Shown here: in pieces, positions 1 through 64,000 of the stretch | Layout: every line of letters starts with the position of its first letter | Numbering within the stretch: position 1 is the first letter of the stretch | NCBI GenBank assembly: GCA_002213445.1 | Contig: NJIE01000003.1 | Location: 248,001-312,000 of the forward strand | Direction of reading: 5' to 3' | Length of the DNA: 64,000 nt | Source: Xenophilus sp. AP218F | Lineage (GTDB): Bacteria; Pseudomonadota; Gammaproteobacteria; Burkholderiales; Chromobacteriaceae | Translations under genes and position numbers: made by a program | The notes under the pieces: generated by a model | Told to the model about the DNA's origin: nothing | The model's database searches: none | What the model saw: the letters and a program-made list of their open reading frames with translations, nothing else

Positions 1-1614
1 GTCCGCCATCTCCACCGTGGACAGCTGGTGGGCGATGACGATCAGGGTGCGTTTGCCGCGCAGCCGCGCCAGCGCCTGGGCGATGGCGGCCTGGTTCTCG
101 GTGTCCAGCGCCGCCGTGGCTTCGTCCACCAGCAGGATGGGCGCGTCCTTGATCAGCGCGCGCGCAATGGAGATGCGCTGGCGCTCGCCGCCGGACAAAC
201 GCGCGCCGCCCTCGCCCACCGGGGTATCCAGGCCCTGCGGCAGCCGCTCAATGATTTCCTCCACCCCGGCCAGCCGGGCCGCCGCCAACACTTCGGCATC
301 GCTGGCGTCCGGCTTGCCGATGCGGATGTTGTCGCCGATGCTGCCCTGGAACAGATAGGCGTCCTGGAAGATCTGGCTGATCTGGCCGGCCAGCCGCTCG
401 CTGGACAGATCGCGGACATCCACGCCGCCCACCTTCACCTCGCCCCGGTCCACATCGAAGAAACGAGCGATCAAGCGCAGCACCGTGGTTTTGCCGGAGC
501 CGGACGCGCCCACCAGCGCGGTCATGCTGCCCGGCGCTATGCGCAGGTTGAGCCCGTCCAGCACCGGCGCCTGTTCCGGCCCGTAGCAGAAGCTCACCCG
601 GTTCAGCTCCACCGAGGCGTCCGCCGGCACGCCGGAACGGGCCGGTTCCGCCATGGACGCCACCTCAAACAGCTTAGCCACCGCCTGCAACTGGCCGCGC
701 GCGCCGCGCAATACCTCGCTGTAACCGGCCACGTCCAACAGCGGGTCGATGAAGCGGCTCATCAGCATCAGCGCCACCAGCGCCGGAATCACCGTGGCCG
801 GGGTCAGGCCCAGGCCGGCGTGGTCGTCCAGCCACAAGGCGGCCACCAGCAACAGCGCCGCGAAGCTGGCCTGCACCGCCCACACATTGAGCACCGAGGA
901 CAGCGCCGACAACCGGATCAAATGCCGGCCGGATTGCTGCTGCTGGGCGATGGCATGCTCCAGAAAACGCGTGCCGCCGCTTTCGCCGTTAAAGGCGCGC
1001 AGCACCGATTGGGCCTGCGCGAACTCCACCATGCGCTGGCTGCTCTGAGCCGTGCTTTGTTGGTAAGCCTGGTCCGCGCGCTGGCTCAGTCGCGCGGTCA
1101 GCGCAAACACCAGCAACAGGCAAGGCAGGCTGGCCAGCCCCACCCAGCCCATCAACGGATTGACGGCGAACAACGCGCCCAGCACCACCACCGGCGTCAC
1201 CACGCCGACAAACAACGGGGTGAACACATGGGCCGGCAGCTGGGCCATTTCCATCATGCCCTGAGTGGCGATGTGGTTGAGCCGGGCGGTGTTGCCCGCG
1301 CTGAACCAACCCACCGGCAGGCTGCCCACATGCTCGGCCAGCCGGTGGCGCCCGCCTTGCAGCACGGCGATGCCGACGGCGATGCCGGCTTTTTCCACCT
1401 TGCGCCGCAGGCCCCAGCACAGCGCCACGCCCAGCGCCTGCGCCGCCAGCCACATGCCGGCCGCGCGCGCCTCGCCGGCCAGCAAATGGCTAAGCACCGG
1501 CGCCAGCAGCACAATGGTCACGCCGCACAGCAGGCTGTAAATCAAGGCCAGCCACGCGTAACGGCGCAATTTGACCGCATCGTCACCCAGCAGCCGAATA
1601 AAAGTTTTCAACAT
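1..1614 (-). CDS. ABC exporter half-transporter, partial at window edge (siderophore locus)
   Basis: Reading leftward from ATG at 1612-1614, this is an ABC half-transporter with an N-terminal six-helix membrane domain followed by an ATPase domain. Visible motifs are Walker A GASGSGKTT, signature LSGGERQRIS and Walker B ILLVDEATAALD. The 3' end lies outside the window, but nearly all of the ATPase domain is present. It overlaps the stop of the upstream half-transporter by a few bases, so the two are probably translationally coupled and form a heterodimer. Pairs of this kind (PchH/PchI, YbtP/YbtQ, BarA/BarB families) sit in siderophore clusters and move siderophore or iron-siderophore across the inner membrane. 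Direction of transport cannot be told from sequence. Confidence 0.85.
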   Translation of the reverse strand, partial: MLKTFIRLLGDDAVKLRRYAWLALIYSLLCGVTIVLLAPVLSHLLAGEARAAGMWLAAQALGVALCWGLRRKVEKAGIAVGIAVLQGGRHRLAEHVGSLPVGWFSAGNTARLNHIATQGMMEMAQLPAHVFTPLFVGVVTPVVVLGALFAVNPLMGWVGLASLPCLLLVFALTARLSQRADQAYQQSTAQSSQRMVEFAQAQSVLRAFNGESGGTRFLEHAIAQQQQSGRHLIRLSALSSVLNVWAVQASFAALLLVAALWLDDHAGLGLTPATVIPALVALMLMSRFIDPLLDVAGYSEVLRGARGQLQAVAKLFEVASMAEPARSGVPADASVELNRVSFCYGPEQAPVLDGLNLRIAPGSMTALVGASGSGKTTVLRLIARFFDVDRGEVKVGGVDVRDLSSERLAGQISQIFQDAYLFQGSIGDNIRIGKPDASDAEVLAAARLAGVEEIIERLPQGLDTPVGEGGARLSGGERQRISIARALIKDAPILLVDEATAALDTENQAAIAQALARLRGKRTLIVIAHQLSTVEMAD

Positions 1615-3404
1615 TGCGGCACCCATCCTTCCTCTACCTCCTCGGTCTTGCCATAATGGCCCTGCGCCCACAACCGCGCGTAGCAGCCGCCCTGCGCCAG
1701 CAGCTCTTGATGGCGGCCGCGCTCAATCAGCCGGCCCTTGTCCACCACCAGGATCTGATCCGCCTGCATCACCGTATCCAGCCGGTGGGCGATCACCACC
1801 AGGGTGCGACCGCAGGCGAAGGAAGACAGCGCCTGCTGCAGCTTCACCTCGTTTTCCGCGTCGGCCGCCGCCGTCGCCTCGTCCAGCACCAGCACCGGCG
1901 GGTCCAGCAACACCGCGCGGGCAATGCTCAGCCGCTGGGCCTCGCCGCCGGAGAACTGCACGTCCTCGCCGATCACCGAGTCATAGCCACGCGGCAGGCT
2001 GAGAATGCGTTCGTGGATATTGGCGGTGCGCGCGGCCTCTTCGATCTCCGCCTGGCTGGCCGAGGGCCGGCCCAGCGCGATGTTGTCGCGCACGCTGGCG
2101 TGAATCAGGCGCACGTCCTGCAGGACGAAGCCGATGCGCCGGTACAACTCCGCGCTGTCCAACTGCCGCAAATCCACGCCGCCCAAGGTGATGCGCCCGG
2201 CGCTGGGGTCGAAGAAGCGCAGCAGCAGCCGCGCCAGCGTGGACTTGCCGGCACCGGAGGGGCCGACGATGGCCGTCACCGTGCCGGGAGCCAGCGTGAA
2301 ATCGATGCCGGACAACACCGGCTCTTGCTCGGAATAAGCGTAACTCAGCCCTTCCACGCGGATTTCGGCGTCGGCCGGCCGCGCCGCGCCGGCGGCGGTT
2401 TCCAGCACCGGAGTCTGCAGCAGCGCGTGCACGCGCTGGGCCGCGCCGGTGGCGTGGTTAAGGTCATGAGTGATGTAGCTCAGCATCAAGAGCGGCGAGC
2501 TCAGCCCCGGCGCCACCAGGGCGAAGGGCAAGACGTCCACCGGGGCGATCCAGCCCAGGCCCACCATCAGCGCGCCAAAAGCCAGCACCACGCCCAGCAC
2601 CGACACCGGCGCGATGATGGCGTTGGCGTTGGCCATTGCGCTGACCAGCGGCCGGGTGAAATCCGTGAAAGCGCTGGCGAAGGCGTCTATCGCCGCGCGG
2701 TAGCTGCCGTGCGCCTTGTGCTGCGCACCAAAGGCCTTCACCACCGGAATGCCGTTGACGAACTCCACCACCGCGTTGTTGATGCGCGCCATGCCCGCGC
2801 CAAAGCTCTCCATATTGGCCGCGCTGGCCTTGTGCGCCCGCGCGAAAAACAGGAAGAACAGCGGGAAGGGCAGCAGCGAGGCGATGGCCATGCGCCAATC
2901 CATCGCAAACATGTAGACGATGGACGCCAGCACCGCGCCCACGCTGCGCCCCAGCGTAGTGTAGAAATGGGCGGTCAGGCTGTGCAGGATGCCGATATCG
3001 TCGTGCATCGCCTGCTTGACCTCGCCCGAGGCGCGGCTGGTGAACCAGCCCAGCGGCACCTTGGCCAGCCGACGGGTAATGGCCAGGCGCAGCAGGCCGG
3101 TGATGCGGTTGTCCGCCAGGTGGGCCACCACATCGCCGGCCAGGATCAGCGTCATGCCAGCAAACAGGCAGAGCAGGCTCAGGCCCACCACCCGCCACAA
3201 GTCATCGCCGCCCAGCGCTGCCGCGCCCTGGCCCAGTGCCAGCTGCGCGATATGGGCGACGCCGGCCAGCGGCACCAGGCTCAGCATGGCACCCAGCCCC
3301 GCCAGCAGGCCGGCGGCGATCAGACGGCCGCGTATCGGCGCCAACACGCGGGCGATAGGCCCGGCGGCGGCAGCCTCTCCCAAAACCTCTTCCTCAACAC
3401 TCAT
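1608..3404 (-). CDS. ABC exporter half-transporter (siderophore locus)
   Basis: A 598-residue half-transporter: membrane domain in roughly residues 20-310, ATPase domain in the C-terminal half with Walker A GPSGAGKST, signature FSGGEAQRLS and Walker B VLVLDEAT. I chose the ATG at 3402-3404 because GGAGTTGTC stands just before it and because it overlaps the sigma-factor stop in an ATGA; an in-frame start 14 codons upstream has no ribosome site. It forms an operon with the ECF sigma gene upstream and the second half-transporter downstream, all reading leftward. Family knowledge links such tandem pairs to siderophore export or uptake (PchHI, YbtPQ, BarAB). The partner role is inferred from the overlap. 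Confidence 0.88.
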   Translation of the reverse strand: MSVEEEVLGEAAAAGPIARVLAPIRGRLIAAGLLAGLGAMLSLVPLAGVAHIAQLALGQGAAALGGDDLWRVVGLSLLCLFAGMTLILAGDVVAHLADNRITGLLRLAITRRLAKVPLGWFTSRASGEVKQAMHDDIGILHSLTAHFYTTLGRSVGAVLASIVYMFAMDWRMAIASLLPFPLFFLFFARAHKASAANMESFGAGMARINNAVVEFVNGIPVVKAFGAQHKAHGSYRAAIDAFASAFTDFTRPLVSAMANANAIIAPVSVLGVVLAFGALMVGLGWIAPVDVLPFALVAPGLSSPLLMLSYITHDLNHATGAAQRVHALLQTPVLETAAGAARPADAEIRVEGLSYAYSEQEPVLSGIDFTLAPGTVTAIVGPSGAGKSTLARLLLRFFDPSAGRITLGGVDLRQLDSAELYRRIGFVLQDVRLIHASVRDNIALGRPSASQAEIEEAARTANIHERILSLPRGYDSVIGEDVQFSGGEAQRLSIARAVLLDPPVLVLDEATAAADAENEVKLQQALSSFACGRTLVVIAHRLDTVMQADQILVVDKGRLIERGRHQELLAQGGCYARLWAQGHYGKTEEVEEGWVPQC

Positions 3405-3970
3405 GACAACTCCTCTACAACACGGATTAATGGTTGTTGCTTGCACGCGCCCGGCCCCAGGCCGGCCTCTACACTGCGCCGGCAGGCTTGCAGGCCCAGC
3501 GCAACGTACTTCTCTACCGAAGACACCGACACCTGAAGCTCCGCGGCGATATCGCCGTAGCTCATGCCGTTGAGCCGAGACAGCAGCAGCGCCTGGCGCA
3601 CCTTGAACGACTTGCCCATCAGCGCCAGGTCCACCCCCTTGATCTCCTCCTTCACCAGCGCGCGCGCCTCTTCCGACTCCGCGCGCGGCTCCGGCTGCTG
3701 GGCCTGGCTTTCCAGATAGCTGGCCTCCAAGCGGCGGCGGCGCAGCAAATCAATCACCTTGCCTTTGGCGATCTGCGCCAAGTGGCAACGGGATTCATCC
3801 GCCGGCGGAATCCGCCCTTTCTGAATGAGGTGCAGGTAAATGTCGTGAGCCAGATCCGTCGCATCGTTTGGATTGCCCAACTTGCGCTGCAGCAAACCGC
3901 ACAGCCAGCCGTGGTGATCCAGGTACAAGCTCTGCAGTTGCGACTGAAAAGTGATCGGGCCATTGTCCAC
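3401..3970 (-). CDS. ECF RNA polymerase sigma factor, iron-starvation type
   Basis: The 189-residue protein has the two-domain layout of ECF sigma factors: region 2 with the DATDLAHDIYLHL segment near residues 36-50 and region 4 with a helix-turn-helix ending SVSSVEKYVALGLQACR. It resembles the FecI/PvdS group that drives siderophore genes. No FecR-like anti-sigma or TonB receptor follows it in the window, so regulation may be Fur only, as with PvdS or OrbS. A strong Fur-box match lies 26 bp upstream of the start. Its targets probably include the NRPS genes to the right, but I cannot prove promoter recognition. Confidence 0.82.
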   Translation of the reverse strand: MDNGPITFQSQLQSLYLDHHGWLCGLLQRKLGNPNDATDLAHDIYLHLIQKGRIPPADESRCHLAQIAKGKVIDLLRRRRLEASYLESQAQQPEPRAESEEARALVKEEIKGVDLALMGKSFKVRQALLLSRLNGMSYGDIAAELQVSVSSVEKYVALGLQACRRSVEAGLGPGACKQQPLIRVVEELS

Positions 3971-3995
3971 GCCCCTCTCCTTTTCACTTGAATTT

Positions 3996-4014
3996 GCAAA
4001 TGATAATCATTTTT
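3996..4014. promoter_or_regulatory. Fur box upstream of ECF sigma gene
   Basis: This 19-mer matches the classical Fur consensus at 15 of 19 positions and contains the perfect palindrome ATGATAATCAT (4000-4010). A further AT-rich repeat, TTATTATTATCATC, follows at once and may extend the operator. It lies just upstream of the sigma factor start and so should place the sigma gene and the two transporter genes under iron control. Confidence 0.75.
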
Positions 4015-4331
4015 ATTATTATCATCGGCATTGTCAATACGTCATACACAACGCAAACAAAAAATGTCTTTTGCATTAATTATGCCAAAAAGCCAGCTTA
4101 TGGCCGCTAGACATGACGTATAAGCGCCCCCTCAGCCCGATGGGGCCATGACTGAAACGGCCGGAATCCCGTTGCCGTCCATGCCGTAAACATCTCATCG
4201 CAAGAACCCGCCGCACCCACTCCCAGGGCAGTCATCTCCCGACGACGCCCTAGAGAACAGGCGACCATCAAGCAACTCCAGTCGCCGCCCGCAACGATTA
4301 TTGGCGGTTGAATTCCAGAAGGAGACTACCC
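4015..4331. other. Divergent intergenic region between sigma factor and NRPS
   Basis: About 320 bp without a gene. The left 100 bp are AT-rich and hold the sigma promoter. The motif ATACGTCAT near 4036 and its inverse ATGACGTAT near 4113 form a separated inverted repeat that could be an operator. The right part is GC-rich leader DNA of the NRPS gene, and I see no clear -35/-10 pair in it. Confidence 0.4.
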
Positions 4332-6482
4332 TTGTCGCACCCCCACCCCGACATCCCGTCGCAGCGCCTGTCCCTGAGCCTTCACGAAGAACAATGCTGG
4401 CTATTGCAGCAGCAGCACCCGGAACGCCTGAGCCGCCATGTCGACGCCTGGCGGCTGGACCCGCAGACGGACCTCGCCCTGCTCACCCTGGCGCTGCAAC
4501 AGCTGATCCAGGCCCGGCCGGAGCTGAACGCCCGTTACGAGTTCAGCGACGATGGCGATCTGTGCAAATCCCACGTGGACGGCTGGCACCCTTGCATCGC
4601 CTTTCCCCGTATGAAGGAAGCCGAACTGGCCGACCGCCTGCAGGCGCTGCGCGCGGCGCCTTGGGACGCGGCAACGCAGCCGCCGTTCCAGGCCCTGATC
4701 ATCCATACTGAGCACAGCGCCGTGCTGGCCTTGAGCCTGCACCCCATCCTGGACCCCGCCCAGCCGTTCAACGCTTTGGCGGACGCGCTGACCCAGGGTT
4801 ATCAGCAACTGGAGCCCACGCGCCGGCCGCTGACCCTGACGCCGCTAGAGGCCGGCGAAACCGCTAATCGCCCGCCGGCGGCCGGCCAGCCCGCAGCCGA
4901 TGGCGTGGACGCGGTCGCCGCCGTCATCCTGGGCGAACTGCGCGCCGTGCTGGCCGAACCCGGCATGAAGCCGTACGACAACTTCTTCGATTTCGGCGGC
5001 CATTCCCTGCTGGCCACCCGCATCATCGGCACCCTGCAAAGCAAGCACGGCATTCAGATCCGCTTCAACGACTTCTTTGAAGCCCCCACCGCCGCCGCGC
5101 TGGCCGCCCGCGCCACCGTCAGCGAACAAGGCTGCCAGGCCGCGCCGTCCGGCGAAGTCCGCCAAGCCCCGCTGGCGCTGGCGCAGGCCTCGCTGTGGCG
5201 CGCCTACGCCGCCTACGACTTCGGCACCATCTTCAACCTGCCTTTCGCGCTGGATTTCCTGGACCCGGTGGACGAAAACCTGTTCCGCCTGGCCTTCACG
5301 GACTTGCTGGAACGCCATGCCAGCCTGCGCACCACCTTCCATGAAGAAGACGGCGCCGCGCTCCAGCGCATCGTGCCGCTGACGGAAATCGGCGGGTACA
5401 AGTGGTTCTGGAGCAGCGCGGAGAGCGAAGGACTGACGCTGGCCGACGAAGCCGCCCACCGCTTCGACCTGAGCCGCGAACTGCCGCTGCGGATACGCTT
5501 CCTGCGCCACCCGGCCACCGGCCGCCAAACCTTGTCCTTCTTGGTGCACCACATGGCAATCGACGAATGGTCGCTGAATGTGATGATGGACGAGCTGGCG
5601 CTGGCCTATCGCGCCCGCGCCGCCGGACAGGCGCCGCGATGGTCCGCCCCGGCGCCCTCCTTCCACGCCTTCGCGCTGGAACAACAGAGCCAGGGCGTCA
5701 ACCCGCGCCACATGGACTACTGGACCTCGATGTTGCGCGGCGCCACGCCAGGCCTGCGCCTGCCGGACCCGACCGCGTCGGCCGCCGCGCCCAACCAGCC
5801 CGCCGGCTTCAAAGCCAAATGGCTGGAGTTCAAGCCCGAGCCGGGCGCGCTGGAAGCCATCACATCCTTCGCCAAGCGTCACAATTCCTCACTGTTCAGC
5901 GTGGTCTACACCGCCATCGCGCTGGCCCTGCATAAGCTGGGCGATCTGCCGGAAATCGTGATCGGCACCTCATCCTCCGGCCGCACCGACGCGGCATATT
6001 TCGATACCGTCGGCTACTTCACCACCATGGTGGCGCACCGGGTGCGCTTCGACCGCCGGCAGTCGCTGGGCAGCCTGCTCAAGGACGTGACCCTGACCAT
6101 CAACGACTCCATGGCCTACGCCGACATTCCGCTGGAACTGGTACAAAACGCGCTGGGCATGACGCCGGCGGACGGCCTGCTGTTCGACGTCTACATCCAG
6201 GTCCACGCCAACAACGCGCTCAACGGCGCGCTGCCGGCCCCGGACGGCGGCGAGATCCGCTACCGCCAGATCGACCCGGACAAGAGCGAATCCATGTTCG
6301 GCCTGCAGTTCGAGATCATGGAAGACGCGCCCGACGGCTCGCTGCGCCTGGTCATCACCTACCGCGCGGAGCGTTACTCCGCCGCCCAGCTCGAGGCCAT
6401 CTGCGCCACGCTGCGCCGCTTTTTCGCGCTCTTGAGCGCGGGCGACGCCAGCGAGCGGAGGCTAGAAGAGCTGCTGGGCTAA
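4332..6482 (+). CDS. NRPS: truncated condensation-like region, carrier protein, condensation domain
   Basis: 716 residues. Residues 1-180 look like the front part of a condensation fold without its catalytic motif. A carrier domain follows with FFDFGGHSLL, Ser225 being the phosphopantetheine site. A full condensation domain (about 280-700) carries HHMAIDEW at 406-413, so the usual glycine after the second Asp is Glu. The layout matches AngM/BasB, in which the carrier holds the heterocycle-building amino acid and the C domain releases the chain by attack of N-hydroxyhistamine, so no thioesterase is needed. I chose the TTG at 4332 because AAGGAG at 4319-4324 is ideally spaced; a TTG at 4308 has none. 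Read divergently from the sigma operon. Confidence 0.85.
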   Translation: MSHPHPDIPSQRLSLSLHEEQCWLLQQQHPERLSRHVDAWRLDPQTDLALLTLALQQLIQARPELNARYEFSDDGDLCKSHVDGWHPCIAFPRMKEAELADRLQALRAAPWDAATQPPFQALIIHTEHSAVLALSLHPILDPAQPFNALADALTQGYQQLEPTRRPLTLTPLEAGETANRPPAAGQPAADGVDAVAAVILGELRAVLAEPGMKPYDNFFDFGGHSLLATRIIGTLQSKHGIQIRFNDFFEAPTAAALAARATVSEQGCQAAPSGEVRQAPLALAQASLWRAYAAYDFGTIFNLPFALDFLDPVDENLFRLAFTDLLERHASLRTTFHEEDGAALQRIVPLTEIGGYKWFWSSAESEGLTLADEAAHRFDLSRELPLRIRFLRHPATGRQTLSFLVHHMAIDEWSLNVMMDELALAYRARAAGQAPRWSAPAPSFHAFALEQQSQGVNPRHMDYWTSMLRGATPGLRLPDPTASAAAPNQPAGFKAKWLEFKPEPGALEAITSFAKRHNSSLFSVVYTAIALALHKLGDLPEIVIGTSSSGRTDAAYFDTVGYFTTMVAHRVRFDRRQSLGSLLKDVTLTINDSMAYADIPLELVQNALGMTPADGLLFDVYIQVHANNALNGALPAPDGGEIRYRQIDPDKSESMFGLQFEIMEDAPDGSLRLVITYRAERYSAAQLEAICATLRRFFALLSAGDASERRLEELLG

Positions 6483-6531
6483 ACCGCCGCTCACGGTCCG
6501 CTGCGCGCCGGTGATGAGGCGCGCAAAATCT

Positions 6532-6567
6532 GACGCCCCCGCCCTCAAACGAGAGCGGGGGCGTCAA
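6532..6567. terminator. Hairpin between convergent NRPS and N-hydroxylase genes
   Basis: GACGCCCCCGC (6533-6543) pairs with GCGGGGGCGTC (6556-6566) around a 12-base loop, extended by T6532-A6567. It lies between convergent stops and can serve both strands. There is no long T tract, so termination strength is uncertain. Confidence 0.65.
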
Positions 6568-6642
6568 TTCCATTCGGTCTCAGAACCCGTTTTCGATCTT
6601 TCTTTCGCGCAGCGGATTCAAAACCAGCCAGCCAGAAACAAC

Positions 6643-7965
6643 CTACCCCTGCGGCAGCCCATAATGCTGGAACGCCGAGCGCTGCGGCAGGCGATAACGC
6701 GGCTGGCCCAGCAACTGATTAATGATCGCCGCGTTGCGGATCGGGCCTATGCCCAGGTCCGGCGAACCCACCCCGTGCTGGAAAATCTCCGCGTTCTGCA
6801 CAAAGACCCGGCCCGGCCCCTGATCGCGGCGGCGGGCGGTGAAATCCTCCTCCACGATGCAATCACCCTGCGCGTCCACCTCCAGCACCGTCTCCTTCAG
6901 CCGCTCAAACCACTGCGGCCAAGCGTGCGCATAGCCGGTGGCGGCCACGATGGCGTCGGTCTCCAGCTGGCAGCGCTGGCCCAGTTGCCGGTGATGGCAA
7001 GTCATGCGCAGCGCGCCGTCCGCGCCCAGCTCCTCCAGCGCTTCCACATCGCAATTGGAATACAGCTTCAGGCCAGGATCGCGACCGCCTATCGAACGCT
7101 CGTAGAGCAAGTCGAAGATATCGCCGATGGTGGAGAAGCTGATGCCCTTGTACAGCAGACCCTGGCCGGCCACCACCTCGCGGCGCTTCTCCCGCGGAAT
7201 GCTGTGGAAGTACTGCATATAAGCCGGGGTGAAGCACTCCTGCCCCAGCTTGGAAAACTCCATCGGGTGGAAGCCTGGCGCGCGCGTGATCCACTGAATG
7301 GAGGCCCCGGCCGCCACCTGTTCCGGGCTCATCTCGCGGAACAACGCCAGCACACACTCCGCCGCGCTCTGGCCGGAGCCGATCACGGTGACGCGCCGGC
7401 ATGGCGACAGCGCTTGTTGATTGGGGATGAACTGGGCGGAATGGATGACCCGCGGGTGGCGGCTGGCGCGCGCCCACGCCGGTAGCCACGGCGAAGTGCC
7501 CACGCCCACCACCAGATCGCGGCCGGCATAGCGGCGCATCCCGCCGGATGCCGATTCGCTGTCCACCACAAAGCGCCCCGCGCCGGCGTCGTAAGTCACG
7601 TCCCGCACCTCCTCGCCAAAACGGCAGGCAGGCAACTGCTGCGCGGCCCAGCGGCAGTAATCATCGTATTCGATGCGCGGCACCAGGGTGTTGTCGTAGT
7701 AGTAGAACTGGTAAAGCCTGTCGTGCTGGTGCAGATAGTTCAGATAGCTGAGTGGATGCGTGGGGTCCGCCAGCGTGACCAGGTCAGCCAGGAACGGCAC
7801 TTGCAGCGTGGTGCCCGGCAACAGCAAACCCTCATGCCAGCGAAACGCCGGTTTGCGCTCCAGAAACACTCCTTTGATGTCCGAGTGGCGCGACAACAAG
7901 GCCGCCAAGCCCAGATTGAACGGCCCGATGCCAACGCCGGCAACATCTACGTTCGCCATTTCCAT
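6643..7965 (-). CDS. Flavin-dependent N-hydroxylase, probably histamine N-monooxygenase
   Basis: 440 residues of the L-lysine/L-ornithine N5-monooxygenase family. The FAD-binding motif GVGIGPFNLG is near residue 11, the NADPH motif GSGQSAAE near residue 200 and the ATGY substrate-side motif near 335. Members hydroxylate a primary amine with NADPH and O2. Because a histidine decarboxylase and an AngM-like NRPS flank it, the most likely substrate is histamine, as for BasC, AngU and PmsA-type clusters, giving N-hydroxyhistamine for the hydroxamate. The start at 7965 has GGGAG ten bases upstream. It converges with the carrier-condensation NRPS and follows the large NRPS after a 68-bp gap. Confidence 0.85.
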   Translation of the reverse strand: MEMANVDVAGVGIGPFNLGLAALLSRHSDIKGVFLERKPAFRWHEGLLLPGTTLQVPFLADLVTLADPTHPLSYLNYLHQHDRLYQFYYYDNTLVPRIEYDDYCRWAAQQLPACRFGEEVRDVTYDAGAGRFVVDSESASGGMRRYAGRDLVVGVGTSPWLPAWARASRHPRVIHSAQFIPNQQALSPCRRVTVIGSGQSAAECVLALFREMSPEQVAAGASIQWITRAPGFHPMEFSKLGQECFTPAYMQYFHSIPREKRREVVAGQGLLYKGISFSTIGDIFDLLYERSIGGRDPGLKLYSNCDVEALEELGADGALRMTCHHRQLGQRCQLETDAIVAATGYAHAWPQWFERLKETVLEVDAQGDCIVEEDFTARRRDQGPGRVFVQNAEIFQHGVGSPDLGIGPIRNAAIINQLLGQPRYRLPQRSAFQHYGLPQG

Positions 7966-8033
7966 ATACGAAAAACTCCCAAGGTTCTATCGGCTATCCC
8001 TAGGGCGGAGAAGCCGCCCCGGGATGAGTTTGA

Positions 8034-11000
8034 TTAAGGCTGACCAGCGACCAGCAAACGCTCCACATCCGCCACATTGCGGCAACGCAGCAGTTGTCCG
8101 GGCGACAGCTCCACGGCGAAGGTTTCACGCATGCGCGCCGCAATGGCTTTCAGATGCTGGGGCAGCAAGCCCATGCTGCTGAAATCCAGCAACTCGTCGG
8201 CCAGTTCCTGATAGGAACGCCCCAGCACGCCCAGATAAATGTCCAACACCGGGCGCCGGTGCCGTGTCGCCGGGGCTGGAGCCTCGGCAACGGCGACAGC
8301 GGGCGCGGGCGGCGCCACAGGGTTCTGAGTCCGAACCTGGGCCGGCGCCTGCAACAGCGCGCGCGCGCCGCGGCGGTCCGGCTTGCCGTTTTGCGACAAA
8401 GGCAGTTGCTCCACCCGCAGGAAGCGCGTGGGCACATGGGATTGCGGCAGGACGCGGCGCGCGTGCTCGCGCAGATCCGCCGCGCTCGCCTCCGCGCCAG
8501 GCTTGGCCACGTAAAGCGCGCCTATGCCCAGCTCCCCCTGTCGCTCGTCGCCCACATCCACCACCAGCACATTGGCCAACGCAGGATGCTTGATCAGCTC
8601 CATCTCGATGTCCGGCAGCGACACCCGCACGCCGCGCACCTTGACGTAGCCGTTCACCCGGCTGTCGAACATCATCACCCCGTCCGGCCGGTAGCGGCCA
8701 CAGTCGCTAGTGCGGAAGGCCCGCGCCTCCTGGCCGGCCTCGTCCAGCACAGTGACGAAGTCGTGCTGGGTCAGCTCGCCGTTTTCCAGATAGCCCAGCG
8801 CCAGATTGACGCCAGCGGTGTGGATGCGTCCGGCCACGCCGGCCGGGCAATGCTCGCCGCGCTCGTTCAGCAGCCAATAGCGGTTGCCGGGCAGCGGCCG
8901 GCCATAGGGCACCTTGGCGCAATCCTCGGCGGCGATGTCGTGCCAGATGCTCCAGATCGTGGTTTCCGTCGGCCCGCCCAAGGACAGCAGCCGCGCCGCC
9001 GGCAGGGCCGCGCGCAAATCCGCGATGATGGACGGCTTGATGTAATCCCCGCCCTGGGCCACCAGCCGCAGGCTTTGCAACCCCCCTTCCCGCCGGCAAG
9101 ACAGCAACATCTCCAGCATGGCCGGCACCGTGCACCACAGCGTGACACCGTGCTCGTCAACCAGCTGGTTCCAGCGCACCGCGTCCTTCTCCTCGCCCGC
9201 CTCCGGCAACACCAACGTGGCGCCGGCGCTTAGGCTGCCCAGCACGTCGAACACCGACATATCGTGATGCAGCGGCGTCACCGACATGCACACATCACGC
9301 TGGCTCACCTGCCAGTGTTCCAGCGTGGAGCCAATGACATTCGCCGTGGCCCGGTTGCACAACACCACGCACTTGGGCTTGCCGGTGGTGCCCGAGGTGT
9401 ACAGGTAATACGCCGGCGTCTCGCTCAGGGACAGCGCCCGCCAGCCGCCGCGCGCGGCGAGCGGCTCGGGCTCGCCCAGCAGTTGTTCCGGCGTGGCCCG
9501 CGCATGCTCCGTCGGCAGCGGCTGGGCCGCCACCACCAGGTTTGGCCGGCAGTTGTCCAGCAGATAACGCAGCCGCTCCTCCGGAGACGCCGCGTCTATC
9601 GGCACCCACACCACGCCGCTGAAGGCGCACGCCAGGGTGAGGATGGTGTGCTCCGGACTGCGCGGCAGGCATACCGCCACCACCTGGCCCGCGCTCACGC
9701 CGCGCGCCTTCAGCGCCGCCATCGCCCGGGACACCGCCTCGCCCAGCTCGCCGTAGCGTATCCGCCGCTGGCCGCTGATCAGCGCCACCCTGGCATTGTC
9801 CGGGTCAAAGATATGGGCGGCGATGCGGCCGAGGAAATCCTCGCGCCGCGCCTCGGCTTCCACGCTGTTCAGCCGGTAATGGCCGTAATCCAGCACCCGC
9901 CCTGCCGGTGCCTCGAATACGCCGCTGTCCACCACCTGCTCGATGGCACGCTCCAGCGCGCTCAGCACCGCACCCACCAGCGCCGGCTCCAATGCATCGC
10001 GGGCGTAGTCGATATCAAACACCAGCGCGCCGTCCGCCCGCGCGGAAAAGCGCAGATCCATCGCCACCTGCGGCGTCTGGGTCAGCCCGCCTATCTGGCG
10101 CATTGCTCCCTCCGCTGCTGCCGGCCACGACAGGCCATTGGTCACCACCACCGGCAGCGCCGGGCCGGGGCCATGGCTTTCAAACAACATCCGCGCCAGA
10201 TCCACCCCGGAGAAGGCCAGATGTTGCAAGCCCTCCATCACGTCCGCCTGCAAGCGGCGGCCGCGCTCCGCCAGGCTGTCCAGCCCCGCCTGCCACGCCA
10301 CCGCGATAAAGCTGGAACGGTTGGAGAAACCGCCGGACGGCGGCGGCGCCACCGGCACCGCCACGCACAAGCCACCCTCGTCCAGCCAGTGCGACAGCAC
10401 CTCCAACACCAGCGCCATCACCGTGGTGTTCTTGAAAAAGCGTTGGCCGTTGCCCAGCTTGCTCAGCCGCTCGAAACGCTCCGCGCTCACGGTCAGGCTT
10501 TGCCGCTCATAGCGCGCCACGCCCAATTGATCCAAGGGCTTGCGCCAGGGCAGCCGCGGCGCGCCGCCGCAATCGGCCAGCTTGTTTTTCCAATACAGCG
10601 CGCCCGCCTTGCGCGCTTCTGCGGACACCTCGGCCGCCGTGGCGGCGGCCGGCCTGCTCGGCTCCACCACGCCCTGGAACAGCTCCAGCATCAGCGCGGC
10701 GATGGAACGGCCGTCTACGATCAAAGCGTCAAAACGCGCAAACACCGTCAAGGAGCCATCAGGCAGCAGGAACAGCATCAACTCCCACGGGGAGTCCTCC
10801 AGATCAAACAGCGCGTGGGCGTAATCCTCGCGCGCCGCCGCCACCCGCTCCTGAGCCGCCTCCGGCGACAAGGCGCGCAAATCCACCTCTCGCAGATTCA
10901 CCCGCGGCTGCGCGCGGACCCGCTGCCGCAAACGCGCAACGTCTATCACCGTGCGCAGGCAATCATGACGCCGCACCATCTCGCCCAGCCGGGCGCGCAA

Positions 11001-12428
11001 CAACGCCGGGTCCATGATGCCGTGGTATTCGCGGAATTCCTGCATCGCCACCCCGCCCAGCGGCAGCTGCGCGGTGCGTCCCAGCAAATACGCCTGCTGC
11101 AACACCGTCAACGGCGTTTCCGCCTCCGGCTGCGCCAGCGGACGCTCCAGCGCGGCCGGGTCTGCCGCCACCGCGGTGGCCAGCGCCACAAAATCGTTGA
11201 ACAACTGGGCAACCCAGTCTTGCGGCAAGGCGTCCAGGCGGATGTCCCAATTGATCAACACCCCGCCGTCCGCGCTGACGATCTGCGCGTCCAGCGCCAC
11301 CTGCGGCCCTTGCGAAATCACCCAGTTCATCGCGCCGAAGGCGCGCCGCACCCGCTCCGAGAACAGCTCTCCGCCTGGCATGTCCAGCGCCGCGGTGAAC
11401 ACCACCGGCGCAATCTGCGGAGAACGGTGATGGCGGGACAAATCCCGCATCAGGTTGACGCCCGGATAAGCGCAATGGCCGGCGCGCTCCAGCAACTGCG
11501 CGGCCAGGCTTCGGCACAGCGCGCCCGTAGTTGGCGCCGCGTCCAAATCCACATCCAGCAACACCAGGTTGGAAAACTCCCCGATGATGCGCTCCGCGCC
11601 CTCCAGCAAGGGCGGCCGCCAGAACACCGGCACGTTCAGCCGGAAGCGCCGGTCCCCGGTGGCCGCGCCCAAGGCCTGGGCGAACAAGCCCAGCATCAGG
11701 CCGGACAGCGTCAGCCGCTGCGCCTTGGCCAAGCGCCGCAAAGCCTGGCGCTGCTCCAATGCCAGCCAGGCGCACAGGCGATGGCTGGACGCCGCGCCCG
11801 CCGGCGCCGCCCGGCGCGGCAAGGACGGCGCCGGCGCGATATTGGGCAATTGCTCGCGCCACCAATCGCGGTCCCGCTCCCGAGCCGCCTTGAGCCAAGG
11901 CTCGTCCCGCGCCCGGTCGCACCACTCAAAGAAAGACGGCGTGGGCGGCAGCTCCGCGTCCGGGGATTCGTAAAACAACGCCAAATCCTCCATCAGCACA
12001 CGGAAGCTGGACGGGTCCACTGCGATCATGTCCGCGTCCACATGCAGCCGGCTATCCCCCGCGCCAAACAGGCTGATGGAAAAACGAGCGGCTTGACCCT
12101 TTGCCAGGTCAAGCCGCTGATGTGCCCACTGCTGGCGCTTGGCTTCCAGGCGCTGCGCCAGCGCCTCTCCCTCCAAGGCGGTGAAATCGTCCACCTCCAA
12201 ATGAGGCGCTTTGTCCGCCGGCGCCAGCGCCTGCATGCCGTCCGCCGTCACGCAGGCGCGCAGCATCCCATGCTCCCGGCCCAGCCTGTCCAGCGCGGCC
12301 ACCAAGCGCGGCAGATCAATGGCCTGGCCGTCGAACTCCGCATACAAATGCGCAGAGACGCCACCCAGATCCGAATGATCGCCCCGGCCCATCCAGCAAG
12401 CCGCTTGCATTGAAGTCAGCTCTCTCAT
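8034..12428 (-). CDS. NRPS: Cy-Cy-A with a degenerate carrier domain
   Basis: 1464 residues. Two cyclization domains carry DxxxxDxx[10 protein letters not shown] (Asp133, Asp138, Ser141) and DALIVDGRS (Asp567, Asp572, Ser575). An adenylation domain (about 895-1370) has [11 protein letters not shown] and the closing NGKPDR lysine. Its A4 segment HHDMSVFD and A5 segment [10 protein letters not shown] look like cysteine-activating domains of thiazoline siderophores, though Ser or Thr cannot be excluded. The C-terminal carrier reads DFSSMGLLP, with Gly1420 where the phosphopantetheinyl serine should be. I favour ATG 12428: AGGGG lies just upstream, the first Cy motif [12 protein letters not shown] follows at once, and earlier in-frame starts (12488, TTG 12533) would place the Fur-like box inside the gene. 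Confidence 0.88.
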
Positions 12429-12496
12429 TTCACGCCCCTGAAAAGTGACAAATGAATTTCTTTCATTTATTTCATCTACATATGGCATCTCTAAAT

Positions 12497-12515
12497 GCGA
12501 ATGATTATAATTTAC
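12497..12515. promoter_or_regulatory. Fur-like box between NRPS and aryl-carrier gene
   Basis: Read on the minus strand this 19-mer matches the Fur consensus at 14 of 19 positions, with TAATCATT intact. It sits between the divergent NRPS start (12428) and carrier start (12553), so one site could control both genes. Confidence 0.5.
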
Positions 12516-12552
12516 ACTATTAGCGTGATGCAATGATCAAGGTGAAATCTTC

Positions 12553-12825
12553 ATGACAAATAAAAAGACAGCAAAACCAAGGCAACTGGAAACCGCCAGC
12601 CCGCGCCAATGGCTGCACAGCCGGCTACGGCAACTGATAGCGGAAGACGGAGAACTGAACCCCACGGAAAACCTGATGTATTACGGCCTGGATTCCCTGC
12701 ACCTGATGACGCTGGCCGCGGAGCTCAACGCCCGCGGCATCTCCGTGCGCACGGAAGAACTGAGCCGCTCACCCACGCTGGCGGACTGGGAAGCGTTGTT
12801 GGACGCCCGGCAAGCGGGCGCTTGA
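12553..12825 (+). CDS. Stand-alone aryl-carrier protein (ArCP)
   Basis: 90 residues forming one four-helix carrier domain. The loading motif is YGLDSLHLMTL with Ser48 as the phosphopantetheine site, closer to EntB/BasF-type aryl carriers (YGLDSVRMM) than to peptidyl carriers (GGHSLL). It would hold 2,3-dihydroxybenzoate or salicylate for the cyclization domains. AAGGTG stands eight bases before ATG 12553. In most relatives this domain is fused to isochorismatase, but here it is free. No DHB synthesis or aryl-AMP ligase gene is in the window, so those must be supplied from elsewhere in the genome. Confidence 0.75.
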   Translation: MTNKKTAKPRQLETASPRQWLHSRLRQLIAEDGELNPTENLMYYGLDSLHLMTLAAELNARGISVRTEELSRSPTLADWEALLDARQAGA

Positions 12826-13210
12826 GGCACAACCAGTACGGCGAAAGGCTGTTCACGTTTTGGGCCCGCTTTTTGAGCTTGCCTGCCAGTCCCGCGCATC
12901 CGATGCGCCCTGGGTCCTTCACGCCCGCCGGGAAGCACCGGCAATGAAAACCATCATCCGCACAGCGGATGCAAAAAACAGGCAAAAACCGGGCGCCAAC
13001 CCGCGCCCAGCCAACAAGGAAAAACATCCGGCAATACCCACCCACTGAGGATCTATTCACGATCTTGCGAGCTAAGACGAGACAAGGCGGGAACAGCTGA
13101 GAAAGCGGAATGCGCACAGGATGCATGAGCATTTCGAAGGTGTTCTGAACGCCGTATCGCCGACGCGTAGCGGATCGTGAGCAGGTTCTGAGAAACCACG
13201 GAGCTACCCC
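12826..13210. other. Intergenic region upstream of histidine decarboxylase
   Basis: 385 bp without a coding gene. The left half shows nothing clear. The right half is a repeat element with inverted ends (see 13047-13189). The decarboxylase ribosome site, weak GGAGCT, lies just after the repeat, so its promoter must be within or upstream of the repeat. Confidence 0.5.
13047..13189. repeat. 143-bp repeat element with imperfect inverted ends
   Basis: The left end GAGGATCTATTCACGATC and the reverse complement of the right end, AGAACCTGCTCACGATCC, are alike at most positions, so the unit is bounded by imperfect inverted repeats. A third copy of the terminus, AGAGTCTGTTCATAATCTG, lies at 14373-14396, directly after the hdc stop. 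This is probably a genome-wide small mobile repeat, but copy number cannot be judged from one window. Confidence 0.5.
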
Positions 13211-14374
13211 ATGTCGCTGTCTTCCCTAGACCAAAACCGTATCGAATCTTTTTGGCAGTACTGCTTGCAGCATCAATATTTCAATCTTGCTTACCCGGAA
13301 TCGGCCGACTTCGACTACACCCGCTTGCACCGCTTCCTGCGCTTCTCCATCAACAATTGCGGCGACTGGAACGAAAGCAGCAACTACCTGCTGAACTCCT
13401 TCGACTTCGAACGCGAAGTCATGCACTTCTTTGCGGAGCTGTTCCACATCCCCTTTGACGAAAGCTGGGGCTACGTGACCAACGGCGGTACCGAAGGCAA
13501 TATGTTTGGCTGCTACCTCGCCCGAGAACTGTTCCCGGACGCCACGCTGTACTACTCCAAGGACAGCCACTACTCCGTGGCCAAGATCATCAAGCTGCTG
13601 CGCATCAAATCCCGCGCGGTGGACTCCCTGCTCAGCGGCGAAATCGACTACGACGACCTGGTGACCAAAATCCAACAGGACCAAGAACACCACCCCATCG
13701 TCTTCGTCAACGTGGGCACCACCATGAAAGGCGCCGTGGACGACATCGGCATCATCCAGGACAAGCTGGCCCAGGCCGGCATCCCGCGGCGGGACTACTA
13801 CCTGCACGCGGACGCCGCGCTCAGCGGCATGATCCTGCCCTTTGTCGACGCCCCGCAGCCCTACTCCTTCGCAGACGGCATCGACTCCATCAGCGTATCC
13901 GGCCACAAGATGATAGGCTCACCCATGCCATGCGGCATCGTGCTGGCCAAACGCAGCAATGTGTCGCGCATCTCCGTGGAAATCGACTACATCTCCGCCA
14001 AAGACCAAACCATCAGCGGCTCCCGCAACGGGCACACTCCCATGATGCTGTGGGCGGCCATCAAGAGCCGGCCGCTGGCGGAATGGCGTCGCAAAGTGCG
14101 CCACTGCCTGGACATGGCCCAATACGCGATAGACCGCTTCCAGGCCGCCGGCATCCCGGCCTGGCGCTGCCAGAACTCCATCACCGTGGTGTTCCCCAGC
14201 CCGTCCGAACCCGTGTGCAACAAACACGGCCTGGCCCGATCCGGCGGCGCGGCCCATCTGATCACCACGCCCCACCACCACGACAGCCAGCGACTGGACC
14301 GCCTGATTGACGACATCATCCAAGACCTGGGCACCGTAACGACCCCGGCAGGCGCCGCCATGAGCGCGGCTTAG
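13211..14374 (+). CDS. hdc: PLP-dependent histidine decarboxylase
   Basis: 387 residues of the group II pyridoxal decarboxylase family, histidine type (BasG, AngH). The N-terminal [13 protein letters not shown] cofactor-phosphate loop and the lysine in [12 protein letters not shown] (Schiff base) are intact, with HADAALSG providing the Asp that binds the PLP ring. The product is histamine, which the N-hydroxylase then converts to N-hydroxyhistamine as the siderophore hydroxamate unit. Length is normal for the family. The gene is intact but hemmed in by repeats and an IS element, so its expression may depend on the repeat upstream. Confidence 0.92.
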
Positions 14375-14491
14375 AGTCTGTTCATAATCTGCCGCGCTGC
14401 GGCAATGCCGCATAAAAAGCCGCCCGTGGTCTGTCCCGCCCTTCGTGGACACTAACTTAAGGTGGATAATCACCACTTAGGAGCTGTGTCC

Positions 14492-14785
14492 ATGAATAAA
14501 ACCAGACGTACTTTCCCCGATTCCCTCAAGCGAGAGGCGGTTGAACAGGTACTTGCCGGCACACCATTACGGCATGTCGCCCAAGCATTCGAGAGTGCCG
14601 AGTCGCTGCTCGGCAAGTGGAAGCGCCAATTTCAAGAGGCTGGAACCGATGCTTTCCCCGGTCGAGGCAGGCAGAGCGGCGAAGCGGCCGAACTGAAACG
14701 ACTTCGTGACGAACTCGCTCGCGTCACCATGGAGCGTGATGTTCTAAAAAAAGCGCTCGCCATCTTCTCGCAACCCACGAAGTGA
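14492..14785 (+). CDS. IS3-family OrfA
   Basis: 97 residues with the helix-turn-helix of IS3 OrfA (LKREAVEQVLAGTPLRHVAQ) and a C-terminal leucine-zipper region. It binds the IS ends. An A-rich run, TAAAAAAAG near 14746, is a typical -1 slippage site for making the OrfAB fusion, and OrfB begins four bases before the OrfA stop. I start at the ATG of MNKTRRTFPD rather than ten codons earlier. Confidence 0.85.
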   Translation: MNKTRRTFPDSLKREAVEQVLAGTPLRHVAQAFESAESLLGKWKRQFQEAGTDAFPGRGRQSGEAAELKRLRDELARVTMERDVLKKALAIFSQPTK

Positions 14786-15648
14786 AGTTCCGTGCCATTC
14801 AGGCACTGTCGGGCCGCTACCCGGTCGGCCCGATGTGCCAACTATTTCGTGTGTCCCGTAGTGGCTACTATGCATGGCTACATCGCCCACCTTCAGCGCG
14901 AGAGATGGCAAACCGACAATTGCTGCGAGAAATCCGGCTGGTGCACGCCGAGGTAAATGGTATTTATGGCCATCGACGTATCCATGCCGAACTTCGGGCG
15001 CAGGGCTTTGCTTGCGGGAGGCATCGCATCGCCAAATTGATGCGGCACAACGGTATCAGGGTCAGAACCCGTAAGTGTTGGAGACCCGTCAGTGGAGGCC
15101 AGCACCTTCTCCCCGTCGCACCGAATCTGCTACAACGGCAGTTTGCAGCAGACAATCTCAATCAGCGCTGGGTATCTGATATGACCTATATCCGGACTGG
15201 CGAAGGGTGGCTGTATTTGGCGGTGGTACTGGACTTGTACTCCCGGGCTGTCGTGGGCTGGGCAATGCATCACCGGATGCAACAAGAACTGGTACATGCG
15301 GCCTTGACGATGGCTGTGGCACGTCGCAAGCCTTCTGGAGAAGTGATTCTGCATTCGGACCGAGGGAGCCAGTACTGTGCCTTTGACTACCAGGCATTGC
15401 TGAAGCGGCATGGAATAGTGCCAAGCCACTCCCGCGCCGGGAACTGCTGGGATAATGCAGCGATGGAGAGTTTCTTCCGTTCTCTGAAGTCGGAACGTGT
15501 TTATCTGACCCACTACCGGAGCTAGGAGGAGGCGCGGACGGATGTGTTTGATTACATCCGCTTTTACAATCACCAACGACGTCATTCGACCCTGGGGTAT
15601 GTCACCCCGGTTGAATACGAGCGACGTCGTTCAGTGCTGAGTGCTTAA
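14782..15648 (+). pseudogene. IS3-family OrfB transposase with in-frame amber stop
   Basis: A DDE integrase-fold transposase: SDMTYI (first Asp), HSDRGSQY (second Asp) and NAAMESFFRSLKSE (Glu) are all present. After HYRS a TAG at 15523-15525 interrupts the frame; the same frame then continues EEARTDVFDYIRFYN and on to a TAA at 15646-15648 with normal IS3 sequence. About 40 C-terminal residues are therefore lost. A single base change explains this. Confidence 0.85.
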
Positions 15649-15678
15649 CCCGCTGTCCACGGAGGGCGGGACAGACCA

Positions 15679-15734
15679 TTTAGGTACACAAAAAAATCAG
15701 AACGAGAGAATGTGTACCATATTGTGTACCTAAA
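15679..15734. repeat. Inverted repeat TTTAGGTACACA, integrase arm-like, near mnmE 3' end
   Basis: TTTAGGTACACA (15679-15690) is repeated inverted as TGTGTACCTAAA (15723-15734), with a partial third copy TGTGTACC at 15711. Such repeats resemble arm-type sites of tyrosine integrases. It lies between the IS3 element and mnmE, whose 3' end is a known island attachment site in other bacteria. No integrase gene remains here. Positions 15735-15844 show no gene. Confidence 0.4.
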
Positions 15735-15844
15735 TTTGCTGGATGCCCATGGACCATGGCTGGACGTAGGATTACGACAAACCCAACAAATACAAGGCCA
15801 CCAATCAACAAACAGGGCACAGATGGACCAACCTGGACATATCC

Positions 15845-17197
15845 CTATTTTCCAATACAGAAACGGCTGAAGATCACCCCCAGCAAGTCGTCGGCGGAGA
15901 ACTCGCCGGTGATCTCGGACAGCGCGTTCTGCGCCATGCGCAACTCCTCGGCGAAGATTTCCACCTGCTCCCAGTCGGCGTGGGCCAGCTCCAGGTGCTC
16001 GGCGGCGCGGACGATGGCGTCCAGATGCCGCTGGCGAGCCAGGAACACGCCTTCGTCGGCGCCGCTGTAGCCTATCATCTCCAGCAGCTTGGCCTTGAGC
16101 ACGTCCACGCCGTCGTGGGTGCGCGCCGACAGCCGCACCAGCGGCTGGCCTTCGTGCTCGGACAGGCCCACGCTCTGGCCGGACAGGTCCACCTTGTTGA
16201 ATACCTGCACCCGCGGCAAGGCCGGCGGCAGACGCTCCAGAATCGCCTGCACCTCGGCGGTGAGGCCTTCGCGGCTGTCGGCCAGCACCAGCGCCAGGTC
16301 GGCGCGCTCCACCGCCTGCCAGGTGCGCTCGATGCCTATCTTCTCCACCACGTCGTCGGTGTCGCGCAGGCCGGCGGTATCGATGATGTGCACCGGCACG
16401 CCGTCGATGACGATTTCCTCGCGCACCGTGTCGCGGGTAGTGCCGGCGATATCGGTGACGATGGCGATGTCGTCGCCGGCCAGCGCGTTCATCAGCGACG
16501 ATTTGCCGACGTTGGGCTGGCCCACCAGCACCACGTGCATGCCCTCGCGCAGGATGGCGCCCTGCTTGGCGGTGGCCTGCACCTGGGTGAGGCGGTCGCG
16601 CAGACGCATGAGTTTGCCCAGCGCGTCGGCCTGCTTGAGAAAGTCGATCTCCTCTTCCGGAAAGTCCAGCGTCGCCTCCACCAGCATGCGCAGCGTGATC
16701 AGCTCGTCCACCAGCACGTGGACTTCCTTGGAGAACGCGCCCTTGAGCGATTTGAGCGCGCTTCTGGCGGCGGTTTCGCTGGATGCGTCGATCAGGTCGG
16801 CCACGCTTTCCGCCTGCGCGAGGTCAAGCTTGTCGTTGAGAAAGGCCCGCTTGGTGAATTCGCCCGGCTCCGCCAGCCGCGCGCCAAGCTGAACGCAGCG
16901 CGAGAGCAGCATCTTCATCACCACCGGCCCGCCGTGGCCCTGCAGTTCGATCACGTCTTCGCCGGTAAAGCTGTTGGGGCCGGGGAAGAATAGTATGAGA
17001 CCGTTGTCGATGGCCTGGCCGCGCTCGTCGAAAAAGTCGGTATAGGTGGCGTAGCGCGGCTTGGGCGTCTTGCCGCCGGAGACGGCCTGCGCGAACGGCA
17101 GCAGATTCTTTCCGGAGACGCGGATGACGCCGACGCCGCCGCGGCCGGGGGCGGTGGCGATGGCGCAGATGGTGGCGGGGGTGTAGCTCAGGTTCAT
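15845..17197 (-). CDS. mnmE: tRNA-5-carboxymethylaminomethyl-2-thiouridine GTPase MnmE
   Basis: 450 residues. The N-terminal tetrahydrofolate-binding domain, the helical domain and the inserted GTPase domain (G1 [10 protein letters not shown]3 DTAGLRDT) are complete, and the C-terminus FCIGK with the catalytic cysteine is intact. With MnmG it modifies wobble uridine of tRNAs. ATG 17197 follows AAGGAAA and starts [18 protein letters not shown], the usual beginning. The last codons read TTCTGTATTGG, like the SGI1 attachment site at the mnmE end. Part of the conserved rpmH-rnpA-yidD-yidC-mnmE series. Confidence 0.97.
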
Positions 17198-17390
17198 GCG
17201 GTTTCCTTGCCCGACAGACACGGGCTGAAGAGATTATTTAGCCACGGAAACGCACGGCAAGGCGCGGACAAGGACAAACCGGGGTTTCATCCGGCAGCAA
17301 ACCGCCCTGTGGCTTTGGTCATCGCGCCGGCGCGCGTCAACCGTCCGCGCCATTCCATGCGCTTTCGTGGCTATGGATGGATTATCCAGC

Positions 17391-17416
17391 AAAAAACCCG
17401 GCCAGTGGCCGGGTTT
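17391..17416 (-). terminator. Rho-independent terminator after yidC
   Basis: On the minus strand, AACCCGGCCACTGGCCGGGTT forms a tight hairpin followed by a run of T. It lies 24 bp past the yidC stop and separates yidC from mnmE transcription. Confidence 0.85.
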
Positions 17417-17439
17417 CGGTATCAGGACACTGGCCGCAA

Positions 17440-19086
17440 TCAGGATTGCAAAGCCGCCTTGTTGCCCTTCTCGATCTGCTTGTTGATGAACCACTGCTGG
17501 GCGATGGACAACACGTTGTTGACCACGTAGTACAGCACCAGGCCGGCGGGGAAGAAGAAGAACAGCGCCGAGAAGGCCAGCGGCATGATCTTCATCATCT
17601 TCGCCTGCATCGGGTCGGTCGGCGGCGGATTCAGGAAAGTCTGCAGGAACATGGTCGCGGCCATGATCACCGGCAGGATGTAGTACGGGTCCGGACGAGC
17701 CAGGTCGGTGTACCACAGGATCCACGGCGCTTCGCGCAGCTCGACCGAGGCCAGGAGCGCCCAGTACAGGCCGATGAACACCGGGATCTGGATCAGCATC
17801 GGCAGGCAGCCGCCCAGCGGATTCACCTTCTCCGACTTGTACATCTCCATCACCGCCTGCTGGAACTTCATGCGGTCGTCGCCGTACTGCTCCTTCATCC
17901 GTTCCAGACGCGGCGCCAGAGCCTTCATCTTGGCCATGGAGCGGTAGGAAGCGGCGGTCAGCGGGTAGAACACCGCCTTCACCGTCAGCGTCAGCAGGAC
18001 AATCGCCCAACCCCAGTTGCTCACCAGGCCGTGCAGCTTCACCAGCAGCCAGAACAGCGGCGAAGCGAAGATGTAGAAGATTCCGAAGTCCTTGGCGTAC
18101 TCCATGCCCTCGGCCAGCTTGGAGATGATGTTGTACTCTTCCGGACCGGCGTACAGCGGCACGCTCACGCTCAGGCTCTTGCCCGGCTGCACGGTGGCGT
18201 AGTCCACCAGCGCGGCGGCGGAATTCAGGCCGTTGCTTTGCGTCAGTTCGAAGCGGCAGGACTTGTCGTCCTTGCACACGCTCTGGCCGTCCAGCGGCTT
18301 CAGAATCCAGGCGGACATGAAGTAGTGCTGCAGCATGGCCACCCAGCCGTCGGTGGTGGTCTTGGCGTAGTCGCCCTTGCCCTTGGCCAGATCGTCGAAA
18401 CTCACCTTCTGGAACTTGTGTTCCGAGGTGTAGACAGCCGGACCGGTGTAGGTGTGGGCCATGCGGCTTTCGCCTTCCGGCGCCTGGCTGTCGCGCAGCA
18501 GGCGATAGTAGGCGGTGGCGGCCAGCGGCGCGCTGCCGCCGTTTACGATGTCGTAACGCACGCCGATTTCGTAGCTGCCCTTGGTGAAGGTGTACACCTT
18601 GTTCACCTTGACGCCGTTGGCTTCCGGCGCGGTCAGCTTCACTTCCAGCTTGTCGCCGCTAAGGGCGTAGCTGGTTTTCTCGGCGGTGAAAACGGTTTTG
18701 TGGGTAGGCAGCGCCGGGTTGCTGGCGGCCACGAGGCCGGTCTGGGCCACGTAGACGCGCTTGGCGTTGTCTTCAAACAGCTGGAACGGCTGGCCGTGTT
18801 GTTCGGCGGAGCCGTGCTTGGTCAGGGCGAGCGAACGCAGGTCGCCGCCCACGGTGTCGATCTGGGCGTTCAGCACGTCGGTGCTGACGGTGATGCGCTG
18901 GCCGTTGCTCAGCTTGCCGGCTTCAGCCGGCTGGGCGTGGCTGCCGCCGCTTGCCGCGCTGGAAGGCGCGGTCTGGGTCTTGGCTGCCTGCTGCTGCGGG
19001 GTGGGCTTGGGCGCGAAGAATTCCTGCCAGCCTAGCAGGATGCCCATGGACAGCACCACGAAGATTATGAGTCGCTTGGAATCCAT
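17440..19086 (-). CDS. yidC: Membrane protein insertase YidC
   Basis: 548 residues, normal for the Gram-negative form: an N-terminal anchor ([15 protein letters not shown]), a large periplasmic beta domain (about 60-340) and the conserved five-helix insertase core (about 350-540) with [18 protein letters not shown]. It inserts and folds inner-membrane proteins with or without SecYEG. It lies just downstream of yidD in the rpmH operon. Confidence 0.97.
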
Positions 19087-19106
19087 CTCTCGATACCGGG
19101 GAAAGT

Positions 19107-19316
19107 TCAGGGAACCGGGTCATAGCCGCTGCCGCCCCAGGGGTGGCAACGTCCGATGCGTCTGGCAGCCAGCCAGCCGCCCTTGATTACACCGTGCTTG
19201 TTCACCGCCTCGATCGCATAACAGGAGCAGGTCGGCACGTAACGGCAGCGGGGTGCCAGCCACGGGCTGATTGCCAGCTGGTAAAAACGGATCAAGAGGA
19301 TGAGGACGCGTGACAT
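19107..19316 (-). CDS. yidD: Membrane protein insertion efficiency factor YidD
   Basis: 69 residues with the family pattern: amphipathic [13 protein letters not shown], then [15 protein letters not shown] cysteines and a C-terminal [14 protein letters not shown]. It assists YidC. It overlaps rnpA by 25 bases and ends 20 bases before yidC. Confidence 0.95.
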
Positions 19317-19654
19317 CGTGCCAGTTTAGCAAACAGTGTGGACAAAGCCGTTACGGCTTCGTTCTGCTGATCGCGGGTAAAAGGCTGTTTGGCCCGCACC
19401 ACATAGTCCACGCCGCCCAGCGTTTGCTGGTTGAGGCGGAACCACTCGCGCACGCAGCGCTTGATGTAATTGCGGCGCACCGCCCGCTTGGCGACCTTCT
19501 TGCCCACCACCAATCCCACGCGGGGGTGGCCCAGATCGTTGCCGCGGGCGTACACCTGAAAGAACGCATTGCTGCGCTGCTGCCGCAAACTAAAAACGGA
19601 TGAGAACTCATCCGTTTTTAATAGCCGGTGCGCACGGCGAAAGCGGTAAGCCAC
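19292..19654 (-). CDS. rnpA: Ribonuclease P protein component
   Basis: 120 residues. The RNA-binding signature [13 protein letters not shown] is present, with [17 protein letters not shown] at the start as in other RnpA proteins. It partners with the RNase P RNA in tRNA 5' maturation. It lies directly after rpmH (6 bp) and overlaps yidD. Confidence 0.95.
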
Positions 19655-19660
19655 AAGGAC

Positions 19661-19795
19661 TTAAACGGCCAGACGCTTGCGACCTTTGGCGCGACGTGCG
19701 GCGATAACGGCACGGCCACCACGGGTCTTCATGCGAACGAGGAAGCCGTGAGTGCGCTTACGACGGGTATTGGAAGGCTGATAAGTGCGTTTCAT
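19661..19795 (-). CDS. rpmH: 50S ribosomal protein L34
   Basis: 44 residues, [18 protein letters not shown] onward, a textbook L34. It is the first gene of the leftward operon and stands back to back with dnaA, the usual arrangement at bacterial origins. Confidence 0.98.
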
Positions 19796-20116
19796 GATAT
19801 GGGTTTCCTGTTTCGAAACGGAAATAAACGCGTGATTTGACTCGAAAAACCGCGACTTGTCAATGATGAATTTTCGCAAGCCCTGTGGATAACTTTGCGA
19901 AAAACCGTTAGAATGTCCGGGCTTATCGTTCCTGCCCCTCTGCCCAACAAATGAACACCGCAGCCCGCTCCCGCGTCCGGCCGCGATGACCCAAGGCAGC
20001 CGCGGCGGGAAGCTTCCATGCCGAACACTCGTCCTGACCGCCCGCGCGGGCAGGCCTTCTCCATCGCTCCCGCAGCATCGGGCGGTGGATTTTTCGCTTT
20101 TACTTGCGTGTATGTA
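19796..20116. other. rpmH-dnaA intergenic region, putative origin or dnaA promoter
   Basis: 321 bp between divergent genes. It contains one perfect DnaA box and AT-rich tracts in its left half; the right half is GC-rich. A single consensus box is few for a full oriC, so this may be only the dnaA/rpmH promoter region, with weaker boxes not evident by eye. Confidence 0.5.
19884..19892 (-). promoter_or_regulatory. DnaA box
   Basis: TGTGGATAA on the plus strand is the reverse complement of the consensus TTATCCACA, a perfect match. It may serve dnaA autoregulation or origin function. Confidence 0.75.
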
Positions 20117-21514
20117 ATGACTGAACTGGATCAATTCTGGCCTGCCTGCCTCGCTCGCCTGGAGGCTGAACTGTCTTCGCAGCAGTTCAACACCTGGATC
20201 AAGCCGCTGACGGCCGAACCGGGCGAAGAAGGCGTCGCCCTGCTGGCGCCCAACCGCTTCATCATGCAGTTCATCAAAGACCGCTTCCTTGGCCGCATCG
20301 AGGAACTGGCGGTGGAACTGATGGGCGAATGCCCGGTGGAGCTGCGCCTGGGCGCGCCCAGCGCCAAGCCGCTGCGCCCGGCCGCCAGCAGCCAGCCCAA
20401 GGCCGCGCCCGCCAAGGCGGAGCCGGCCCGCGCCGAGCAGCCCTCCCCCGCCAAACAGGCGGCGGTGAAGGCCATCGGCGGCAGCCATGAAAGCACGCGC
20501 CTCAATCCGTCGTTCACCTTCGACACGCTGGTCACCGGCAAGGGCAACCAGCTGGCGCGGGCTGCCGCGATGCAGATCGCCGAGAATCCGGGCGACCAGG
20601 CCTACAACCCGCTGTTCGTCTACGGCGGCGTGGGCCTGGGCAAAACCCACTTGATCCAGGCCATCGGCAACCACGTGTTCCAGAAGAACCCGCAAGCCAA
20701 GATCCGCTACATCCACGCCGAACGCTACGTGGCCGACATCATGCGCGCCTACCAGCACAAGGCCTTCGACGAATTCAAGCGTTACTACCACTCGCTGGAC
20801 CTGCTGCTGATCGACGACATCCAGTTCTTCGCCGGCAAGAACCGCACCCAGGAAGAATTCTTCTATGCCTTCAATGCGCTGATCGAGGGCGGCAAGCAGG
20901 TGATCATGACCTGCGACAGCTACCCCAAGCAGATTGAAGGGATGGAAGAGCGCCTGATTTCTCGCTTCTCCTGGGGCCTGACCGTGGAAATCCAGCCGCC
21001 GGAGCTGGAAATGCGCGTCGCCATCCTGATGAAGAAGGCCGAGGCCGACAGCATCAAGCTGGACCACAACGTAGCCTTCTTCATCGCCCAGAACGTGCGC
21101 TCCAACGTGCGCGAGCTGGAAGGCGCGCTCAAGCGCGTGGTGGCCTACGCCCGCTTCACCAACCAGAACATCTCGCTGGAGCTGGTGAAGGAAGCGCTGA
21201 AGGACATCCTCGCCGCCGGCAACCGCCAGGTGACGGTGGACGCCATCCAGAAGACGGTGGCCGAGTACTACAAGATCAAGCTGTCCGACATGCACAGCAA
21301 GAAGCGTTCGCGCGACATCGCGCGGCCGCGCCAGGTGGCGATGGCGCTGGCCAAGGAGCTGACCCAGCTGTCCTTGCCCAATATCGGCGACGCCTTCGGC
21401 GGCCGCGACCACACCACGGTGCTGCACGCCTGCAAGACCATCGCCGAGATGCGCGGCAACGACGCCGACATCGCCCACGATTACGATACGCTGCTAGCCA
21501 TGCTGCGTAACTGA
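20117..21514 (+). CDS. dnaA: Chromosomal replication initiator DnaA
   Basis: 465 residues. Domain I ([21 protein letters not shown]) is followed by a proline/alanine linker, the AAA+ domain (Walker [10 protein letters not shown], Walker B LLIDDIQF) and the C-terminal DNA-binding domain with [16 protein letters not shown] start at the ATG of MTELDQFW; the open frame extends 33 codons further but into intergenic DNA. First gene of the dnaA-dnaN unit. Confidence 0.97.
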
Positions 21515-21558
21515 CCCACCATGAACCGACTCTTAAAAAACCAACGGGAGCCCGCCAC

Positions 21559-22668
21559 ATGCTGATCCTGCAAGCCGAACGCGATGCCCTGCTCAAGCCC
21601 TTGCTGGCAGTCACCGGCATTGTCGAGCGTCGTCACACCCTGCCCATCCTGTCCAACGTCCTGATCGAGAAGAAGGGCGGACAGGTCGGCTTCCTGGCCA
21701 CCGATCTGGAAATCCAGATCACCACCGCCAGCGCCGACGAGCTGCCGGGCGAAGACTTCCGCCTCACCACCTCGGCCAAGAAGCTGCAGGACATCCTGCG
21801 CGCCATCCCCGGCAACGCCACCGTCACGCTGGAACAGCTGGACGGCGGCCGCCTGGTGCTGAAGGCGGGCAAGAGCCGCTTCAACCTGCAAACCCTGCCG
21901 GCGGAAGATTTCCCGCTGCTGTCGGTGGGCAGCGCCAGCGACTCCAGCTTCTCGCTGTCGCAACGCGAACTCAAGCGCCTGATTTCCCAGGTGCAATACG
22001 CGATGGCGGTGCAGGATATCCGCTACTACCTCAACGGCCTGTTGATGCAGACCGACGGCAACCAGGTGCGCCTGATCGCCACCGACGGCCACCGCTTGGC
22101 CTTCGCCAGCACCGACGTCGCCGCCACCCTGCCCAAGGCCGAAGTCATCCTGCCGCGCAAGACCATCATCGAGCTGTACAAGCTGCTGCAGGACAGCGAC
22201 GACGAAATCAACATCGAAGTGCTGGCCAACCAGGTGCGCTTCAGCTTCGGCGCCACCGTCATCATCAGCAAGGTGGTGGACGGCAAGTTCCCGGACTACA
22301 ACCGCGTCATTCCGCTGGATAACGACAAGATCTTCCTGATCGAACGCCTGGAATTCCTGCACGCGCTGCAACGCGCCGCCATTCTCGCCAACGAGAAATT
22401 CCGCGGCGTGCGGCTGGTGCTAGCCCCCGGCAAGATGTCCATCCTGTGCACCAACAGCGAACAGGAAGAAGCGGAAGAAGAGCTGGAAATCGCCTATCAG
22501 GGCGGCACGCTGGAAATCGGCTTCAACATCAATTACCTGATGGACGTGCTGACCAACCTGCCGATCGACACCCTGCAACTGGCGTTCGGCGACGCCAACC
22601 GCAGCACGCTGGTCACCATTCCGGACGTCAGCAACTTCAAGTACATCGTGATGCCGATGCGCATCTGA
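21559..22668 (+). CDS. dnaN: DNA polymerase III beta clamp
   Basis: 369 residues, three repeated clamp domains, ending with the conserved YIVMPMRI tail. GGGAG stands upstream of ATG 21559. It follows dnaA after 44 bp and is probably co-transcribed. recF, often found next, is absent. Confidence 0.97.
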   Translation: MLILQAERDALLKPLLAVTGIVERRHTLPILSNVLIEKKGGQVGFLATDLEIQITTASADELPGEDFRLTTSAKKLQDILRAIPGNATVTLEQLDGGRLVLKAGKSRFNLQTLPAEDFPLLSVGSASDSSFSLSQRELKRLISQVQYAMAVQDIRYYLNGLLMQTDGNQVRLIATDGHRLAFASTDVAATLPKAEVILPRKTIIELYKLLQDSDDEINIEVLANQVRFSFGATVIISKVVDGKFPDYNRVIPLDNDKIFLIERLEFLHALQRAAILANEKFRGVRLVLAPGKMSILCTNSEQEEAEEELEIAYQGGTLEIGFNINYLMDVLTNLPIDTLQLAFGDANRSTLVTIPDVSNFKYIVMPMRI

Positions 22669-22688
22669 CCGCTGCGCGCGATGTGAGC

Positions 22689-22708
22689 GGAAGGCCTGCC
22701 GGCCTTCC
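22689..22708. terminator. Hairpin between dnaN and gyrB
   Basis: GGAAGGCC (22689-22696) pairs with GGCCTTCC (22701-22708) over a four-base loop. A short TTTTA occurs 15 bases later. It may be a weak terminator or attenuator before gyrB. Confidence 0.45.
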
Positions 22709-22721
22709 AACCGGGTTTTAG

Positions 22722-25173
<2,452 letters not shown>

Positions 25174-25175
<2 letters not shown>

Positions 25176-25178
25176 GGG
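25174..25178. repeat. Target-site duplication AAGGG (left copy)
   Basis: AAGGG, beginning in the gyrB stop codon, is repeated at 37892-37896 just outside the right end of the Tn7-like element. Five bases is the duplication length of Tn7-like transposons. Confidence 0.85.
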
Positions 25179-25236
25179 TGTAGGGTGACACTCAAAGTGA
25201 CATTTGTGTCAGGTTAGTGAAAAAATGCTGACACAG
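25179..25236. repeat. Left end of Tn7-like element, TnsB-type sites
   Basis: After TGTAGGGTGACA come AGTGACA, TTGTGTCA and CTGACACA. TGTGTCA (25206-25212) and TGACACA (about 25230-25236) are inverted with 17 bases between them, an arrangement repeated at the right end with 16 bases between. Confidence 0.75.
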
Positions 25237-25242
25237 ATAATG

Positions 25243-25277
25243 AAAAAACCCACCGGATAGCTTCGGTGGGTTTTTTT
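25243..25277. terminator. Strong bidirectional terminator inside transposon left end
   Basis: AAAAAACCCACCG pairs with CGGTGGGTTTTTT around an 8-base loop, with a T run on both strands. It lies 68 bp past gyrB and can end gyrB transcription and leftward cargo transcription. Confidence 0.9.
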
Positions 25278-25399
25278 ACGATTGATCAAACTTCCTCTTT
25301 TCGGCCAAAGCTGCCCGTCGCAAGAGCGAAGAAATGTGGCTGGTTTCGTATTTAAAGCAGTCACAAATGTATCTAGTAAATGCGGGGCGATTCAGTAAT

Positions 25400-25465
25400 C
25401 GGTGGCCGGAGTGCCGCAGGCACGAAGGGAACCCAAAGCGCAGCTTTGGGCCATCCGGTTGACCG
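25400..25465. other. Three-stem structured element
   Basis: An outer stem CGGTGGCCGGA/TCCGGTTGACCG encloses two perfect hairpins, GTGCC-GCA-GGCAC (25411-25423) and CCCAAAGC-GCA-GCTTTGGG (25432-25450). It lies at the 3' end of the two-gene membrane unit. It could be a terminal recombination site (attC-like), a transcription terminator or a structured RNA. Confidence 0.45.
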
Positions 25466-25480
25466 AAAGATTAGACACCA

Positions 25481-25879
25481 TTAGCTTAATTCTTTTCGTA
25501 ACGACCACAGCTTTACTACCAGCATCCACATATACGCTGCTAGTACAGTGGATACAAGAGTTACGAAGCAGTAGGCGGTCCTTACTGCGTCATACTTGTC
25601 AAGGGCGGATAAACCCGCATCTTGATATCTACTCATCGAATCCTTGGCGATTTTCAGTGCATCCGGAAGAAAAATTAGTGCTACGAAAAGCGCCATAATG
25701 GCTACGGGTAGAGCTTTTGCGAAAAGTATACCGGATACTGCCGTGCGTGCCGCTCCATTGTCTTCCTTGTGCGGCTTGGGTTTTGTATCCAATGCCTTAG
25801 CTATATCGGCATACCAAAGGCTGAAAAGTATTGCTGCAATAGCCATAAGCAGACTTGAGGCTGAAAGTAGGTCACTCAT
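25481..25879 (-). CDS. Small membrane protein of unknown function (transposon cargo)
   Basis: 132 residues starting MSDLLSASS. There are three predicted membrane segments (about 3-22, 52-73, 103-122) with a charged loop, KPKPHKEDNG, after the first. It follows the 189-residue gene after 2 bp, so the two are surely one operon. I do not recognise the family. Codon use is more AT-rich than the backbone. Confidence 0.6.
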   Translation of the reverse strand: MSDLLSASSLLMAIAAILFSLWYADIAKALDTKPKPHKEDNGAARTAVSGILFAKALPVAIMALFVALIFLPDALKIAKDSMSRYQDAGLSALDKYDAVRTAYCFVTLVSTVLAAYMWMLVVKLWSLRKELS

Positions 25880-25881
25880 GA

Positions 25882-26451
25882 TTATGGGTTGGGCCGAACG
25901 GCAAAATTTGTACATAGTCGATTGTAGGACGAAGGGGGGATTTCAAATGTTGATACGCTTCCCCTTCTTTTAACTACGGGTGAAAGACTACCATCAATGT
26001 CAGCCAATGTTTTATTAAGTTCATCTACCACATTCTGGCTATTAATGACCACGGTATAGTCGTCTATATTATTTTGACGCGTTGCAGCTGTTAGAGCCAC
26101 ACCGAGGGTACGCTCAACACAATTCCGCAGTTGATATTGATACTTAGAAATTACCGATCTGATAAGTGAGCGGCTTTCAGTCAAGGTTGTTTGGAATAAA
26201 CTACTAACTGTTCTCTCGTCTGGAATGACTCCGTTGAACGCCGTTTCAATTAGCAGCAGTAGCCTGTATTCTAGCATGTCACTTCCACGCTTAAATACTT
26301 TCTGCCCTCTGAACATGGCTAAATATTCATTAATTGAAGCTGTAGAGCATGCGTTAAGTCGGTTATTTAGATCTGCAACACCACATCCTAGAATCGCTGC
26401 GATTTCAGTCTCTTCGGCGGGGGTTAAGTCTAAAGTGAGAGTGATTTGCAC
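25882..26451 (-). CDS. Hypothetical protein, partner of small membrane protein
   Basis: 189 residues, soluble, no signal peptide. The N-terminus TLDLTPAEETEIAAILGC and the mostly helical middle show no motif I know. The start is GTG at 26451, with a weak ribosome site. The unit of two genes is bounded by inverted copies of TTAGACACCAT (25471-25481 and 26464-26474) and lies next to an attC-like site, suggesting capture as a cassette. A membrane plus cytosolic pair on a mobile element could be a defence or toxin pair, but that is only inference. Confidence 0.55.
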   Translation of the reverse strand: MQITLTLDLTPAEETEIAAILGCGVADLNNRLNACSTASINEYLAMFRGQKVFKRGSDMLEYRLLLLIETAFNGVIPDERTVSSLFQTTLTESRSLIRSVISKYQYQLRNCVERTLGVALTAATRQNNIDDYTVVINSQNVVDELNKTLADIDGSLSPVVKRRGSVSTFEIPPSSYNRLCTNFAVRPNP

Positions 26452-26468
26452 GGGTGTATCCCTATGGT

Positions 26469-26528
26469 GTCTAACGATTAAGCTAAATGGCGAGCGTCAG
26501 CGCGTCCGGTTTGAGCTCCGGGTTATGC
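26469..26528 (-). other. Integron attC-like site
   Basis: Read leftward the 60-bp site starts GCATAAC (RYYYAAC with one mismatch) and ends GTTAGAC (perfect GTTRRRY). Inside, AGCTCAAA and TTTAGCT can pair, leaving one extrahelical base, the hallmark of attC. The stop codon of the fragment gene upstream falls inside it, as in gene cassettes. No integrase gene is present in the window. Confidence 0.4.
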
Positions 26529-26658
26529 GAACCTCGATTGCATAAGCATCACTGCTGTTAACAACAAGCTCAACAATGGCAGTAGCAGGATCGGTGATGA
26601 TGGCGCCAGCGTGGTTCTCTAGGAATCCCTCATCGTAGAGGAGGGTTTGTTGTTCCAT
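26497..26658 (-). pseudogene. N-terminal fragment of a GHKL ATPase gene
   Basis: 53 residues from ATG 26658. It contains FLENHAGAIITDP and AIVELVVNSSDAYA, the N-box (E-x3-N-x2-DA) of HSP90/MutL/histidine-kinase-type ATPases. The frame then ends within the attC-like site, so the ATP lid and the rest are missing. Either a deletion joined this start to a cassette end or the gene was truncated by cassette recombination. Confidence 0.6.
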
Positions 26659-27091
26659 TAAAATAGTTTTTATGCAATTTAAACACCTAAATAATACGAC
26701 AAATAACTATTTTAGGGAACGATCGAGTTCTCAAAAAAGTCAACGACTGCTACCCGTTCAGTGACCGGTGGCCTAATGATTGCAGGCGGTGATGGCCATA
26801 GGTGCGAACGGCAGCAATGGCCGAAAAGGAGACGATGCCTCGCTCCCAGAGAAGAAGTGACAACTTGCTTCACCTGGCATCTGGGAGACACCTTTGTCTG
26901 CGTGTTGCATTTTCACTCAAATTCACAGCAAAACTTCCCCCACCCCCTGAGAGTCCGGCGCGACCAGCCTGATAGAAAATCAGCTGGTACCATTTTGATT
27001 TCATTCTGTTATTCCGAGCACCCCTGATGTTTGACACCCCTGCCAGCCGACTCTAGCCTGCTTGAAATTTCTTTCCAAACTCTCGGTAATA
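26659..27091. other. Non-coding stretch inside transposon
   Basis: 433 bp. The left 100 bp are AT-rich and probably hold the promoter of the truncated ATPase gene. The rest has no convincing gene and no clear repeat. Near 26971, GATAGAAAATCAGCTGGTACC contains a small palindrome, CAGCTG, of no obvious meaning. Confidence 0.4.
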
Positions 27092-27511
27092 ATGAGCCCC
27101 TTTGCCCACCTGCTACATGAGTTGCGAATGCGCTACAGCATCCGACAAGGCGATCTCGCAGAGCTGATCGGCTATGAGCAGAGCTATGTCTCATCTCTTG
27201 AAGTCGGTATCAAAGGGCCACCCCAGCCAGAATTCATCACCAAGCTGATCAAGGCGCTAGATCTCCCACCAGAAGATCAAGCACGTCTGTATTCAGCTGT
27301 AACGGCATCACAGCGCAAGCTAGTTATCGACACGGATGCACCACAAGAGGTGTATCAGCTGGTTGCAGACTTGCAGCAAAGCCTACACAAGCTGCAACCC
27401 GCGCAGATTCGAGTGATTCGGGAAATTTTGGCGATGAAGATTCAGGAAGAACCCATGCCTGAACCGGTCCGGCGTCTCAAGCGCCGCAAAAGAGAGGAGG
27501 CCCAAATGTAA
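27092..27511 (+). CDS. XRE-family helix-turn-helix regulator
   Basis: 139 residues beginning MSPFAHLLHELRMRYSI. An XRE-type helix-turn-helix covers about 5-60 (RQGDLAELIGYEQSYVSSLE), followed by a helical region and a basic tail RRLKRRKREEAQ. It reads toward tnsA, 245 bp upstream, and may repress the transposition genes or cargo. The open frame extends ten codons upstream, but ATG 27092 fits the domain start better. Confidence 0.75.
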   Translation: MSPFAHLLHELRMRYSIRQGDLAELIGYEQSYVSSLEVGIKGPPQPEFITKLIKALDLPPEDQARLYSAVTASQRKLVIDTDAPQEVYQLVADLQQSLHKLQPAQIRVIREILAMKIQEEPMPEPVRRLKRRKREEAQM

Positions 27512-27756
27512 ACGGGACAAACCTTGCGGCTTGGCCCGTTCTTTAAGGGTCTGAAATCAGCAGATCTCAGGAATTCGACACTCAGAGTATCTGCACTCCC
27601 TCCGCATAGGTCAAGCCACAACCTCACGCACCATGCCGATCCGCAGCCTGTAAAACGCTGCGGCAGGGTATTTGTACGCCCGAAATCGGTGATATTCGAC
27701 CCTTTCCGGTGGGTAAGAGGCCGTTGCTGCCCCTTGCCCACGTAGGAGGAGCAGTC

Positions 27757-28479
27757 ATGCCAGCAATTTCACTCAAACGGCAGTTACTGAGTCGTTCCTC
27801 TGGTGGCCTGGTCCACCAGCGCTCCCGCGAAGTGATCCGCTCTACAGGCGGGATCATGCGCGGCAAGTTTCCCAGCCGTAAAACCGGCCGCCTGGTGCAT
27901 TACGAAGGCTTGCTTGAGCGGGATGCCATCTACCTGTTCGAGACATCCCCGCTGATTGAAAGCTTCGCTGAGCAGCCCGAGCGCACCTACTTCCCTGATG
28001 GTAACAAGCTTCGGCGCTATACACCGGATTTCGTCCTCGACCTTCACGACGGTCGGCGCGTACTGGTTGAAATCAAGCCCGCCCGCAGCCTTCAGCAGCC
28101 TGAAGTACGCCACAAGCTCGATTGTGTCGCGGCGGAGCTGGAACGAACGGGCCAAACCTTTCTGGTCTTGAGCGAAACAGACCTGCGACAGCAGCCCCGG
28201 CTCGACAACTTGAAATGGATTTATCAGCACGCCAGCAAGCGCGTCGTGTCGTTCATGCAAAGCCGCACCGCGATTGAGTCGTTGGCCGGCGATTTCCCCA
28301 TGACGCTAGATGCAGCAAGCCATGCGCTAACGATGCATGGTGTGGAGCCATTCGGCTTGTTACTGGATGGCTGGCTGCAATGCGACCTGTCTGAGCCCGT
28401 CAATTTCGATACCCCGGTTACCCTGAGCATGGAGAGCGATCATGAGTGGTTTCGCATTGCGCCAAAATATGGCTTTTGA
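27757..28479 (+). CDS. tnsA: Tn7-like transposition protein TnsA (endonuclease)
   Basis: 240 residues. The N-terminal domain has the restriction-endonuclease fold of TnsA, with YEGLLERDAIYL (Glu), YTPDFVLDL (Asp) and VLVEIKPA (Glu-x-Lys) in order. TnsA nicks the 5' ends so that the element moves by cut-and-paste. GGAGGAG stands 9 bases before ATG 27757. The gene overlaps tnsB by 38 bases and heads the operon tnsA-B-C-tniQ-tniQ. Confidence 0.88.
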   Translation: MPAISLKRQLLSRSSGGLVHQRSREVIRSTGGIMRGKFPSRKTGRLVHYEGLLERDAIYLFETSPLIESFAEQPERTYFPDGNKLRRYTPDFVLDLHDGRRVLVEIKPARSLQQPEVRHKLDCVAAELERTGQTFLVLSETDLRQQPRLDNLKWIYQHASKRVVSFMQSRTAIESLAGDFPMTLDAASHALTMHGVEPFGLLLDGWLQCDLSEPVNFDTPVTLSMESDHEWFRIAPKYGF

Positions 28480-30412
28480 ATGGAATGGTGCCCCCCACAT
28501 CATCGAGCGCCTGACGCCACAGCAACAAGCCATCGTGCGCAGGGAAACGGATGGGCATACCCGCATCTGCGCATTTGATGAACTGTTGTCTGCATATGGT
28601 GAAGGGCAGATCACCGTACCCGAGCAGGCATCCGCCAAGGAACAGATATATAGATACAGCCGCCCTCTGGCGGACTTACCCTCTCATCTGCAACAGGAAG
28701 CCAAGCGTCGCCTAGCGTATCTGGAAGGCCTGAAAGAACAGGGTAGCTATGTTCTTACCCCACAAAGCCTAGCCCCCATCATTACGCAGATTGCCCAGCA
28801 ACTGGGTGATCCGAAGCCACCTTCCCCTTCTGCGGTCTACCGCTGGCTGAGCCGGTTTCGTAATGCACAGGATATACGTGCCCTTATCCCGCGCTATGAC
28901 CGCCGTGGCAGCAACGCGCTGCGCCAGCCTGACAAGCTGCTAGAGCTCTTCTCCGAAGCCGTGCAGGAGGCCTTTGACGCGAGCCCGGCAGCCATTGGGG
29001 CAAACATCTATGACCGGCTACTTTGGAAGGTCGATCAAGAGAACCGACTCCGACATGGAGAACATCGCCTAGCCATGCCATCGCGGAGAACGGTCTATCG
29101 TATGTTCAAACGGATCGAGGCGTACGACCTCACGACGCTAAAATATGGCAAGAACGCTGCTGATCGCCGCTTCCGCATCTTCAAGAATGGACCCAACGTA
29201 GAGCATATCTTGCAGCGGGTCGAAGTAGACCATACCCCGCTTGATTACTTTCTGATCGATGACCGTTACCAGTTACCCCTTGGCCGCCCGACCCTGACGA
29301 TTCTGATTGATGTCTATAGCCGATTCCCGGTTGGGCACTTCATCAGCTTTGGTCCACCTTCAGTGGAGGCGGTAGTTGGAGCCTTGCGCCATGCCATCCT
29401 GCCAAAGAAGGCTGCAAAGCCCGCAGTCCCAGAGGTTATTGTCGAACATCGTTGGCCTTGCTATGGAGTGATGCAAGAGCTGGTCTGCGACAATGGGCTG
29501 GAGTTTCTTGGCACGACCCTGGAAGCCATCGCGCTGGACCTTGGCATCGGGCTGCAATTCTGCCCCAAACGACAACCTCGTTTCAAAGGCGTCATCGAGC
29601 GCTTTCTCAAGACCGTCAATTACTACTTCACGCACCAAATGCCCGGCACCAGTCTGGCGCGCTTCACCGAGCGCGGGGACTACGACCCACAGAAGCATGC
29701 TGTCCTGACGCTCGGTGAATTTACCCACCTCTTCGAAAAGTGGCTATTGGATGTGTATGCCCAGACCGTGCATCGGGGCATCGGCACGACACCCTGGGCA
29801 AAATGGAATGACGGTCTGCAACGCATGACACCCCAGTTGCCGGGAACCCTGGAAGACCTGCGCACCCGCATAGGCAAAGCGGAAGTTCGCAAGCTGAATC
29901 AGGAAGGGCTGTTCCTGATGGGTATCCGTTACGCTGGACCTGAGCTGGAACCAATTCTGCGAACCTGTGGAAGCGGTACACCGATACGGGTGGTGTACGA
30001 CCCCAGCGACCTGGGCTCCATACTGGCTTGGCCGCCCAAAGCCGAACACCCACTCACTATTGCTGCTGCCGATCCTGATTACGCCAAGGGGCTCACCGAG
30101 TTCCAGCACAAGACCATTCGCAAGATGCTCAGGGAACAAGGCAAAAAGGCTGCTAATCCACAGCGGCTTGCGGAAGCGCGTCATCAATTGATGCAGGAGG
30201 TCGATGCGCTGGTGCAAAGCCGCAAGCTCGGCAAACGCAAACGTGCCGCCCGGCTCTCGGGTGCAAACAGCGACCAGCCTGAAGCTCGCATGTCCGCACC
30301 CAAACCCAAACGGCAACTCAAATCGCAGCAGCCTATCGCCAACCCGGCGTCGCCACTGGCACCGAAGCTGATTCCTTCCTTCAAGCTCCCATCGCGAAAG
30401 GACTGGAAATGA
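28442..30412 (+). CDS. tnsB: Tn7-like transposase TnsB (DDE)
   Basis: 656 residues of the TnsB/TniA/MuA type: helix-turn-helix domains in the first 230 residues, then the catalytic core with VEVDHTPLDY (Asp about 262), LVCDNGLEF (Asp about 349) and KGVIERFLK (Glu about 387), a Mu-transposase C-terminal barrel and a basic tail. It binds the end repeats and joins 3' ends to the target. The start overlaps tnsA and the stop overlaps tnsC by ATGA. Confidence 0.92.
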   Translation: MSGFALRQNMAFEWNGAPHIIERLTPQQQAIVRRETDGHTRICAFDELLSAYGEGQITVPEQASAKEQIYRYSRPLADLPSHLQQEAKRRLAYLEGLKEQGSYVLTPQSLAPIITQIAQQLGDPKPPSPSAVYRWLSRFRNAQDIRALIPRYDRRGSNALRQPDKLLELFSEAVQEAFDASPAAIGANIYDRLLWKVDQENRLRHGEHRLAMPSRRTVYRMFKRIEAYDLTTLKYGKNAADRRFRIFKNGPNVEHILQRVEVDHTPLDYFLIDDRYQLPLGRPTLTILIDVYSRFPVGHFISFGPPSVEAVVGALRHAILPKKAAKPAVPEVIVEHRWPCYGVMQELVCDNGLEFLGTTLEAIALDLGIGLQFCPKRQPRFKGVIERFLKTVNYYFTHQMPGTSLARFTERGDYDPQKHAVLTLGEFTHLFEKWLLDVYAQTVHRGIGTTPWAKWNDGLQRMTPQLPGTLEDLRTRIGKAEVRKLNQEGLFLMGIRYAGPELEPILRTCGSGTPIRVVYDPSDLGSILAWPPKAEHPLTIAAADPDYAKGLTEFQHKTIRKMLREQGKKAANPQRLAEARHQLMQEVDALVQSRKLGKRKRAARLSGANSDQPEARMSAPKPKRQLKSQQPIANPASPLAPKLIPSFKLPSRKDWK

Positions 30413-31377
30413 TCCATCAGGAATTCATGGCGCTCAGCCAGTTCAGTCAGGAACACCTGAATTTCCCGCCCTTCATGTCGGCGTTCGAGGAGGTCGAGCG
30501 CGCCCTACAGCTGTATCGCTCCGGCGCAATGATCCAGAACCTGCTGATTACCGGGGAATCCGGCACCGGCAAGACCACGCTTTGTCAGCTCATCTGCCAG
30601 AAGTACCCGCGAGTCGTTCTGCCTGAACGCGATGTGCAGCCGGTGCTGTATGTCTCGATTCCTCCAGCGGCCACCATTGGCGGCGTGGCGGAAGCCATGC
30701 TGACTCGCCTGGGCGATCTCCAACCCGGCCAGGGGACAGGCTCTGCCAAAACCGCTCGCGTCGCACGCTTAGCCAAGGGCGTTGGCGTCGAACTACTGTT
30801 GATTGACGAGGCCAACCACATTCAGGACAGAGGGCAGTCGCCAACCCAGTATCTCGTCGGTGACTGGATCAAAAGCCTGATGGATAACCTGCAAGTCCCG
30901 ACCGTCCTGCTGGGTCTGCCTCGCGTGGAGAACCTGCTGCGGGTCAACGAGCAGTTGCGCCGCCGCTTTTCCCGGCAGATGCGCATGGAACTGGGCCAGA
31001 ACCCGGATAAAAGCGTCGAGCAGGAATGCCTGGACCTGTTCTACACCCTGGCCAGCTGCATGCCGATTCCGTTTTCCATCGGCTCGGAGAGCTGGGAAAG
31101 CCTGGCACGCCGGGTGTATTTCGCCACCGACGGCAGGGTGGCCTATCTGAAAAAGCTGTTGATCAGTGCGATCCGATTGGCCTTCGAACAATCCATGAAC
31201 GAAATCCGCCGGCAAGAACTAGCACAAGCCTTTGAAGCCGAAATCTGGCCGCAAGGCACAGGCGCGCTCAACCCATTCAGCCGCGACTTCGTATTTCGCC
31301 GCCTTGACCGCCAGGCAGAGCCCTTTGAACAGGGCGCACTCCTCACTCAGACACGCGGGAGGCCTGTTCATGCTTAA
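30409..31377 (+). CDS. tnsC: Tn7-like AAA+ ATPase TnsC
   Basis: 322 residues. Walker A GESGTGKTT (about 49-57) and Walker B ELLLIDEANHI (about 128-138) are intact; RRRFSRQMRMEL gives the arginine finger region. It links target-selection protein TniQ/TnsD to the TnsAB transposase. It overlaps the neighbours on both sides (4 bp with tnsB, 8 bp with the first tniQ), showing tight translational coupling. Confidence 0.92.
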   Translation: MIHQEFMALSQFSQEHLNFPPFMSAFEEVERALQLYRSGAMIQNLLITGESGTGKTTLCQLICQKYPRVVLPERDVQPVLYVSIPPAATIGGVAEAMLTRLGDLQPGQGTGSAKTARVARLAKGVGVELLLIDEANHIQDRGQSPTQYLVGDWIKSLMDNLQVPTVLLGLPRVENLLRVNEQLRRRFSRQMRMELGQNPDKSVEQECLDLFYTLASCMPIPFSIGSESWESLARRVYFATDGRVAYLKKLLISAIRLAFEQSMNEIRRQELAQAFEAEIWPQGTGALNPFSRDFVFRRLDRQAEPFEQGALLTQTRGRPVHA

Positions 31378-32618
31378 GCGTTCCACCCTGCCTCTTCGCC
31401 CTCGGCCCGCCATGGATGAAAGTATCGGCGGCTTTCTCCACCGGCTGTTTAGCCTTCATGGCCACCACATACCGGAAGAACTCACACGGGCGCTTTGCAC
31501 AAGCCCCCATCAGTCTGCCTTTAACGACTTTGGGGATCAGTTCTTTGATCTGCCAAGTGACGCCGCGTGGCTGCGAGCACAACACAGGCTCAAATCGGCT
31601 ATCCCAGAGCCTTGGCGCAGCCGACGTACCTCATCGCCTCGCCTTTGCCCGCGATGCCTTGTAGAGCGGGGGCATCATGCGGGCTACTGGGCCTTGCCTT
31701 GGGTAACGGTCTGCCCTCGGCACCGCACCCGGCTGCGGGAGCTCTGCCTCTGCGGCCGCACTCTGTATTGGGCAACTCTGGAAATGAACTGGCACTGCCT
31801 TTGTCGGCGGAGCCTGTTGGATGACGACACGGCGCAATCTACCGCGCTTAACTGCCGATTGTCAGAGGTGATTATCCGTCGCGCCCAGCAACATCCTGAG
31901 CGTCTATCCGCATATCTGGCATGGCTGCACTTTACCAGCCAGTTGGTAAGCCGACTTCAGCCGGCCAAAGAGAAATCGCGCGGTCCTCAGCTGCATCTAG
32001 AAGTACTGTCCCAGCCGTTGCCACAACTTAGGCAATGGCTGGCACACGGCATCCGAGCGACCTACACCCAGCCAGGGGGGGGCGTTCATCTACCTGAACT
32101 CGGAAAGCAAGCCGCTGGCCATCTCGCGCTGGATTTCGCGGCATGACCTGGGCCATACCCGGCTCATGGCGCGCTATATCACGCCATTACTCCGCTGCCC
32201 AACGCCGCTCAATCATGACCGGATCACGCTGAACCCAGCCATACCGGCTCAAGAATACCGGCAGCAACTGTGCCGGCTGTGGAACCAGTGGCAACATCGA
32301 CCACGGCCGGCGATTCTGCCGCAAGCGTCCCCGGCCTGGCTCAAGCACCGCCATGCACATGATCAGGATCAGCAACACATCCGTCTGCGGTTACAGCTGC
32401 TGAACCAATGGCTAGCCGACGGCATTCAGTCGGCTCTGCCTCTCTTCACCGTACTTCCCGACCTGCCCGGCAACGATGGCTCCCCAACGACCCTGATTCG
32501 GCAACTGGACCACTGGCTTGGTCAGCTACGTCGTTCCAGTCTCGAACATTTTGCCCAGCAAGTATTCGCCACCGATGCAAAGGAGAACCAGCATGTTGCG
32601 CTATCAAGTCACGGCTAA
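31370..32618 (+). pseudogene. tniQ: First TniQ/TnsD target-selection protein, frameshifted in a G8 tract
   Basis: The frame from ATG 31370 encodes a TniQ N-terminal domain (PAMDESIGGFLHRL) and zinc-binding motifs (CPRC...CPRH and CLCG...CLCRR). At a run of eight G (32075-32082) the reading frame is lost and a stop follows at 32146. One base fewer restores a continuous protein through AFIYLNSESKPLAISRW to the stop at 32618, about 415 residues. The extra G may be real, phase-variable, bypassed by ribosomal slippage, or a sequencing error. Intact or not, it matches TniD of tniCABDE modules by position. Confidence 0.75.
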
Positions 32619-34437
32619 CCGCCAGTTCCCCAATCACCGCCGGACAAACCAGAAACTCCGTCTGCCAATTCGTGTGCGTCCCTATCCTGGCGAATCGGGT
32701 ATCAGCTATCTGACTCGCCTTGCCTGGGCCAATGGCTATAACTCGTTCAACCCGCTGCTGAACCAACTGACATCGCTGACCGAGCAGCCGGCCCGACTAC
32801 GGGCCTTGCTTCATTTATCACAGGAGGAATGGCAAGGATTGTATTTGCCCTGGCCCAAGCGCGTTCGGCCTGCGGATGCACAAGCCCCGGATGAACGTGA
32901 TCTGGCCATCAATTACGCCACGACCCGCTGGTGCCCGGTCTGCCTGCGCAATGAGCCCCATCTGGATGCGCGCTGGAGCATTCGCCTGTACTGCATCTGC
33001 CCATACCACCACAACCTGTTGATGGATGCCTGCCCTGAATGCGGGGCTGTGTTATCTGCCGGACAAGTTCTGAGTGGTCACTGCCAGCATTGCGGACAGT
33101 CGCTGACTGAAAAAGTCTTTGAAGCGTCCGAAGCCATCAAGATGGTTCAAAGCACGTTCCAATGCTCAGTAGAGCGTGAAAACCAAATATCCCTGACGAT
33201 CACGCCACAAGGCTGGGCGCGACTGATCCAGCTTGTCGCCAATATCGAACTGAGGGCACAAGGACAGAAAACCGGGCAACTGGCACAGCTGCATCGCGTA
33301 TCGGTACTGGCGATAGTCAGCCACAAGCTCGGTTCTTTGCTGGAAAACTGGCCCGACAACTTCTTCCCCTGGCTCGACAAGATCAAAACCTCCGCGCCCA
33401 GCTCGTTCAGTCTGCGCCGCAGTTTCGGTCGCCTCTATCACTGGCTGTACGTGGAGCTGGACACGCCTGAGTTTGACTTCCTGCGCGAAGCATTCGAGAT
33501 CTACCTGAAACAGCATTGGGAAGGCCCCATTACCCTGCGCAATCATTGGCAAACGGGACTGCATGGGCAAGGCAACTGCATCACGATTCAGGAGGCCTGC
33601 CTGAAGCTACGCGTGACGCCAGCCGAACTGAAACGGCTGCATGCTGCCGGCTGGTTGCAGGCCAACATCGTCACCAGCCGAGGTGGACGACAATTCTGGT
33701 CGATTCCCGAAGCGCAGTTACCCCTGGTCAAGATGGAGCTAAGCGAAGGCCTTACCCTAGAAGCGACCGCAAAGTATCTCGGACTCAGCCAAACCCGAAT
33801 CCGGCAGCTGGTTGCCGTACATGCACTGCTCCCTAAGTTTGCCCCTGGCGACCACGGCGCAAGCACCTGGCGGTTTGCGTTGGATTCCCTGCGGGTGCTG
33901 GTGACGCGTTGCCAGATACGAGGCATTGTGCCTTCACCAACCCAGCCAACTATTACGCTGAGCAATGCCCTGAAAACCATGCGGATTGATGGACCATGCT
34001 TTACCGCGCTGCTGCGCGCCATTATGAAACGCGAGGTGCTGCTTGTCGAAGGCAGCTCAGGGGCAAGCAAGCTCGGGCACACCTTTCTCGACAAACGAAC
34101 GCTGGACGACTGGTTATCGGCCTATCGAATCGATCACGCGGGGTTGCTGACAATTCCAGAGGCGGCAAAACAGTTGGGGATCAAGGAACAGGTGGCATAC
34201 CACCTGGTGCAACGCCAATTGCTGGCATCGACACTCCGCAATCTGACCCAACTCTGGATTACAGCCGAAGCCGTTGCGGATTTTGCGCGGCAGTACGTGG
34301 CGCTCAGCACACTGGCGCAGGAAGCCAAAACATCACCAAAGTCGCTACTCTCAAAGCTCACTGTCCAGCCCGTCACCGGGCCGACAGTAGATGGCTGCCG
34401 GCAGTATTTCTACCGTAGGACGGACTTGCAAACATAG
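32593..34437 (+). CDS. tniQ: Second TniQ/TnsD protein, likely site-selection factor
   Basis: 614 residues with AGGAG just before ATG 32593. A TniQ N-terminal domain (PYPGESGISYLTRLAWANGY) is followed by a zinc-binding region CPVC, CPYH, CPECG and CQHCG (about 110-180) and a long C-terminal part with several helix-turn-helix-like segments (LTLEATAKYLGLSQTRIRQLV, LTIPEAAKQLGIKEQVAYHLV, at about 390 and 515). TnsD proteins with this layout read a specific DNA sequence at the end of a host gene. I infer that this one recognises the gyrB 3' end. Confidence 0.82.
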   Translation: MLRYQVTANRQFPNHRRTNQKLRLPIRVRPYPGESGISYLTRLAWANGYNSFNPLLNQLTSLTEQPARLRALLHLSQEEWQGLYLPWPKRVRPADAQAPDERDLAINYATTRWCPVCLRNEPHLDARWSIRLYCICPYHHNLLMDACPECGAVLSAGQVLSGHCQHCGQSLTEKVFEASEAIKMVQSTFQCSVERENQISLTITPQGWARLIQLVANIELRAQGQKTGQLAQLHRVSVLAIVSHKLGSLLENWPDNFFPWLDKIKTSAPSSFSLRRSFGRLYHWLYVELDTPEFDFLREAFEIYLKQHWEGPITLRNHWQTGLHGQGNCITIQEACLKLRVTPAELKRLHAAGWLQANIVTSRGGRQFWSIPEAQLPLVKMELSEGLTLEATAKYLGLSQTRIRQLVAVHALLPKFAPGDHGASTWRFALDSLRVLVTRCQIRGIVPSPTQPTITLSNALKTMRIDGPCFTALLRAIMKREVLLVEGSSGASKLGHTFLDKRTLDDWLSAYRIDHAGLLTIPEAAKQLGIKEQVAYHLVQRQLLASTLRNLTQLWITAEAVADFARQYVALSTLAQEAKTSPKSLLSKLTVQPVTGPTVDGCRQYFYRRTDLQT

Positions 34438-34440
34438 CGC

Positions 34441-34557
34441 TCAGTGCTTGGGCTGACGGGGCTTGTGGTGGGTTTTACGCTGGTGACCGGCATAGGCGGC
34501 CAAGGCTGCAAAGCCGAGAACGACCACCACAAGCGCCACCAAGGATTCTGCAGGCAT
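34441..34557 (-). CDS. 38-residue single-span membrane protein
   Basis: A short gene from ATG 34557 with a very good ribosome site, AGGGGA, seven bases ahead. It encodes one membrane helix (LVALVVVVLGFAALAAYAG) followed by a basic, His-rich tail (HQRKTHHKPRQPKH). It stands convergent to tniQ, 3 bp beyond its stop. Function unknown; such peptides on mobile elements can be toxins or regulators of transposition. Confidence 0.5.
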   Translation of the reverse strand: MPAESLVALVVVVLGFAALAAYAGHQRKTHHKPRQPKH

Positions 34558-34727
34558 CAGTTTCCCCTGAAATCGACTTTGCGTTGGATTTCAACCGTAG
34601 CCGAGTGCGAGCAAGGTGGCAAGTGAACGACACGGAGCCTGTCAAAAGATAGGCATTCCCGCCATGACGTTCATGGTAGTGCAACACCTAAAAAATGCGG
34701 ATAAACTACACAAAAGGCGTAATCACA

Positions 34728-34928
34728 ATGAAATGCCCCATTTGTGGAGCTGCAGAGCTAGAGCATGATACTCGTGACTTACCATACACCTACAAGGGCA
34801 ATCACACCGTGATTCCTGCTGTAACTGCAGACTATTGCCCCGTATGCAATGAATCCATCACTGACAATGCAGAATCTGAGCGGGTGATGGAGATCATGCG
34901 TATTTTTGCCAATAAAATCGATGATTAA
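34728..34928 (+). CDS. MqsA/YgiT-type zinc-domain antitoxin, lacking the HTH domain
   Basis: 66 residues, MKCPICGAAELEHDTRDLPY then DYCPVCNESITD: the two CxxC pairs and the DLPYTYKG strand match the N-terminal toxin-binding domain of MqsA. Full-length MqsA (about 130 residues) also has a DNA-binding C-terminal half, which is missing here. No MqsR toxin gene lies beside it. Either a remnant or a stand-alone anti-toxin. Confidence 0.6.
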   Translation: MKCPICGAAELEHDTRDLPYTYKGNHTVIPAVTADYCPVCNESITDNAESERVMEIMRIFANKIDD

Positions 34929-35365
34929 GTCACATAAATTATTGGTCGGTACCACAGCACGCGTCGAGTCATGCGCGTTGTAGCTGAGAACAGCAATTGA
35001 ATTTTCTAAAGCAGCCCAGAGTGACGGGCGAAAAACGGTAAGAAGCAGTCTGTCGTCGTTTCTGCGATGCTGCCGTTCGAAGGGCTGTTCCACTTCGTAA
35101 GCTGCCGTAGGGCCAATTCACACAACTCGGCCGAAACGGGCGGTCAATCTCGCAGTGGCTATGACTGCTACCAGTTTTATTACTGGTCGCTTGGAGTCTG
35201 CTTACAAACGACTGCAATTTTATAGTAAGTGCTGTCTGCTACAGCCGCCATGTGAACTCCCGAAGTTGGATGGGAGTTATTGGGGCATATGGTGTTATCC
35301 AATACAGGTTAGTCCAATTCGGTTTGCGGGTTCGCTGTGCGAAAGGCATTAAAAATGGGGGTCGT
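34929..35365. other. Non-coding stretch before the NACHT gene
   Basis: 437 bp without a convincing gene. It must hold the promoter of the NACHT gene. Short open frames in it have no ribosome sites. A TTATCC-like and several TGT/ACA words are scattered without pattern. Confidence 0.4.
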
Positions 35366-37567
35366 ATGAAATGGCAGGACGTTGAGCGGGAAGTCAAGAA
35401 AATCGCTGAGTCTGTGTGGGGAACGAAGCCAGAGAGCGAGCGAGAAACAGGCGTGAAATGCGATGCAATATTGAGGCTGAAGCCAAACTATTGGATCCTG
35501 ATTGAAGTCTCGAAACTGGATGATCTTGCCAAACTTCGGGACGATATCAGTAAGCTGAATTTGATCCGTTCTACGCAGATGGGCAAAGGTATTTTCTGCG
35601 AATGCTTCTTCGTCACCTCGGGCGAGCACACTTCATTGTTTGAGAGTGGGCGCGAGGCGAACGTGGAAGTCCATGATCTGAGTTCCTTCGCGTCCAAGTT
35701 TATTGGTGCGAGTCAGTATGTTTCCGAACGTGCAAATATGCCATTTGGTAGTGCAGTCAATCCGGACACTGGGGATGTAGACTCGCACCATTATGCTGCA
35801 ATTAACTACGCGGACGAGCACCATCGGCGATACTCTATCGCAGAGATCGCAAATGAGCTAAAGAGCGGACGACATGTCGTCCTCCTAGGTGAGTTCGGAA
35901 CAGGCAAATCACGATGCGTGATGGAGGTATTCCGGACGCTAGTCTCCGAGAACCCAACATTCCCTCCTATTGCTATCAATCTCCGAGACAACTGGGGATT
36001 GCGAAAGCATCACCTCATAGTAAACAACCACCTAGATGGTCTCGGCTTGGGAGACTTCACTGATGCGCTCGTTCGTAGCCTGCATCGAGGCAATCACGTT
36101 TTACTTCTTGATGGTTTCGACGAAATTGGCTCACAGTCATGGTCAGGGGACGCGAAGCGACTGACGGAGATTCGCAAAAAAAGTCTTGAGGGAGTGCGAG
36201 ACTTGATCGGCAATGTCAAAAATGCCGGCCTCCTGATCGTTGGGCGGGAGCACTATTTCGCTACTCCGGAAGAAATGGCAGAGAGCCTTGGTCTGAACCT
36301 TTCGAAGACCCTCATTCTACGATGTCCAGAGGAATTCTCCGAGTCCGAGCTAACAGAGTATATCCAGGCAAATACATCTCTCAAGACCGTGCCTGAATGG
36401 ATGCCACGAAAGCCGCTCATTTGCCAACTTCTCGCTCGGCTACCTGCTGCGGATGTGGAGCGATTGGAAACAGGGGCTGACGGAGAGATCGAGTTTTTCG
36501 AGTCTGTCTTTGACAGGATTTGTGACCGAGAAACCCGAATACATCCGACCATCTTCAAGGAGTCGTTGAAAGGGATTCTTCTTCTTTTGTCACAGCAGAC
36601 CCGCGCATTACCGCCAAATGATGAGCGCATGTCAACAGAGGACATTAACCAAGCATTCTATGCCGTGACTGGCTCCCCTCCGATAGACGAGTCGGCTCTC
36701 TTGCTACAACGCCTTCCATATCTTGGGAGAGCAGGCTCAGGCGGCACCGACCGGATATTCATCGATGACTACGCAAAGAACGGCCTGCGTGCCCTCGCCT
36801 TAATACAAGCTATTCGTTCCAATCAACGTGAGATTGGTACCAAGAAATGGCTACAGCCCTTAGACGCGTTCGGCCTGCGTGTACTTCATGCTAGAGGCGG
36901 TACTAGTACCGATGCTGAGCGTTTCGCGAAACTGTGTATGAATCATGGAAATCCGCAAATCGCGTGCGACCTTGTAGCGGCGAGGTTGCTGGCGACCGAT
37001 GATATATGTGATTTTCAGGGATTATCCGTGATCGAAGGTCGAATAAAGTTACTAGCCTTTGTCGATATCGAGGTTAAGAACCTTCACCTAGCTGGCATTG
37101 AAGTGGAAGAGCTGACGCTCGAGTCCGCGACTTTCAGTAGCGTTAAGGTAGAGTTTTGCACAGTTGATTGCGTAAAAGGGATGGGTGGGGTAGACAAGTT
37201 ACCAGACGTTTTTACCGACTGTGAAGTAGGAGTATTTGATAAGGCAATCACTGTCGCTCGAATTAGTGAGCTGAATCTCACAGATCAACAGAAAACGCTC
37301 TTGGCTATCATTAAGAAGCTGTTTTTCCAACCGGGGGCAGGGCGCAAGGAAGAGGCGCTACTCCGTGGAGCTGAGAAGTATTGGCACCTAGCTGCCGCGC
37401 AAGCTGCAATTCACTACATGGAGAAAAATAAGCTGCTGATTCAAACTAAAGGCTCTCATGGCGCGGTCTACGTTCCAAAGTGGAAGCACAGACCACGCAT
37501 GGCAAAGGTGCTGGAGATGCAGACCAGTTGTGGAGATGAGCTCTGGGAACTGGTAGGCCAAGCATAG
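35366..37567 (+). CDS. NACHT (STAND) NTPase with N-terminal nuclease-like fold, candidate phage defence
   Basis: 733 residues; GGGGG upstream of ATG 35366. Residues 1-150 resemble a PD-(D/E)XK fold: Asp33, Glu47 in ILIEVSK, where the usual Lys two places on is Ser49 with Lys50 next. The NTPase has Walker A GEFGTGKSR near 175 and the NACHT Walker B LLLDGFDEIG near 247. After it comes a strand-repeat region like pentapeptide repeats (about 575-650: LLAFVDIEVKNLHLAGIEV) and a C-terminal winged-helix-like part. Such proteins sense phage and trigger DNA cleavage or cell death (bNACHT, Avs). Here it is cargo of a Tn7-like element with its own terminator. The exact family is not known to me. Confidence 0.75.
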   Translation: MKWQDVEREVKKIAESVWGTKPESERETGVKCDAILRLKPNYWILIEVSKLDDLAKLRDDISKLNLIRSTQMGKGIFCECFFVTSGEHTSLFESGREANVEVHDLSSFASKFIGASQYVSERANMPFGSAVNPDTGDVDSHHYAAINYADEHHRRYSIAEIANELKSGRHVVLLGEFGTGKSRCVMEVFRTLVSENPTFPPIAINLRDNWGLRKHHLIVNNHLDGLGLGDFTDALVRSLHRGNHVLLLDGFDEIGSQSWSGDAKRLTEIRKKSLEGVRDLIGNVKNAGLLIVGREHYFATPEEMAESLGLNLSKTLILRCPEEFSESELTEYIQANTSLKTVPEWMPRKPLICQLLARLPAADVERLETGADGEIEFFESVFDRICDRETRIHPTIFKESLKGILLLLSQQTRALPPNDERMSTEDINQAFYAVTGSPPIDESALLLQRLPYLGRAGSGGTDRIFIDDYAKNGLRALALIQAIRSNQREIGTKKWLQPLDAFGLRVLHARGGTSTDAERFAKLCMNHGNPQIACDLVAARLLATDDICDFQGLSVIEGRIKLLAFVDIEVKNLHLAGIEVEELTLESATFSSVKVEFCTVDCVKGMGGVDKLPDVFTDCEVGVFDKAITVARISELNLTDQQKTLLAIIKKLFFQPGAGRKEEALLRGAEKYWHLAAAQAAIHYMEKNKLLIQTKGSHGAVYVPKWKHRPRMAKVLEMQTSCGDELWELVGQA

Positions 37568-37600
37568 TCTGAGCAGACTCTCATTGGCGGGATACGTTTA

Positions 37601-37632
37601 TGGCCGCTTCCATTGGAACGCGGCCATTTTTC
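37601..37632 (+). terminator. Terminator after the NACHT gene
   Basis: TGGCCGC (37601-37607) pairs with GCGGCCA (37620-37626) and is followed by TTTTTC. It lies 34 bp after the stop. Confidence 0.85.
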
Positions 37633-37789
37633 ATCTCTTGCCCTGTCGTCAACTTTGGCCGAGAACTGGTCATCCACGGTAGATTCAACGCTGAAGCTAC
37701 GTACGGCTAAGACGGGAGGACATCAGCACACGCGACTCCCAAACGAGCTATTAGTGTAAATTTCAGTATCTTTGTCACAACAACCATAT

Positions 37790-37891
37790 TTTTGCAGCAA
37801 CTGTGTCATGCCCGCCAAACACTCTGACACAAAAAACGAAAAAACCAATAAAAATCAATGGCGTAAAAATCATCAGTTATGACATCCTACA
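37790..37891. repeat. Right end of Tn7-like element, TnsB-type sites
   Basis: Reading inward from 37891: TGTAGGATGTCA, then TTGTGTCAGAG and CATGACACAG near 37836-37803, and TTGTGACAAAG just inside. TGTGTCA and TGACACA are again an inverted pair, here 16 bases apart. CTGACACA followed by AANGAAAAAACC also occurs at the left end (25229 on). Confidence 0.75.
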
Positions 37892-37896
37892 AAGGG
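37892..37896. repeat. Target-site duplication AAGGG (right copy)
   Basis: Direct repeat of 25174-25178, bordering the right end CCTACA of the transposon. Confidence 0.85.
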
Positions 37897-38125
37897 TGTA
37901 GGATCCCACGAATATCTAGATATTTCCCACTTTTCCAGATTTTTGGGATTCTGCTCTCTGCACTCAGCTTAGCAAATGGCCTCCAGGTTTGGAGGCCATT
38001 TTGCATTTCAGCTTGAGCTAGGATCTTCTGCACAGATGAGGTATCACAGTCTGCAATATCCTATAATCATTTAGAACGGCATTGATTTAAAAGCAATCAT
38101 ATCTAGAAATAGATGGGAACCTACA
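37897..38125. repeat. 229-bp mini-element with 27-bp terminal inverted repeats
   Basis: Left terminus TGTAGGATCCCACGAATA... (37897-37923) and the reverse complement of 38099-38125, TGTAGGTTCCCATCTATT..., agree at 22 of 27 positions and share CTAGATAT. There is no coding gene, only a hairpin in the middle. It touches the AAGGG duplication of the transposon and starts with the same six bases, TGTAGG. Flanking duplications of its own are not visible (AAGGG left, TAAAA right). Confidence 0.6.
37974..38002. terminator. Bidirectional hairpin terminator, perhaps the original gyrB terminator
   Basis: AAATGGCCTCC pairs with GGAGGCCATTT over a seven-base loop, with T runs on both strands. Before the transposon arrived it would have stood about 100 bp after gyrB. 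Confidence 0.8.
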
Positions 38126-38189
38126 TAAAATCTGCTCTCTATTTGCAGCCAAAGAACCTCTCTTCCGGTAGCTTTTTCTGTCATGCTAT

Positions 38190-40265
38190 TTACGTCCCTA
38201 ACAGATCATCTAAATATTCCGACCTCCGCCCACCTGAAGTGATAAATAAGGCATCACGCGCCCTGGTACATGCCACATAAAATAAATGTCTCTCAGTCTC
38301 CTGCACTTCAAACAAGTCTGATGCATCTGTCACATCATTAATACGCTGTGAAGAAGGTAGCACTCCCTCATCACATGCTATCAGCGCAACTGCTCGGAAC
38401 TCTAGCCCTTTGACAAAATGCATTGTGCTGATAGATACAGCATCCTCACTAAGAAGAATACGCTCATTAAGGACAACGAATGGAAGCCCTGCAGCATGCA
38501 GTGATAGCTTCGCCCGTTCCACTTCTAAGTCAGATCTAACAAATACGCCAATTTCATTTAGCTTTACCCCCTGAGCCACCTGCTTTTTCAACCAATCCGC
38601 AACAGCAGAAATTTCCTCTTCAACATCTTTGCACTCAAGGATTTCAGGCTCAGGACCATTAAACACGGAAACTGTACCACCACGCTGTTCTTGGTTACCG
38701 TCTACGTCACTGATCTCTGGGGCCAGGAGCTTGTCAGCCAGCTGACGGATTTGGTGCGACGTCCGATAGTTGATCGTCAGAGTACGGGAGCGCCCTCGTA
38801 CATCAACACCAAGGGCTTTCCAAGAGAACGCCGTTTGGAAAATACGCTGGCCAATATCACCGGTAAAGAATAGCGAGTCAGGACGTATATGCCCTATGGC
38901 AGCCAAAAAACGCAGCTGCGCCACACTAATGTCCTGAGCCTCATCGACCACGATGTAGTCATATGGCACGTTCTTAACATTAGAGAAATGATCTGCGAGA
39001 CGTGTAAATACTGATGCCATTGTTACCACTCCTCGCGTCTGCAACTCATTCAAAACTTGTTGGAAGATATGCCACAAGATCAGCCTTTGCGCCTCAGCAA
39101 GGCGAGTCTTACGACCTAGGCGTCGCACATCCCGATAAGCATCCCAACTTCCGAGTTGCCAACTGTCCACGACATCTCGCCATTCCGATAGCAGGAAAGC
39201 TGGGCTGAACTTGTGGCCCGGTACTGCATCAGCGGCAGCACCCAGGAGCGTCCGTAACTCACCATCATCAAGCAGTCGTGCCTTGCCAAAATGCATGGAA
39301 TACGCGCGCAGCCCAACAGCATTGATTGCCAAAACATCAATTCGCTCAGCTAAACGGGGGTCGTCCCGCAGCAAGCGCCGTAATTTTTCCAATAATGCGT
39401 TTGCCAACGGCTCCGAAAAGGTCGTTAGCAGCACCCGTACATCGTCTTTCTGCCTAAGCAATTGATTGGCACGATGCAGCGCCACAATGGTTTTGCCTGT
39501 GCCCGCGGACCCAGACACCCGGGCAGGGCCGTTATATTCTCGTTCAACCACCTGCCGTTGCCCAGGGTGCAAGAATAGCGTCCATTTCTCCCACGGATAA
39601 TCCAGCGCCTGACTCAACTCTTCCATGTCGGTCATCAAGCGGAAGCGACGTTGAGCATCCGGATGATCAAATGGGTTGGCACCCGGCGAAACTGGCGTGG
39701 GTTTACTCGGTTGGCCACCAGTAGCCAACTCCAACAACGCTTCGGCAGCCTCTGCTGGTAAGTGATCCGCTAGCGCTAGCAGCGAATCCTCATCTGCAGC
39801 TCGCACATCCGTCAGCCATTCCGGTGGAACACCATAAGCCAACAGTTCGTTATCACTGTAACGGTCGAACAGTTGAGCCTTAGCATTAGCCGAAACCGTC
39901 GCTCCGACAAACACTGGGATAGTGATTTCCTCTATCCGCTCACGAATCTCCACCAACTGAGCCGCGCCCGTGGTCGGATGCGTCTGAAGCTTGCGCCGTT
40001 CAGCCCACTGATACGCCTTGTCATGATGATCGACATAGCACAGCAATAGACTGGACTCAGTGCGATGCACAATCAGACGGATATCGCTACTAACCCTGAC
40101 AGACCAGAAATTTTTATCTTTAGCATGATCCAGTTTGTGAAAGCTGAAGCCAGGATTTGCGGGATTTAGCTGCAAGTCGAATGCCGTCGTCTTAACAGCT
40201 TTTTGCTCATCACCTGTCAGCCGAGCAAGGCTGGAAGTGAATGTGTCTGCAATACGAAATTCCAT
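38190..40265 (-). CDS. RelE-fold/UvrD-type helicase fusion
   Basis: 691 residues from ATG 40265. Residues 1-95 have the RelE/ParE toxin fold pattern (NPGFSFHKLDHAKDKNFWS, RLIVHRTES, CYVDHHDKAYQWA). An SF1 helicase follows: Walker A GSAGTGKTIVALHRA near 253, IVVDEAQDIS near 435, TINYRTS and the C-terminal VACTRARDALFI. SF1A helicases unwind 3' to 5'. It is the last gene of a leftward series Res-Mod-helicase with gaps of about 85 bp, so it probably works with the restriction system, perhaps as a DNA-end processor or a ribosome-targeting abortive module. The role of the RelE fold is unknown. Confidence 0.8.
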   Translation of the reverse strand: MEFRIADTFTSSLARLTGDEQKAVKTTAFDLQLNPANPGFSFHKLDHAKDKNFWSVRVSSDIRLIVHRTESSLLLCYVDHHDKAYQWAERRKLQTHPTTGAAQLVEIRERIEEITIPVFVGATVSANAKAQLFDRYSDNELLAYGVPPEWLTDVRAADEDSLLALADHLPAEAAEALLELATGGQPSKPTPVSPGANPFDHPDAQRRFRLMTDMEELSQALDYPWEKWTLFLHPGQRQVVEREYNGPARVSGSAGTGKTIVALHRANQLLRQKDDVRVLLTTFSEPLANALLEKLRRLLRDDPRLAERIDVLAINAVGLRAYSMHFGKARLLDDGELRTLLGAAADAVPGHKFSPAFLLSEWRDVVDSWQLGSWDAYRDVRRLGRKTRLAEAQRLILWHIFQQVLNELQTRGVVTMASVFTRLADHFSNVKNVPYDYIVVDEAQDISVAQLRFLAAIGHIRPDSLFFTGDIGQRIFQTAFSWKALGVDVRGRSRTLTINYRTSHQIRQLADKLLAPEISDVDGNQEQRGGTVSVFNGPEPEILECKDVEEEISAVADWLKKQVAQGVKLNEIGVFVRSDLEVERAKLSLHAAGLPFVVLNERILLSEDAVSISTMHFVKGLEFRAVALIACDEGVLPSSQRINDVTDASDLFEVQETERHLFYVACTRARDALFITSGGRRSEYLDDLLGT

Positions 40266-40351
40266 CAATCTACTAGCCTCAAATTTTTATTGATTAGAAG
40301 TTACTAGTCTTTCACCACTGGAAATATTTTAATTTCTGGCCTTAATATTTG

Positions 40352-43249
40352 TCACACTCTAAATACCTTCATCACCTCATCACCAAGGTGATTAATTACC
40401 TTCACAGCAATCCTGCCCGACTTTGGCTTGTTGAATGGGCGCGAGATATCGCTGTTCAGACTAGCCCAAGCGTCTTCATTGACTTCGGCCTTGAGACTAG
40501 TTTTCAGCGACTTATAGGGGTCGTTCTGGCCAAGAAAATAAGCGTGCCGGACGAAAAAGCTTTCGCCGTTATAGTCTGTATCGACCAGCCAGCAGGCGAT
40601 ACCGTCCACGTCATCGGAGCGCACTTCACCAGTAGACGGGTCAAACACATCTACGCCGTTGACCTTGACACACACCTGGCCGTTTTCCTGCGGTAAAAGT
40701 TCGATGTCAGGCTCGCCGAAGATAACGAACAGATTGCCTTTACCTGTGGCCTTGAGGTCGGCCGCCATGTGCAAGTCGGCGTTCATGCGCGCCTTCAGGA
40801 TGGGCACGCGGCCGAGCTTGTTGAACTCGCCGGCATGAGCGTCGAAGTTGAAGGCGAGCGCGATCAATACGTCGAAACCGGCATCGGCGGCCTCGCGCGC
40901 AGCCTCGACCAAATCGGAACGACTGACGGTGCCGAATTCCGGACCAATCAGAATACCTGCGCGCTTTTCGGCCTCGCCTTCTAGAAAACGTCCCTCAGCG
41001 CCAATGAAGTGGCCGGGCCAGCCGGTAAGGCTGGAGAAGACGATACGGTCTTCTTTATGCGCTTGCTGTACGCCGGCGCTACGCAGGTTTTCCAGAACCA
41101 TCTGATCGAAGGTCTGCACTACGCCATAGCCGGCCTGCTTCTCCTGCTCCTTGAGCGGGTCAATCAGTTCATCGTTCTCATCGACACCGAGCATGCGGTG
41201 TGGACTGAGGGATTCCACTGTAAACGGGCCAGCGACACGAACAGTTTTTTTATTCTCGTATGGCTTGTCATATAGGTATTCAAACTCCGCCCTGGCAGCG
41301 ATGCTGGCATCGATTTCCTGCTGGCGGCCGATACGCGCGTCCCAAAAATCCACCAGCGGCTGCACGGCGGCCTCGGGCCAGTCTTTTGGTGCCTCGCGCG
41401 GCACCTCCCATTCCAGCAACTGGTAGCTCACTACCGTTTCGCCACTTGGCAGCTTGGCGGTGGAAGTCTCCGGGGCGTTGAAGTGGACTTCCTTGCCGGT
41501 ACGCCCCCCGGTTGTCACTTTGAACGGCTGATCATGGCCCCGTAGCGCCTTGTTCAAACCAGCCAGCGCTGCTTGCACCTTGGATTGCCACGTATCGTAA
41601 ATGACGTCGATTTCTGCGTTGTTGGCGATGGATTTGAGCGTGATATGCGGCACGCGCTCATAGACAAATCCCTGACGCACCTTGCCGTAAGTGGGCTTTC
41701 CGATGTAGGGACGGCCTGACAATGCCGCTTCTTTTTGTTGTCCTTCTGGCGAATCGGCAAGCAGGTAGAATGGATAGCGTGCGCCCATCAAGCGAGCGCG
41801 GGCCAAGGCTAAGGCTACACGTGAGGTATCAATGGTAATCCAGCGACGGCCCCATTGCTCGGCGACATAGGCTGTGGTGCCAGAGCCGCAGGTTGGGTCA
41901 AGAATAAGGTCACCGGGATCAGTGGCCATAAGAATACAACGTGCTGCTATCTGCGGATTTGTCTCAACAACATATCGCTTATAGGAAGCATCAAAACCCC
42001 AACGAAGATCAGTCCAAGCATTTGTAATCGGCGCAATTCGATAGTCATTAAGAAAACGAACATATCGAAGCGAATTAGTGCGCTGAAATATTCGACATGA
42101 CCAAGCCAAACGATTCATTCCAATCGCATGAGTCTTCCAATGCTGTCCAGCAGGACACTTAAACAACTTCCCTCGGTGGGAAAAATCAAATGACCCTGAC
42201 TGAGTTTCTCCCTGACTAGTTGTAGAAGAATAAGTTGCCAGCTGGCTAGAATCGGTATTTTTTTTATTTGGCTCGGGAGCTGCTGATACGCCAGTCATAA
42301 AATCAAAGTAGTATTTGTAATCTTTTGCTAGATCGCTATTTTCGTCCTTTTCTAGATACAACTGACGATACTTAACAGTCTGCCTATTTTTCGCATACCA
42401 CAGTACAAAATCACCGACAGAACCAAGCGTATTAGTATCACCGAATCCACTTGTTTTCGTGACAAAAATCAACGCCACGAAGTTGGACTCTCCAAATACC
42501 TCATCCATAACCGCCCGTACCCGATGTACATTCTCATCACCGATTTGTACAAAAATCGAGCCTGATTCAGTCAACAAATCACGTGAAATTGTCAAACGAT
42601 CACGAATATAAGACAGATAGGAATGAATTCCATCCTTCCAAGTATCACGAAACGCCTTAACTTGCTCCGGCTCACGGGTAATATGCTCTGTCTTACCGTC
42701 CTTTACATCTCGACTGGTAGTGCTCCACTGAAAATTGGAATTGAAACGAATACCATAGGGTGGGTCGAAATAGATGCACTGCACCTTGCCGCGCAATCCC
42801 TCACGTTCGGCGAGTGAGCCCATGACCGACAGGCTGTCGCCCAGGATCATGCGGTTGGTCCAGTGCTGGTCGTGCTGATAAAACTCAGTCTTGTCGACAT
42901 CCTTGGGCAGGCCATTAAAGTCGGCGAACAAATCCAGCATGCCTTCGCCGGCCTCGTAGGCAGCCTGTTGGCTTACCCGTTTTAGGTCGTCGATCAACGC
43001 CTTTGGATGTACTTTTTCCTGAATGTATAGGGGCGGCGCCTGCACGATCAGGTCGCTTCCGTCTTGCGCATCTTTGCCGCGCCAGACCAGTTGCGGGTCC
43101 AGGTCTGGGTTGCGCGGGTAGCGCAGTGTCTTGACTTGCTTATGCTCATCCGGTAGCACCGGCTCGTGCTCGGCGTTCGGGATGTTTTTGCGTTTGTCGT
43201 CGTGCGTGATTGTGACAACGTTAATGGTGTTGCTATCTTGCTTGGCCAT
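40352..43249 (-). CDS. Type III-like adenine-specific DNA methyltransferase (Mod)
   Basis: 965 residues from ATG 43249. The DPPY motif FDPPYGIRF is near 163 and the AdoMet motif LDPTCGSGTTAYVAEQWG near 450, the beta-class order of Mod proteins. It is longer than classical type III Mod (about 650), with an extra C-terminal 350 residues. It would methylate adenine in the recognition site and give Res its specificity. The start at ATG 43249 is chosen over GTG 43267 because GGATAAG lies upstream of it. Confidence 0.88.
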   Translation of the reverse strand: MAKQDSNTINVVTITHDDKRKNIPNAEHEPVLPDEHKQVKTLRYPRNPDLDPQLVWRGKDAQDGSDLIVQAPPLYIQEKVHPKALIDDLKRVSQQAAYEAGEGMLDLFADFNGLPKDVDKTEFYQHDQHWTNRMILGDSLSVMGSLAEREGLRGKVQCIYFDPPYGIRFNSNFQWSTTSRDVKDGKTEHITREPEQVKAFRDTWKDGIHSYLSYIRDRLTISRDLLTESGSIFVQIGDENVHRVRAVMDEVFGESNFVALIFVTKTSGFGDTNTLGSVGDFVLWYAKNRQTVKYRQLYLEKDENSDLAKDYKYYFDFMTGVSAAPEPNKKNTDSSQLATYSSTTSQGETQSGSFDFSHRGKLFKCPAGQHWKTHAIGMNRLAWSCRIFQRTNSLRYVRFLNDYRIAPITNAWTDLRWGFDASYKRYVVETNPQIAARCILMATDPGDLILDPTCGSGTTAYVAEQWGRRWITIDTSRVALALARARLMGARYPFYLLADSPEGQQKEAALSGRPYIGKPTYGKVRQGFVYERVPHITLKSIANNAEIDVIYDTWQSKVQAALAGLNKALRGHDQPFKVTTGGRTGKEVHFNAPETSTAKLPSGETVVSYQLLEWEVPREAPKDWPEAAVQPLVDFWDARIGRQQEIDASIAARAEFEYLYDKPYENKKTVRVAGPFTVESLSPHRMLGVDENDELIDPLKEQEKQAGYGVVQTFDQMVLENLRSAGVQQAHKEDRIVFSSLTGWPGHFIGAEGRFLEGEAEKRAGILIGPEFGTVSRSDLVEAAREAADAGFDVLIALAFNFDAHAGEFNKLGRVPILKARMNADLHMAADLKATGKGNLFVIFGEPDIELLPQENGQVCVKVNGVDVFDPSTGEVRSDDVDGIACWLVDTDYNGESFFVRHAYFLGQNDPYKSLKTSLKAEVNEDAWASLNSDISRPFNKPKSGRIAVKVINHLGDEVMKVFRV

Positions 43250-43332
43250 TTCAATCTTATCCGGCACCCGATATCAGGATGCATTTGGGGGTATTCTACT
43301 TTGCGGCGATCTGGTGACGCGCTACTTTCTCG

Positions 43333-46300
43333 TCATGTGCTCACAGCCGTACTTGTGTGTTTTTCAGTCATGTAGGGCTGAAGCAGACCAGCGAAGGCTT
43401 CTTCCATTTTTTTGGCGAAGTCTGCTTCCATCGCCCACACTTCTGTGAACTCGGCAAAGGCCCAGCGGCCATGATTTTTGAGATGGTTCACACCGGGTAT
43501 CCAATAGGTTTCCATGGTGGACTTCTTGTCTTTGGCGTCTTCACCGCGGTAGCCCTTGATCTCGACGATCAGGTTCAGCAGATCATCATCGCCATGGCCG
43601 TCGTCGACACGCAAGATGAAGTCCGGGATATAGGTGCGCAGGTCCGACATATAGCGATAAGGCACCTCCAGCCCCAAGTTGTGGTTTTTAACGTAGGCGC
43701 GAACTTTCGGATGGGCTTCGGCCACGCGACAGAATTCGGCTTCCCAGTCGCTGTCGAGCATCACCCAGTTAATGTGACTCTTAGGCGGCGGGCCAATCGT
43801 GTCCCAACGGTCGGTCTTGGACGTGTTGAAGTTGACGTGCACGGTCGAACCGGTAGGGTTATACGCGTCGAGCACGGCAACGACCGGACGATTGCCCAGT
43901 TCCGCGCGGGTGATGGCAGCTGTGATGCGCTCGCAAGCCATATCAGCCAGTTGCTTGTACATCAGCTGCGCCGGGTAAGTGTCGCCCTTGCAATCTAGCC
44001 AGTTTTCCAGCCACTCACGGGTGATGCGCTTGAGCTGGCCAAACAGGTGCAACTGCGGCTCTTCGCCAGGGTCGCGCCACTTGGTCATCAACAAGTGCTG
44101 GGTCAGGTTCATCAGCAAGGTGGAATAGCGACTGTCCCTCAGGTGTTTGAGGTTCAGGTCCACCGTCTCGCCGATGATTCCGGCGTTGCTGGTGATAGAA
44201 GGACCGACCAGCGCCGGGGTGAGCTCCAGGCGAGAATCGTCATTGAAATCAGCCTTAAGCTGCGTCTCCGGCAATTCTACACGGTAGCCGGTGACGCGCG
44301 GGAAGCGAATTTCCAGATGGTCACGCTCCGGGCGCACGGCTTTGACTTGCACCGTTTCCCGCGGCGGTTGAGGCGGAGCTATCACAGGTTTAGCCGTGAA
44401 GTCGAACGGGATACCGAGCACGTCGGCGTATTCCACATTGAATAGCCCTTGTTCGTTCAAGTCATAAGACTGCCGGCGCAAGGCACGGCCGATTACCTGT
44501 TCGCACAGCAGCTGGGTGCCAAAGGCGCGCACGCCAAGCACGTGGGTCACGGTGTTGGTGTCCCACCCTTCTGTGAGCATCGACACTGAGACCACGCAGC
44601 GGATAGATTCCCCGAGTCGGCCAGTCTTGCCGACGGTATTCATCACCTCACGCAGCAAGTCCTGATCGGTAATGTTGTCAGCTGCGTCAGCGTTACCGGT
44701 ACGCTCGATAATCTCGCGACGGAAGCGCTCTATTTCATCGACAGCCATCGCGTGAAAGTTCTTGTCGAGCGCCTCACCGGATTCGAGTTGTTCGCTGTCG
44801 ATCAGTAAGGTGCGCGGGCGGGCAATTGAATTGCCATGGTCATCGAAATTGCGGAACAGCGCTAACCGACCGTTGACTAGCGTGGTAGAACCATCTTCGT
44901 TTTCTCGCTGAAAGCCCGAAATAAAGTCATACACCAATTTGGAAGTGGCGGTGTTGTTGCAGACAACGATAAAGCAAGGCGGCACGTTGATGCCTGCCTG
45001 CTGCCATAAGTGGAAGGTTTTTTCGTAATGCCCGTAAAGTGCTTCTAGTGCGGTCTGCAACTCCAGCGGCAGGCTGAGTGGGTCCAGCGCAGCGCCTTTG
45101 CCACGACCTTTCTTCGGCATCTTGACGCGGATGTGCTCCCACAGGTTACGGTACATCGGCATCTCATTCCCAGGAATGTTGTCGGCTACCGGCACACGCG
45201 GTAGCTTGACAATACCGCACTCGATGGCGTCCATCAGAGAGAAATCGCTGACCGTCCAAGGAAACAGGGTACCTTCAGCATAGCCGGAACCACGCAGAAA
45301 AAATGGCGTGGCCGACAAATCAAATACTCGAGCGATGCCCAGCTTGCGTTGCAAGGCCTCAAGTCCGGAAATCCACAGACGAGCCGCTTCGTTGTTGTCT
45401 TCTGCTTCTTTCTTTTCGTCGCCCTTAAGCTTTTCGTCCTCAGAATCAGCCGGCTTCTCGCGATAGCAGTGATGTGCTTCGTCGTTAAGTACGAGGATGT
45501 TCTTCATCCCCATCAAGTCACCCATCACCCGTTGCAGCATCTGGCCTTCGGTTTCGAGCGTTTGCAGTGCTTCGCCGGTACGCCCCTTGAGCAATGCCCG
45601 CGTACCGCTGGCGACTTCGAAGCGCTCGCGCAATTTGAAGGCGTGGTAATTGGTGATGACAATCTTGGCACGCTGCAAGTCTTCAAGCATATCAGCCGGA
45701 ACGATTTCCCGGCTTTGGTAATAGCTGTCCGGATCGTTTGGTTGCAGTACGCGTAAACGATCCTTGATGGTGAGGCCAGGCGCAACGATGAGGAAGCCGC
45801 GCGTGAATTTCTTGCTGGCCGGCTGCCGTACTGCGTTAACTGTTTGCCAGGCTATCAGCATGGACATGACCGTAGTTTTACCTGCGCCTGTCGCCAATTT
45901 AAGCGCCATACGCGCAAGCTCGGGGTTTGCATCGCGATTAGCCCCATCGATACTTTCCAGGATGTGAGCGACTTTCCGCCCCAGCTTGGGCGCTACCTCT
46001 GTGAGCCATATAGCAGTTTCGATGGCCTCCACCTGGCAAAAAAATGGCCGCCCCCCCTGGAACTGATGATGCCGCCAATGCTGTAACAGCCGCGAAGTTT
46101 CTGGAGTAACCTGCCAGGCATTCACTGGTAACTTGCGCCAACTATCTACATAGCTGCGTATCTCGTTAATAATCGAAATAGGATCATATTTCTGCTCATC
46201 CGCTGCTAAACCAAGAGACTCATCGAATAACTCCTCTGTTCTCCCTCGCCGCTTCTTTGGTTTAGGAATTGGTGTTATAAACTCAGCTCGTCTTCTCGAT

Positions 46301-46404
46301 TCAACTATTAATCCAGTCGGCTGTCCTCCATCCAACTGCCAGTGTCGCAACGGACAGTCATAAGGGGAGTTCAATATTGGCTGCTGGAAAAAATTTTCGG
46401 ACAT
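43333..46404 (-). CDS. Type III-like restriction endonuclease subunit (Res)
   Basis: 1023 residues. SF2 helicase motifs are Walker A ATGAGKTTVMS near 170 and NDEAHHCYRE near 305; the second RecA domain ends with EQVIGRALRRQSY. A PD-(D/E)XK nuclease closes the protein (YIPDFILRV near 920 and LIVEIKGYRG near 945). It translocates and cleaves DNA in complex with Mod. It is first in the operon; its promoter is in the AT-rich stretch 46405-46620. Confidence 0.9.
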   Translation of the reverse strand: MSENFFQQPILNSPYDCPLRHWQLDGGQPTGLIVESRRRAEFITPIPKPKKRRGRTEELFDESLGLAADEQKYDPISIINEIRSYVDSWRKLPVNAWQVTPETSRLLQHWRHHQFQGGRPFFCQVEAIETAIWLTEVAPKLGRKVAHILESIDGANRDANPELARMALKLATGAGKTTVMSMLIAWQTVNAVRQPASKKFTRGFLIVAPGLTIKDRLRVLQPNDPDSYYQSREIVPADMLEDLQRAKIVITNYHAFKLRERFEVASGTRALLKGRTGEALQTLETEGQMLQRVMGDLMGMKNILVLNDEAHHCYREKPADSEDEKLKGDEKKEAEDNNEAARLWISGLEALQRKLGIARVFDLSATPFFLRGSGYAEGTLFPWTVSDFSLMDAIECGIVKLPRVPVADNIPGNEMPMYRNLWEHIRVKMPKKGRGKGAALDPLSLPLELQTALEALYGHYEKTFHLWQQAGINVPPCFIVVCNNTATSKLVYDFISGFQRENEDGSTTLVNGRLALFRNFDDHGNSIARPRTLLIDSEQLESGEALDKNFHAMAVDEIERFRREIIERTGNADAADNITDQDLLREVMNTVGKTGRLGESIRCVVSVSMLTEGWDTNTVTHVLGVRAFGTQLLCEQVIGRALRRQSYDLNEQGLFNVEYADVLGIPFDFTAKPVIAPPQPPRETVQVKAVRPERDHLEIRFPRVTGYRVELPETQLKADFNDDSRLELTPALVGPSITSNAGIIGETVDLNLKHLRDSRYSTLLMNLTQHLLMTKWRDPGEEPQLHLFGQLKRITREWLENWLDCKGDTYPAQLMYKQLADMACERITAAITRAELGNRPVVAVLDAYNPTGSTVHVNFNTSKTDRWDTIGPPPKSHINWVMLDSDWEAEFCRVAEAHPKVRAYVKNHNLGLEVPYRYMSDLRTYIPDFILRVDDGHGDDDLLNLIVEIKGYRGEDAKDKKSTMETYWIPGVNHLKNHGRWAFAEFTEVWAMEADFAKKMEEAFAGLLQPYMTEKHTSTAVST

Positions 46405-46634
46405 TTTAATATGCTCGCGATATTTTATTAAGCTTCCCTGGAGATGCCGTGAGCCACAAGCTCAAAACCGACAAAAACCATTGAAATGGCCCATATAGTA
46501 CAGAAGTTGTACACAAATAGCATCACTCTCAAGGTATCAACCACACATGAACACAAAAATATCAGTAGTTTCCCCCTTGCATGACAAGATAGATACATTC
46601 GATAATCTCAACCGTGCCGTTCAATAGCGGCACC
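46405..46634. other. Promoter region between Res and the C4-like RNA
   Basis: 230 AT-rich bases between divergent units with no gene. It should hold the Res promoter leftward and the promoter of the regulatory RNA rightward, but I cannot pick out unambiguous -35/-10 boxes. Confidence 0.4.
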
Positions 46635-46843
46635 GGGATTGGCGTCCCGACGAATCTCGGCGGACTGCAGCGAAAGCTCCAGTCCTCACACCATTGCTGC
46701 GCGCAATTATGGCGGGCCTTGGTGGGAGCATCCTAGATGCGCCGGTTCCGAGATTCCGGTAACGCCAATCCCGCCTTGTGCCTGCCACCCCCCGATTGGC
46801 GTCGGAGATGCAGGTGAGCACCTAAATCTCGGAGAGCCTTACC
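46635..46843 (+). ncRNA. C4-type antisense RNA and leader of the DUF1484 gene
   Basis: Three linked segments: GGGATTGGCGT (46635-46645) with AATCTCGG (46653-46660); then the complementary pair CCGAGATT (46748-46755) with ACGCCAATCCC (46762-46772); then a second sense copy GATTGGCGTC (46794-46803) with AATCTCGG (46825-46832), which overlaps the GGAG ribosome site of the next gene. The middle segment can pair with either sense copy, the logic of phage P1/P7 C4 RNA, so it would block translation of the gene that follows. Confidence 0.6.
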
Positions 46844-47260
46844 ATGACAAGCATTTCCCGCAGTGCGTCTCACTTTGCCGTACCCCACTCCACGTCGTCC
46901 CGCCAGCGCTGGCTGGTGCATTCCGGGATGTCTACCCACCCAAGCCACGCCAGCCTGTTGGCCATGGCCCAGCTGCATGCGGCGTTTGAAGCGCTGCAAG
47001 TGCTGCTGTCTCAGCCAGACCATGCAGACCTGCGCGCGCCGGTAGCCCAGCTGGCCCACCTGTGCCGGGAGATCGAGCACGCGGTGGTGGAGTCTGTTTG
47101 CCTGCTGGCGCAAAGCCAACTGGGCCTGCAGGCTTTGCTGGACCTGCTGTCTTGCCTGGGTGAGGACATCCGCCTGCCTTCCAGCCGGCTGAAGGGGCTG
47201 TTGCAGCCGGTGGATAGGCAGATCACCGCTTCGCTTGGCTACCTGAGCAAGGTGCTGTAA
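46844..47260 (+). CDS. DUF1484 family protein, phage-derived
   Basis: 138 residues, helical, with HASLLAMAQLHAAFEALQVLL and CREIEHAVVESVCLL. I recognise it as the DUF1484 type found repeatedly in Chromobacterium and relatives, function unknown. GGAGAG is seven bases before ATG 46844 and inside the antisense target, so translation is probably controlled by the C4-type RNA. A good terminator follows. Confidence 0.65.
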   Translation: MTSISRSASHFAVPHSTSSRQRWLVHSGMSTHPSHASLLAMAQLHAAFEALQVLLSQPDHADLRAPVAQLAHLCREIEHAVVESVCLLAQSQLGLQALLDLLSCLGEDIRLPSSRLKGLLQPVDRQITASLGYLSKVL

Positions 47261-47273
47261 GCCGCCCGCGCTG

Positions 47274-47306
47274 GCCGGGCCGGCCCCGTGCGGGCCCGGC
47301 TTTTTT
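47274..47306 (+). terminator. Terminator after the DUF1484 gene
   Basis: GCCGGGCC (47274-47281) pairs with GGCCCGGC (47293-47300), followed by TTTTTT. Confidence 0.9.
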
Positions 47307-47478
47307 CTCCTGTCCTTCCGATGCCCACCCTGTCACCAGTATCCACGTTGAGTCGAGGAAGGTAATGGCTTTGCCTCCGGAGCAGGGATTGGCAACTGAT
47401 GACGCTGCTGGCCAGGCGGTAAGTGAAGAGTCATTGGACCCTTTGCTTGCATAGCGATGCGATCAACCTTGCCCCTCC

Positions 47479-48327
47479 TTACCACCCACGCCACCCCACC
47501 GCTTCCAACTGGCAACTCGCGTCCAGCGCGCCGCTGCGTACAAAGGCGCGAGGTTGTTGCTTGAGGTTGAAGACGCGGAACAGGTGGTATTGGCTGGCGT
47601 GCGCTTGCGAGAACAACAGCTCGTTGCGGCTGAGGTAGAACGGTGTTTCTGCCGCCAGCGTGGTGGTTTTGACTTCGATGAAGCGTTCTCTGCTGTCGGT
47701 ATTGAACGAGAGGATGTCAAAGCCTGCGCCGTCGCCTCGGGTTTTGGCGATGTGTTCCACTTTGGCCGCCAGCAGGTCGTGCCCGGCGCGTTCCAACCGC
47801 TGTTGTTCATAGCTCAGCACCAGCTGTTCCCCCGCCAGGCCCAGCGCTGCGTTGCGGGCTTCGCGAGCGCTGTAATCTACTGCCAGGAAAGGGCGCTGTA
47901 GCTGATACGGCGCGGGGCTTTCTTGCACGCTGCGAGTGTCGGGCGTGGGAGCGGGGGTGATGAAATGCTGCCAATCCAGCACGCCAGGCGTAGCTGGGGG
48001 CTGGTCGGCGTGGCGGGCGATGAGCTGTTGCAGCTCGCCGTGTTGTTCCAGCCAGTCCACGATATGCAGCGCCAGCGCGGCTTGGCGGTTGCCCATAGGC
48101 TTGTAACCGATGATCCACGGCTGGCCGATATCACGCAGTACGGCGCTGATGTTTTGGTGTTTGAATTCAACAGAACTGCGGTTTCGGCCCGGCAGTTTGG
48201 CGAGCAAGGCGCGGTTGTGGGCGGCTTTGTTATAGCGCTGGCCGCACAGCTCCAGCGTGAGCATGGCCATGTAATCGGCAACGATGAGTTGGATTTCTGC
48301 TTGCGTCCAGGGGTTTGCTGCGGCCAT
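47479..48327 (-). CDS. DUF3883 nuclease-fold protein
   Basis: 282 residues. The C-terminal 130 residues are a DUF3883 domain with a PD-(D/E)XK-like core: LGLAGEQLVLSYEQQRL (Glu), GFDILSF (Asp) and RFIEVKTTT (Glu-x-Lys). The N-terminal part, WTQAEIQLIVADYMAMLTLE, is a helical segment common before such domains in genomic islands. DUF3883 proteins often stand alone near restriction systems. It lies between the DUF1484 gene and recQ, reading leftward. Confidence 0.75.
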   Translation of the reverse strand: MAAANPWTQAEIQLIVADYMAMLTLELCGQRYNKAAHNRALLAKLPGRNRSSVEFKHQNISAVLRDIGQPWIIGYKPMGNRQAALALHIVDWLEQHGELQQLIARHADQPPATPGVLDWQHFITPAPTPDTRSVQESPAPYQLQRPFLAVDYSAREARNAALGLAGEQLVLSYEQQRLERAGHDLLAAKVEHIAKTRGDGAGFDILSFNTDSRERFIEVKTTTLAAETPFYLSRNELLFSQAHASQYHLFRVFNLKQQPRAFVRSGALDASCQLEAVGWRGW

Positions 48328-48538
48328 CGGTTTGCTTTTGGGTTGATCAGCTCATTAGCGTATGTTTCGCACAATTTCCATGCAATACGTTTTTGTTTTT
48401 ATGCCGGCAGTCTTGATCTGGATTGGATCGCAGCAAACCTGCTGCGCCAGCCGCCCTTTCTGCCGGTATTTGTCGCCTTGCCGCCCGCCCCAGTTGTTAT
48501 CATCCCCTCTCCCGTCCACTCCTTCCTGAAAGGCCGCC

Positions 48539-50467
48539 ATGTCCTCACCTTCCACTTCGCTTGACGCCGCGCTGGCCCAGGTTTTCGGTTTTTCCGGCTT
48601 TCGCGGCGGCCAGCGCGAGGTGGTGCAGGCGCTGCTGGATGGCCATTCGGCGATGGCGATTTTCCCCACCGGCTCCGGCAAGTCGCTGTGTTACCAGCTG
48701 GCGGCGACGCAGTTGCCGCATCTGACGCTGCTGATCTCGCCGCTACTGGCGCTGATGCGCGACCAGCTGGCGTTTTTGCAGGCCAAGGGCATTGCGGCGG
48801 CGGCGATTGATTCCACCCAAAGCCGCGATGAGGCGCAGCGGGTGATGGCGGATGCGCGCGCCGGCCGCCTCAAGGTGCTGATGGTGTCGGTGGAACGATT
48901 GAAAAACGAGCGCTTCCGCCGCTTCATCGCCGAGGTGCCGCTGTCTTTGCTGGTGGTGGACGAGGCGCATTGCATCTCCGAGTGGGGGCACAATTTCCGC
49001 CCGGATTACCTCAAGCTGCCGCAGTACCGCCAGCAATTGAACATTCCGCAGGTGTTGCTGCTCACCGCCACTGCCACGCCGGCGGTGATGCAGGACATGG
49101 CGCGGCGGTTTGATATCGCGCCCGAACACGTCACCGTCACCGGCTTTTACCGCCCGAATCTGCACCTGCACGTGCGCGCGGTAGCGCAGGCCGACAAGGA
49201 CGCCATGCTGCTGCAACTGCTTGGCCGCACCCCCGGCGCGGCCTGCGTGGTGTACGTCACCCAGCAGCAAACGGCTGAGACCCTGGCCGCCAGGCTGCAG
49301 GCGCAGGGCATCGCCGCCGCCGCGTACCATGCCGGGCTGGACAGCGAACTGCGCGAGCGGATTCAGGACGACTTCATGCGCGGGGCCACGCCGGTGATCG
49401 TCGCGACGATTGCTTTCGGGATGGGCATAGACAAGGGCGACATCCGGCAGGTGATCCATTACGACCTGCCCAAGTCGGTGGAGAACTACAGCCAGGAAAT
49501 CGGCCGCGCCGGGCGCGATGGCGAGCTGTCGCTGTGTACGCTGCTGGGCAACCGCGACGGCCTGCACGTGCTGGAAAACTTTGTTTACGGCGATACGCCG
49601 CAATGGGCGTCCATCAGGCACGTGTTGCAGCGCATCCGCGACGAGGCGCAAAACGGCCAGTGGGAGATGACGCTGTACGGGCTGTCGGCCGACAGCAATA
49701 TCCGCCAATTGCCGTTAAAAACCTTGTTGGTGTATCTGGAAGTGCAGGGCGTGCTGCAGGCGCAGTACAGCTATTACAGCGAGTATCGCTTCCAGCTGCG
49801 CGAGGACGAAGACGCGCTGCTGGCGCATTTCAAGGACGAGCGGCGCGAGTTTGTCGCCGCGCTGTTGGCGCACAGCAAACTGGGGCGCAGCTGGCACGCC
49901 TTTGATTTTGAATCTTTCCTGCAGGCCTTCCCCGGCCAGCGCCAGCGCGCGGTGACGGCGCTGGAATTCATGGACGAACGCGGCTGGCTGACGCTGGAAA
50001 CCAAGCAGATGACCGAGGTGTACGCGGTAAGCGACGCCGCGTTTGACGTGGAGGCGCTGGCCGCCAGCCTGCATGCGCAGTTTCAGGCGCGCGAAGACAG
50101 CGAACTGGCGCGCTTGCAGCAGATGCTGCGGCTGTTCGAGACCGAGACTTGCCTGAGTTACGCGCTGGCCAGCTACTTTGGCGACGCCGCCGCGCCGCGC
50201 GAGTGCGGCCACTGCCTGGCGTGCCGCGGCAAACCGGCGCGCTTGCCCGCTGCGCCAGCCTTGCCTACTTTGCACGCGGATGGCATGCGCGCCGCGCTGG
50301 CCAGCCTTGCCGAGAAACTGGGCGACGAGCCGGACGCGCATCTGGCGGCGTGCTTCCTGTGCGGCATCACCCTGCCGCTGCTCACCAAGCTGCGCGCCTC
50401 CCGGCTGCCGGGCTTTGGCCAGCTGGCGCGTTACCCCTTCGCCGAGGTGCGCGCCGCTTTGCGCTGA
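48539..50467 (+). CDS. RecQ-family ATP-dependent DNA helicase
   Basis: 642 residues. FRGGQREVV is the family motif 0, FPTGSGKSLCYQ is Walker A, VVDEAHCISEWGH is motif II, and the QEIGRAGRDG motif closes the helicase core. The zinc-binding cysteines C-x2-C-x2-C near ECGHCLACRG are present. Compared with classical RecQ the C-terminal part is divergent and there is no clear HRDC. It acts in recombination and repair. Confidence 0.9.
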   Translation: MSSPSTSLDAALAQVFGFSGFRGGQREVVQALLDGHSAMAIFPTGSGKSLCYQLAATQLPHLTLLISPLLALMRDQLAFLQAKGIAAAAIDSTQSRDEAQRVMADARAGRLKVLMVSVERLKNERFRRFIAEVPLSLLVVDEAHCISEWGHNFRPDYLKLPQYRQQLNIPQVLLLTATATPAVMQDMARRFDIAPEHVTVTGFYRPNLHLHVRAVAQADKDAMLLQLLGRTPGAACVVYVTQQQTAETLAARLQAQGIAAAAYHAGLDSELRERIQDDFMRGATPVIVATIAFGMGIDKGDIRQVIHYDLPKSVENYSQEIGRAGRDGELSLCTLLGNRDGLHVLENFVYGDTPQWASIRHVLQRIRDEAQNGQWEMTLYGLSADSNIRQLPLKTLLVYLEVQGVLQAQYSYYSEYRFQLREDEDALLAHFKDERREFVAALLAHSKLGRSWHAFDFESFLQAFPGQRQRAVTALEFMDERGWLTLETKQMTEVYAVSDAAFDVEALAASLHAQFQAREDSELARLQQMLRLFETETCLSYALASYFGDAAAPRECGHCLACRGKPARLPAAPALPTLHADGMRAALASLAEKLGDEPDAHLAACFLCGITLPLLTKLRASRLPGFGQLARYPFAEVRAALR

Positions 50468-50654
50468 CGCGTCCCGGCATCCAGACACCTCGCCAAGCCC
50501 AAGGCCTCGTCGCTCCGCGCCCGCGCATGCGAACGCGGCCACTCCTGCATCGGCCTACGCCCTTGCGGCGCGCGCCGCCTGACAACAGCCCTGGGCCGCG
50601 ATGGCCGCCTGTTTGAGTTGGCTCAATGAGGGAGGCCAGCTTTTCCATAATAAT

Positions 50655-50673
50655 GATAATAATTATCGTTATC
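50655..50673. promoter_or_regulatory. Fur box upstream of heme genes
   Basis: GATAATAATTATCGTTATC matches the Fur consensus at 16 of 19 positions. It lies 12 bp before the assigned hutW start, so bound Fur would block both transcription and loading of ribosomes. Confidence 0.85.
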
Positions 50674-50684
50674 ATTTGTATGGA

Positions 50685-52073
50685 ATGACACTCCCAAACC
50701 CGAATCCGTCTTCACGCCCGATCGAGGCCTGGCTGCGCCCCGGCGACGCGCTGCCCGCCGCCTTCGACAAGCGGCAGGCGCTGATGCCGATGTGGGGCGC
50801 GCAGCCGCTGGCGCAGCCGCAGTGGGCCGACGCCTGGCAAACCATGCTCGCCACACCCATAGCGGAACGATCGCTGGCTTACGTTCACATCCCCTTTTGC
50901 GCCAACCGCTGCGTCTTTTGCGGCTTTTACCGCAACGCCTGGCAGGAGCAGCGCGGCAAACCGTATGTTGACCGCCTGATAGCCGAGCTGGCGTCCGAAG
51001 CGAGCCAGCGGCCGCCCGGCGGCAGCGTCAGCGCGCTCTACCTTGGCGGCGGCACCCCTACGGCGCTGGCGGCAGCCGATCTTGCCCGGTTGCTGGCGGC
51101 GGCCAGGCAATGCCTGCCGCTGACAGCGGATTGCGAAATCACCGTGGAAGGCCGCATCTCCCATTTCAGCCCGGACAAGGCGCAAGCCTGCCTGGCAGCC
51201 GGGGCCAATCGCCTTTCCATCGGCGTGCAAAGCTTTGACAGCCGGCTGCGCCGCCGCCTGGGCCGCCAGCACGGCGGGGAGGAGGCGGCCGGCTATCTGC
51301 GGCAATTGTGTCGCCGCACCCAGGCGGTGGTGGTGGCCGACCTGATGTTCGGCCTGCCCGGCCAGGACGATGCCAAGTGGGCCCACGATATCGACACCGC
51401 ACTGTCTTTAGGCTTATCCGGCCTCGACTTGTACGCCTTCAACTGCTTCCCCGGCCTGCCGCTCAATCGCATGCTGGAAAAAGGCGCGCTGCCGCCCCTG
51501 CCCGGGCTGGCAACCCAGGCGCGCCATTACGCCTACGCGGTGCGCCGCCTGGAGGATGCCGGCTGGACGCAGCTGAGCAACAGCCACTTCGCCAGCCCCG
51601 ATAGCCGCGAGCGCAATCGCTACAACCGCGCCATCAAGTCCGGACGCGACTGCCTGGCCTTCGGCTCCGGCGCGGGCGGCTGCCATGCCGGCCACAGCTA
51701 TCAGGTGCAAGGCGAGCTGGCCGACTACCTGGCCACGCCGGCGGATAGCAAACCGCTGGGCTTCATCGCCGGCGTCGGCCCGCAGAAACAGACGCTGAGC
51801 CTGATACAGGGCGCGCTGGAGCAAGGCACGTTTTCCCTGGCCGCCTTCGCCGCCTTCCCTCTGATGCTGAACCAGCTGCGGCGCTGGCAAGCGCAAGGCC
51901 TGCTGACGCTGCGGCACGATGCCGTCCAATTGAGCATAGCCGGGCGATTCTGGGCGCCGACCCTGATCCGCGAGCTGGCCATGCTGACCTCCACTCAACA
52001 GGAAACGATATGCCCTCCACACGCCATGCCCATGCCGCGCCCGCGCTCGATCCCGAACGCAAGGCCGAACTGA
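50685..52073 (+). CDS. hutW: Radical SAM heme-utilization protein HutW/ChuW-like
   Basis: 462 residues. IPFCANRCVFCGFYRN gives the Cys72-x3-Cys76-x2-Cys79 cluster that binds [4Fe-4S] and S-adenosylmethionine, followed by YLGGGTPTAL as in HemN-type proteins. ChuW/HutW opens the heme ring without oxygen and frees iron. ATG 50685 gives a normal N-terminus (MTLPNPNPSS) but has no good ribosome site; the true start could be slightly downstream. The last 22 codons overlap hutX. Confidence 0.85.
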   Translation: MTLPNPNPSSRPIEAWLRPGDALPAAFDKRQALMPMWGAQPLAQPQWADAWQTMLATPIAERSLAYVHIPFCANRCVFCGFYRNAWQEQRGKPYVDRLIAELASEASQRPPGGSVSALYLGGGTPTALAAADLARLLAAARQCLPLTADCEITVEGRISHFSPDKAQACLAAGANRLSIGVQSFDSRLRRRLGRQHGGEEAAGYLRQLCRRTQAVVVADLMFGLPGQDDAKWAHDIDTALSLGLSGLDLYAFNCFPGLPLNRMLEKGALPPLPGLATQARHYAYAVRRLEDAGWTQLSNSHFASPDSRERNRYNRAIKSGRDCLAFGSGAGGCHAGHSYQVQGELADYLATPADSKPLGFIAGVGPQKQTLSLIQGALEQGTFSLAAFAAFPLMLNQLRRWQAQGLLTLRHDAVQLSIAGRFWAPTLIRELAMLTSTQQETICPPHAMPMPRPRSIPNARPN

Positions 52074-52558
52074 GCCGGAAGCTGGCCGCCAATCCCGGCC
52101 TGATTCTGGAACAGTTGGCGCAAACCCAGCAATGCCCGCTGGCCAGCGTGATCGAGTGCCTGCCCGCCGCCATGTGGCGCAAAATGCCGGGCGCGCGCTT
52201 TGTCGAGATCATGCAGGCCGTCGCCGGCTGGCAAACGCCGGTCACCCTGCTCATCCACAGCGCCGACGCCATTCTGGAATTCACCGGCCCGCTGCCGGCT
52301 GGCGAGATCGGCCACGGCTTCTACAATCTGCGCGGCGGCAACGGCCTGCACGGCCACTTGCGCCATCAGAACTGCGCAGCCATCTACCTGCTGGAACGCC
52401 CGTTCATGGGCAAGGCCACCGCCAGCCTGAACTTCTGCAACCCGGCCGGCGAAGCGATGTTCAAGATTTTTGCCGGCCGCGACGCCGGCGGCAACCTGCT
52501 GGCCGAGCAACTGGCGGCGCTGCGGGCCCTGGCGCATCGCCACGAGGACGACGCATGA
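52010..52558 (+). CDS. hutX: Cytosolic heme-carrier protein HutX
   Basis: 182 residues. The HutX/ChuX pattern is clear: LAANPGLILEQLAQ near 25, GHGFYNLRGGNGLHGHL near 103 and FMGKATASLNFCN. It carries heme to degrading enzymes. AGGA seven bases ahead of ATG 52010 supports the start even though it overlaps hutW by 64 bp. The stop overlaps the next start in ATGA. Confidence 0.9.
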   Translation: MPSTRHAHAAPALDPERKAELSRKLAANPGLILEQLAQTQQCPLASVIECLPAAMWRKMPGARFVEIMQAVAGWQTPVTLLIHSADAILEFTGPLPAGEIGHGFYNLRGGNGLHGHLRHQNCAAIYLLERPFMGKATASLNFCNPAGEAMFKIFAGRDAGGNLLAEQLAALRALAHRHEDDA

Positions 52559-53180
52559 CCCGACACGATCTGCTGTTATTCGGCGGCGCGGCCAACACCG
52601 GCCTGCATCTGGTCCGCCACGCCCGCGCGCGCGGCCTGAGCGTGGCCTGCATGATAAGGGAGGGACGGGACGCCAACGCCGCCGCCAGCCTTGGCGCGAC
52701 GGTGGTGCGGGGCGATGCCTGGCTTGCCGCCGACTGCCGGCGCGCGCCGTGATCAGCCTGCTGGGCGGGAAGGACGCCAACGGCCGGCGGGTAGACGCCG
52801 CGGGCAACATCAATGCCATCAATGCCGCAGCGGAGTGGCGCCACGGCCTGCCGTTTCTGCTGCTGACCTCCCTGGGTTGCGACGAACAGTTCGCCGACAT
52901 GCCGCCTGCCGTCCAGCAGGCGCTGGGCGAAGCGCTGCGCGCCAAAACCCTGGCCGAGCGATGCTTGCGCGCCAGTCCTCTGGCCTGGGCCATCGCCCGC
53001 CCCGGCGGGCTGAGCCATCAGGACGGTATCGGCCGTTACCGCCTCGCCGCGTCCCCGCTGCCCGGCCGGGCGCCCTATCTGTCGCGCAGCGACGTGGCGC
53101 TGGCCGCGCTGGACCTGCTGGCCGACGCCACGCGGCAAAAACAGGCCTGGACGATTCTGGCGGCAGACCCGGAGCCGTAG
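52555..53180 (+). pseudogene. ChuY-like NAD(P)H reductase, frameshifted
   Basis: The first part, from ATG 52555, encodes a Rossmann start (LLLFGGAANTGLHLVRHARA) and ends early at TGA 52752. The rest (AVISLLGGKDANGRRVD, then FLLLTSLGCDEQF and RPGGLSH) continues in another frame to 53180. One base is missing in the GC-repeat CCGGCGCGCGCC near 52736-52748. With it restored, the product would be a 208-residue anaerobilin reductase of the ChuY family, partner of HutW. A sequencing error is a real possibility. Confidence 0.75.
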
Positions 53181-53213
53181 ACGGATCGCGGGTTGAACGC
53201 CGCCGGACTAGCT

Positions 53214-53756
53214 TCAGATCTGGCGATCCGGCTCGCGTCGCTCCCGGGCCGGGCCGGCGGCGCTGAACGTCTCCATTTTCAGCAGGGGGGGCGAGTACAG
53301 GTGCAGCGTGACCAGATTCCGCTCATGCGCGTTGCTGATCCGGTGGATGTCCTGATGCTCGTTGACCGCCAGACTCCCCGCCGCCAGCCGACGGGTGATG
53401 CCGGGCAGCGCCGCGCCGTCCGGCGCGGCGGTGAAAACGGTTTCGCTGGCGATGCCCTCGACCACCAGCACGCCGCAACGGCTGCCGTGATGATTGTGGA
53501 TGCGGCTTTGCTGGCCAGGCAGCCAGCAGAGCAGCAGGAGCTCGAAACAATCGTTGGCGAAGATCCGGTTGCGGCAATAGCTGGCCGGATCGAAACGGCG
53601 GTGCCGAGCCAACGCCTCCGGCTCCAGCCTCAGCGAGCGGTAGAAATCCAGAATCTGCTGACGGCCAAGCGCGCTTTGCAACGCGATCAACTCGCCGATG
53701 GCGGCGTCCAGCGGCAGGAGGCCTGCGGCGGCCTCAGGCGGAGGCAGAATGGACAT
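53214..53756 (-). CDS. Cysteine dioxygenase
   Basis: 180 residues of the type I cysteine dioxygenase cupin family. Iron ligands are His87, His89 (in RIHNHHGSRCG) and His138 (in DIHRISN). Cys94 and Tyr154 match the residues that form the Cys-Tyr crosslink in animal enzymes, and many bacterial forms lack this Cys. It oxidises cysteine to cysteine sulfinate. AAGGAG precedes ATG 53756; the frame extends upstream without a ribosome site. Confidence 0.85.
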   Translation of the reverse strand: MSILPPPEAAAGLLPLDAAIGELIALQSALGRQQILDFYRSLRLEPEALARHRRFDPASYCRNRIFANDCFELLLLCWLPGQQSRIHNHHGSRCGVLVVEGIASETVFTAAPDGAALPGITRRLAAGSLAVNEHQDIHRISNAHERNLVTLHLYSPPLLKMETFSAAGPARERREPDRQI

Positions 53757-53975
53757 GGGCTTCTCCTTGCGGCAAGTGGACTGGCATGGGCGGGCGCTTG
53801 GCTCGGCGTTGCGGCGAGCGTCGATCGGCCGGAATGGCGCTGCTGACAAGAATATCGGCTATTTTTTGAAATATTGAACAAGCTTTTTCGCGCCATTTTG
53901 GAATAAGGCGCGGCGGCATTGCCGCTATCGCAGCGCCGGAGCGCGCGCTCCGCATCCGGCGTCAACGCCGGGCCC

Positions 53976-54716
53976 CTAGCGCTCGCCCAATATCCTGGCC
54001 AGCGCGGCCGCGGACGGCATCCCCTGCGCCTTTTGCAATACGCCCTGATCGTCGCGGTAATAAATGGCCGGGGTGGCAAAGACGCCCAGTCTTTCCATCA
54101 ACTGCTGATTGCCGGCCAACTGCTTGTCCACCGCCGGCGGAACGACGGCCAGCGGGCGGACGCCGGCTTGGGGCGGCGCGGCCTCGTGGCGTTGCAGCGC
54201 GGCGGCCGGGTCGGGATCGGCCAGCAGCGCGGCGGCCTTGCCGCGGCTATCCGGGGCGATCACCGCCACCAGCACGTGGCGCAGCTGCGCCTTGCCGGCG
54301 GCCACCCACGGCCGGGCGGCCTGCCAGAACTGGCGGCAGTAGCCGCAATTGGCGTCGGTGAATACATACGCCACGCGCGGCGCGGCGGCGTCGCCGTCCC
54401 CCACCCAGGCGCTGGCGGCCAGCTGTTGCCAGATGGCGTCGCCGAACTGCTTGTCCACCACGGCGGGGTTCCATTTCTCGCCCCGGGCGTCGGTCATCGC
54501 GCCGACGATGGCCTGCCGGCCGTCGGGCGTGAGATACAGCGTTTGCGGGCGGCCCAGGTAGAGCGCGGCGTAGCCGGTCATGCCGGCCGGGCCGGGAAAG
54601 CTGCCCAGGATTTCATAGCCCTGCTGCTCCAGCGCGGCGATGGGCGCGGGCAAGGCGGCGGCATGGAGGCTGGCGGGCAGGGCCAGCAGCAGCGGCCAGA
54701 GGCGTAACGGAGTCAT
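53976..54716 (-). CDS. dsbG: Thiol:disulfide interchange protein DsbG-like
   Basis: 246 residues. A signal peptide (LWPLLLALPASLHAAALP) is followed by the dimerization region (IAALEQQGYEILGSFPG, typical of DsbG) and a thioredoxin domain with FTDANCGYCRQFW, so the active site is CGYC rather than CPYC. A periplasmic isomerase or sulfenic-acid reductase. ATG 54716 starts the signal peptide; the open frame extends 74 codons further without support. Confidence 0.85.
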   Translation of the reverse strand: MTPLRLWPLLLALPASLHAAALPAPIAALEQQGYEILGSFPGPAGMTGYAALYLGRPQTLYLTPDGRQAIVGAMTDARGEKWNPAVVDKQFGDAIWQQLAASAWVGDGDAAAPRVAYVFTDANCGYCRQFWQAARPWVAAGKAQLRHVLVAVIAPDSRGKAAALLADPDPAAALQRHEAAPPQAGVRPLAVVPPAVDKQLAGNQQLMERLGVFATPAIYYRDDQGVLQKAQGMPSAAALARILGER

Positions 54717-54899
54717 AGGCGGTCCTTTGCGGAAAATCGCGGCGGCAAGCAATGGCAGACTGGACGCGCGGCGGCCAGTTCCGCGCAGTTTGGCCAAAGC
54801 GGACGCAAACGCCCGCCGGCGGAGTAAAATGGCGCTTTCTGCGCCCAACTCATACCATTTGCATAACAGCCGCGCGCGGCTGTTCAGAAAGGAAAACCG

Positions 54900-56177
54900 A
54901 TGTCCCGCAATCTGGAACTGTTTGAACGTGGCAAGCAAGTCATCCCCGGCGGCGTCAACTCGCCGGTGCGCGCCTTTGGCCAGGTGGGCGGCACGCCGCG
55001 CTTCGTCAAGCGCGCCGAAGGCGCTTACTTCTGGGACGCCGACGACAAGCGGTATCTGGATTACGTGGGCAGCTGGGGCCCGGCCATCCTAGGCCACGCC
55101 CATCCGGACGTGGTGCGCGCGGTGCAGGAAGCGGCGTCCGGCGGCTTGTCCTTCGGCGCGCCCACCGAAGGCGAAGTGCTGATCGCCGAGGAAATCTGCA
55201 AGCTGCTGCCGTCGGTGGAGCAGGTGCGCTTGGTCAGCTCCGGCACCGAGGCGACGATGAGCGCCATCCGTCTGGCGCGCGGCTTCACCGGCCGCGATCT
55301 GATCGTCAAGTTCGAAGGCTGCTACCACGGCCACTCCGACAGCCTGCTGGTGAAAGCCGGCTCCGGCCTGCTGACCTTCGGCAACCCCTCCTCCGGCGGC
55401 GTGCCGGCCGATTGCACCAAGCACACCCTGGTGCTGCAGTATAACGACCCGCAACAGCTGGCCGACACCTTCCGCGAACTGGGCGACAAGATCGCCTGCG
55501 TGATTCTGGAGCCGGTGGCCGGCAATATGAACCTGGTGCAGCCCACGCCGGCATTCGTCCAGGCGCTGCGCGGCCTGACCGAGCAATACGGCGCGGTGCT
55601 GATTTACGACGAAGTGATGACCGGCTTCCGCGTGGCGCTGGAATGCGCGCAGGGCCTGCACGGCATCAAGCCCGACCTCACCACGCTGGGCAAGGTGGTG
55701 GGCGGCGGCATGCCGCTGGCGGCCTTTGGCGGCCGGGCCGACATCATGGCCAGCATCGCGCCGCTGGGCAACGTCTACCAGGCCGGCACCCTGTCCGGCA
55801 ACCCGCTGTCGGTGGCCGCCGGCCTCGCCACCCTCAAGCTGATCCAGCAGCCGGGCTTCCACGCCACGCTTGGCGCGCGCACCGCGCGTCTGGCCGCCGG
55901 CTTCGCCCAGGCCGCCCGCAGCGCCGGCGTGACCATGAGCACCGACAGCGTGGGCGGCATGTTCGGCTTCTACTTCAGCGCCGCCGCGCCCAAGTCCTAC
56001 GCCGAAGCCACCCGCTGCGACATCGACGCCTTCAAGCGCTTTTTCCACGCCATGCTGGATGAAGGCGTCTACCTCGCGCCGTCAGCCTACGAAGCGGGCT
56101 TCACCTCCATCGCCCACACCGACGAGCTGATCGAGGACACCATCGCCGCCGCCGGCCGCGCGCTGGCCCGGATTTAG
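54900..56177 (+). CDS. hemL: Glutamate-1-semialdehyde 2,1-aminomutase
   Basis: 425 residues. The fold-type I PLP enzyme shows [27 protein letters not shown] and the Schiff-base lysine in [18 protein letters not shown]. It makes 5-aminolevulinate in heme synthesis. AAAGGAAA precedes ATG 54900. A terminator hairpin follows, cut from its T tract by an IS element. Confidence 0.97.
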
Positions 56178-56206
56178 GTTAGCCGCAACTAGTCAGCTGA
56201 TACATT

Positions 56207-56234
56207 TTAAAGAGGAGCATGTACTCCTCTTTAA
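56207..56234 (+). terminator. hemL terminator stem, disrupted by IS5-family insertion
   Basis: TTAAAGAGGAG (56207-56217) pairs with CTCCTCTTTAA (56224-56234). The insertion starts right after the stem. The bases that would have followed (TTTACAC) now lie at 57102 on. Confidence 0.75.
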
Positions 56235-56240
56235 GAGCGG

Positions 56241-56753
56241 CTAACAAAATTTCTCGATAACCCGTAAGCAAATCAAGGAGAAAGCCAGCTTCAGCAACGC
56301 GTAATGCGTATCTAACCGATGTTCAAAGCGAATACGTAGCTTGCCAAACCCCGCCAGCCACGCATGCGTTCGCTCAACCACCCAGCGATGCCGACCAAGC
56401 CTTTCGCGGCTTTCCACGCCTCGATGGGCAATGCGGGCCTGAATGCCTCGTCCTCGAAGGTGGTCGCGACAACGGCGGTAGTCGTAGCCTTTGTCGGCGT
56501 GTAGCCGGTCCGATCGTTTCCGCGGCTGGCCCGGTAAGCCGGGGATGGCCGGGATGGCATCGATCAATGACTCAAACACCATCAAGTCATGCCGGTTGGC
56601 TCCAGTAACACACAGCGCCAAGGGCAGGCCACGGCGATCTACGACGATGTGCCGTTTGCTGCCGAGCTTGCCGCGGTCGGTGGGATTGGGGCCAGTTTGT
56701 TGGCCCCCCGGGGGCTGGCAACACTCGCCCCGTCGATGCCGGCCCGACTCCAA
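56241..56753 (-). CDS. IS5-family transposase, second frame (OrfB)
   Basis: Carries the remainder of the DDE domain: GPNPTDRGKLGSKRHIVVD, LHADKGYDYRR (second Asp) and HRWVVERTHAWLAGF (Glu). Expressed as a fusion with OrfA by frameshifting; its own N-terminal 15 residues are out-of-frame reading and probably not used. Confidence 0.85.
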   Translation of the reverse strand: MESGRHRRGECCQPPGGQQTGPNPTDRGKLGSKRHIVVDRRGLPLALCVTGANRHDLMVFESLIDAIPAIPGLPGQPRKRSDRLHADKGYDYRRCRDHLRGRGIQARIAHRGVESRERLGRHRWVVERTHAWLAGFGKLRIRFEHRLDTHYALLKLAFSLICLRVIEKFC

Positions 56754-57082
56754 TCAATTTGATCGTGTTGGCGCAGTTGTATCAGCAGGGCTAGATGTAG
56801 ACGATCCCAAACGCCTAGTGCCTGCCAGTCCCGCAGTCGTCGCCAGCAGGTCATGCCGCTGCCGAAGCCCAGTTCCTGAGGCAGGTCCTCCCATGAGATA
56901 GCTGTGGTGAGGACAAATAGGATGCCGTTCAGAGCCGCCCGATCATCCAGACGGGGACGGCCTCTGCCACGGTGACGAGGTGGCTGGGGAAGCAACGGTT
57001 GTAAGATTTCCACAGTTTCTGGGTGACAAGTTGACGTCTCATGCCCGTCTGACAAGGCTTGGCACCTACTTATTCTGGCCAT
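56639..57082 (-). CDS. IS5-family transposase, first frame (OrfA)
   Basis: 147 residues: the N-terminal DUF4096-type domain (RPRLDDRAALNGILFVLTT, ELGFGSGMTCWRRLRDW) and the first Asp in GIDGASVASP. The frame shifts into OrfB at a C5G6-type run near 56704-56714 (minus strand CCCCCGGGGGG), joining ASVASP to QQTGPNPTDRG. Confidence 0.85.
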   Translation of the reverse strand: MARISRCQALSDGHETSTCHPETVEILQPLLPQPPRHRGRGRPRLDDRAALNGILFVLTTAISWEDLPQELGFGSGMTCWRRLRDWQALGVWDRLHLALLIQLRQHDQIDWSRAGIDGASVASPRGANKLAPIPPTAASSAANGTSS

Positions 57083-57198
57083 TTTTGTTAGCCGCTCTTA
57101 ATTTACACACAAAGCAACCAATTATCCTGTTAATATGCCAGTTTTTATTCATTTAAAGTTTCTTATTCCAAAAGATTATCAATGAAAGGCTGGACTCT

Positions 57199-58518
57199 AT
57201 GAGGACAGGAATAAAAGTTGGCTTGCTAGCTAGTGTGGCGATTCTAGTTGCCGCAGCTTTTGGTGGTTGGAAATATTGGCAGTTCCGACAACAAGTTGTC
57301 GTCGAGCGGCTAGCTATGGATGGCGAACCAGGCAAACAGTTGGCTCACGCCATCATGGACAAAATGTACGGAAAGGAGGCTTACGATAGCGAAGCAGAGT
57401 GTTGGTCAGTAGAGCAAAAAGCCAGCAAAAGCAAGCCTTCTTTCACCTATTGTATGCAACCAATCGCTCTTGACAAGGCTCAAATTTCCGGACAGCACCA
57501 GCTTTATCTGTTTGCCACCAACATTGCGCATGACTTCGACCATGATTTCGAAGCCGTAGATGAGGGGTGGGGTGGTGCGTTTGTTGTAGACGCCGAAACC
57601 TTGGAGCCGATTGCCGGAAAAAAATTGCTACCTGTTGTCAACGACAGCCGAAATGATATTGGCAGCGCCAAATTGATGCAGCTATCCAAAGACGGTGTTC
57701 TAGGTTGGCTGGTAGTAGGAAGTTTCCAAAAACGTGAAATGCCAGAGGTTCCACAAATTTTTATCGTCAAAGATAAAAAGATCATCGATGCATCCGGAAA
57801 TTTGTACGGCTCCGACAGTGCTTATTACTCTTCAGAGTATGAGTTGGATGCTACCAAAACCGACGCAGGTTTTTATCCTCTACGCGTCAAAATCAAAAAT
57901 AGAGAGGAAAAAACTATAGCCAGTTTTAACTTCCGTTTCGACAAAAAATCTAATAAATACTTATGTGCAGACCAAGCCTGCCACGATAGAAAGGGCATGC
58001 CTGAATACGATGAGTCTAGCGAAGCGGGAGAGCAGGAAACCGAAACGCCCCCTCCCGCCAACGCCAACGAAGCATTGTTTAATGACAATACCAAGTTATC
58101 CGACGCAGATTTGAAAGACATACTAGGGGCGATTAATGCCACTTACGTGGTGAAGGACCAGAAAACTTGGGGATTCGTCACACCGCAGTGCCATACTCCA
58201 TTTCCCCTTAACGCCACAATTCCCGACGATGCGAAGGCTGACCAAAAATTTATCTGGATCGAGGGCGGAGATAGTTGCACCTCAGGAAATACCGAAAATT
58301 CTGTCTGGCTATTCATCCGTGGAGAAGATGGCCACTTGCGCTCCAATCTAGGAGTGCCTGCCAAAAAAATCATCGTCACAGAAGAGCACCATGATGGTTA
58401 CAACGATATTCGTCTGTCTGGAAATGGATTTTGCGAAGCAATATGGCGATGGGATGGTAATCAGTATCAGCACTTAAAAAATATCGCAACACAACCTGGC
58501 GGCTGCGATAGCAAGTAA
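57199..58518 (+). CDS. Membrane-anchored hypothetical protein
   Basis: 439 residues. One N-terminal helix (VGLLASVAILVAAAFGGW) anchors a large periplasmic part with paired cysteines (ECWSVEQ/YCMQP, LCADQACHD, DSCTSG, GFCEA), suggesting disulfides. A low-complexity acid/proline stretch (about 275-290) splits it in two. The second half starts SDADLKDILGAI. No family recognised. The gene is AT-richer than the backbone and lies between two IS elements. Confidence 0.7.
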   Translation: MRTGIKVGLLASVAILVAAAFGGWKYWQFRQQVVVERLAMDGEPGKQLAHAIMDKMYGKEAYDSEAECWSVEQKASKSKPSFTYCMQPIALDKAQISGQHQLYLFATNIAHDFDHDFEAVDEGWGGAFVVDAETLEPIAGKKLLPVVNDSRNDIGSAKLMQLSKDGVLGWLVVGSFQKREMPEVPQIFIVKDKKIIDASGNLYGSDSAYYSSEYELDATKTDAGFYPLRVKIKNREEKTIASFNFRFDKKSNKYLCADQACHDRKGMPEYDESSEAGEQETETPPPANANEALFNDNTKLSDADLKDILGAINATYVVKDQKTWGFVTPQCHTPFPLNATIPDDAKADQKFIWIEGGDSCTSGNTENSVWLFIRGEDGHLRSNLGVPAKKIIVTEEHHDGYNDIRLSGNGFCEAIWRWDGNQYQHLKNIATQPGGCDSK

Positions 58519-58586
58519 TATTCATGACTTGGCTATTTTAAAAAGAATAGCCAATGCTCTTCACAAATAGCCTTGGGTTTATAAAA

Positions 58587-59387
58587 ATGAAGCCAACTCT
58601 ACTACTAACAACCATATTGTATATTCCTACTTTAACCACCGCCAGTGTGATTACCAACTTCGACACTCCTCCAGTCATAGATCTGTCTAGTCAGCTGCAA
58701 AAAATGCGCCACAGCTCGCGCAGTATCCCTATCCAGGCATTTCCTCCCAAAAGCGACACGAGAATATTTCACAAATCTGACAGCAAACTAACGCTTGACC
58801 CCCCTTTCGAATTACCCACAGAGGCTCTGTCAGTCGCCCCAAACGTACAGCGAGTCGGAAAAACTCTTTTCATTAAGACATCCACTGGAACGCTTCAATT
58901 CAAGAACTGGCGTATTATTAAGGGCGATGGCGACTCCTCTACTTTTGTATATCGCGGCATAGTCGCAGGTAGCCCGCTTCAACGAGTGGATATGTACATG
59001 GGCCAAGATGCGCCAGGTAGCATGCTAATCAACAATATCAATGGGAAAGTCTACTTCCTTCACAGTGGAGATCATCCTGTTGCTGTTTCACCAGACGGTG
59101 CCTTCGTCTTAGAAGTAACGACAGGAGATTGGCGCTTACAACTTGTTTCACTAGCATCTACGAAGCCAAAGACCGAAATATTTTGCACAGCAAACTCTGA
59201 GGGCTCCATTGAAACAGAAATTCACTCGTGGAGTCAGCCTCCCGCAAATGGTTTTGATTTAATAATAAAAACCAACCAGCAAAATTTACCTATTCGTTTT
59301 ACTCGCACAACTAACTCGTGGCGCATAAACAGTAGTCAGTCTGTCCTGTTAGAAAAATTAGGTGTTCGCTGCAGCATGCCTAGCTGA
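58587..59387 (+). CDS. Secreted hypothetical protein
   Basis: 266 residues starting MKPTLLLTTILYIPTLTTAS, a signal peptide. The rest is beta-rich with VYRGIVAGSPLQRVDMYMG and GKVYFLHSGDHPVAV; a single cysteine pair (IFCTAN, VRCSMPS) could form a disulfide. Family unknown. It follows the anchored protein after 68 bp, in the same direction, and may be in its operon. AT-rich. Confidence 0.65.
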   Translation: MKPTLLLTTILYIPTLTTASVITNFDTPPVIDLSSQLQKMRHSSRSIPIQAFPPKSDTRIFHKSDSKLTLDPPFELPTEALSVAPNVQRVGKTLFIKTSTGTLQFKNWRIIKGDGDSSTFVYRGIVAGSPLQRVDMYMGQDAPGSMLINNINGKVYFLHSGDHPVAVSPDGAFVLEVTTGDWRLQLVSLASTKPKTEIFCTANSEGSIETEIHSWSQPPANGFDLIIKTNQQNLPIRFTRTTNSWRINSSQSVLLEKLGVRCSMPS

Positions 59388-59425
59388 TTTATTGCTTGAT
59401 CAACTTACCACCACATGGCCAAATC

Positions 59426-59806
59426 ATGAATAATTTAAAAAAAACTTACAGTCTAACTATCGCGTTTCTTTTAGCCATTAGCCAATCAGCCTTCGCCCAA
59501 CCCATTCAGGTCTCTCCGGACGAGACCACCACAATTAATTTAAGTGGCATTATAGTTGGCCCAATTGTGACAGGCAGCAAAAAGGATGGTACCTTTTTCA
59601 AGGCTTATCACCTAAAATTGCCCAAACCAATAAATTTTGACGATAGCGATGCCTGTGGCGAACAGAAGATAAGCAGCCTACCACTAAATGAATTCGGCAT
59701 GGATAAGTACAAAGGGAAGAGGGTCCACATAAAAGCTCATATCATTTGCCAATTAAGAGGCACCGGCAGCTACCATCTCCAAGACCTGCGGATACAACCA
59801 CAATAA
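59426..59806 (+). CDS. Secreted small protein, DUF4431-like
   Basis: 126 residues with a signal peptide (YSLTIAFLLAISQSAFAQP). The mature part (TTINLSGIIVGP, YHLKLPKPINF, DKYKGKRVHIKAHIIC, YHLQDLRI) resembles DUF4431 proteins, a small OB-like secreted family of unknown role. The TAA stop at 59804-59806 lies inside the 9-bp duplication of the IS element that follows, so the gene remains whole. Confidence 0.65.
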   Translation: MNNLKKTYSLTIAFLLAISQSAFAQPIQVSPDETTTINLSGIIVGPIVTGSKKDGTFFKAYHLKLPKPINFDDSDACGEQKISSLPLNEFGMDKYKGKRVHIKAHIICQLRGTGSYHLQDLRIQPQ

Positions 59807-59808
59807 TG

Positions 59809-60840
59809 GGCGCTGTTGCATAAATCCTGAACAGGCGAGTTTCCCCTTTCCCCAAGCGGACTTACGCCACCGCCACCGTGCATGGACGGCCCAACATGCT
59901 GAAGCGGTTCAAGATGGCAACGCGCAGTTGCAGCTCTGCCACTTGACCCTCGAAGCGGCGGGCCGTCACCCTTTCACCCAGCCGTTTGAAGCAATGCATT
60001 TTGGTTTCCACCAGGCTGCGGCGATGGTAGCCGCTCCAGCGTTTCCAGATCGTCCGGCCTAGTCGCTTGGTCGCCCGCAGAATCTCGTTGCGAGCCAGCA
60101 CACCCAGCGAACTTCCTTTCCACGATCTCGCATTCTTGCGGGTCGGGATGCATCCCGTTGCGCCTCGCGCGGCAATCGCCTCATGACATGCTTTGGTATC
60201 GAAAGCCCCGTCGCCGCTCACGCAGCCTATCGGCTCATCAGCCGGGATTTGCGCCAATAGCGAAGGCAGCATTTGCGCATCGCCCTGGCGGTTGTCCGTG
60301 ACTTCAATGGCCCGGATTTGCAGGGTTTCCGCATCGATGCCGAGATGCACTTTTCGCCATTGCCGGCGATATTCCGCGCCATGCTTCTTGGTTTTCCACT
60401 CGCCTTCACCCAGCATCTTGATGCCGGTGCTATCGACCAGTAGATGCAGCGCGCCAGCACTTTTCTGGTAGGGAATATTGACCTGCAGCGTCTGCTGCCG
60501 TCTGGGCAGCGTGCTGTAGTCGGGGATGCCCCAGCCCAAGCCCGCCAGCTTGAGCAGACTTTGGATAAAACCGATGGTTTGCCGCAACGCCAGTCCAAAC
60601 AGGTTTTTGATGGTCAGGCAGAATTGAATGGCGGCATCGCTATAGGTCTGCGTCCGTCCGCGTTTGCCTTGAGGAGCCGCCTGCCATGACATGCTGGTGA
60701 GCCAGACGGACAGAGAGCCGCGTTGGATCAGGGCTTGGTTGTAGGCGTTCCAGTTGGTCGTTCGGTAGCGTTTTGGAGCGGGCTTGGTCATGCCACTATC
60801 TTACCAAGCCGCGGGACGGGCGGATTTGTGCAACAACGCC
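59809..60840. mobile_element. IS5-family, IS903-type insertion sequence
   Basis: 1032 bp. Inverted ends GGCGCTGTTGCATAAATC and GGCGTTGTTGCACAAATC, and a perfect 9-bp duplication ACAATAATG at 59800-59808 and 60841-60849. Nine bases is the IS903 length. The sharp duplication suggests recent insertion. Confidence 0.95.
59862..60791 (-). CDS. IS903-type transposase
   Basis: 309 residues of the IS5/IS903 group: YRTTNWNAYNQALIQRGSL start, DSTGIKMLGEGEWK (first Asp), SGDGAFDTKACHEA (second Asp) and RRSLVETKMHCFKRLGE (Glu). Intact. Confidence 0.93.
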   Translation of the reverse strand: MTKPAPKRYRTTNWNAYNQALIQRGSLSVWLTSMSWQAAPQGKRGRTQTYSDAAIQFCLTIKNLFGLALRQTIGFIQSLLKLAGLGWGIPDYSTLPRRQQTLQVNIPYQKSAGALHLLVDSTGIKMLGEGEWKTKKHGAEYRRQWRKVHLGIDAETLQIRAIEVTDNRQGDAQMLPSLLAQIPADEPIGCVSGDGAFDTKACHEAIAARGATGCIPTRKNARSWKGSSLGVLARNEILRATKRLGRTIWKRWSGYHRRSLVETKMHCFKRLGERVTARRFEGQVAELQLRVAILNRFSMLGRPCTVAVA

Positions 60841-60990
60841 ACAATAATGTCAAATCTGCTTTTTATAAAATCGACGGACACCTAATTTAGCGACGCCCAA
60901 TACTTTCTCTATTGATCTCCTCTATGGCAAAATTTGCTCTCTGGCATACTGTCTACTGCTAAAGCCTTTCCTCCTCGCTAGCACTTTTAA

Positions 60991-63717
60991 ATGTTTCAAG
61001 CAACCGATCGCCTCGCCTGGCGCGTCCGCGCCGCCGCCTCCGGCGTCCAGTTGCTGCCCTGCCTGCAACAACGGCAGACAGACGGCTGGAGCCGCGGCCG
61101 GCTGCTGCCGCTGGCCAAATTGCTGTTTCCCGACGAGCCTCAACCGTGGCTGACGCCGCAGGACGCGCTGCTGTGCCAGGCGCTGACCGCGCTATGGCGC
61201 GGCGCGGACGGCGACGAGGCCGGGCTGGACGGCCTGCCGCTGCTGCCGCTGCTGGCGGGCCACCCGGCGCTGTTCCAGGCCGACGCGCCGGAGCGGCCGC
61301 TGCGGCTGACGGCCGGGCAAGTGGCGCTGGAAATCGCCCGCGAGGGCGCGCAGATCACACTGCGGCTCACCCCGCCCGGCATCGCCGGCTGCGGCGGCGT
61401 GCTGTGGCAACAAACCGCGCCGGACCGGATCAGCGTCTACCGGCTGGACGAAGAAGTGGCGCAGATCGCCGACCTGCTGGGCCACAGCCTGACCCTGCCC
61501 TGGCAGGCGCGGATGAAGGTGCTGGACGCCATCCGCGACATCGCCCCCGCGCTGCCGGTACACGACGTCAGCCCGCGCTTCGACGACAGCCTGCCCAGCC
61601 AGCCGGCCGACCCCACGCTCTACGCGCTGCTGACGCCGGCCGACGACGGGCTGCGGCTGCAGCTGAAGGTGCGGCCGCACCCGCAAAGCGCCTGGTACGC
61701 GCCCGGCGGCGGCCCGCCCGGCATGGTGCTGACCGTGGACGGCGAAACCACGCAGCTGCGCCGCGACCTGCCCGCCGAGCGCCGCCGCCTGCGCGCCGCG
61801 CTGGCCGCCTGCCCCGCCCTCGCGCTCGCCAGCCGCGAGCGCGACGAATGGCTGCTGCCGGAACGCCAGGCGGCGCTGGCCCTGTTGGCCGAACTGCAAG
61901 CCATGGGCGAAGACGCCCTGCAATGCGTCTGGCCGCAGGGAGAACGGATGCGCATCGCAGGCCAGGGCGGCCTGCCGCAGCTCAAGCTGAAGGCCAAGCG
62001 CGGCGGCGGCTGGCTGGAAGTCAGCGGCCAGCTGGAGCTGGACGACGGCCGGGTGCTGGCGCTGCGCCACCTGCTGGACGCCTTGCGACAACAGCCGGGG
62101 CCTTATCTCAAACTCTCCGAAACCGACTGGCTGGCCCTGTCCGACGCCTTGTCCGGCCAGTTGCGGCAACTGGCGCGACTGGCCGACCACGCCCAGGGCG
62201 ACGCCCTCCGCCTCAGCCCGCTGGCCGCGCCCAGGCTGGCCGAGCTGGGCGCGCAGGCCGGCAGCTTCGAACGCGACGACGGCTTCGTTCGCCAGCTGGC
62301 GCGGCTGGAGCAGGCGCAAGCCTTCACCCCGCAACCGCCGCCGACGCTGCGCGCCGCGCTGCGGCCGTATCAGCTGCAAGGCTTCCAGTGGATGGCGCGG
62401 ATGGCCGAATGGGGCACGGGCGCCTGTCTGGCCGACGATATGGGCCTGGGCAAGACGGTGCAGACGCTGGCGCTGCTGCTCGCCCGCGCCTCGCTCGGCC
62501 CGCAGCTGGCGGTGGCGCCCACCTCGGTGGCGCTCAACTGGCTGGCCGAGGCCGCCCGCTTCGCCCCCAGCCTGCGCCTGCGCGCCTACCAGCAGCAGCG
62601 CCGGCTGGACGACGTCGGTCCCGGCGACCTGGTGGTGGTCAGCTATGGCCTGCTGCAGCGCGAGGCCGACGCATTTTGCGAGGTGCATTGGGCCACGGCG
62701 GTGCTGGACGAGGCGCAGGCGATCAAGAACCCGCAAAGCCAGCGCGCCCAGGTGGCCCAAAGCCTGCGCGCCGATTTCCGGCTGGCCGCCAGCGGCACCC
62801 CGGTGGAAAACCATCTGCTGGAGCTGTGGAGCCTGTTCCGCTTCGCCGCTCCCGGCCTGCTGGGCAACCAGGCCCAGTTCGAAACCCGCTTCGCCCAGCC
62901 GATCGCCGACGGCGACGAGACCGCCCGCGCCGAACTCAAGGCGCTGATCCAACCCTACCTGCTGCGCCGCACCAAGCGCGAGGTGCTGACCGAGCTGCCG
63001 CCGCGCAGCGACATCAACCGGCTGGTGGAGCTGTCGGATCAGGAACGCCACGTCTACGAGGCGATGCGGCAGCAGGCATTGGACAAGCTGGCCGAAGCCG
63101 ACCCGGCCGCCGGCGGCCGCAATATGCAGGTGCTGGCCGAGCTGACCCGGCTGCGCCGCTTCTGCTGCCACCCGCGGCTGGCGCAGCCGGACAGCGCGCT
63201 GCCGGCCAGCAAGCTGGCGGCCTTCGCCGAGATTTGCGAAGAGCTGTTGGCCAACGGCCACAAGGCGCTGGTTTTCAGCCAGTTCGTCGATCATCTGGCC
63301 ATCGTCGCCAGCCATCTGGACGCGCTGGGCGCGCGCTACCACTACCTGGACGGCGGCACCCCCACCCGCCAGCGCAAGGCCAGCATGGACGCGTTCCAGG
63401 CCGGCGACGGCGACCTGTTCCTGATCAGCCTGAAAGCCGGCGGCACCGGCCTCAACCTCACCGCCGCGGACTACGTCATCCACCTGGACCCGTGGTGGAA
63501 CCCGGCGGTGGAGGACCAGGCCAGCGACCGCGCCCACCGCATGGGCCAGCGGCGGCCGGTCACCGTCTATCGGCTGATCGCCGCCGGCACCATAGAAGAA
63601 AAGATCGTTGCCCTGCACGCCGAAAAGCGGGCGCTGGCCGACAGCCTGCTCGAGGGCGGCGACGCCAGCGCCCGGCTGGACGCAGAAGCGCTATTGGCCC
63701 TGCTGCGGCAAAACTGA
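60991..63717 (+). pseudogene. SNF2-family helicase, probably lacking its 5' end
   Basis: 908 residues from ATG 60991. The SNF2 core is complete: LADDMGLGKTVQTLALL near 480, VLDEAQAIKNPQSQ near 573, LISLKAGGTGLNLTAADYV and RAHRMGQRRPVTVYRL at the end. The first residues (FQATDRLAWRV, then GWSRGRLLPL) look like the middle of the region that, in larger bacterial SNF2 proteins, follows an N-terminal SWIM zinc finger. No ribosome site precedes the ATG, and the DNA just upstream is AT-rich island sequence. The gene may still make a shorter protein. Confidence 0.7.
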
Positions 63718-63899
63718 GGCTTGGCGACTGTCCGGATGGGCAGGCCATGGCAACCCAAAATTCATATAAACCGCGAGCAGCCTGTTTACGATGTCTCCTC
63801 GCCGAAACGGCCGCCCGGCCCCACGCGGGGACCGACAACGACAAACCGGCGCGCCGGCCGGCCCGGCGTCACCCACATCACGTTTGCCACGGAGACATC

Positions 63900-64000
63900 A
63901 TGAAACAGAAATCGCTCGCCCTGCTGCTGACCGCGGCGCTGGCGCTGGCCAGCGGCCAGGCCCTGGCCTGGGGCCAGGAAGGCCACCGCATCACTGGCTA
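63900..64000 (+). CDS. S1/P1-type nuclease, N-terminal part only
   Basis: ATG 63900 after GGAG. A signal peptide (LALLLTAALALASGQALA) is followed by WGQEGHRIT. The mature N-terminal Trp and the His in W-G-x-x-G-H are zinc ligands in S1/P1 nucleases. A secreted or periplasmic single-strand nuclease; the rest lies beyond the window. Confidence 0.85.
   Translation, partial: MKQKSLALLLTAALALASGQALAWGQEGHRITG

Follow-up and report, generated by a model that had tools for sequence, protein, structure and literature searches.

We observe that the window (the whole stretch of Xenophilus sp. AP218F DNA analysed, 64,000 nucleotides) carries a 12,713-bp Tn7-like element (25179-37891) whose first base lies 3 bp past the gyrB stop codon (TAA, 25173-25175). 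This is very probably a protein-guided, cut-and-paste transposon that has its home at the gyrB 3' end and uses its second TniQ protein, TniQ2, as a TnsD-type selector. The initial annotation had placed a transposon at this stop codon, with matching ends and an AAGGG duplication beginning within the gyrB TAA, and these claims hold: ends and duplication are exact at the boundaries given above, the left AAGGG overlaps the stop codon, and the termini (TGTAGGGTGACA versus TGTAGGATGTCA on the minus strand) are alike at 10 of 12 positions. The features at the borders are the following.

22770-25175, plus strand: gyrB, the attachment gene (Pfam DNA_gyraseB), its last codons being the presumed recognition site
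25174-25178, no strand: AAGGG target duplication (5 bp), gyrB side, read from the sequence
25179-25300, plus strand: gyrB-proximal (tnsA-side) transposon end, TGTAGGGTGACAC..., in which TGACA / AGTGA motifs recur
25241-25278, no strand: terminator-type hairpin in the transposon end, with flanking A and T runs, 62 bp inside the end
37770-37891, minus strand: distal transposon end, TGTAGGATGTCA... read on the minus strand, inner border approximate
37892-37896, no strand: AAGGG target duplication (5 bp), distal side, read from the sequence

The window thus shows the TGT...ACA ends and 5-bp duplication of Tn7-like elements, with the tnsA side facing gyrB. The end motif (up to 2 mismatches) is not significant by itself in the window (6 found versus 7.06 expected), and what gives it weight is that it sits exactly against the 5-bp repeats and recurs in relatives. 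Internal repeats, which are putative TnsB sites, occur in 64 of 97 scanned gyrB-side ends versus 38 of 227 control windows, and a gyrB-side end of the window's type is also found at gyrB in G586, G587, G593, G581, G582 and G603.

TnsA, TnsB, TnsC and TniQ/TnsD genes lie in a single run. All genes of the tnsA-tnsB-tnsC-tniQ-tniQ order reported earlier were found, with the first tniQ frame-broken.

25481-26451, minus strand: two small cargo ORFs (144 and 189 aa), no convincing family
27062-27511, plus strand: Xre-type HTH regulator upstream of tnsA (HTH_31, 1.7e-10)
27709-28479, plus strand: tnsA (TnsA N-domain PF08722, 9.5e-8; NF033179, 3.9e-20, under its cut-off)
28442-30412, plus strand: tnsB, DDE transposase (solved chains: PseTnsAB, 8.9e-65; Tn6677 TnsB, 4.7e-56)
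30409-31377, plus strand: tnsC, AAA+ (TniB/TnsC, 6.8e-26; VchTnsC, 1.5e-21)
31232-32618, plus strand: tniQ1, frame-broken (frames 31232-32146 and 32166-32618; TniQ, 5e-12)
32593-34437, plus strand: tniQ2, proposed gyrB selector (TniQ, 1e-13; core with conserved Cys/His; C-terminal HTH_17, 1.2e-11), start codon chosen by us
35252-37567, plus strand: cargo, 771-aa AAA-type NTPase (AAA_16, 1.8e-5, under cut-off; weak mad8 match, 5.2e-4)

Against Pfam, the rve and Mu-transpos_C domains of TnsB scored only under the curated cut-offs. The true start of tniQ1 probably lies inside the end of tnsC, and in the relative G586, whose TnsA, TnsB and TnsC are 95.3, 92.8 and 97.1% identical to those of the window, tniQ1 is a single 472-aa stop-to-stop frame, unlike the split gene here. 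Several gyrB elements have a relative of the Xre-type regulator preceding tnsA, and the 771-aa NTPase is possibly a defence gene.

With respect to relatives, sites were assigned to the best 42 of 61 TniQ2 matches in the host family (E 6.4e-53 or better, the 19 weaker ones left out), and 21 are gyrB-linked, with 7 at lysS, 7 at msrB, 1 at fabI, 2 elsewhere and 4 unassigned. Of the gyrB-linked matches, 19 share a contig with gyrB and 2 are placed via matching duplications across contig breaks. Outside the host family, 7 of 9 genomes carry their TniQ2 relatives downstream of gyrB and on its strand, and all 8 TniQ2 matches in the named genomes, from 7 of the 24, are gyrB-linked, all 24 having been chosen from loci already showing a transposon end at gyrB. 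The expectation that relatives with the second TniQ would also sit at the gyrB 3' end is therefore borne out in three sets (21/42, 7/9, 8/8) that overlap in part or were preselected, and gyrB is supported as an attachment site by this recurrence. TniQ2 was absent at 1e-30 from 17 of the 24 named genomes carrying a gyrB end. Where elements lie deep within arrays (G300, G431, G107, G429, G609, G589, G621 and most named genomes), they were linked to gyrB by contig, strand and distance. Phage records (50,697) gave no match at 1e-5, and four plasmid records hold distant relatives (21-28% identity).

When 84,980 genomes were scanned for a GyrB end followed by 3 bp and TGTAGG, 116 matches were returned, 99 of them behind a GyrB C-terminus (L182 and L198 among these resemble ordinary sequence, and L279 was too short and is uncounted); 87 of the 99 are betaproteobacterial. 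Tns genes were found in the stored stretch behind 2 of the 99, these loci holding at most 8 kb, and whole-genome searches, run for 24 of the 116 loci, replaced the search of the short stored stretches. Identical 5-bp duplications flank 11 of the 14 gyrB elements with both ends paired: AAGGG in the window, GATTC (G586), AAAGG (G592), TAAGC (G524), GATGT (G549), TGCTT (G395), ATTTT (G297), GAGGG (G588) and TGTAG (G388), as well as AAACA (G612) and AAAAA (G614) across contig breaks. The outer 5-mers differ in the other three (G580, G431, G622), as they do for an inner array member in G589. Recurrent insertion at gyrB is not a product of chance.

While the recurrence at gyrB is observed directly, we infer that TniQ2 itself reads gyrB DNA and is the chooser of this dedicated attachment site. 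TniQ2 would bind the last gyrB codons via its C-terminal HTH domains, and its TniQ core would recruit TnsC, which would position TnsA and TnsB, roles assigned by analogy with Tn7. Insertion would follow 3 bp beyond the stop, with the tnsA side towards gyrB and 5 bp duplicated, leaving gyrB intact. It is highly improbable that TniQ1 selects gyrB in place of TniQ2 or that both are required: two TniQ frames are present in some gyrB elements (window, G586, G107, G429), but the TniQ1 frame of the window is broken, and in several gyrB elements the space behind tnsC is too small for a second TniQ. In five genomes (G395, G506, G388, G524, G549) an HTH-bearing TniQ comes after tnsC and the gap separating them is too short for another TniQ, and the HTH-bearing TniQ therefore seems sufficient.

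We consider it very improbable that the selector reads a non-coding cue, such as the region of the gyrB terminator or some feature of replication or transcription. The insertion point is outside the coding sequence, dnaN adjoins gyrB in a region that is commonly near the origin, and synonymous sites are not unusually conserved, which would all suit such a cue. Yet the spacing from the stop is preserved, with the transposon end exactly 3 bp past it in 35 of the 47 occupied gyrB sites found by pattern, whereas what follows gyrB at empty sites varies among genomes, and relatives at lysS, msrB and fabI likewise sit just behind a stop codon. The pattern counts 47 of 66 sites as occupied; inspection by eye shows that it overlooks G388, G579 and G463 and includes the native-looking G597, with G571, G573 and G599 unsure. 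We dropped the idea that the gyrB 3' end is under synonymous "escape" or constraint, as synonymous sites in the last 8 codons show no more conservation than those in codons 16-100 (codon entropy 0.91 versus 0.75 at occupied family sites, and 1.16 versus 1.04 in the named genomes). The CGGAATAT core is found in 28 of 38 occupied versus 8 of 19 "empty" family sites (Fisher P = 0.04, relatedness uncontrolled, three of the 19 being occupied by eye), and the empty gyrB sites of G583 and G591 have unusual codons.

Relatives at unrelated sites, which the initial annotation had named as counter-evidence, do exist in that lysS, msrB and fabI are used, but as separate clades or branches. In the trees, the lysS rows (a class II (D, K, N) tRNA synthetase that we interpret as lysS) form one clade and the gyrB rows are spread, while the msrB rows share one clade with two non-msrB rows; rows G588a, G588b and G589b carry the site label "unk". 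The TnsB of the fabI element falls in the msrB clade, and its TniQ has diverged. In G588, a near-identical copy flanked by a GCTGG duplication of its own lies within a chemotaxis-receptor gene, and an msrB-clade copy in G592 adjoins an AraC-type gene; site specificity is therefore not absolute. Reading one site as tRNA-Ile was rejected, since ARAGORN calls a tRNA-Met (anticodon CAT). Divergence of the TniQ2 N- versus C-terminus gave no clear signal as a mark of target switching: identities (N/C-terminal) are 55.5/52.8% for G606 (gyrB) versus lysS, 63.4/59.2% within lysS and 37.5/27.6% for the far more distant msrB-lysS pair, and the C-terminus is not singled out between gyrB and lysS relatives.

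Relatives at gyrB are often stacked in tandem. In the window, an end belonging to another Tn7-like lineage follows directly on the right AAGGG, so that the locus is a tandem array, and the reading of this sequence as the native site was rejected.

37897-38125, plus strand: second-lineage remnant of the TGTAGGATCC type, a gyrB-side end with hairpin, its inverted end closing at 38125

The outer flanks of the remnant differ (AAGGG versus TAAAA), and the sequence past the right AAGGG matches the gyrB-adjacent end of G524 at 92% identity across 113 bp. The predicted uninterrupted gyrB-AAGGG-TGTAGGATCCCACGA allele is present in G580 and G590 but is itself an occupied site. Under the TniQ2 model, further elements would land between gyrB and the older element because the site is regenerated, and the tandem arrays would later decay to solo ends.

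The hairpin in the gyrB-side end of the element (fold -23.9 kcal/mol, z -6.4) is listed on the minus strand only because the plus-strand T run pairs into the stem. Terminator-type hairpins are found in 39 of 47 gyrB-side ends versus 3 of 137 internal windows, and the transposon hairpin may replace the gyrB terminator and end gyrB transcripts.

Tn7 has TGT...ACA ends and a 5-bp duplication, and its tnsA side points to an essential gene's 3' end. The element shares with it TnsA, TnsB, TnsC and a proposed TnsD-type selector, and differs in lying behind gyrB, 3 bp beyond the stop, where Tn7 lies behind glmS (available part of PMC11406308), and in having a TnsC of 322 aa versus 523 aa in Tn7 TnsC chains; no TnsE was seen among the genes listed above. 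Tn6022 is likewise Tn7-like with a fixed chromosomal site, but inserts inside comM and has a TniQ and TnsF, another kind of selector (as given in the part of PMC10293859 available). The nearest solved TnsB and TnsC are those of type I-F3 CASTs, and CAST TniQ chains are nearest to the TniQ profile, which might suggest RNA-guided insertion as in these CRISPR-associated transposons. We judge this exceedingly improbable, as Cas families are absent from the 10 scanned ORFs of the element and CRISPR-like direct repeats were not found; neither Cas8/5, Cas7 and Cas6 with a CRISPR array nor a gyrB spacer was seen. The best ungapped 32-mer to the gyrB 3' end has 21 matches, compared with 21-22 for five prefiltered gyrB-body controls, and the longest match to the gyrB 3' end within the element is 10 nt. 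The element thus differs from I-F3 CASTs in targeting gyrB with no Cas protein or guide found in it. The gene parE is a paralogue of gyrB. Some I-F3 CASTs have two TniQs and Xre-type regulators (from the part of PMC11406308 available), and the I-F3 CAST Tn7017 has a parE-targeting TniQ. No description of a gyrB 3'-end landing site was found in the literature examined.

With the gyrB 3' end, the few Tn7-type landing sites gain one at an essential, near-universal gene, and the lysS, msrB and fabI sites come from sister branches. In a wider reading, for which we see about even chances, gyrB would be the ancestral home of a betaproteobacteria-wide, CRISPR-free clade near I-F3 whose TniQ-read target has moved in three or more steps (lysS, msrB, fabI), always to another conserved gene's 3' end, while arrays would build defence-gene islands behind gyrB and leftover ends would serve as its terminator. 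If so, the gyrB/lysS/msrB/fabI series would serve as a natural code book of TniQ/TnsD DNA reading, and related selectors with different targets make DNA recognition and target switching testable. Insertion beside gyrB would be a candidate safe-harbour tool for betaproteobacteria, because the selector at each of these sites is compact, with no Cas protein seen, and gyrB would be left intact with a terminator supplied. Arrays of such elements may account for many of the genomic islands behind gyrB.

The initial annotation had placed a complete Tn7-like transposon exactly at the gyrB stop codon, and this is borne out, as the element starts three bases beyond the stop and AAGGG is present on either side of it. 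The locus is laid out as follows:

21559-22668, dnaN
22770-25175, gyrB
25179-37891, Tn7-like transposon (12,713 bp)

The two ends of the element are alike at 10 of 12 bases, and its genes are, in order, two small cargo ORFs, an Xre-type regulator, tnsA, tnsB, tnsC, tniQ1, tniQ2 (encoding the HTH-bearing proposed gyrB selector) and a 771-aa NTPase. TnsB matches Pfam weakly, with rve (3.2e-4) and Mu-transpos_C (6.2e-4) both below the cut-off, and clearly matches solved TnsB chains. The annotated TnsA-TnsB-TnsC-TniQ-TniQ gene order holds, but not the first TniQ as an intact frame, since tniQ1 is frame-broken in the window and its relative in genome G586, whose TnsA, TnsB and TnsC are 93 to 97% identical to those of the window, is a single 472-aa frame.

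Relatives of TniQ2 were searched for in the order Burkholderiales (300 genomes, 14 matching at 1e-15, among them the genome of the window and some family members), in the Chromobacteriaceae with a 12-row profile (61 genomes, 30 with a match at 1e-20) and in the phylum (398 genomes, 11 with a match at 1e-30), and the position of gyrB was determined in the family and in nine nonfamily genomes from the order search. The expectation that relatives lie at the gyrB 3' end in the same orientation holds outside the family in seven of these nine, where TniQ2 is encoded on the gyrB strand, 4 to 24 kb downstream; in the other two (G422 and G448), TniQ2 and gyrB are on different contigs. A spread of relatives over many unrelated sites, the counterargument raised with that expectation, is seen only in part: for the best 42 of 61 family matches, the site is gyrB in 21 (19 sharing a contig with gyrB, 2 linked via identical duplications across separate contigs), lysS in 7, msrB in 7, fabI in 1 and elsewhere in 2, with 4 lacking an assignment. 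The names lysS, msrB and fabI are ours, the Pfam calls being class II tRNA synthetase, SelR and enoyl-ACP reductase. One sister clade lies about 19 to 28 bp behind the lysS-type gene (L027:12231-13801 and six more loci), with ends that are mostly TGTAGGTTTGC.. and carry hairpins; another lies shortly behind msrB (L132:13528-13930 and six more loci; 12 bp in G585), and a single element lies 14 bp behind fabI (L119:12671-13507). A distant relative adjoins a tRNA gene (anticodon CAT) behind a sigma-70 gene in two phylum genomes (L316:13753-14100 and L317; end TGTCGAGTGCCAC..). Three exceptions, namely, a near-identical gyrB-type element that lies within a chemotaxis-receptor gene and has a GCTGG duplication of its own (G588), an msrB-clade element adjoining an AraC-type gene (G592) and an inner array member without matching 5-mers (G589), indicate that specificity is strong but not absolute, or that a second pathway exists.

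Insertion behind gyrB is precise. Identical 5-mers flank 11 of 14 gyrB elements with paired ends, differing in G580, G431 and G622. Among 66 gyrB 3' ends examined by pattern (57 family, 9 order; some miscalls were seen by eye), 47 have a TGT-type end at most 22 bp from the stop, and in 35 of these the spacing is exactly 3 bp. Scanning 84,980 genomes for Asn-Ile-Asp-Val/Ile-stop-NNN-TGTAGG returned 116 stretches, 99 of them preceded by a GyrB C terminus (87 Betaproteobacteria, 2 Gammaproteobacteria, 1 Clostridia, 1 Desulfuromonadia and 8 without class; by order, 45 Burkholderiales, 21 Neisseriales and 11 Rhodocyclales), compared with 3 Betaproteobacteria among the 17 non-gyrB matches. Transposon-end-like internal repeats occur in 64 of 97 GyrB-linked ends of at least 110 bp, versus 38 of 227 control windows and 4 of the 17 non-gyrB matches. 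Of 24 named genomes selected from these loci, 7 have a TniQ2 relative, and all eight copies follow gyrB on its own strand, at a distance of 6 to 27 kb; none was found at 1e-30 in the remaining 17, and no Pfam TniQ match at 1e-5 was found in 9 of the 24, including G627, which nevertheless has a TniQ2 relative. Relics, or elements with other selectors, therefore occupy many gyrB sites.

All 12 TniQ2 profile members combine a TniQ core with a C-terminal HTH_17. Because tnsC directly precedes TniQ2 in several gyrB elements, TniQ1 seems dispensable for the site. With respect to a guide RNA, the 178 bp that precede the insertion share with the element a longest match of 10 nt, the best-scoring 32-mer has 21 matches, no better than five gyrB-body controls (21 to 22), and a search for CRISPR-like repeats found none. 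In a TniQ tree of 44 rows, the lysS rows form one clade (support, 100/99), the msrB rows share a clade with two non-msrB rows, and the gyrB rows are scattered; this spread, on an unrooted tree with several long branches, would fit gyrB being the older site. A TnsB tree of 38 of these rows is broadly similar. The second element of G612, 14 bp behind fabI, has a TnsB within the msrB clade and a diverged TniQ, and is a single case of TniQ changing together with the site.

Published Tn7-type sites, in the available portions of the sources, include glmS, comM, yhiN and parE (PMC10201428), tRNA genes and parE (PMC11406308) and, for I-F3 elements, rsmJ and cobO (PMC12452197, where gyrB figures as a phylogenetic marker). 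The word gyrB is absent from the available main texts of PMC10293859, PMC8649781, PMC11406308 and PMC10702557. No title or abstract opening among the literature matches listed names gyrB, lysS or msrB as a Tn7-type site; a table in a supplement, subscription paper or preprint may hold such an entry.

The gyrB site of the window is a tandem array. Directly after the distal AAGGG stands TGTAGGATCCCACGAATATCTAG..., which shares 92% identity over 113 bp with the sequence found at the gyrB stop of G524. In G524 and other genomes, this lineage is equipped with a tnsABC and a TniQ of its own, and its end adjoins gyrB in many genomes; 229 bp of it are left in the window (37897-38125), with differing outer flanks. 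Junctions of a distal end, about 5 bp and a next end were seen seven times (window, G586, G592, G614, G588, G431 and G622), and in G388, a further lineage is inserted within the first bases of a window-type end, whose start, TGTAG, is the duplicated 5-mer. Homology to G578, in which the recQ region begins 373 bp after gyrB, resumes at 48494.

Past the second transposon end, 38190-46404 holds a defense-type cluster (GajB-like UvrD helicase, type III methylase and BPTD_3080-family restriction enzyme), and the far edge of the island, next to the recQ-type helicase gene, encodes a PDC-S36 candidate defense protein (47479-48327; 2e-105). A C4 antisense RNA (46705-46792; Rfam, 57 bits) lies within a stretch (46601-46805) 85% identical to one behind the G524 gyrB array. 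Two further ORFs resemble, by our reading, insertion sequence transposases: 56241-57101, flanked by 19-bp inverted repeats, and 59862-60791, a stretch with an 87% identical counterpart past the gyrB end of G590.

The gyrB-side end carries a strong hairpin flanked by A and T runs (25241-25278; fold z, −6.4), which the terminator listing gives on the minus strand only. Terminator-like hairpins occur in the first 160 bp of 39 of the 47 pattern-occupied ends, starting at 35 to 113 bp, versus 3 of 137 more internal windows and 0 to 2 of 47 in each of ten plain shuffles, and 18 of 19 pattern-empty gyrB sites have one as well. Based on these predicted hairpins in both occupied ends and empty sites, the element appears to replace the gyrB terminator that its own insertion displaces. 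In G578, a solo gyrB-side transposon end with a hairpin (L083) has no second end ahead of the recQ region and is possibly a domesticated gyrB terminator.
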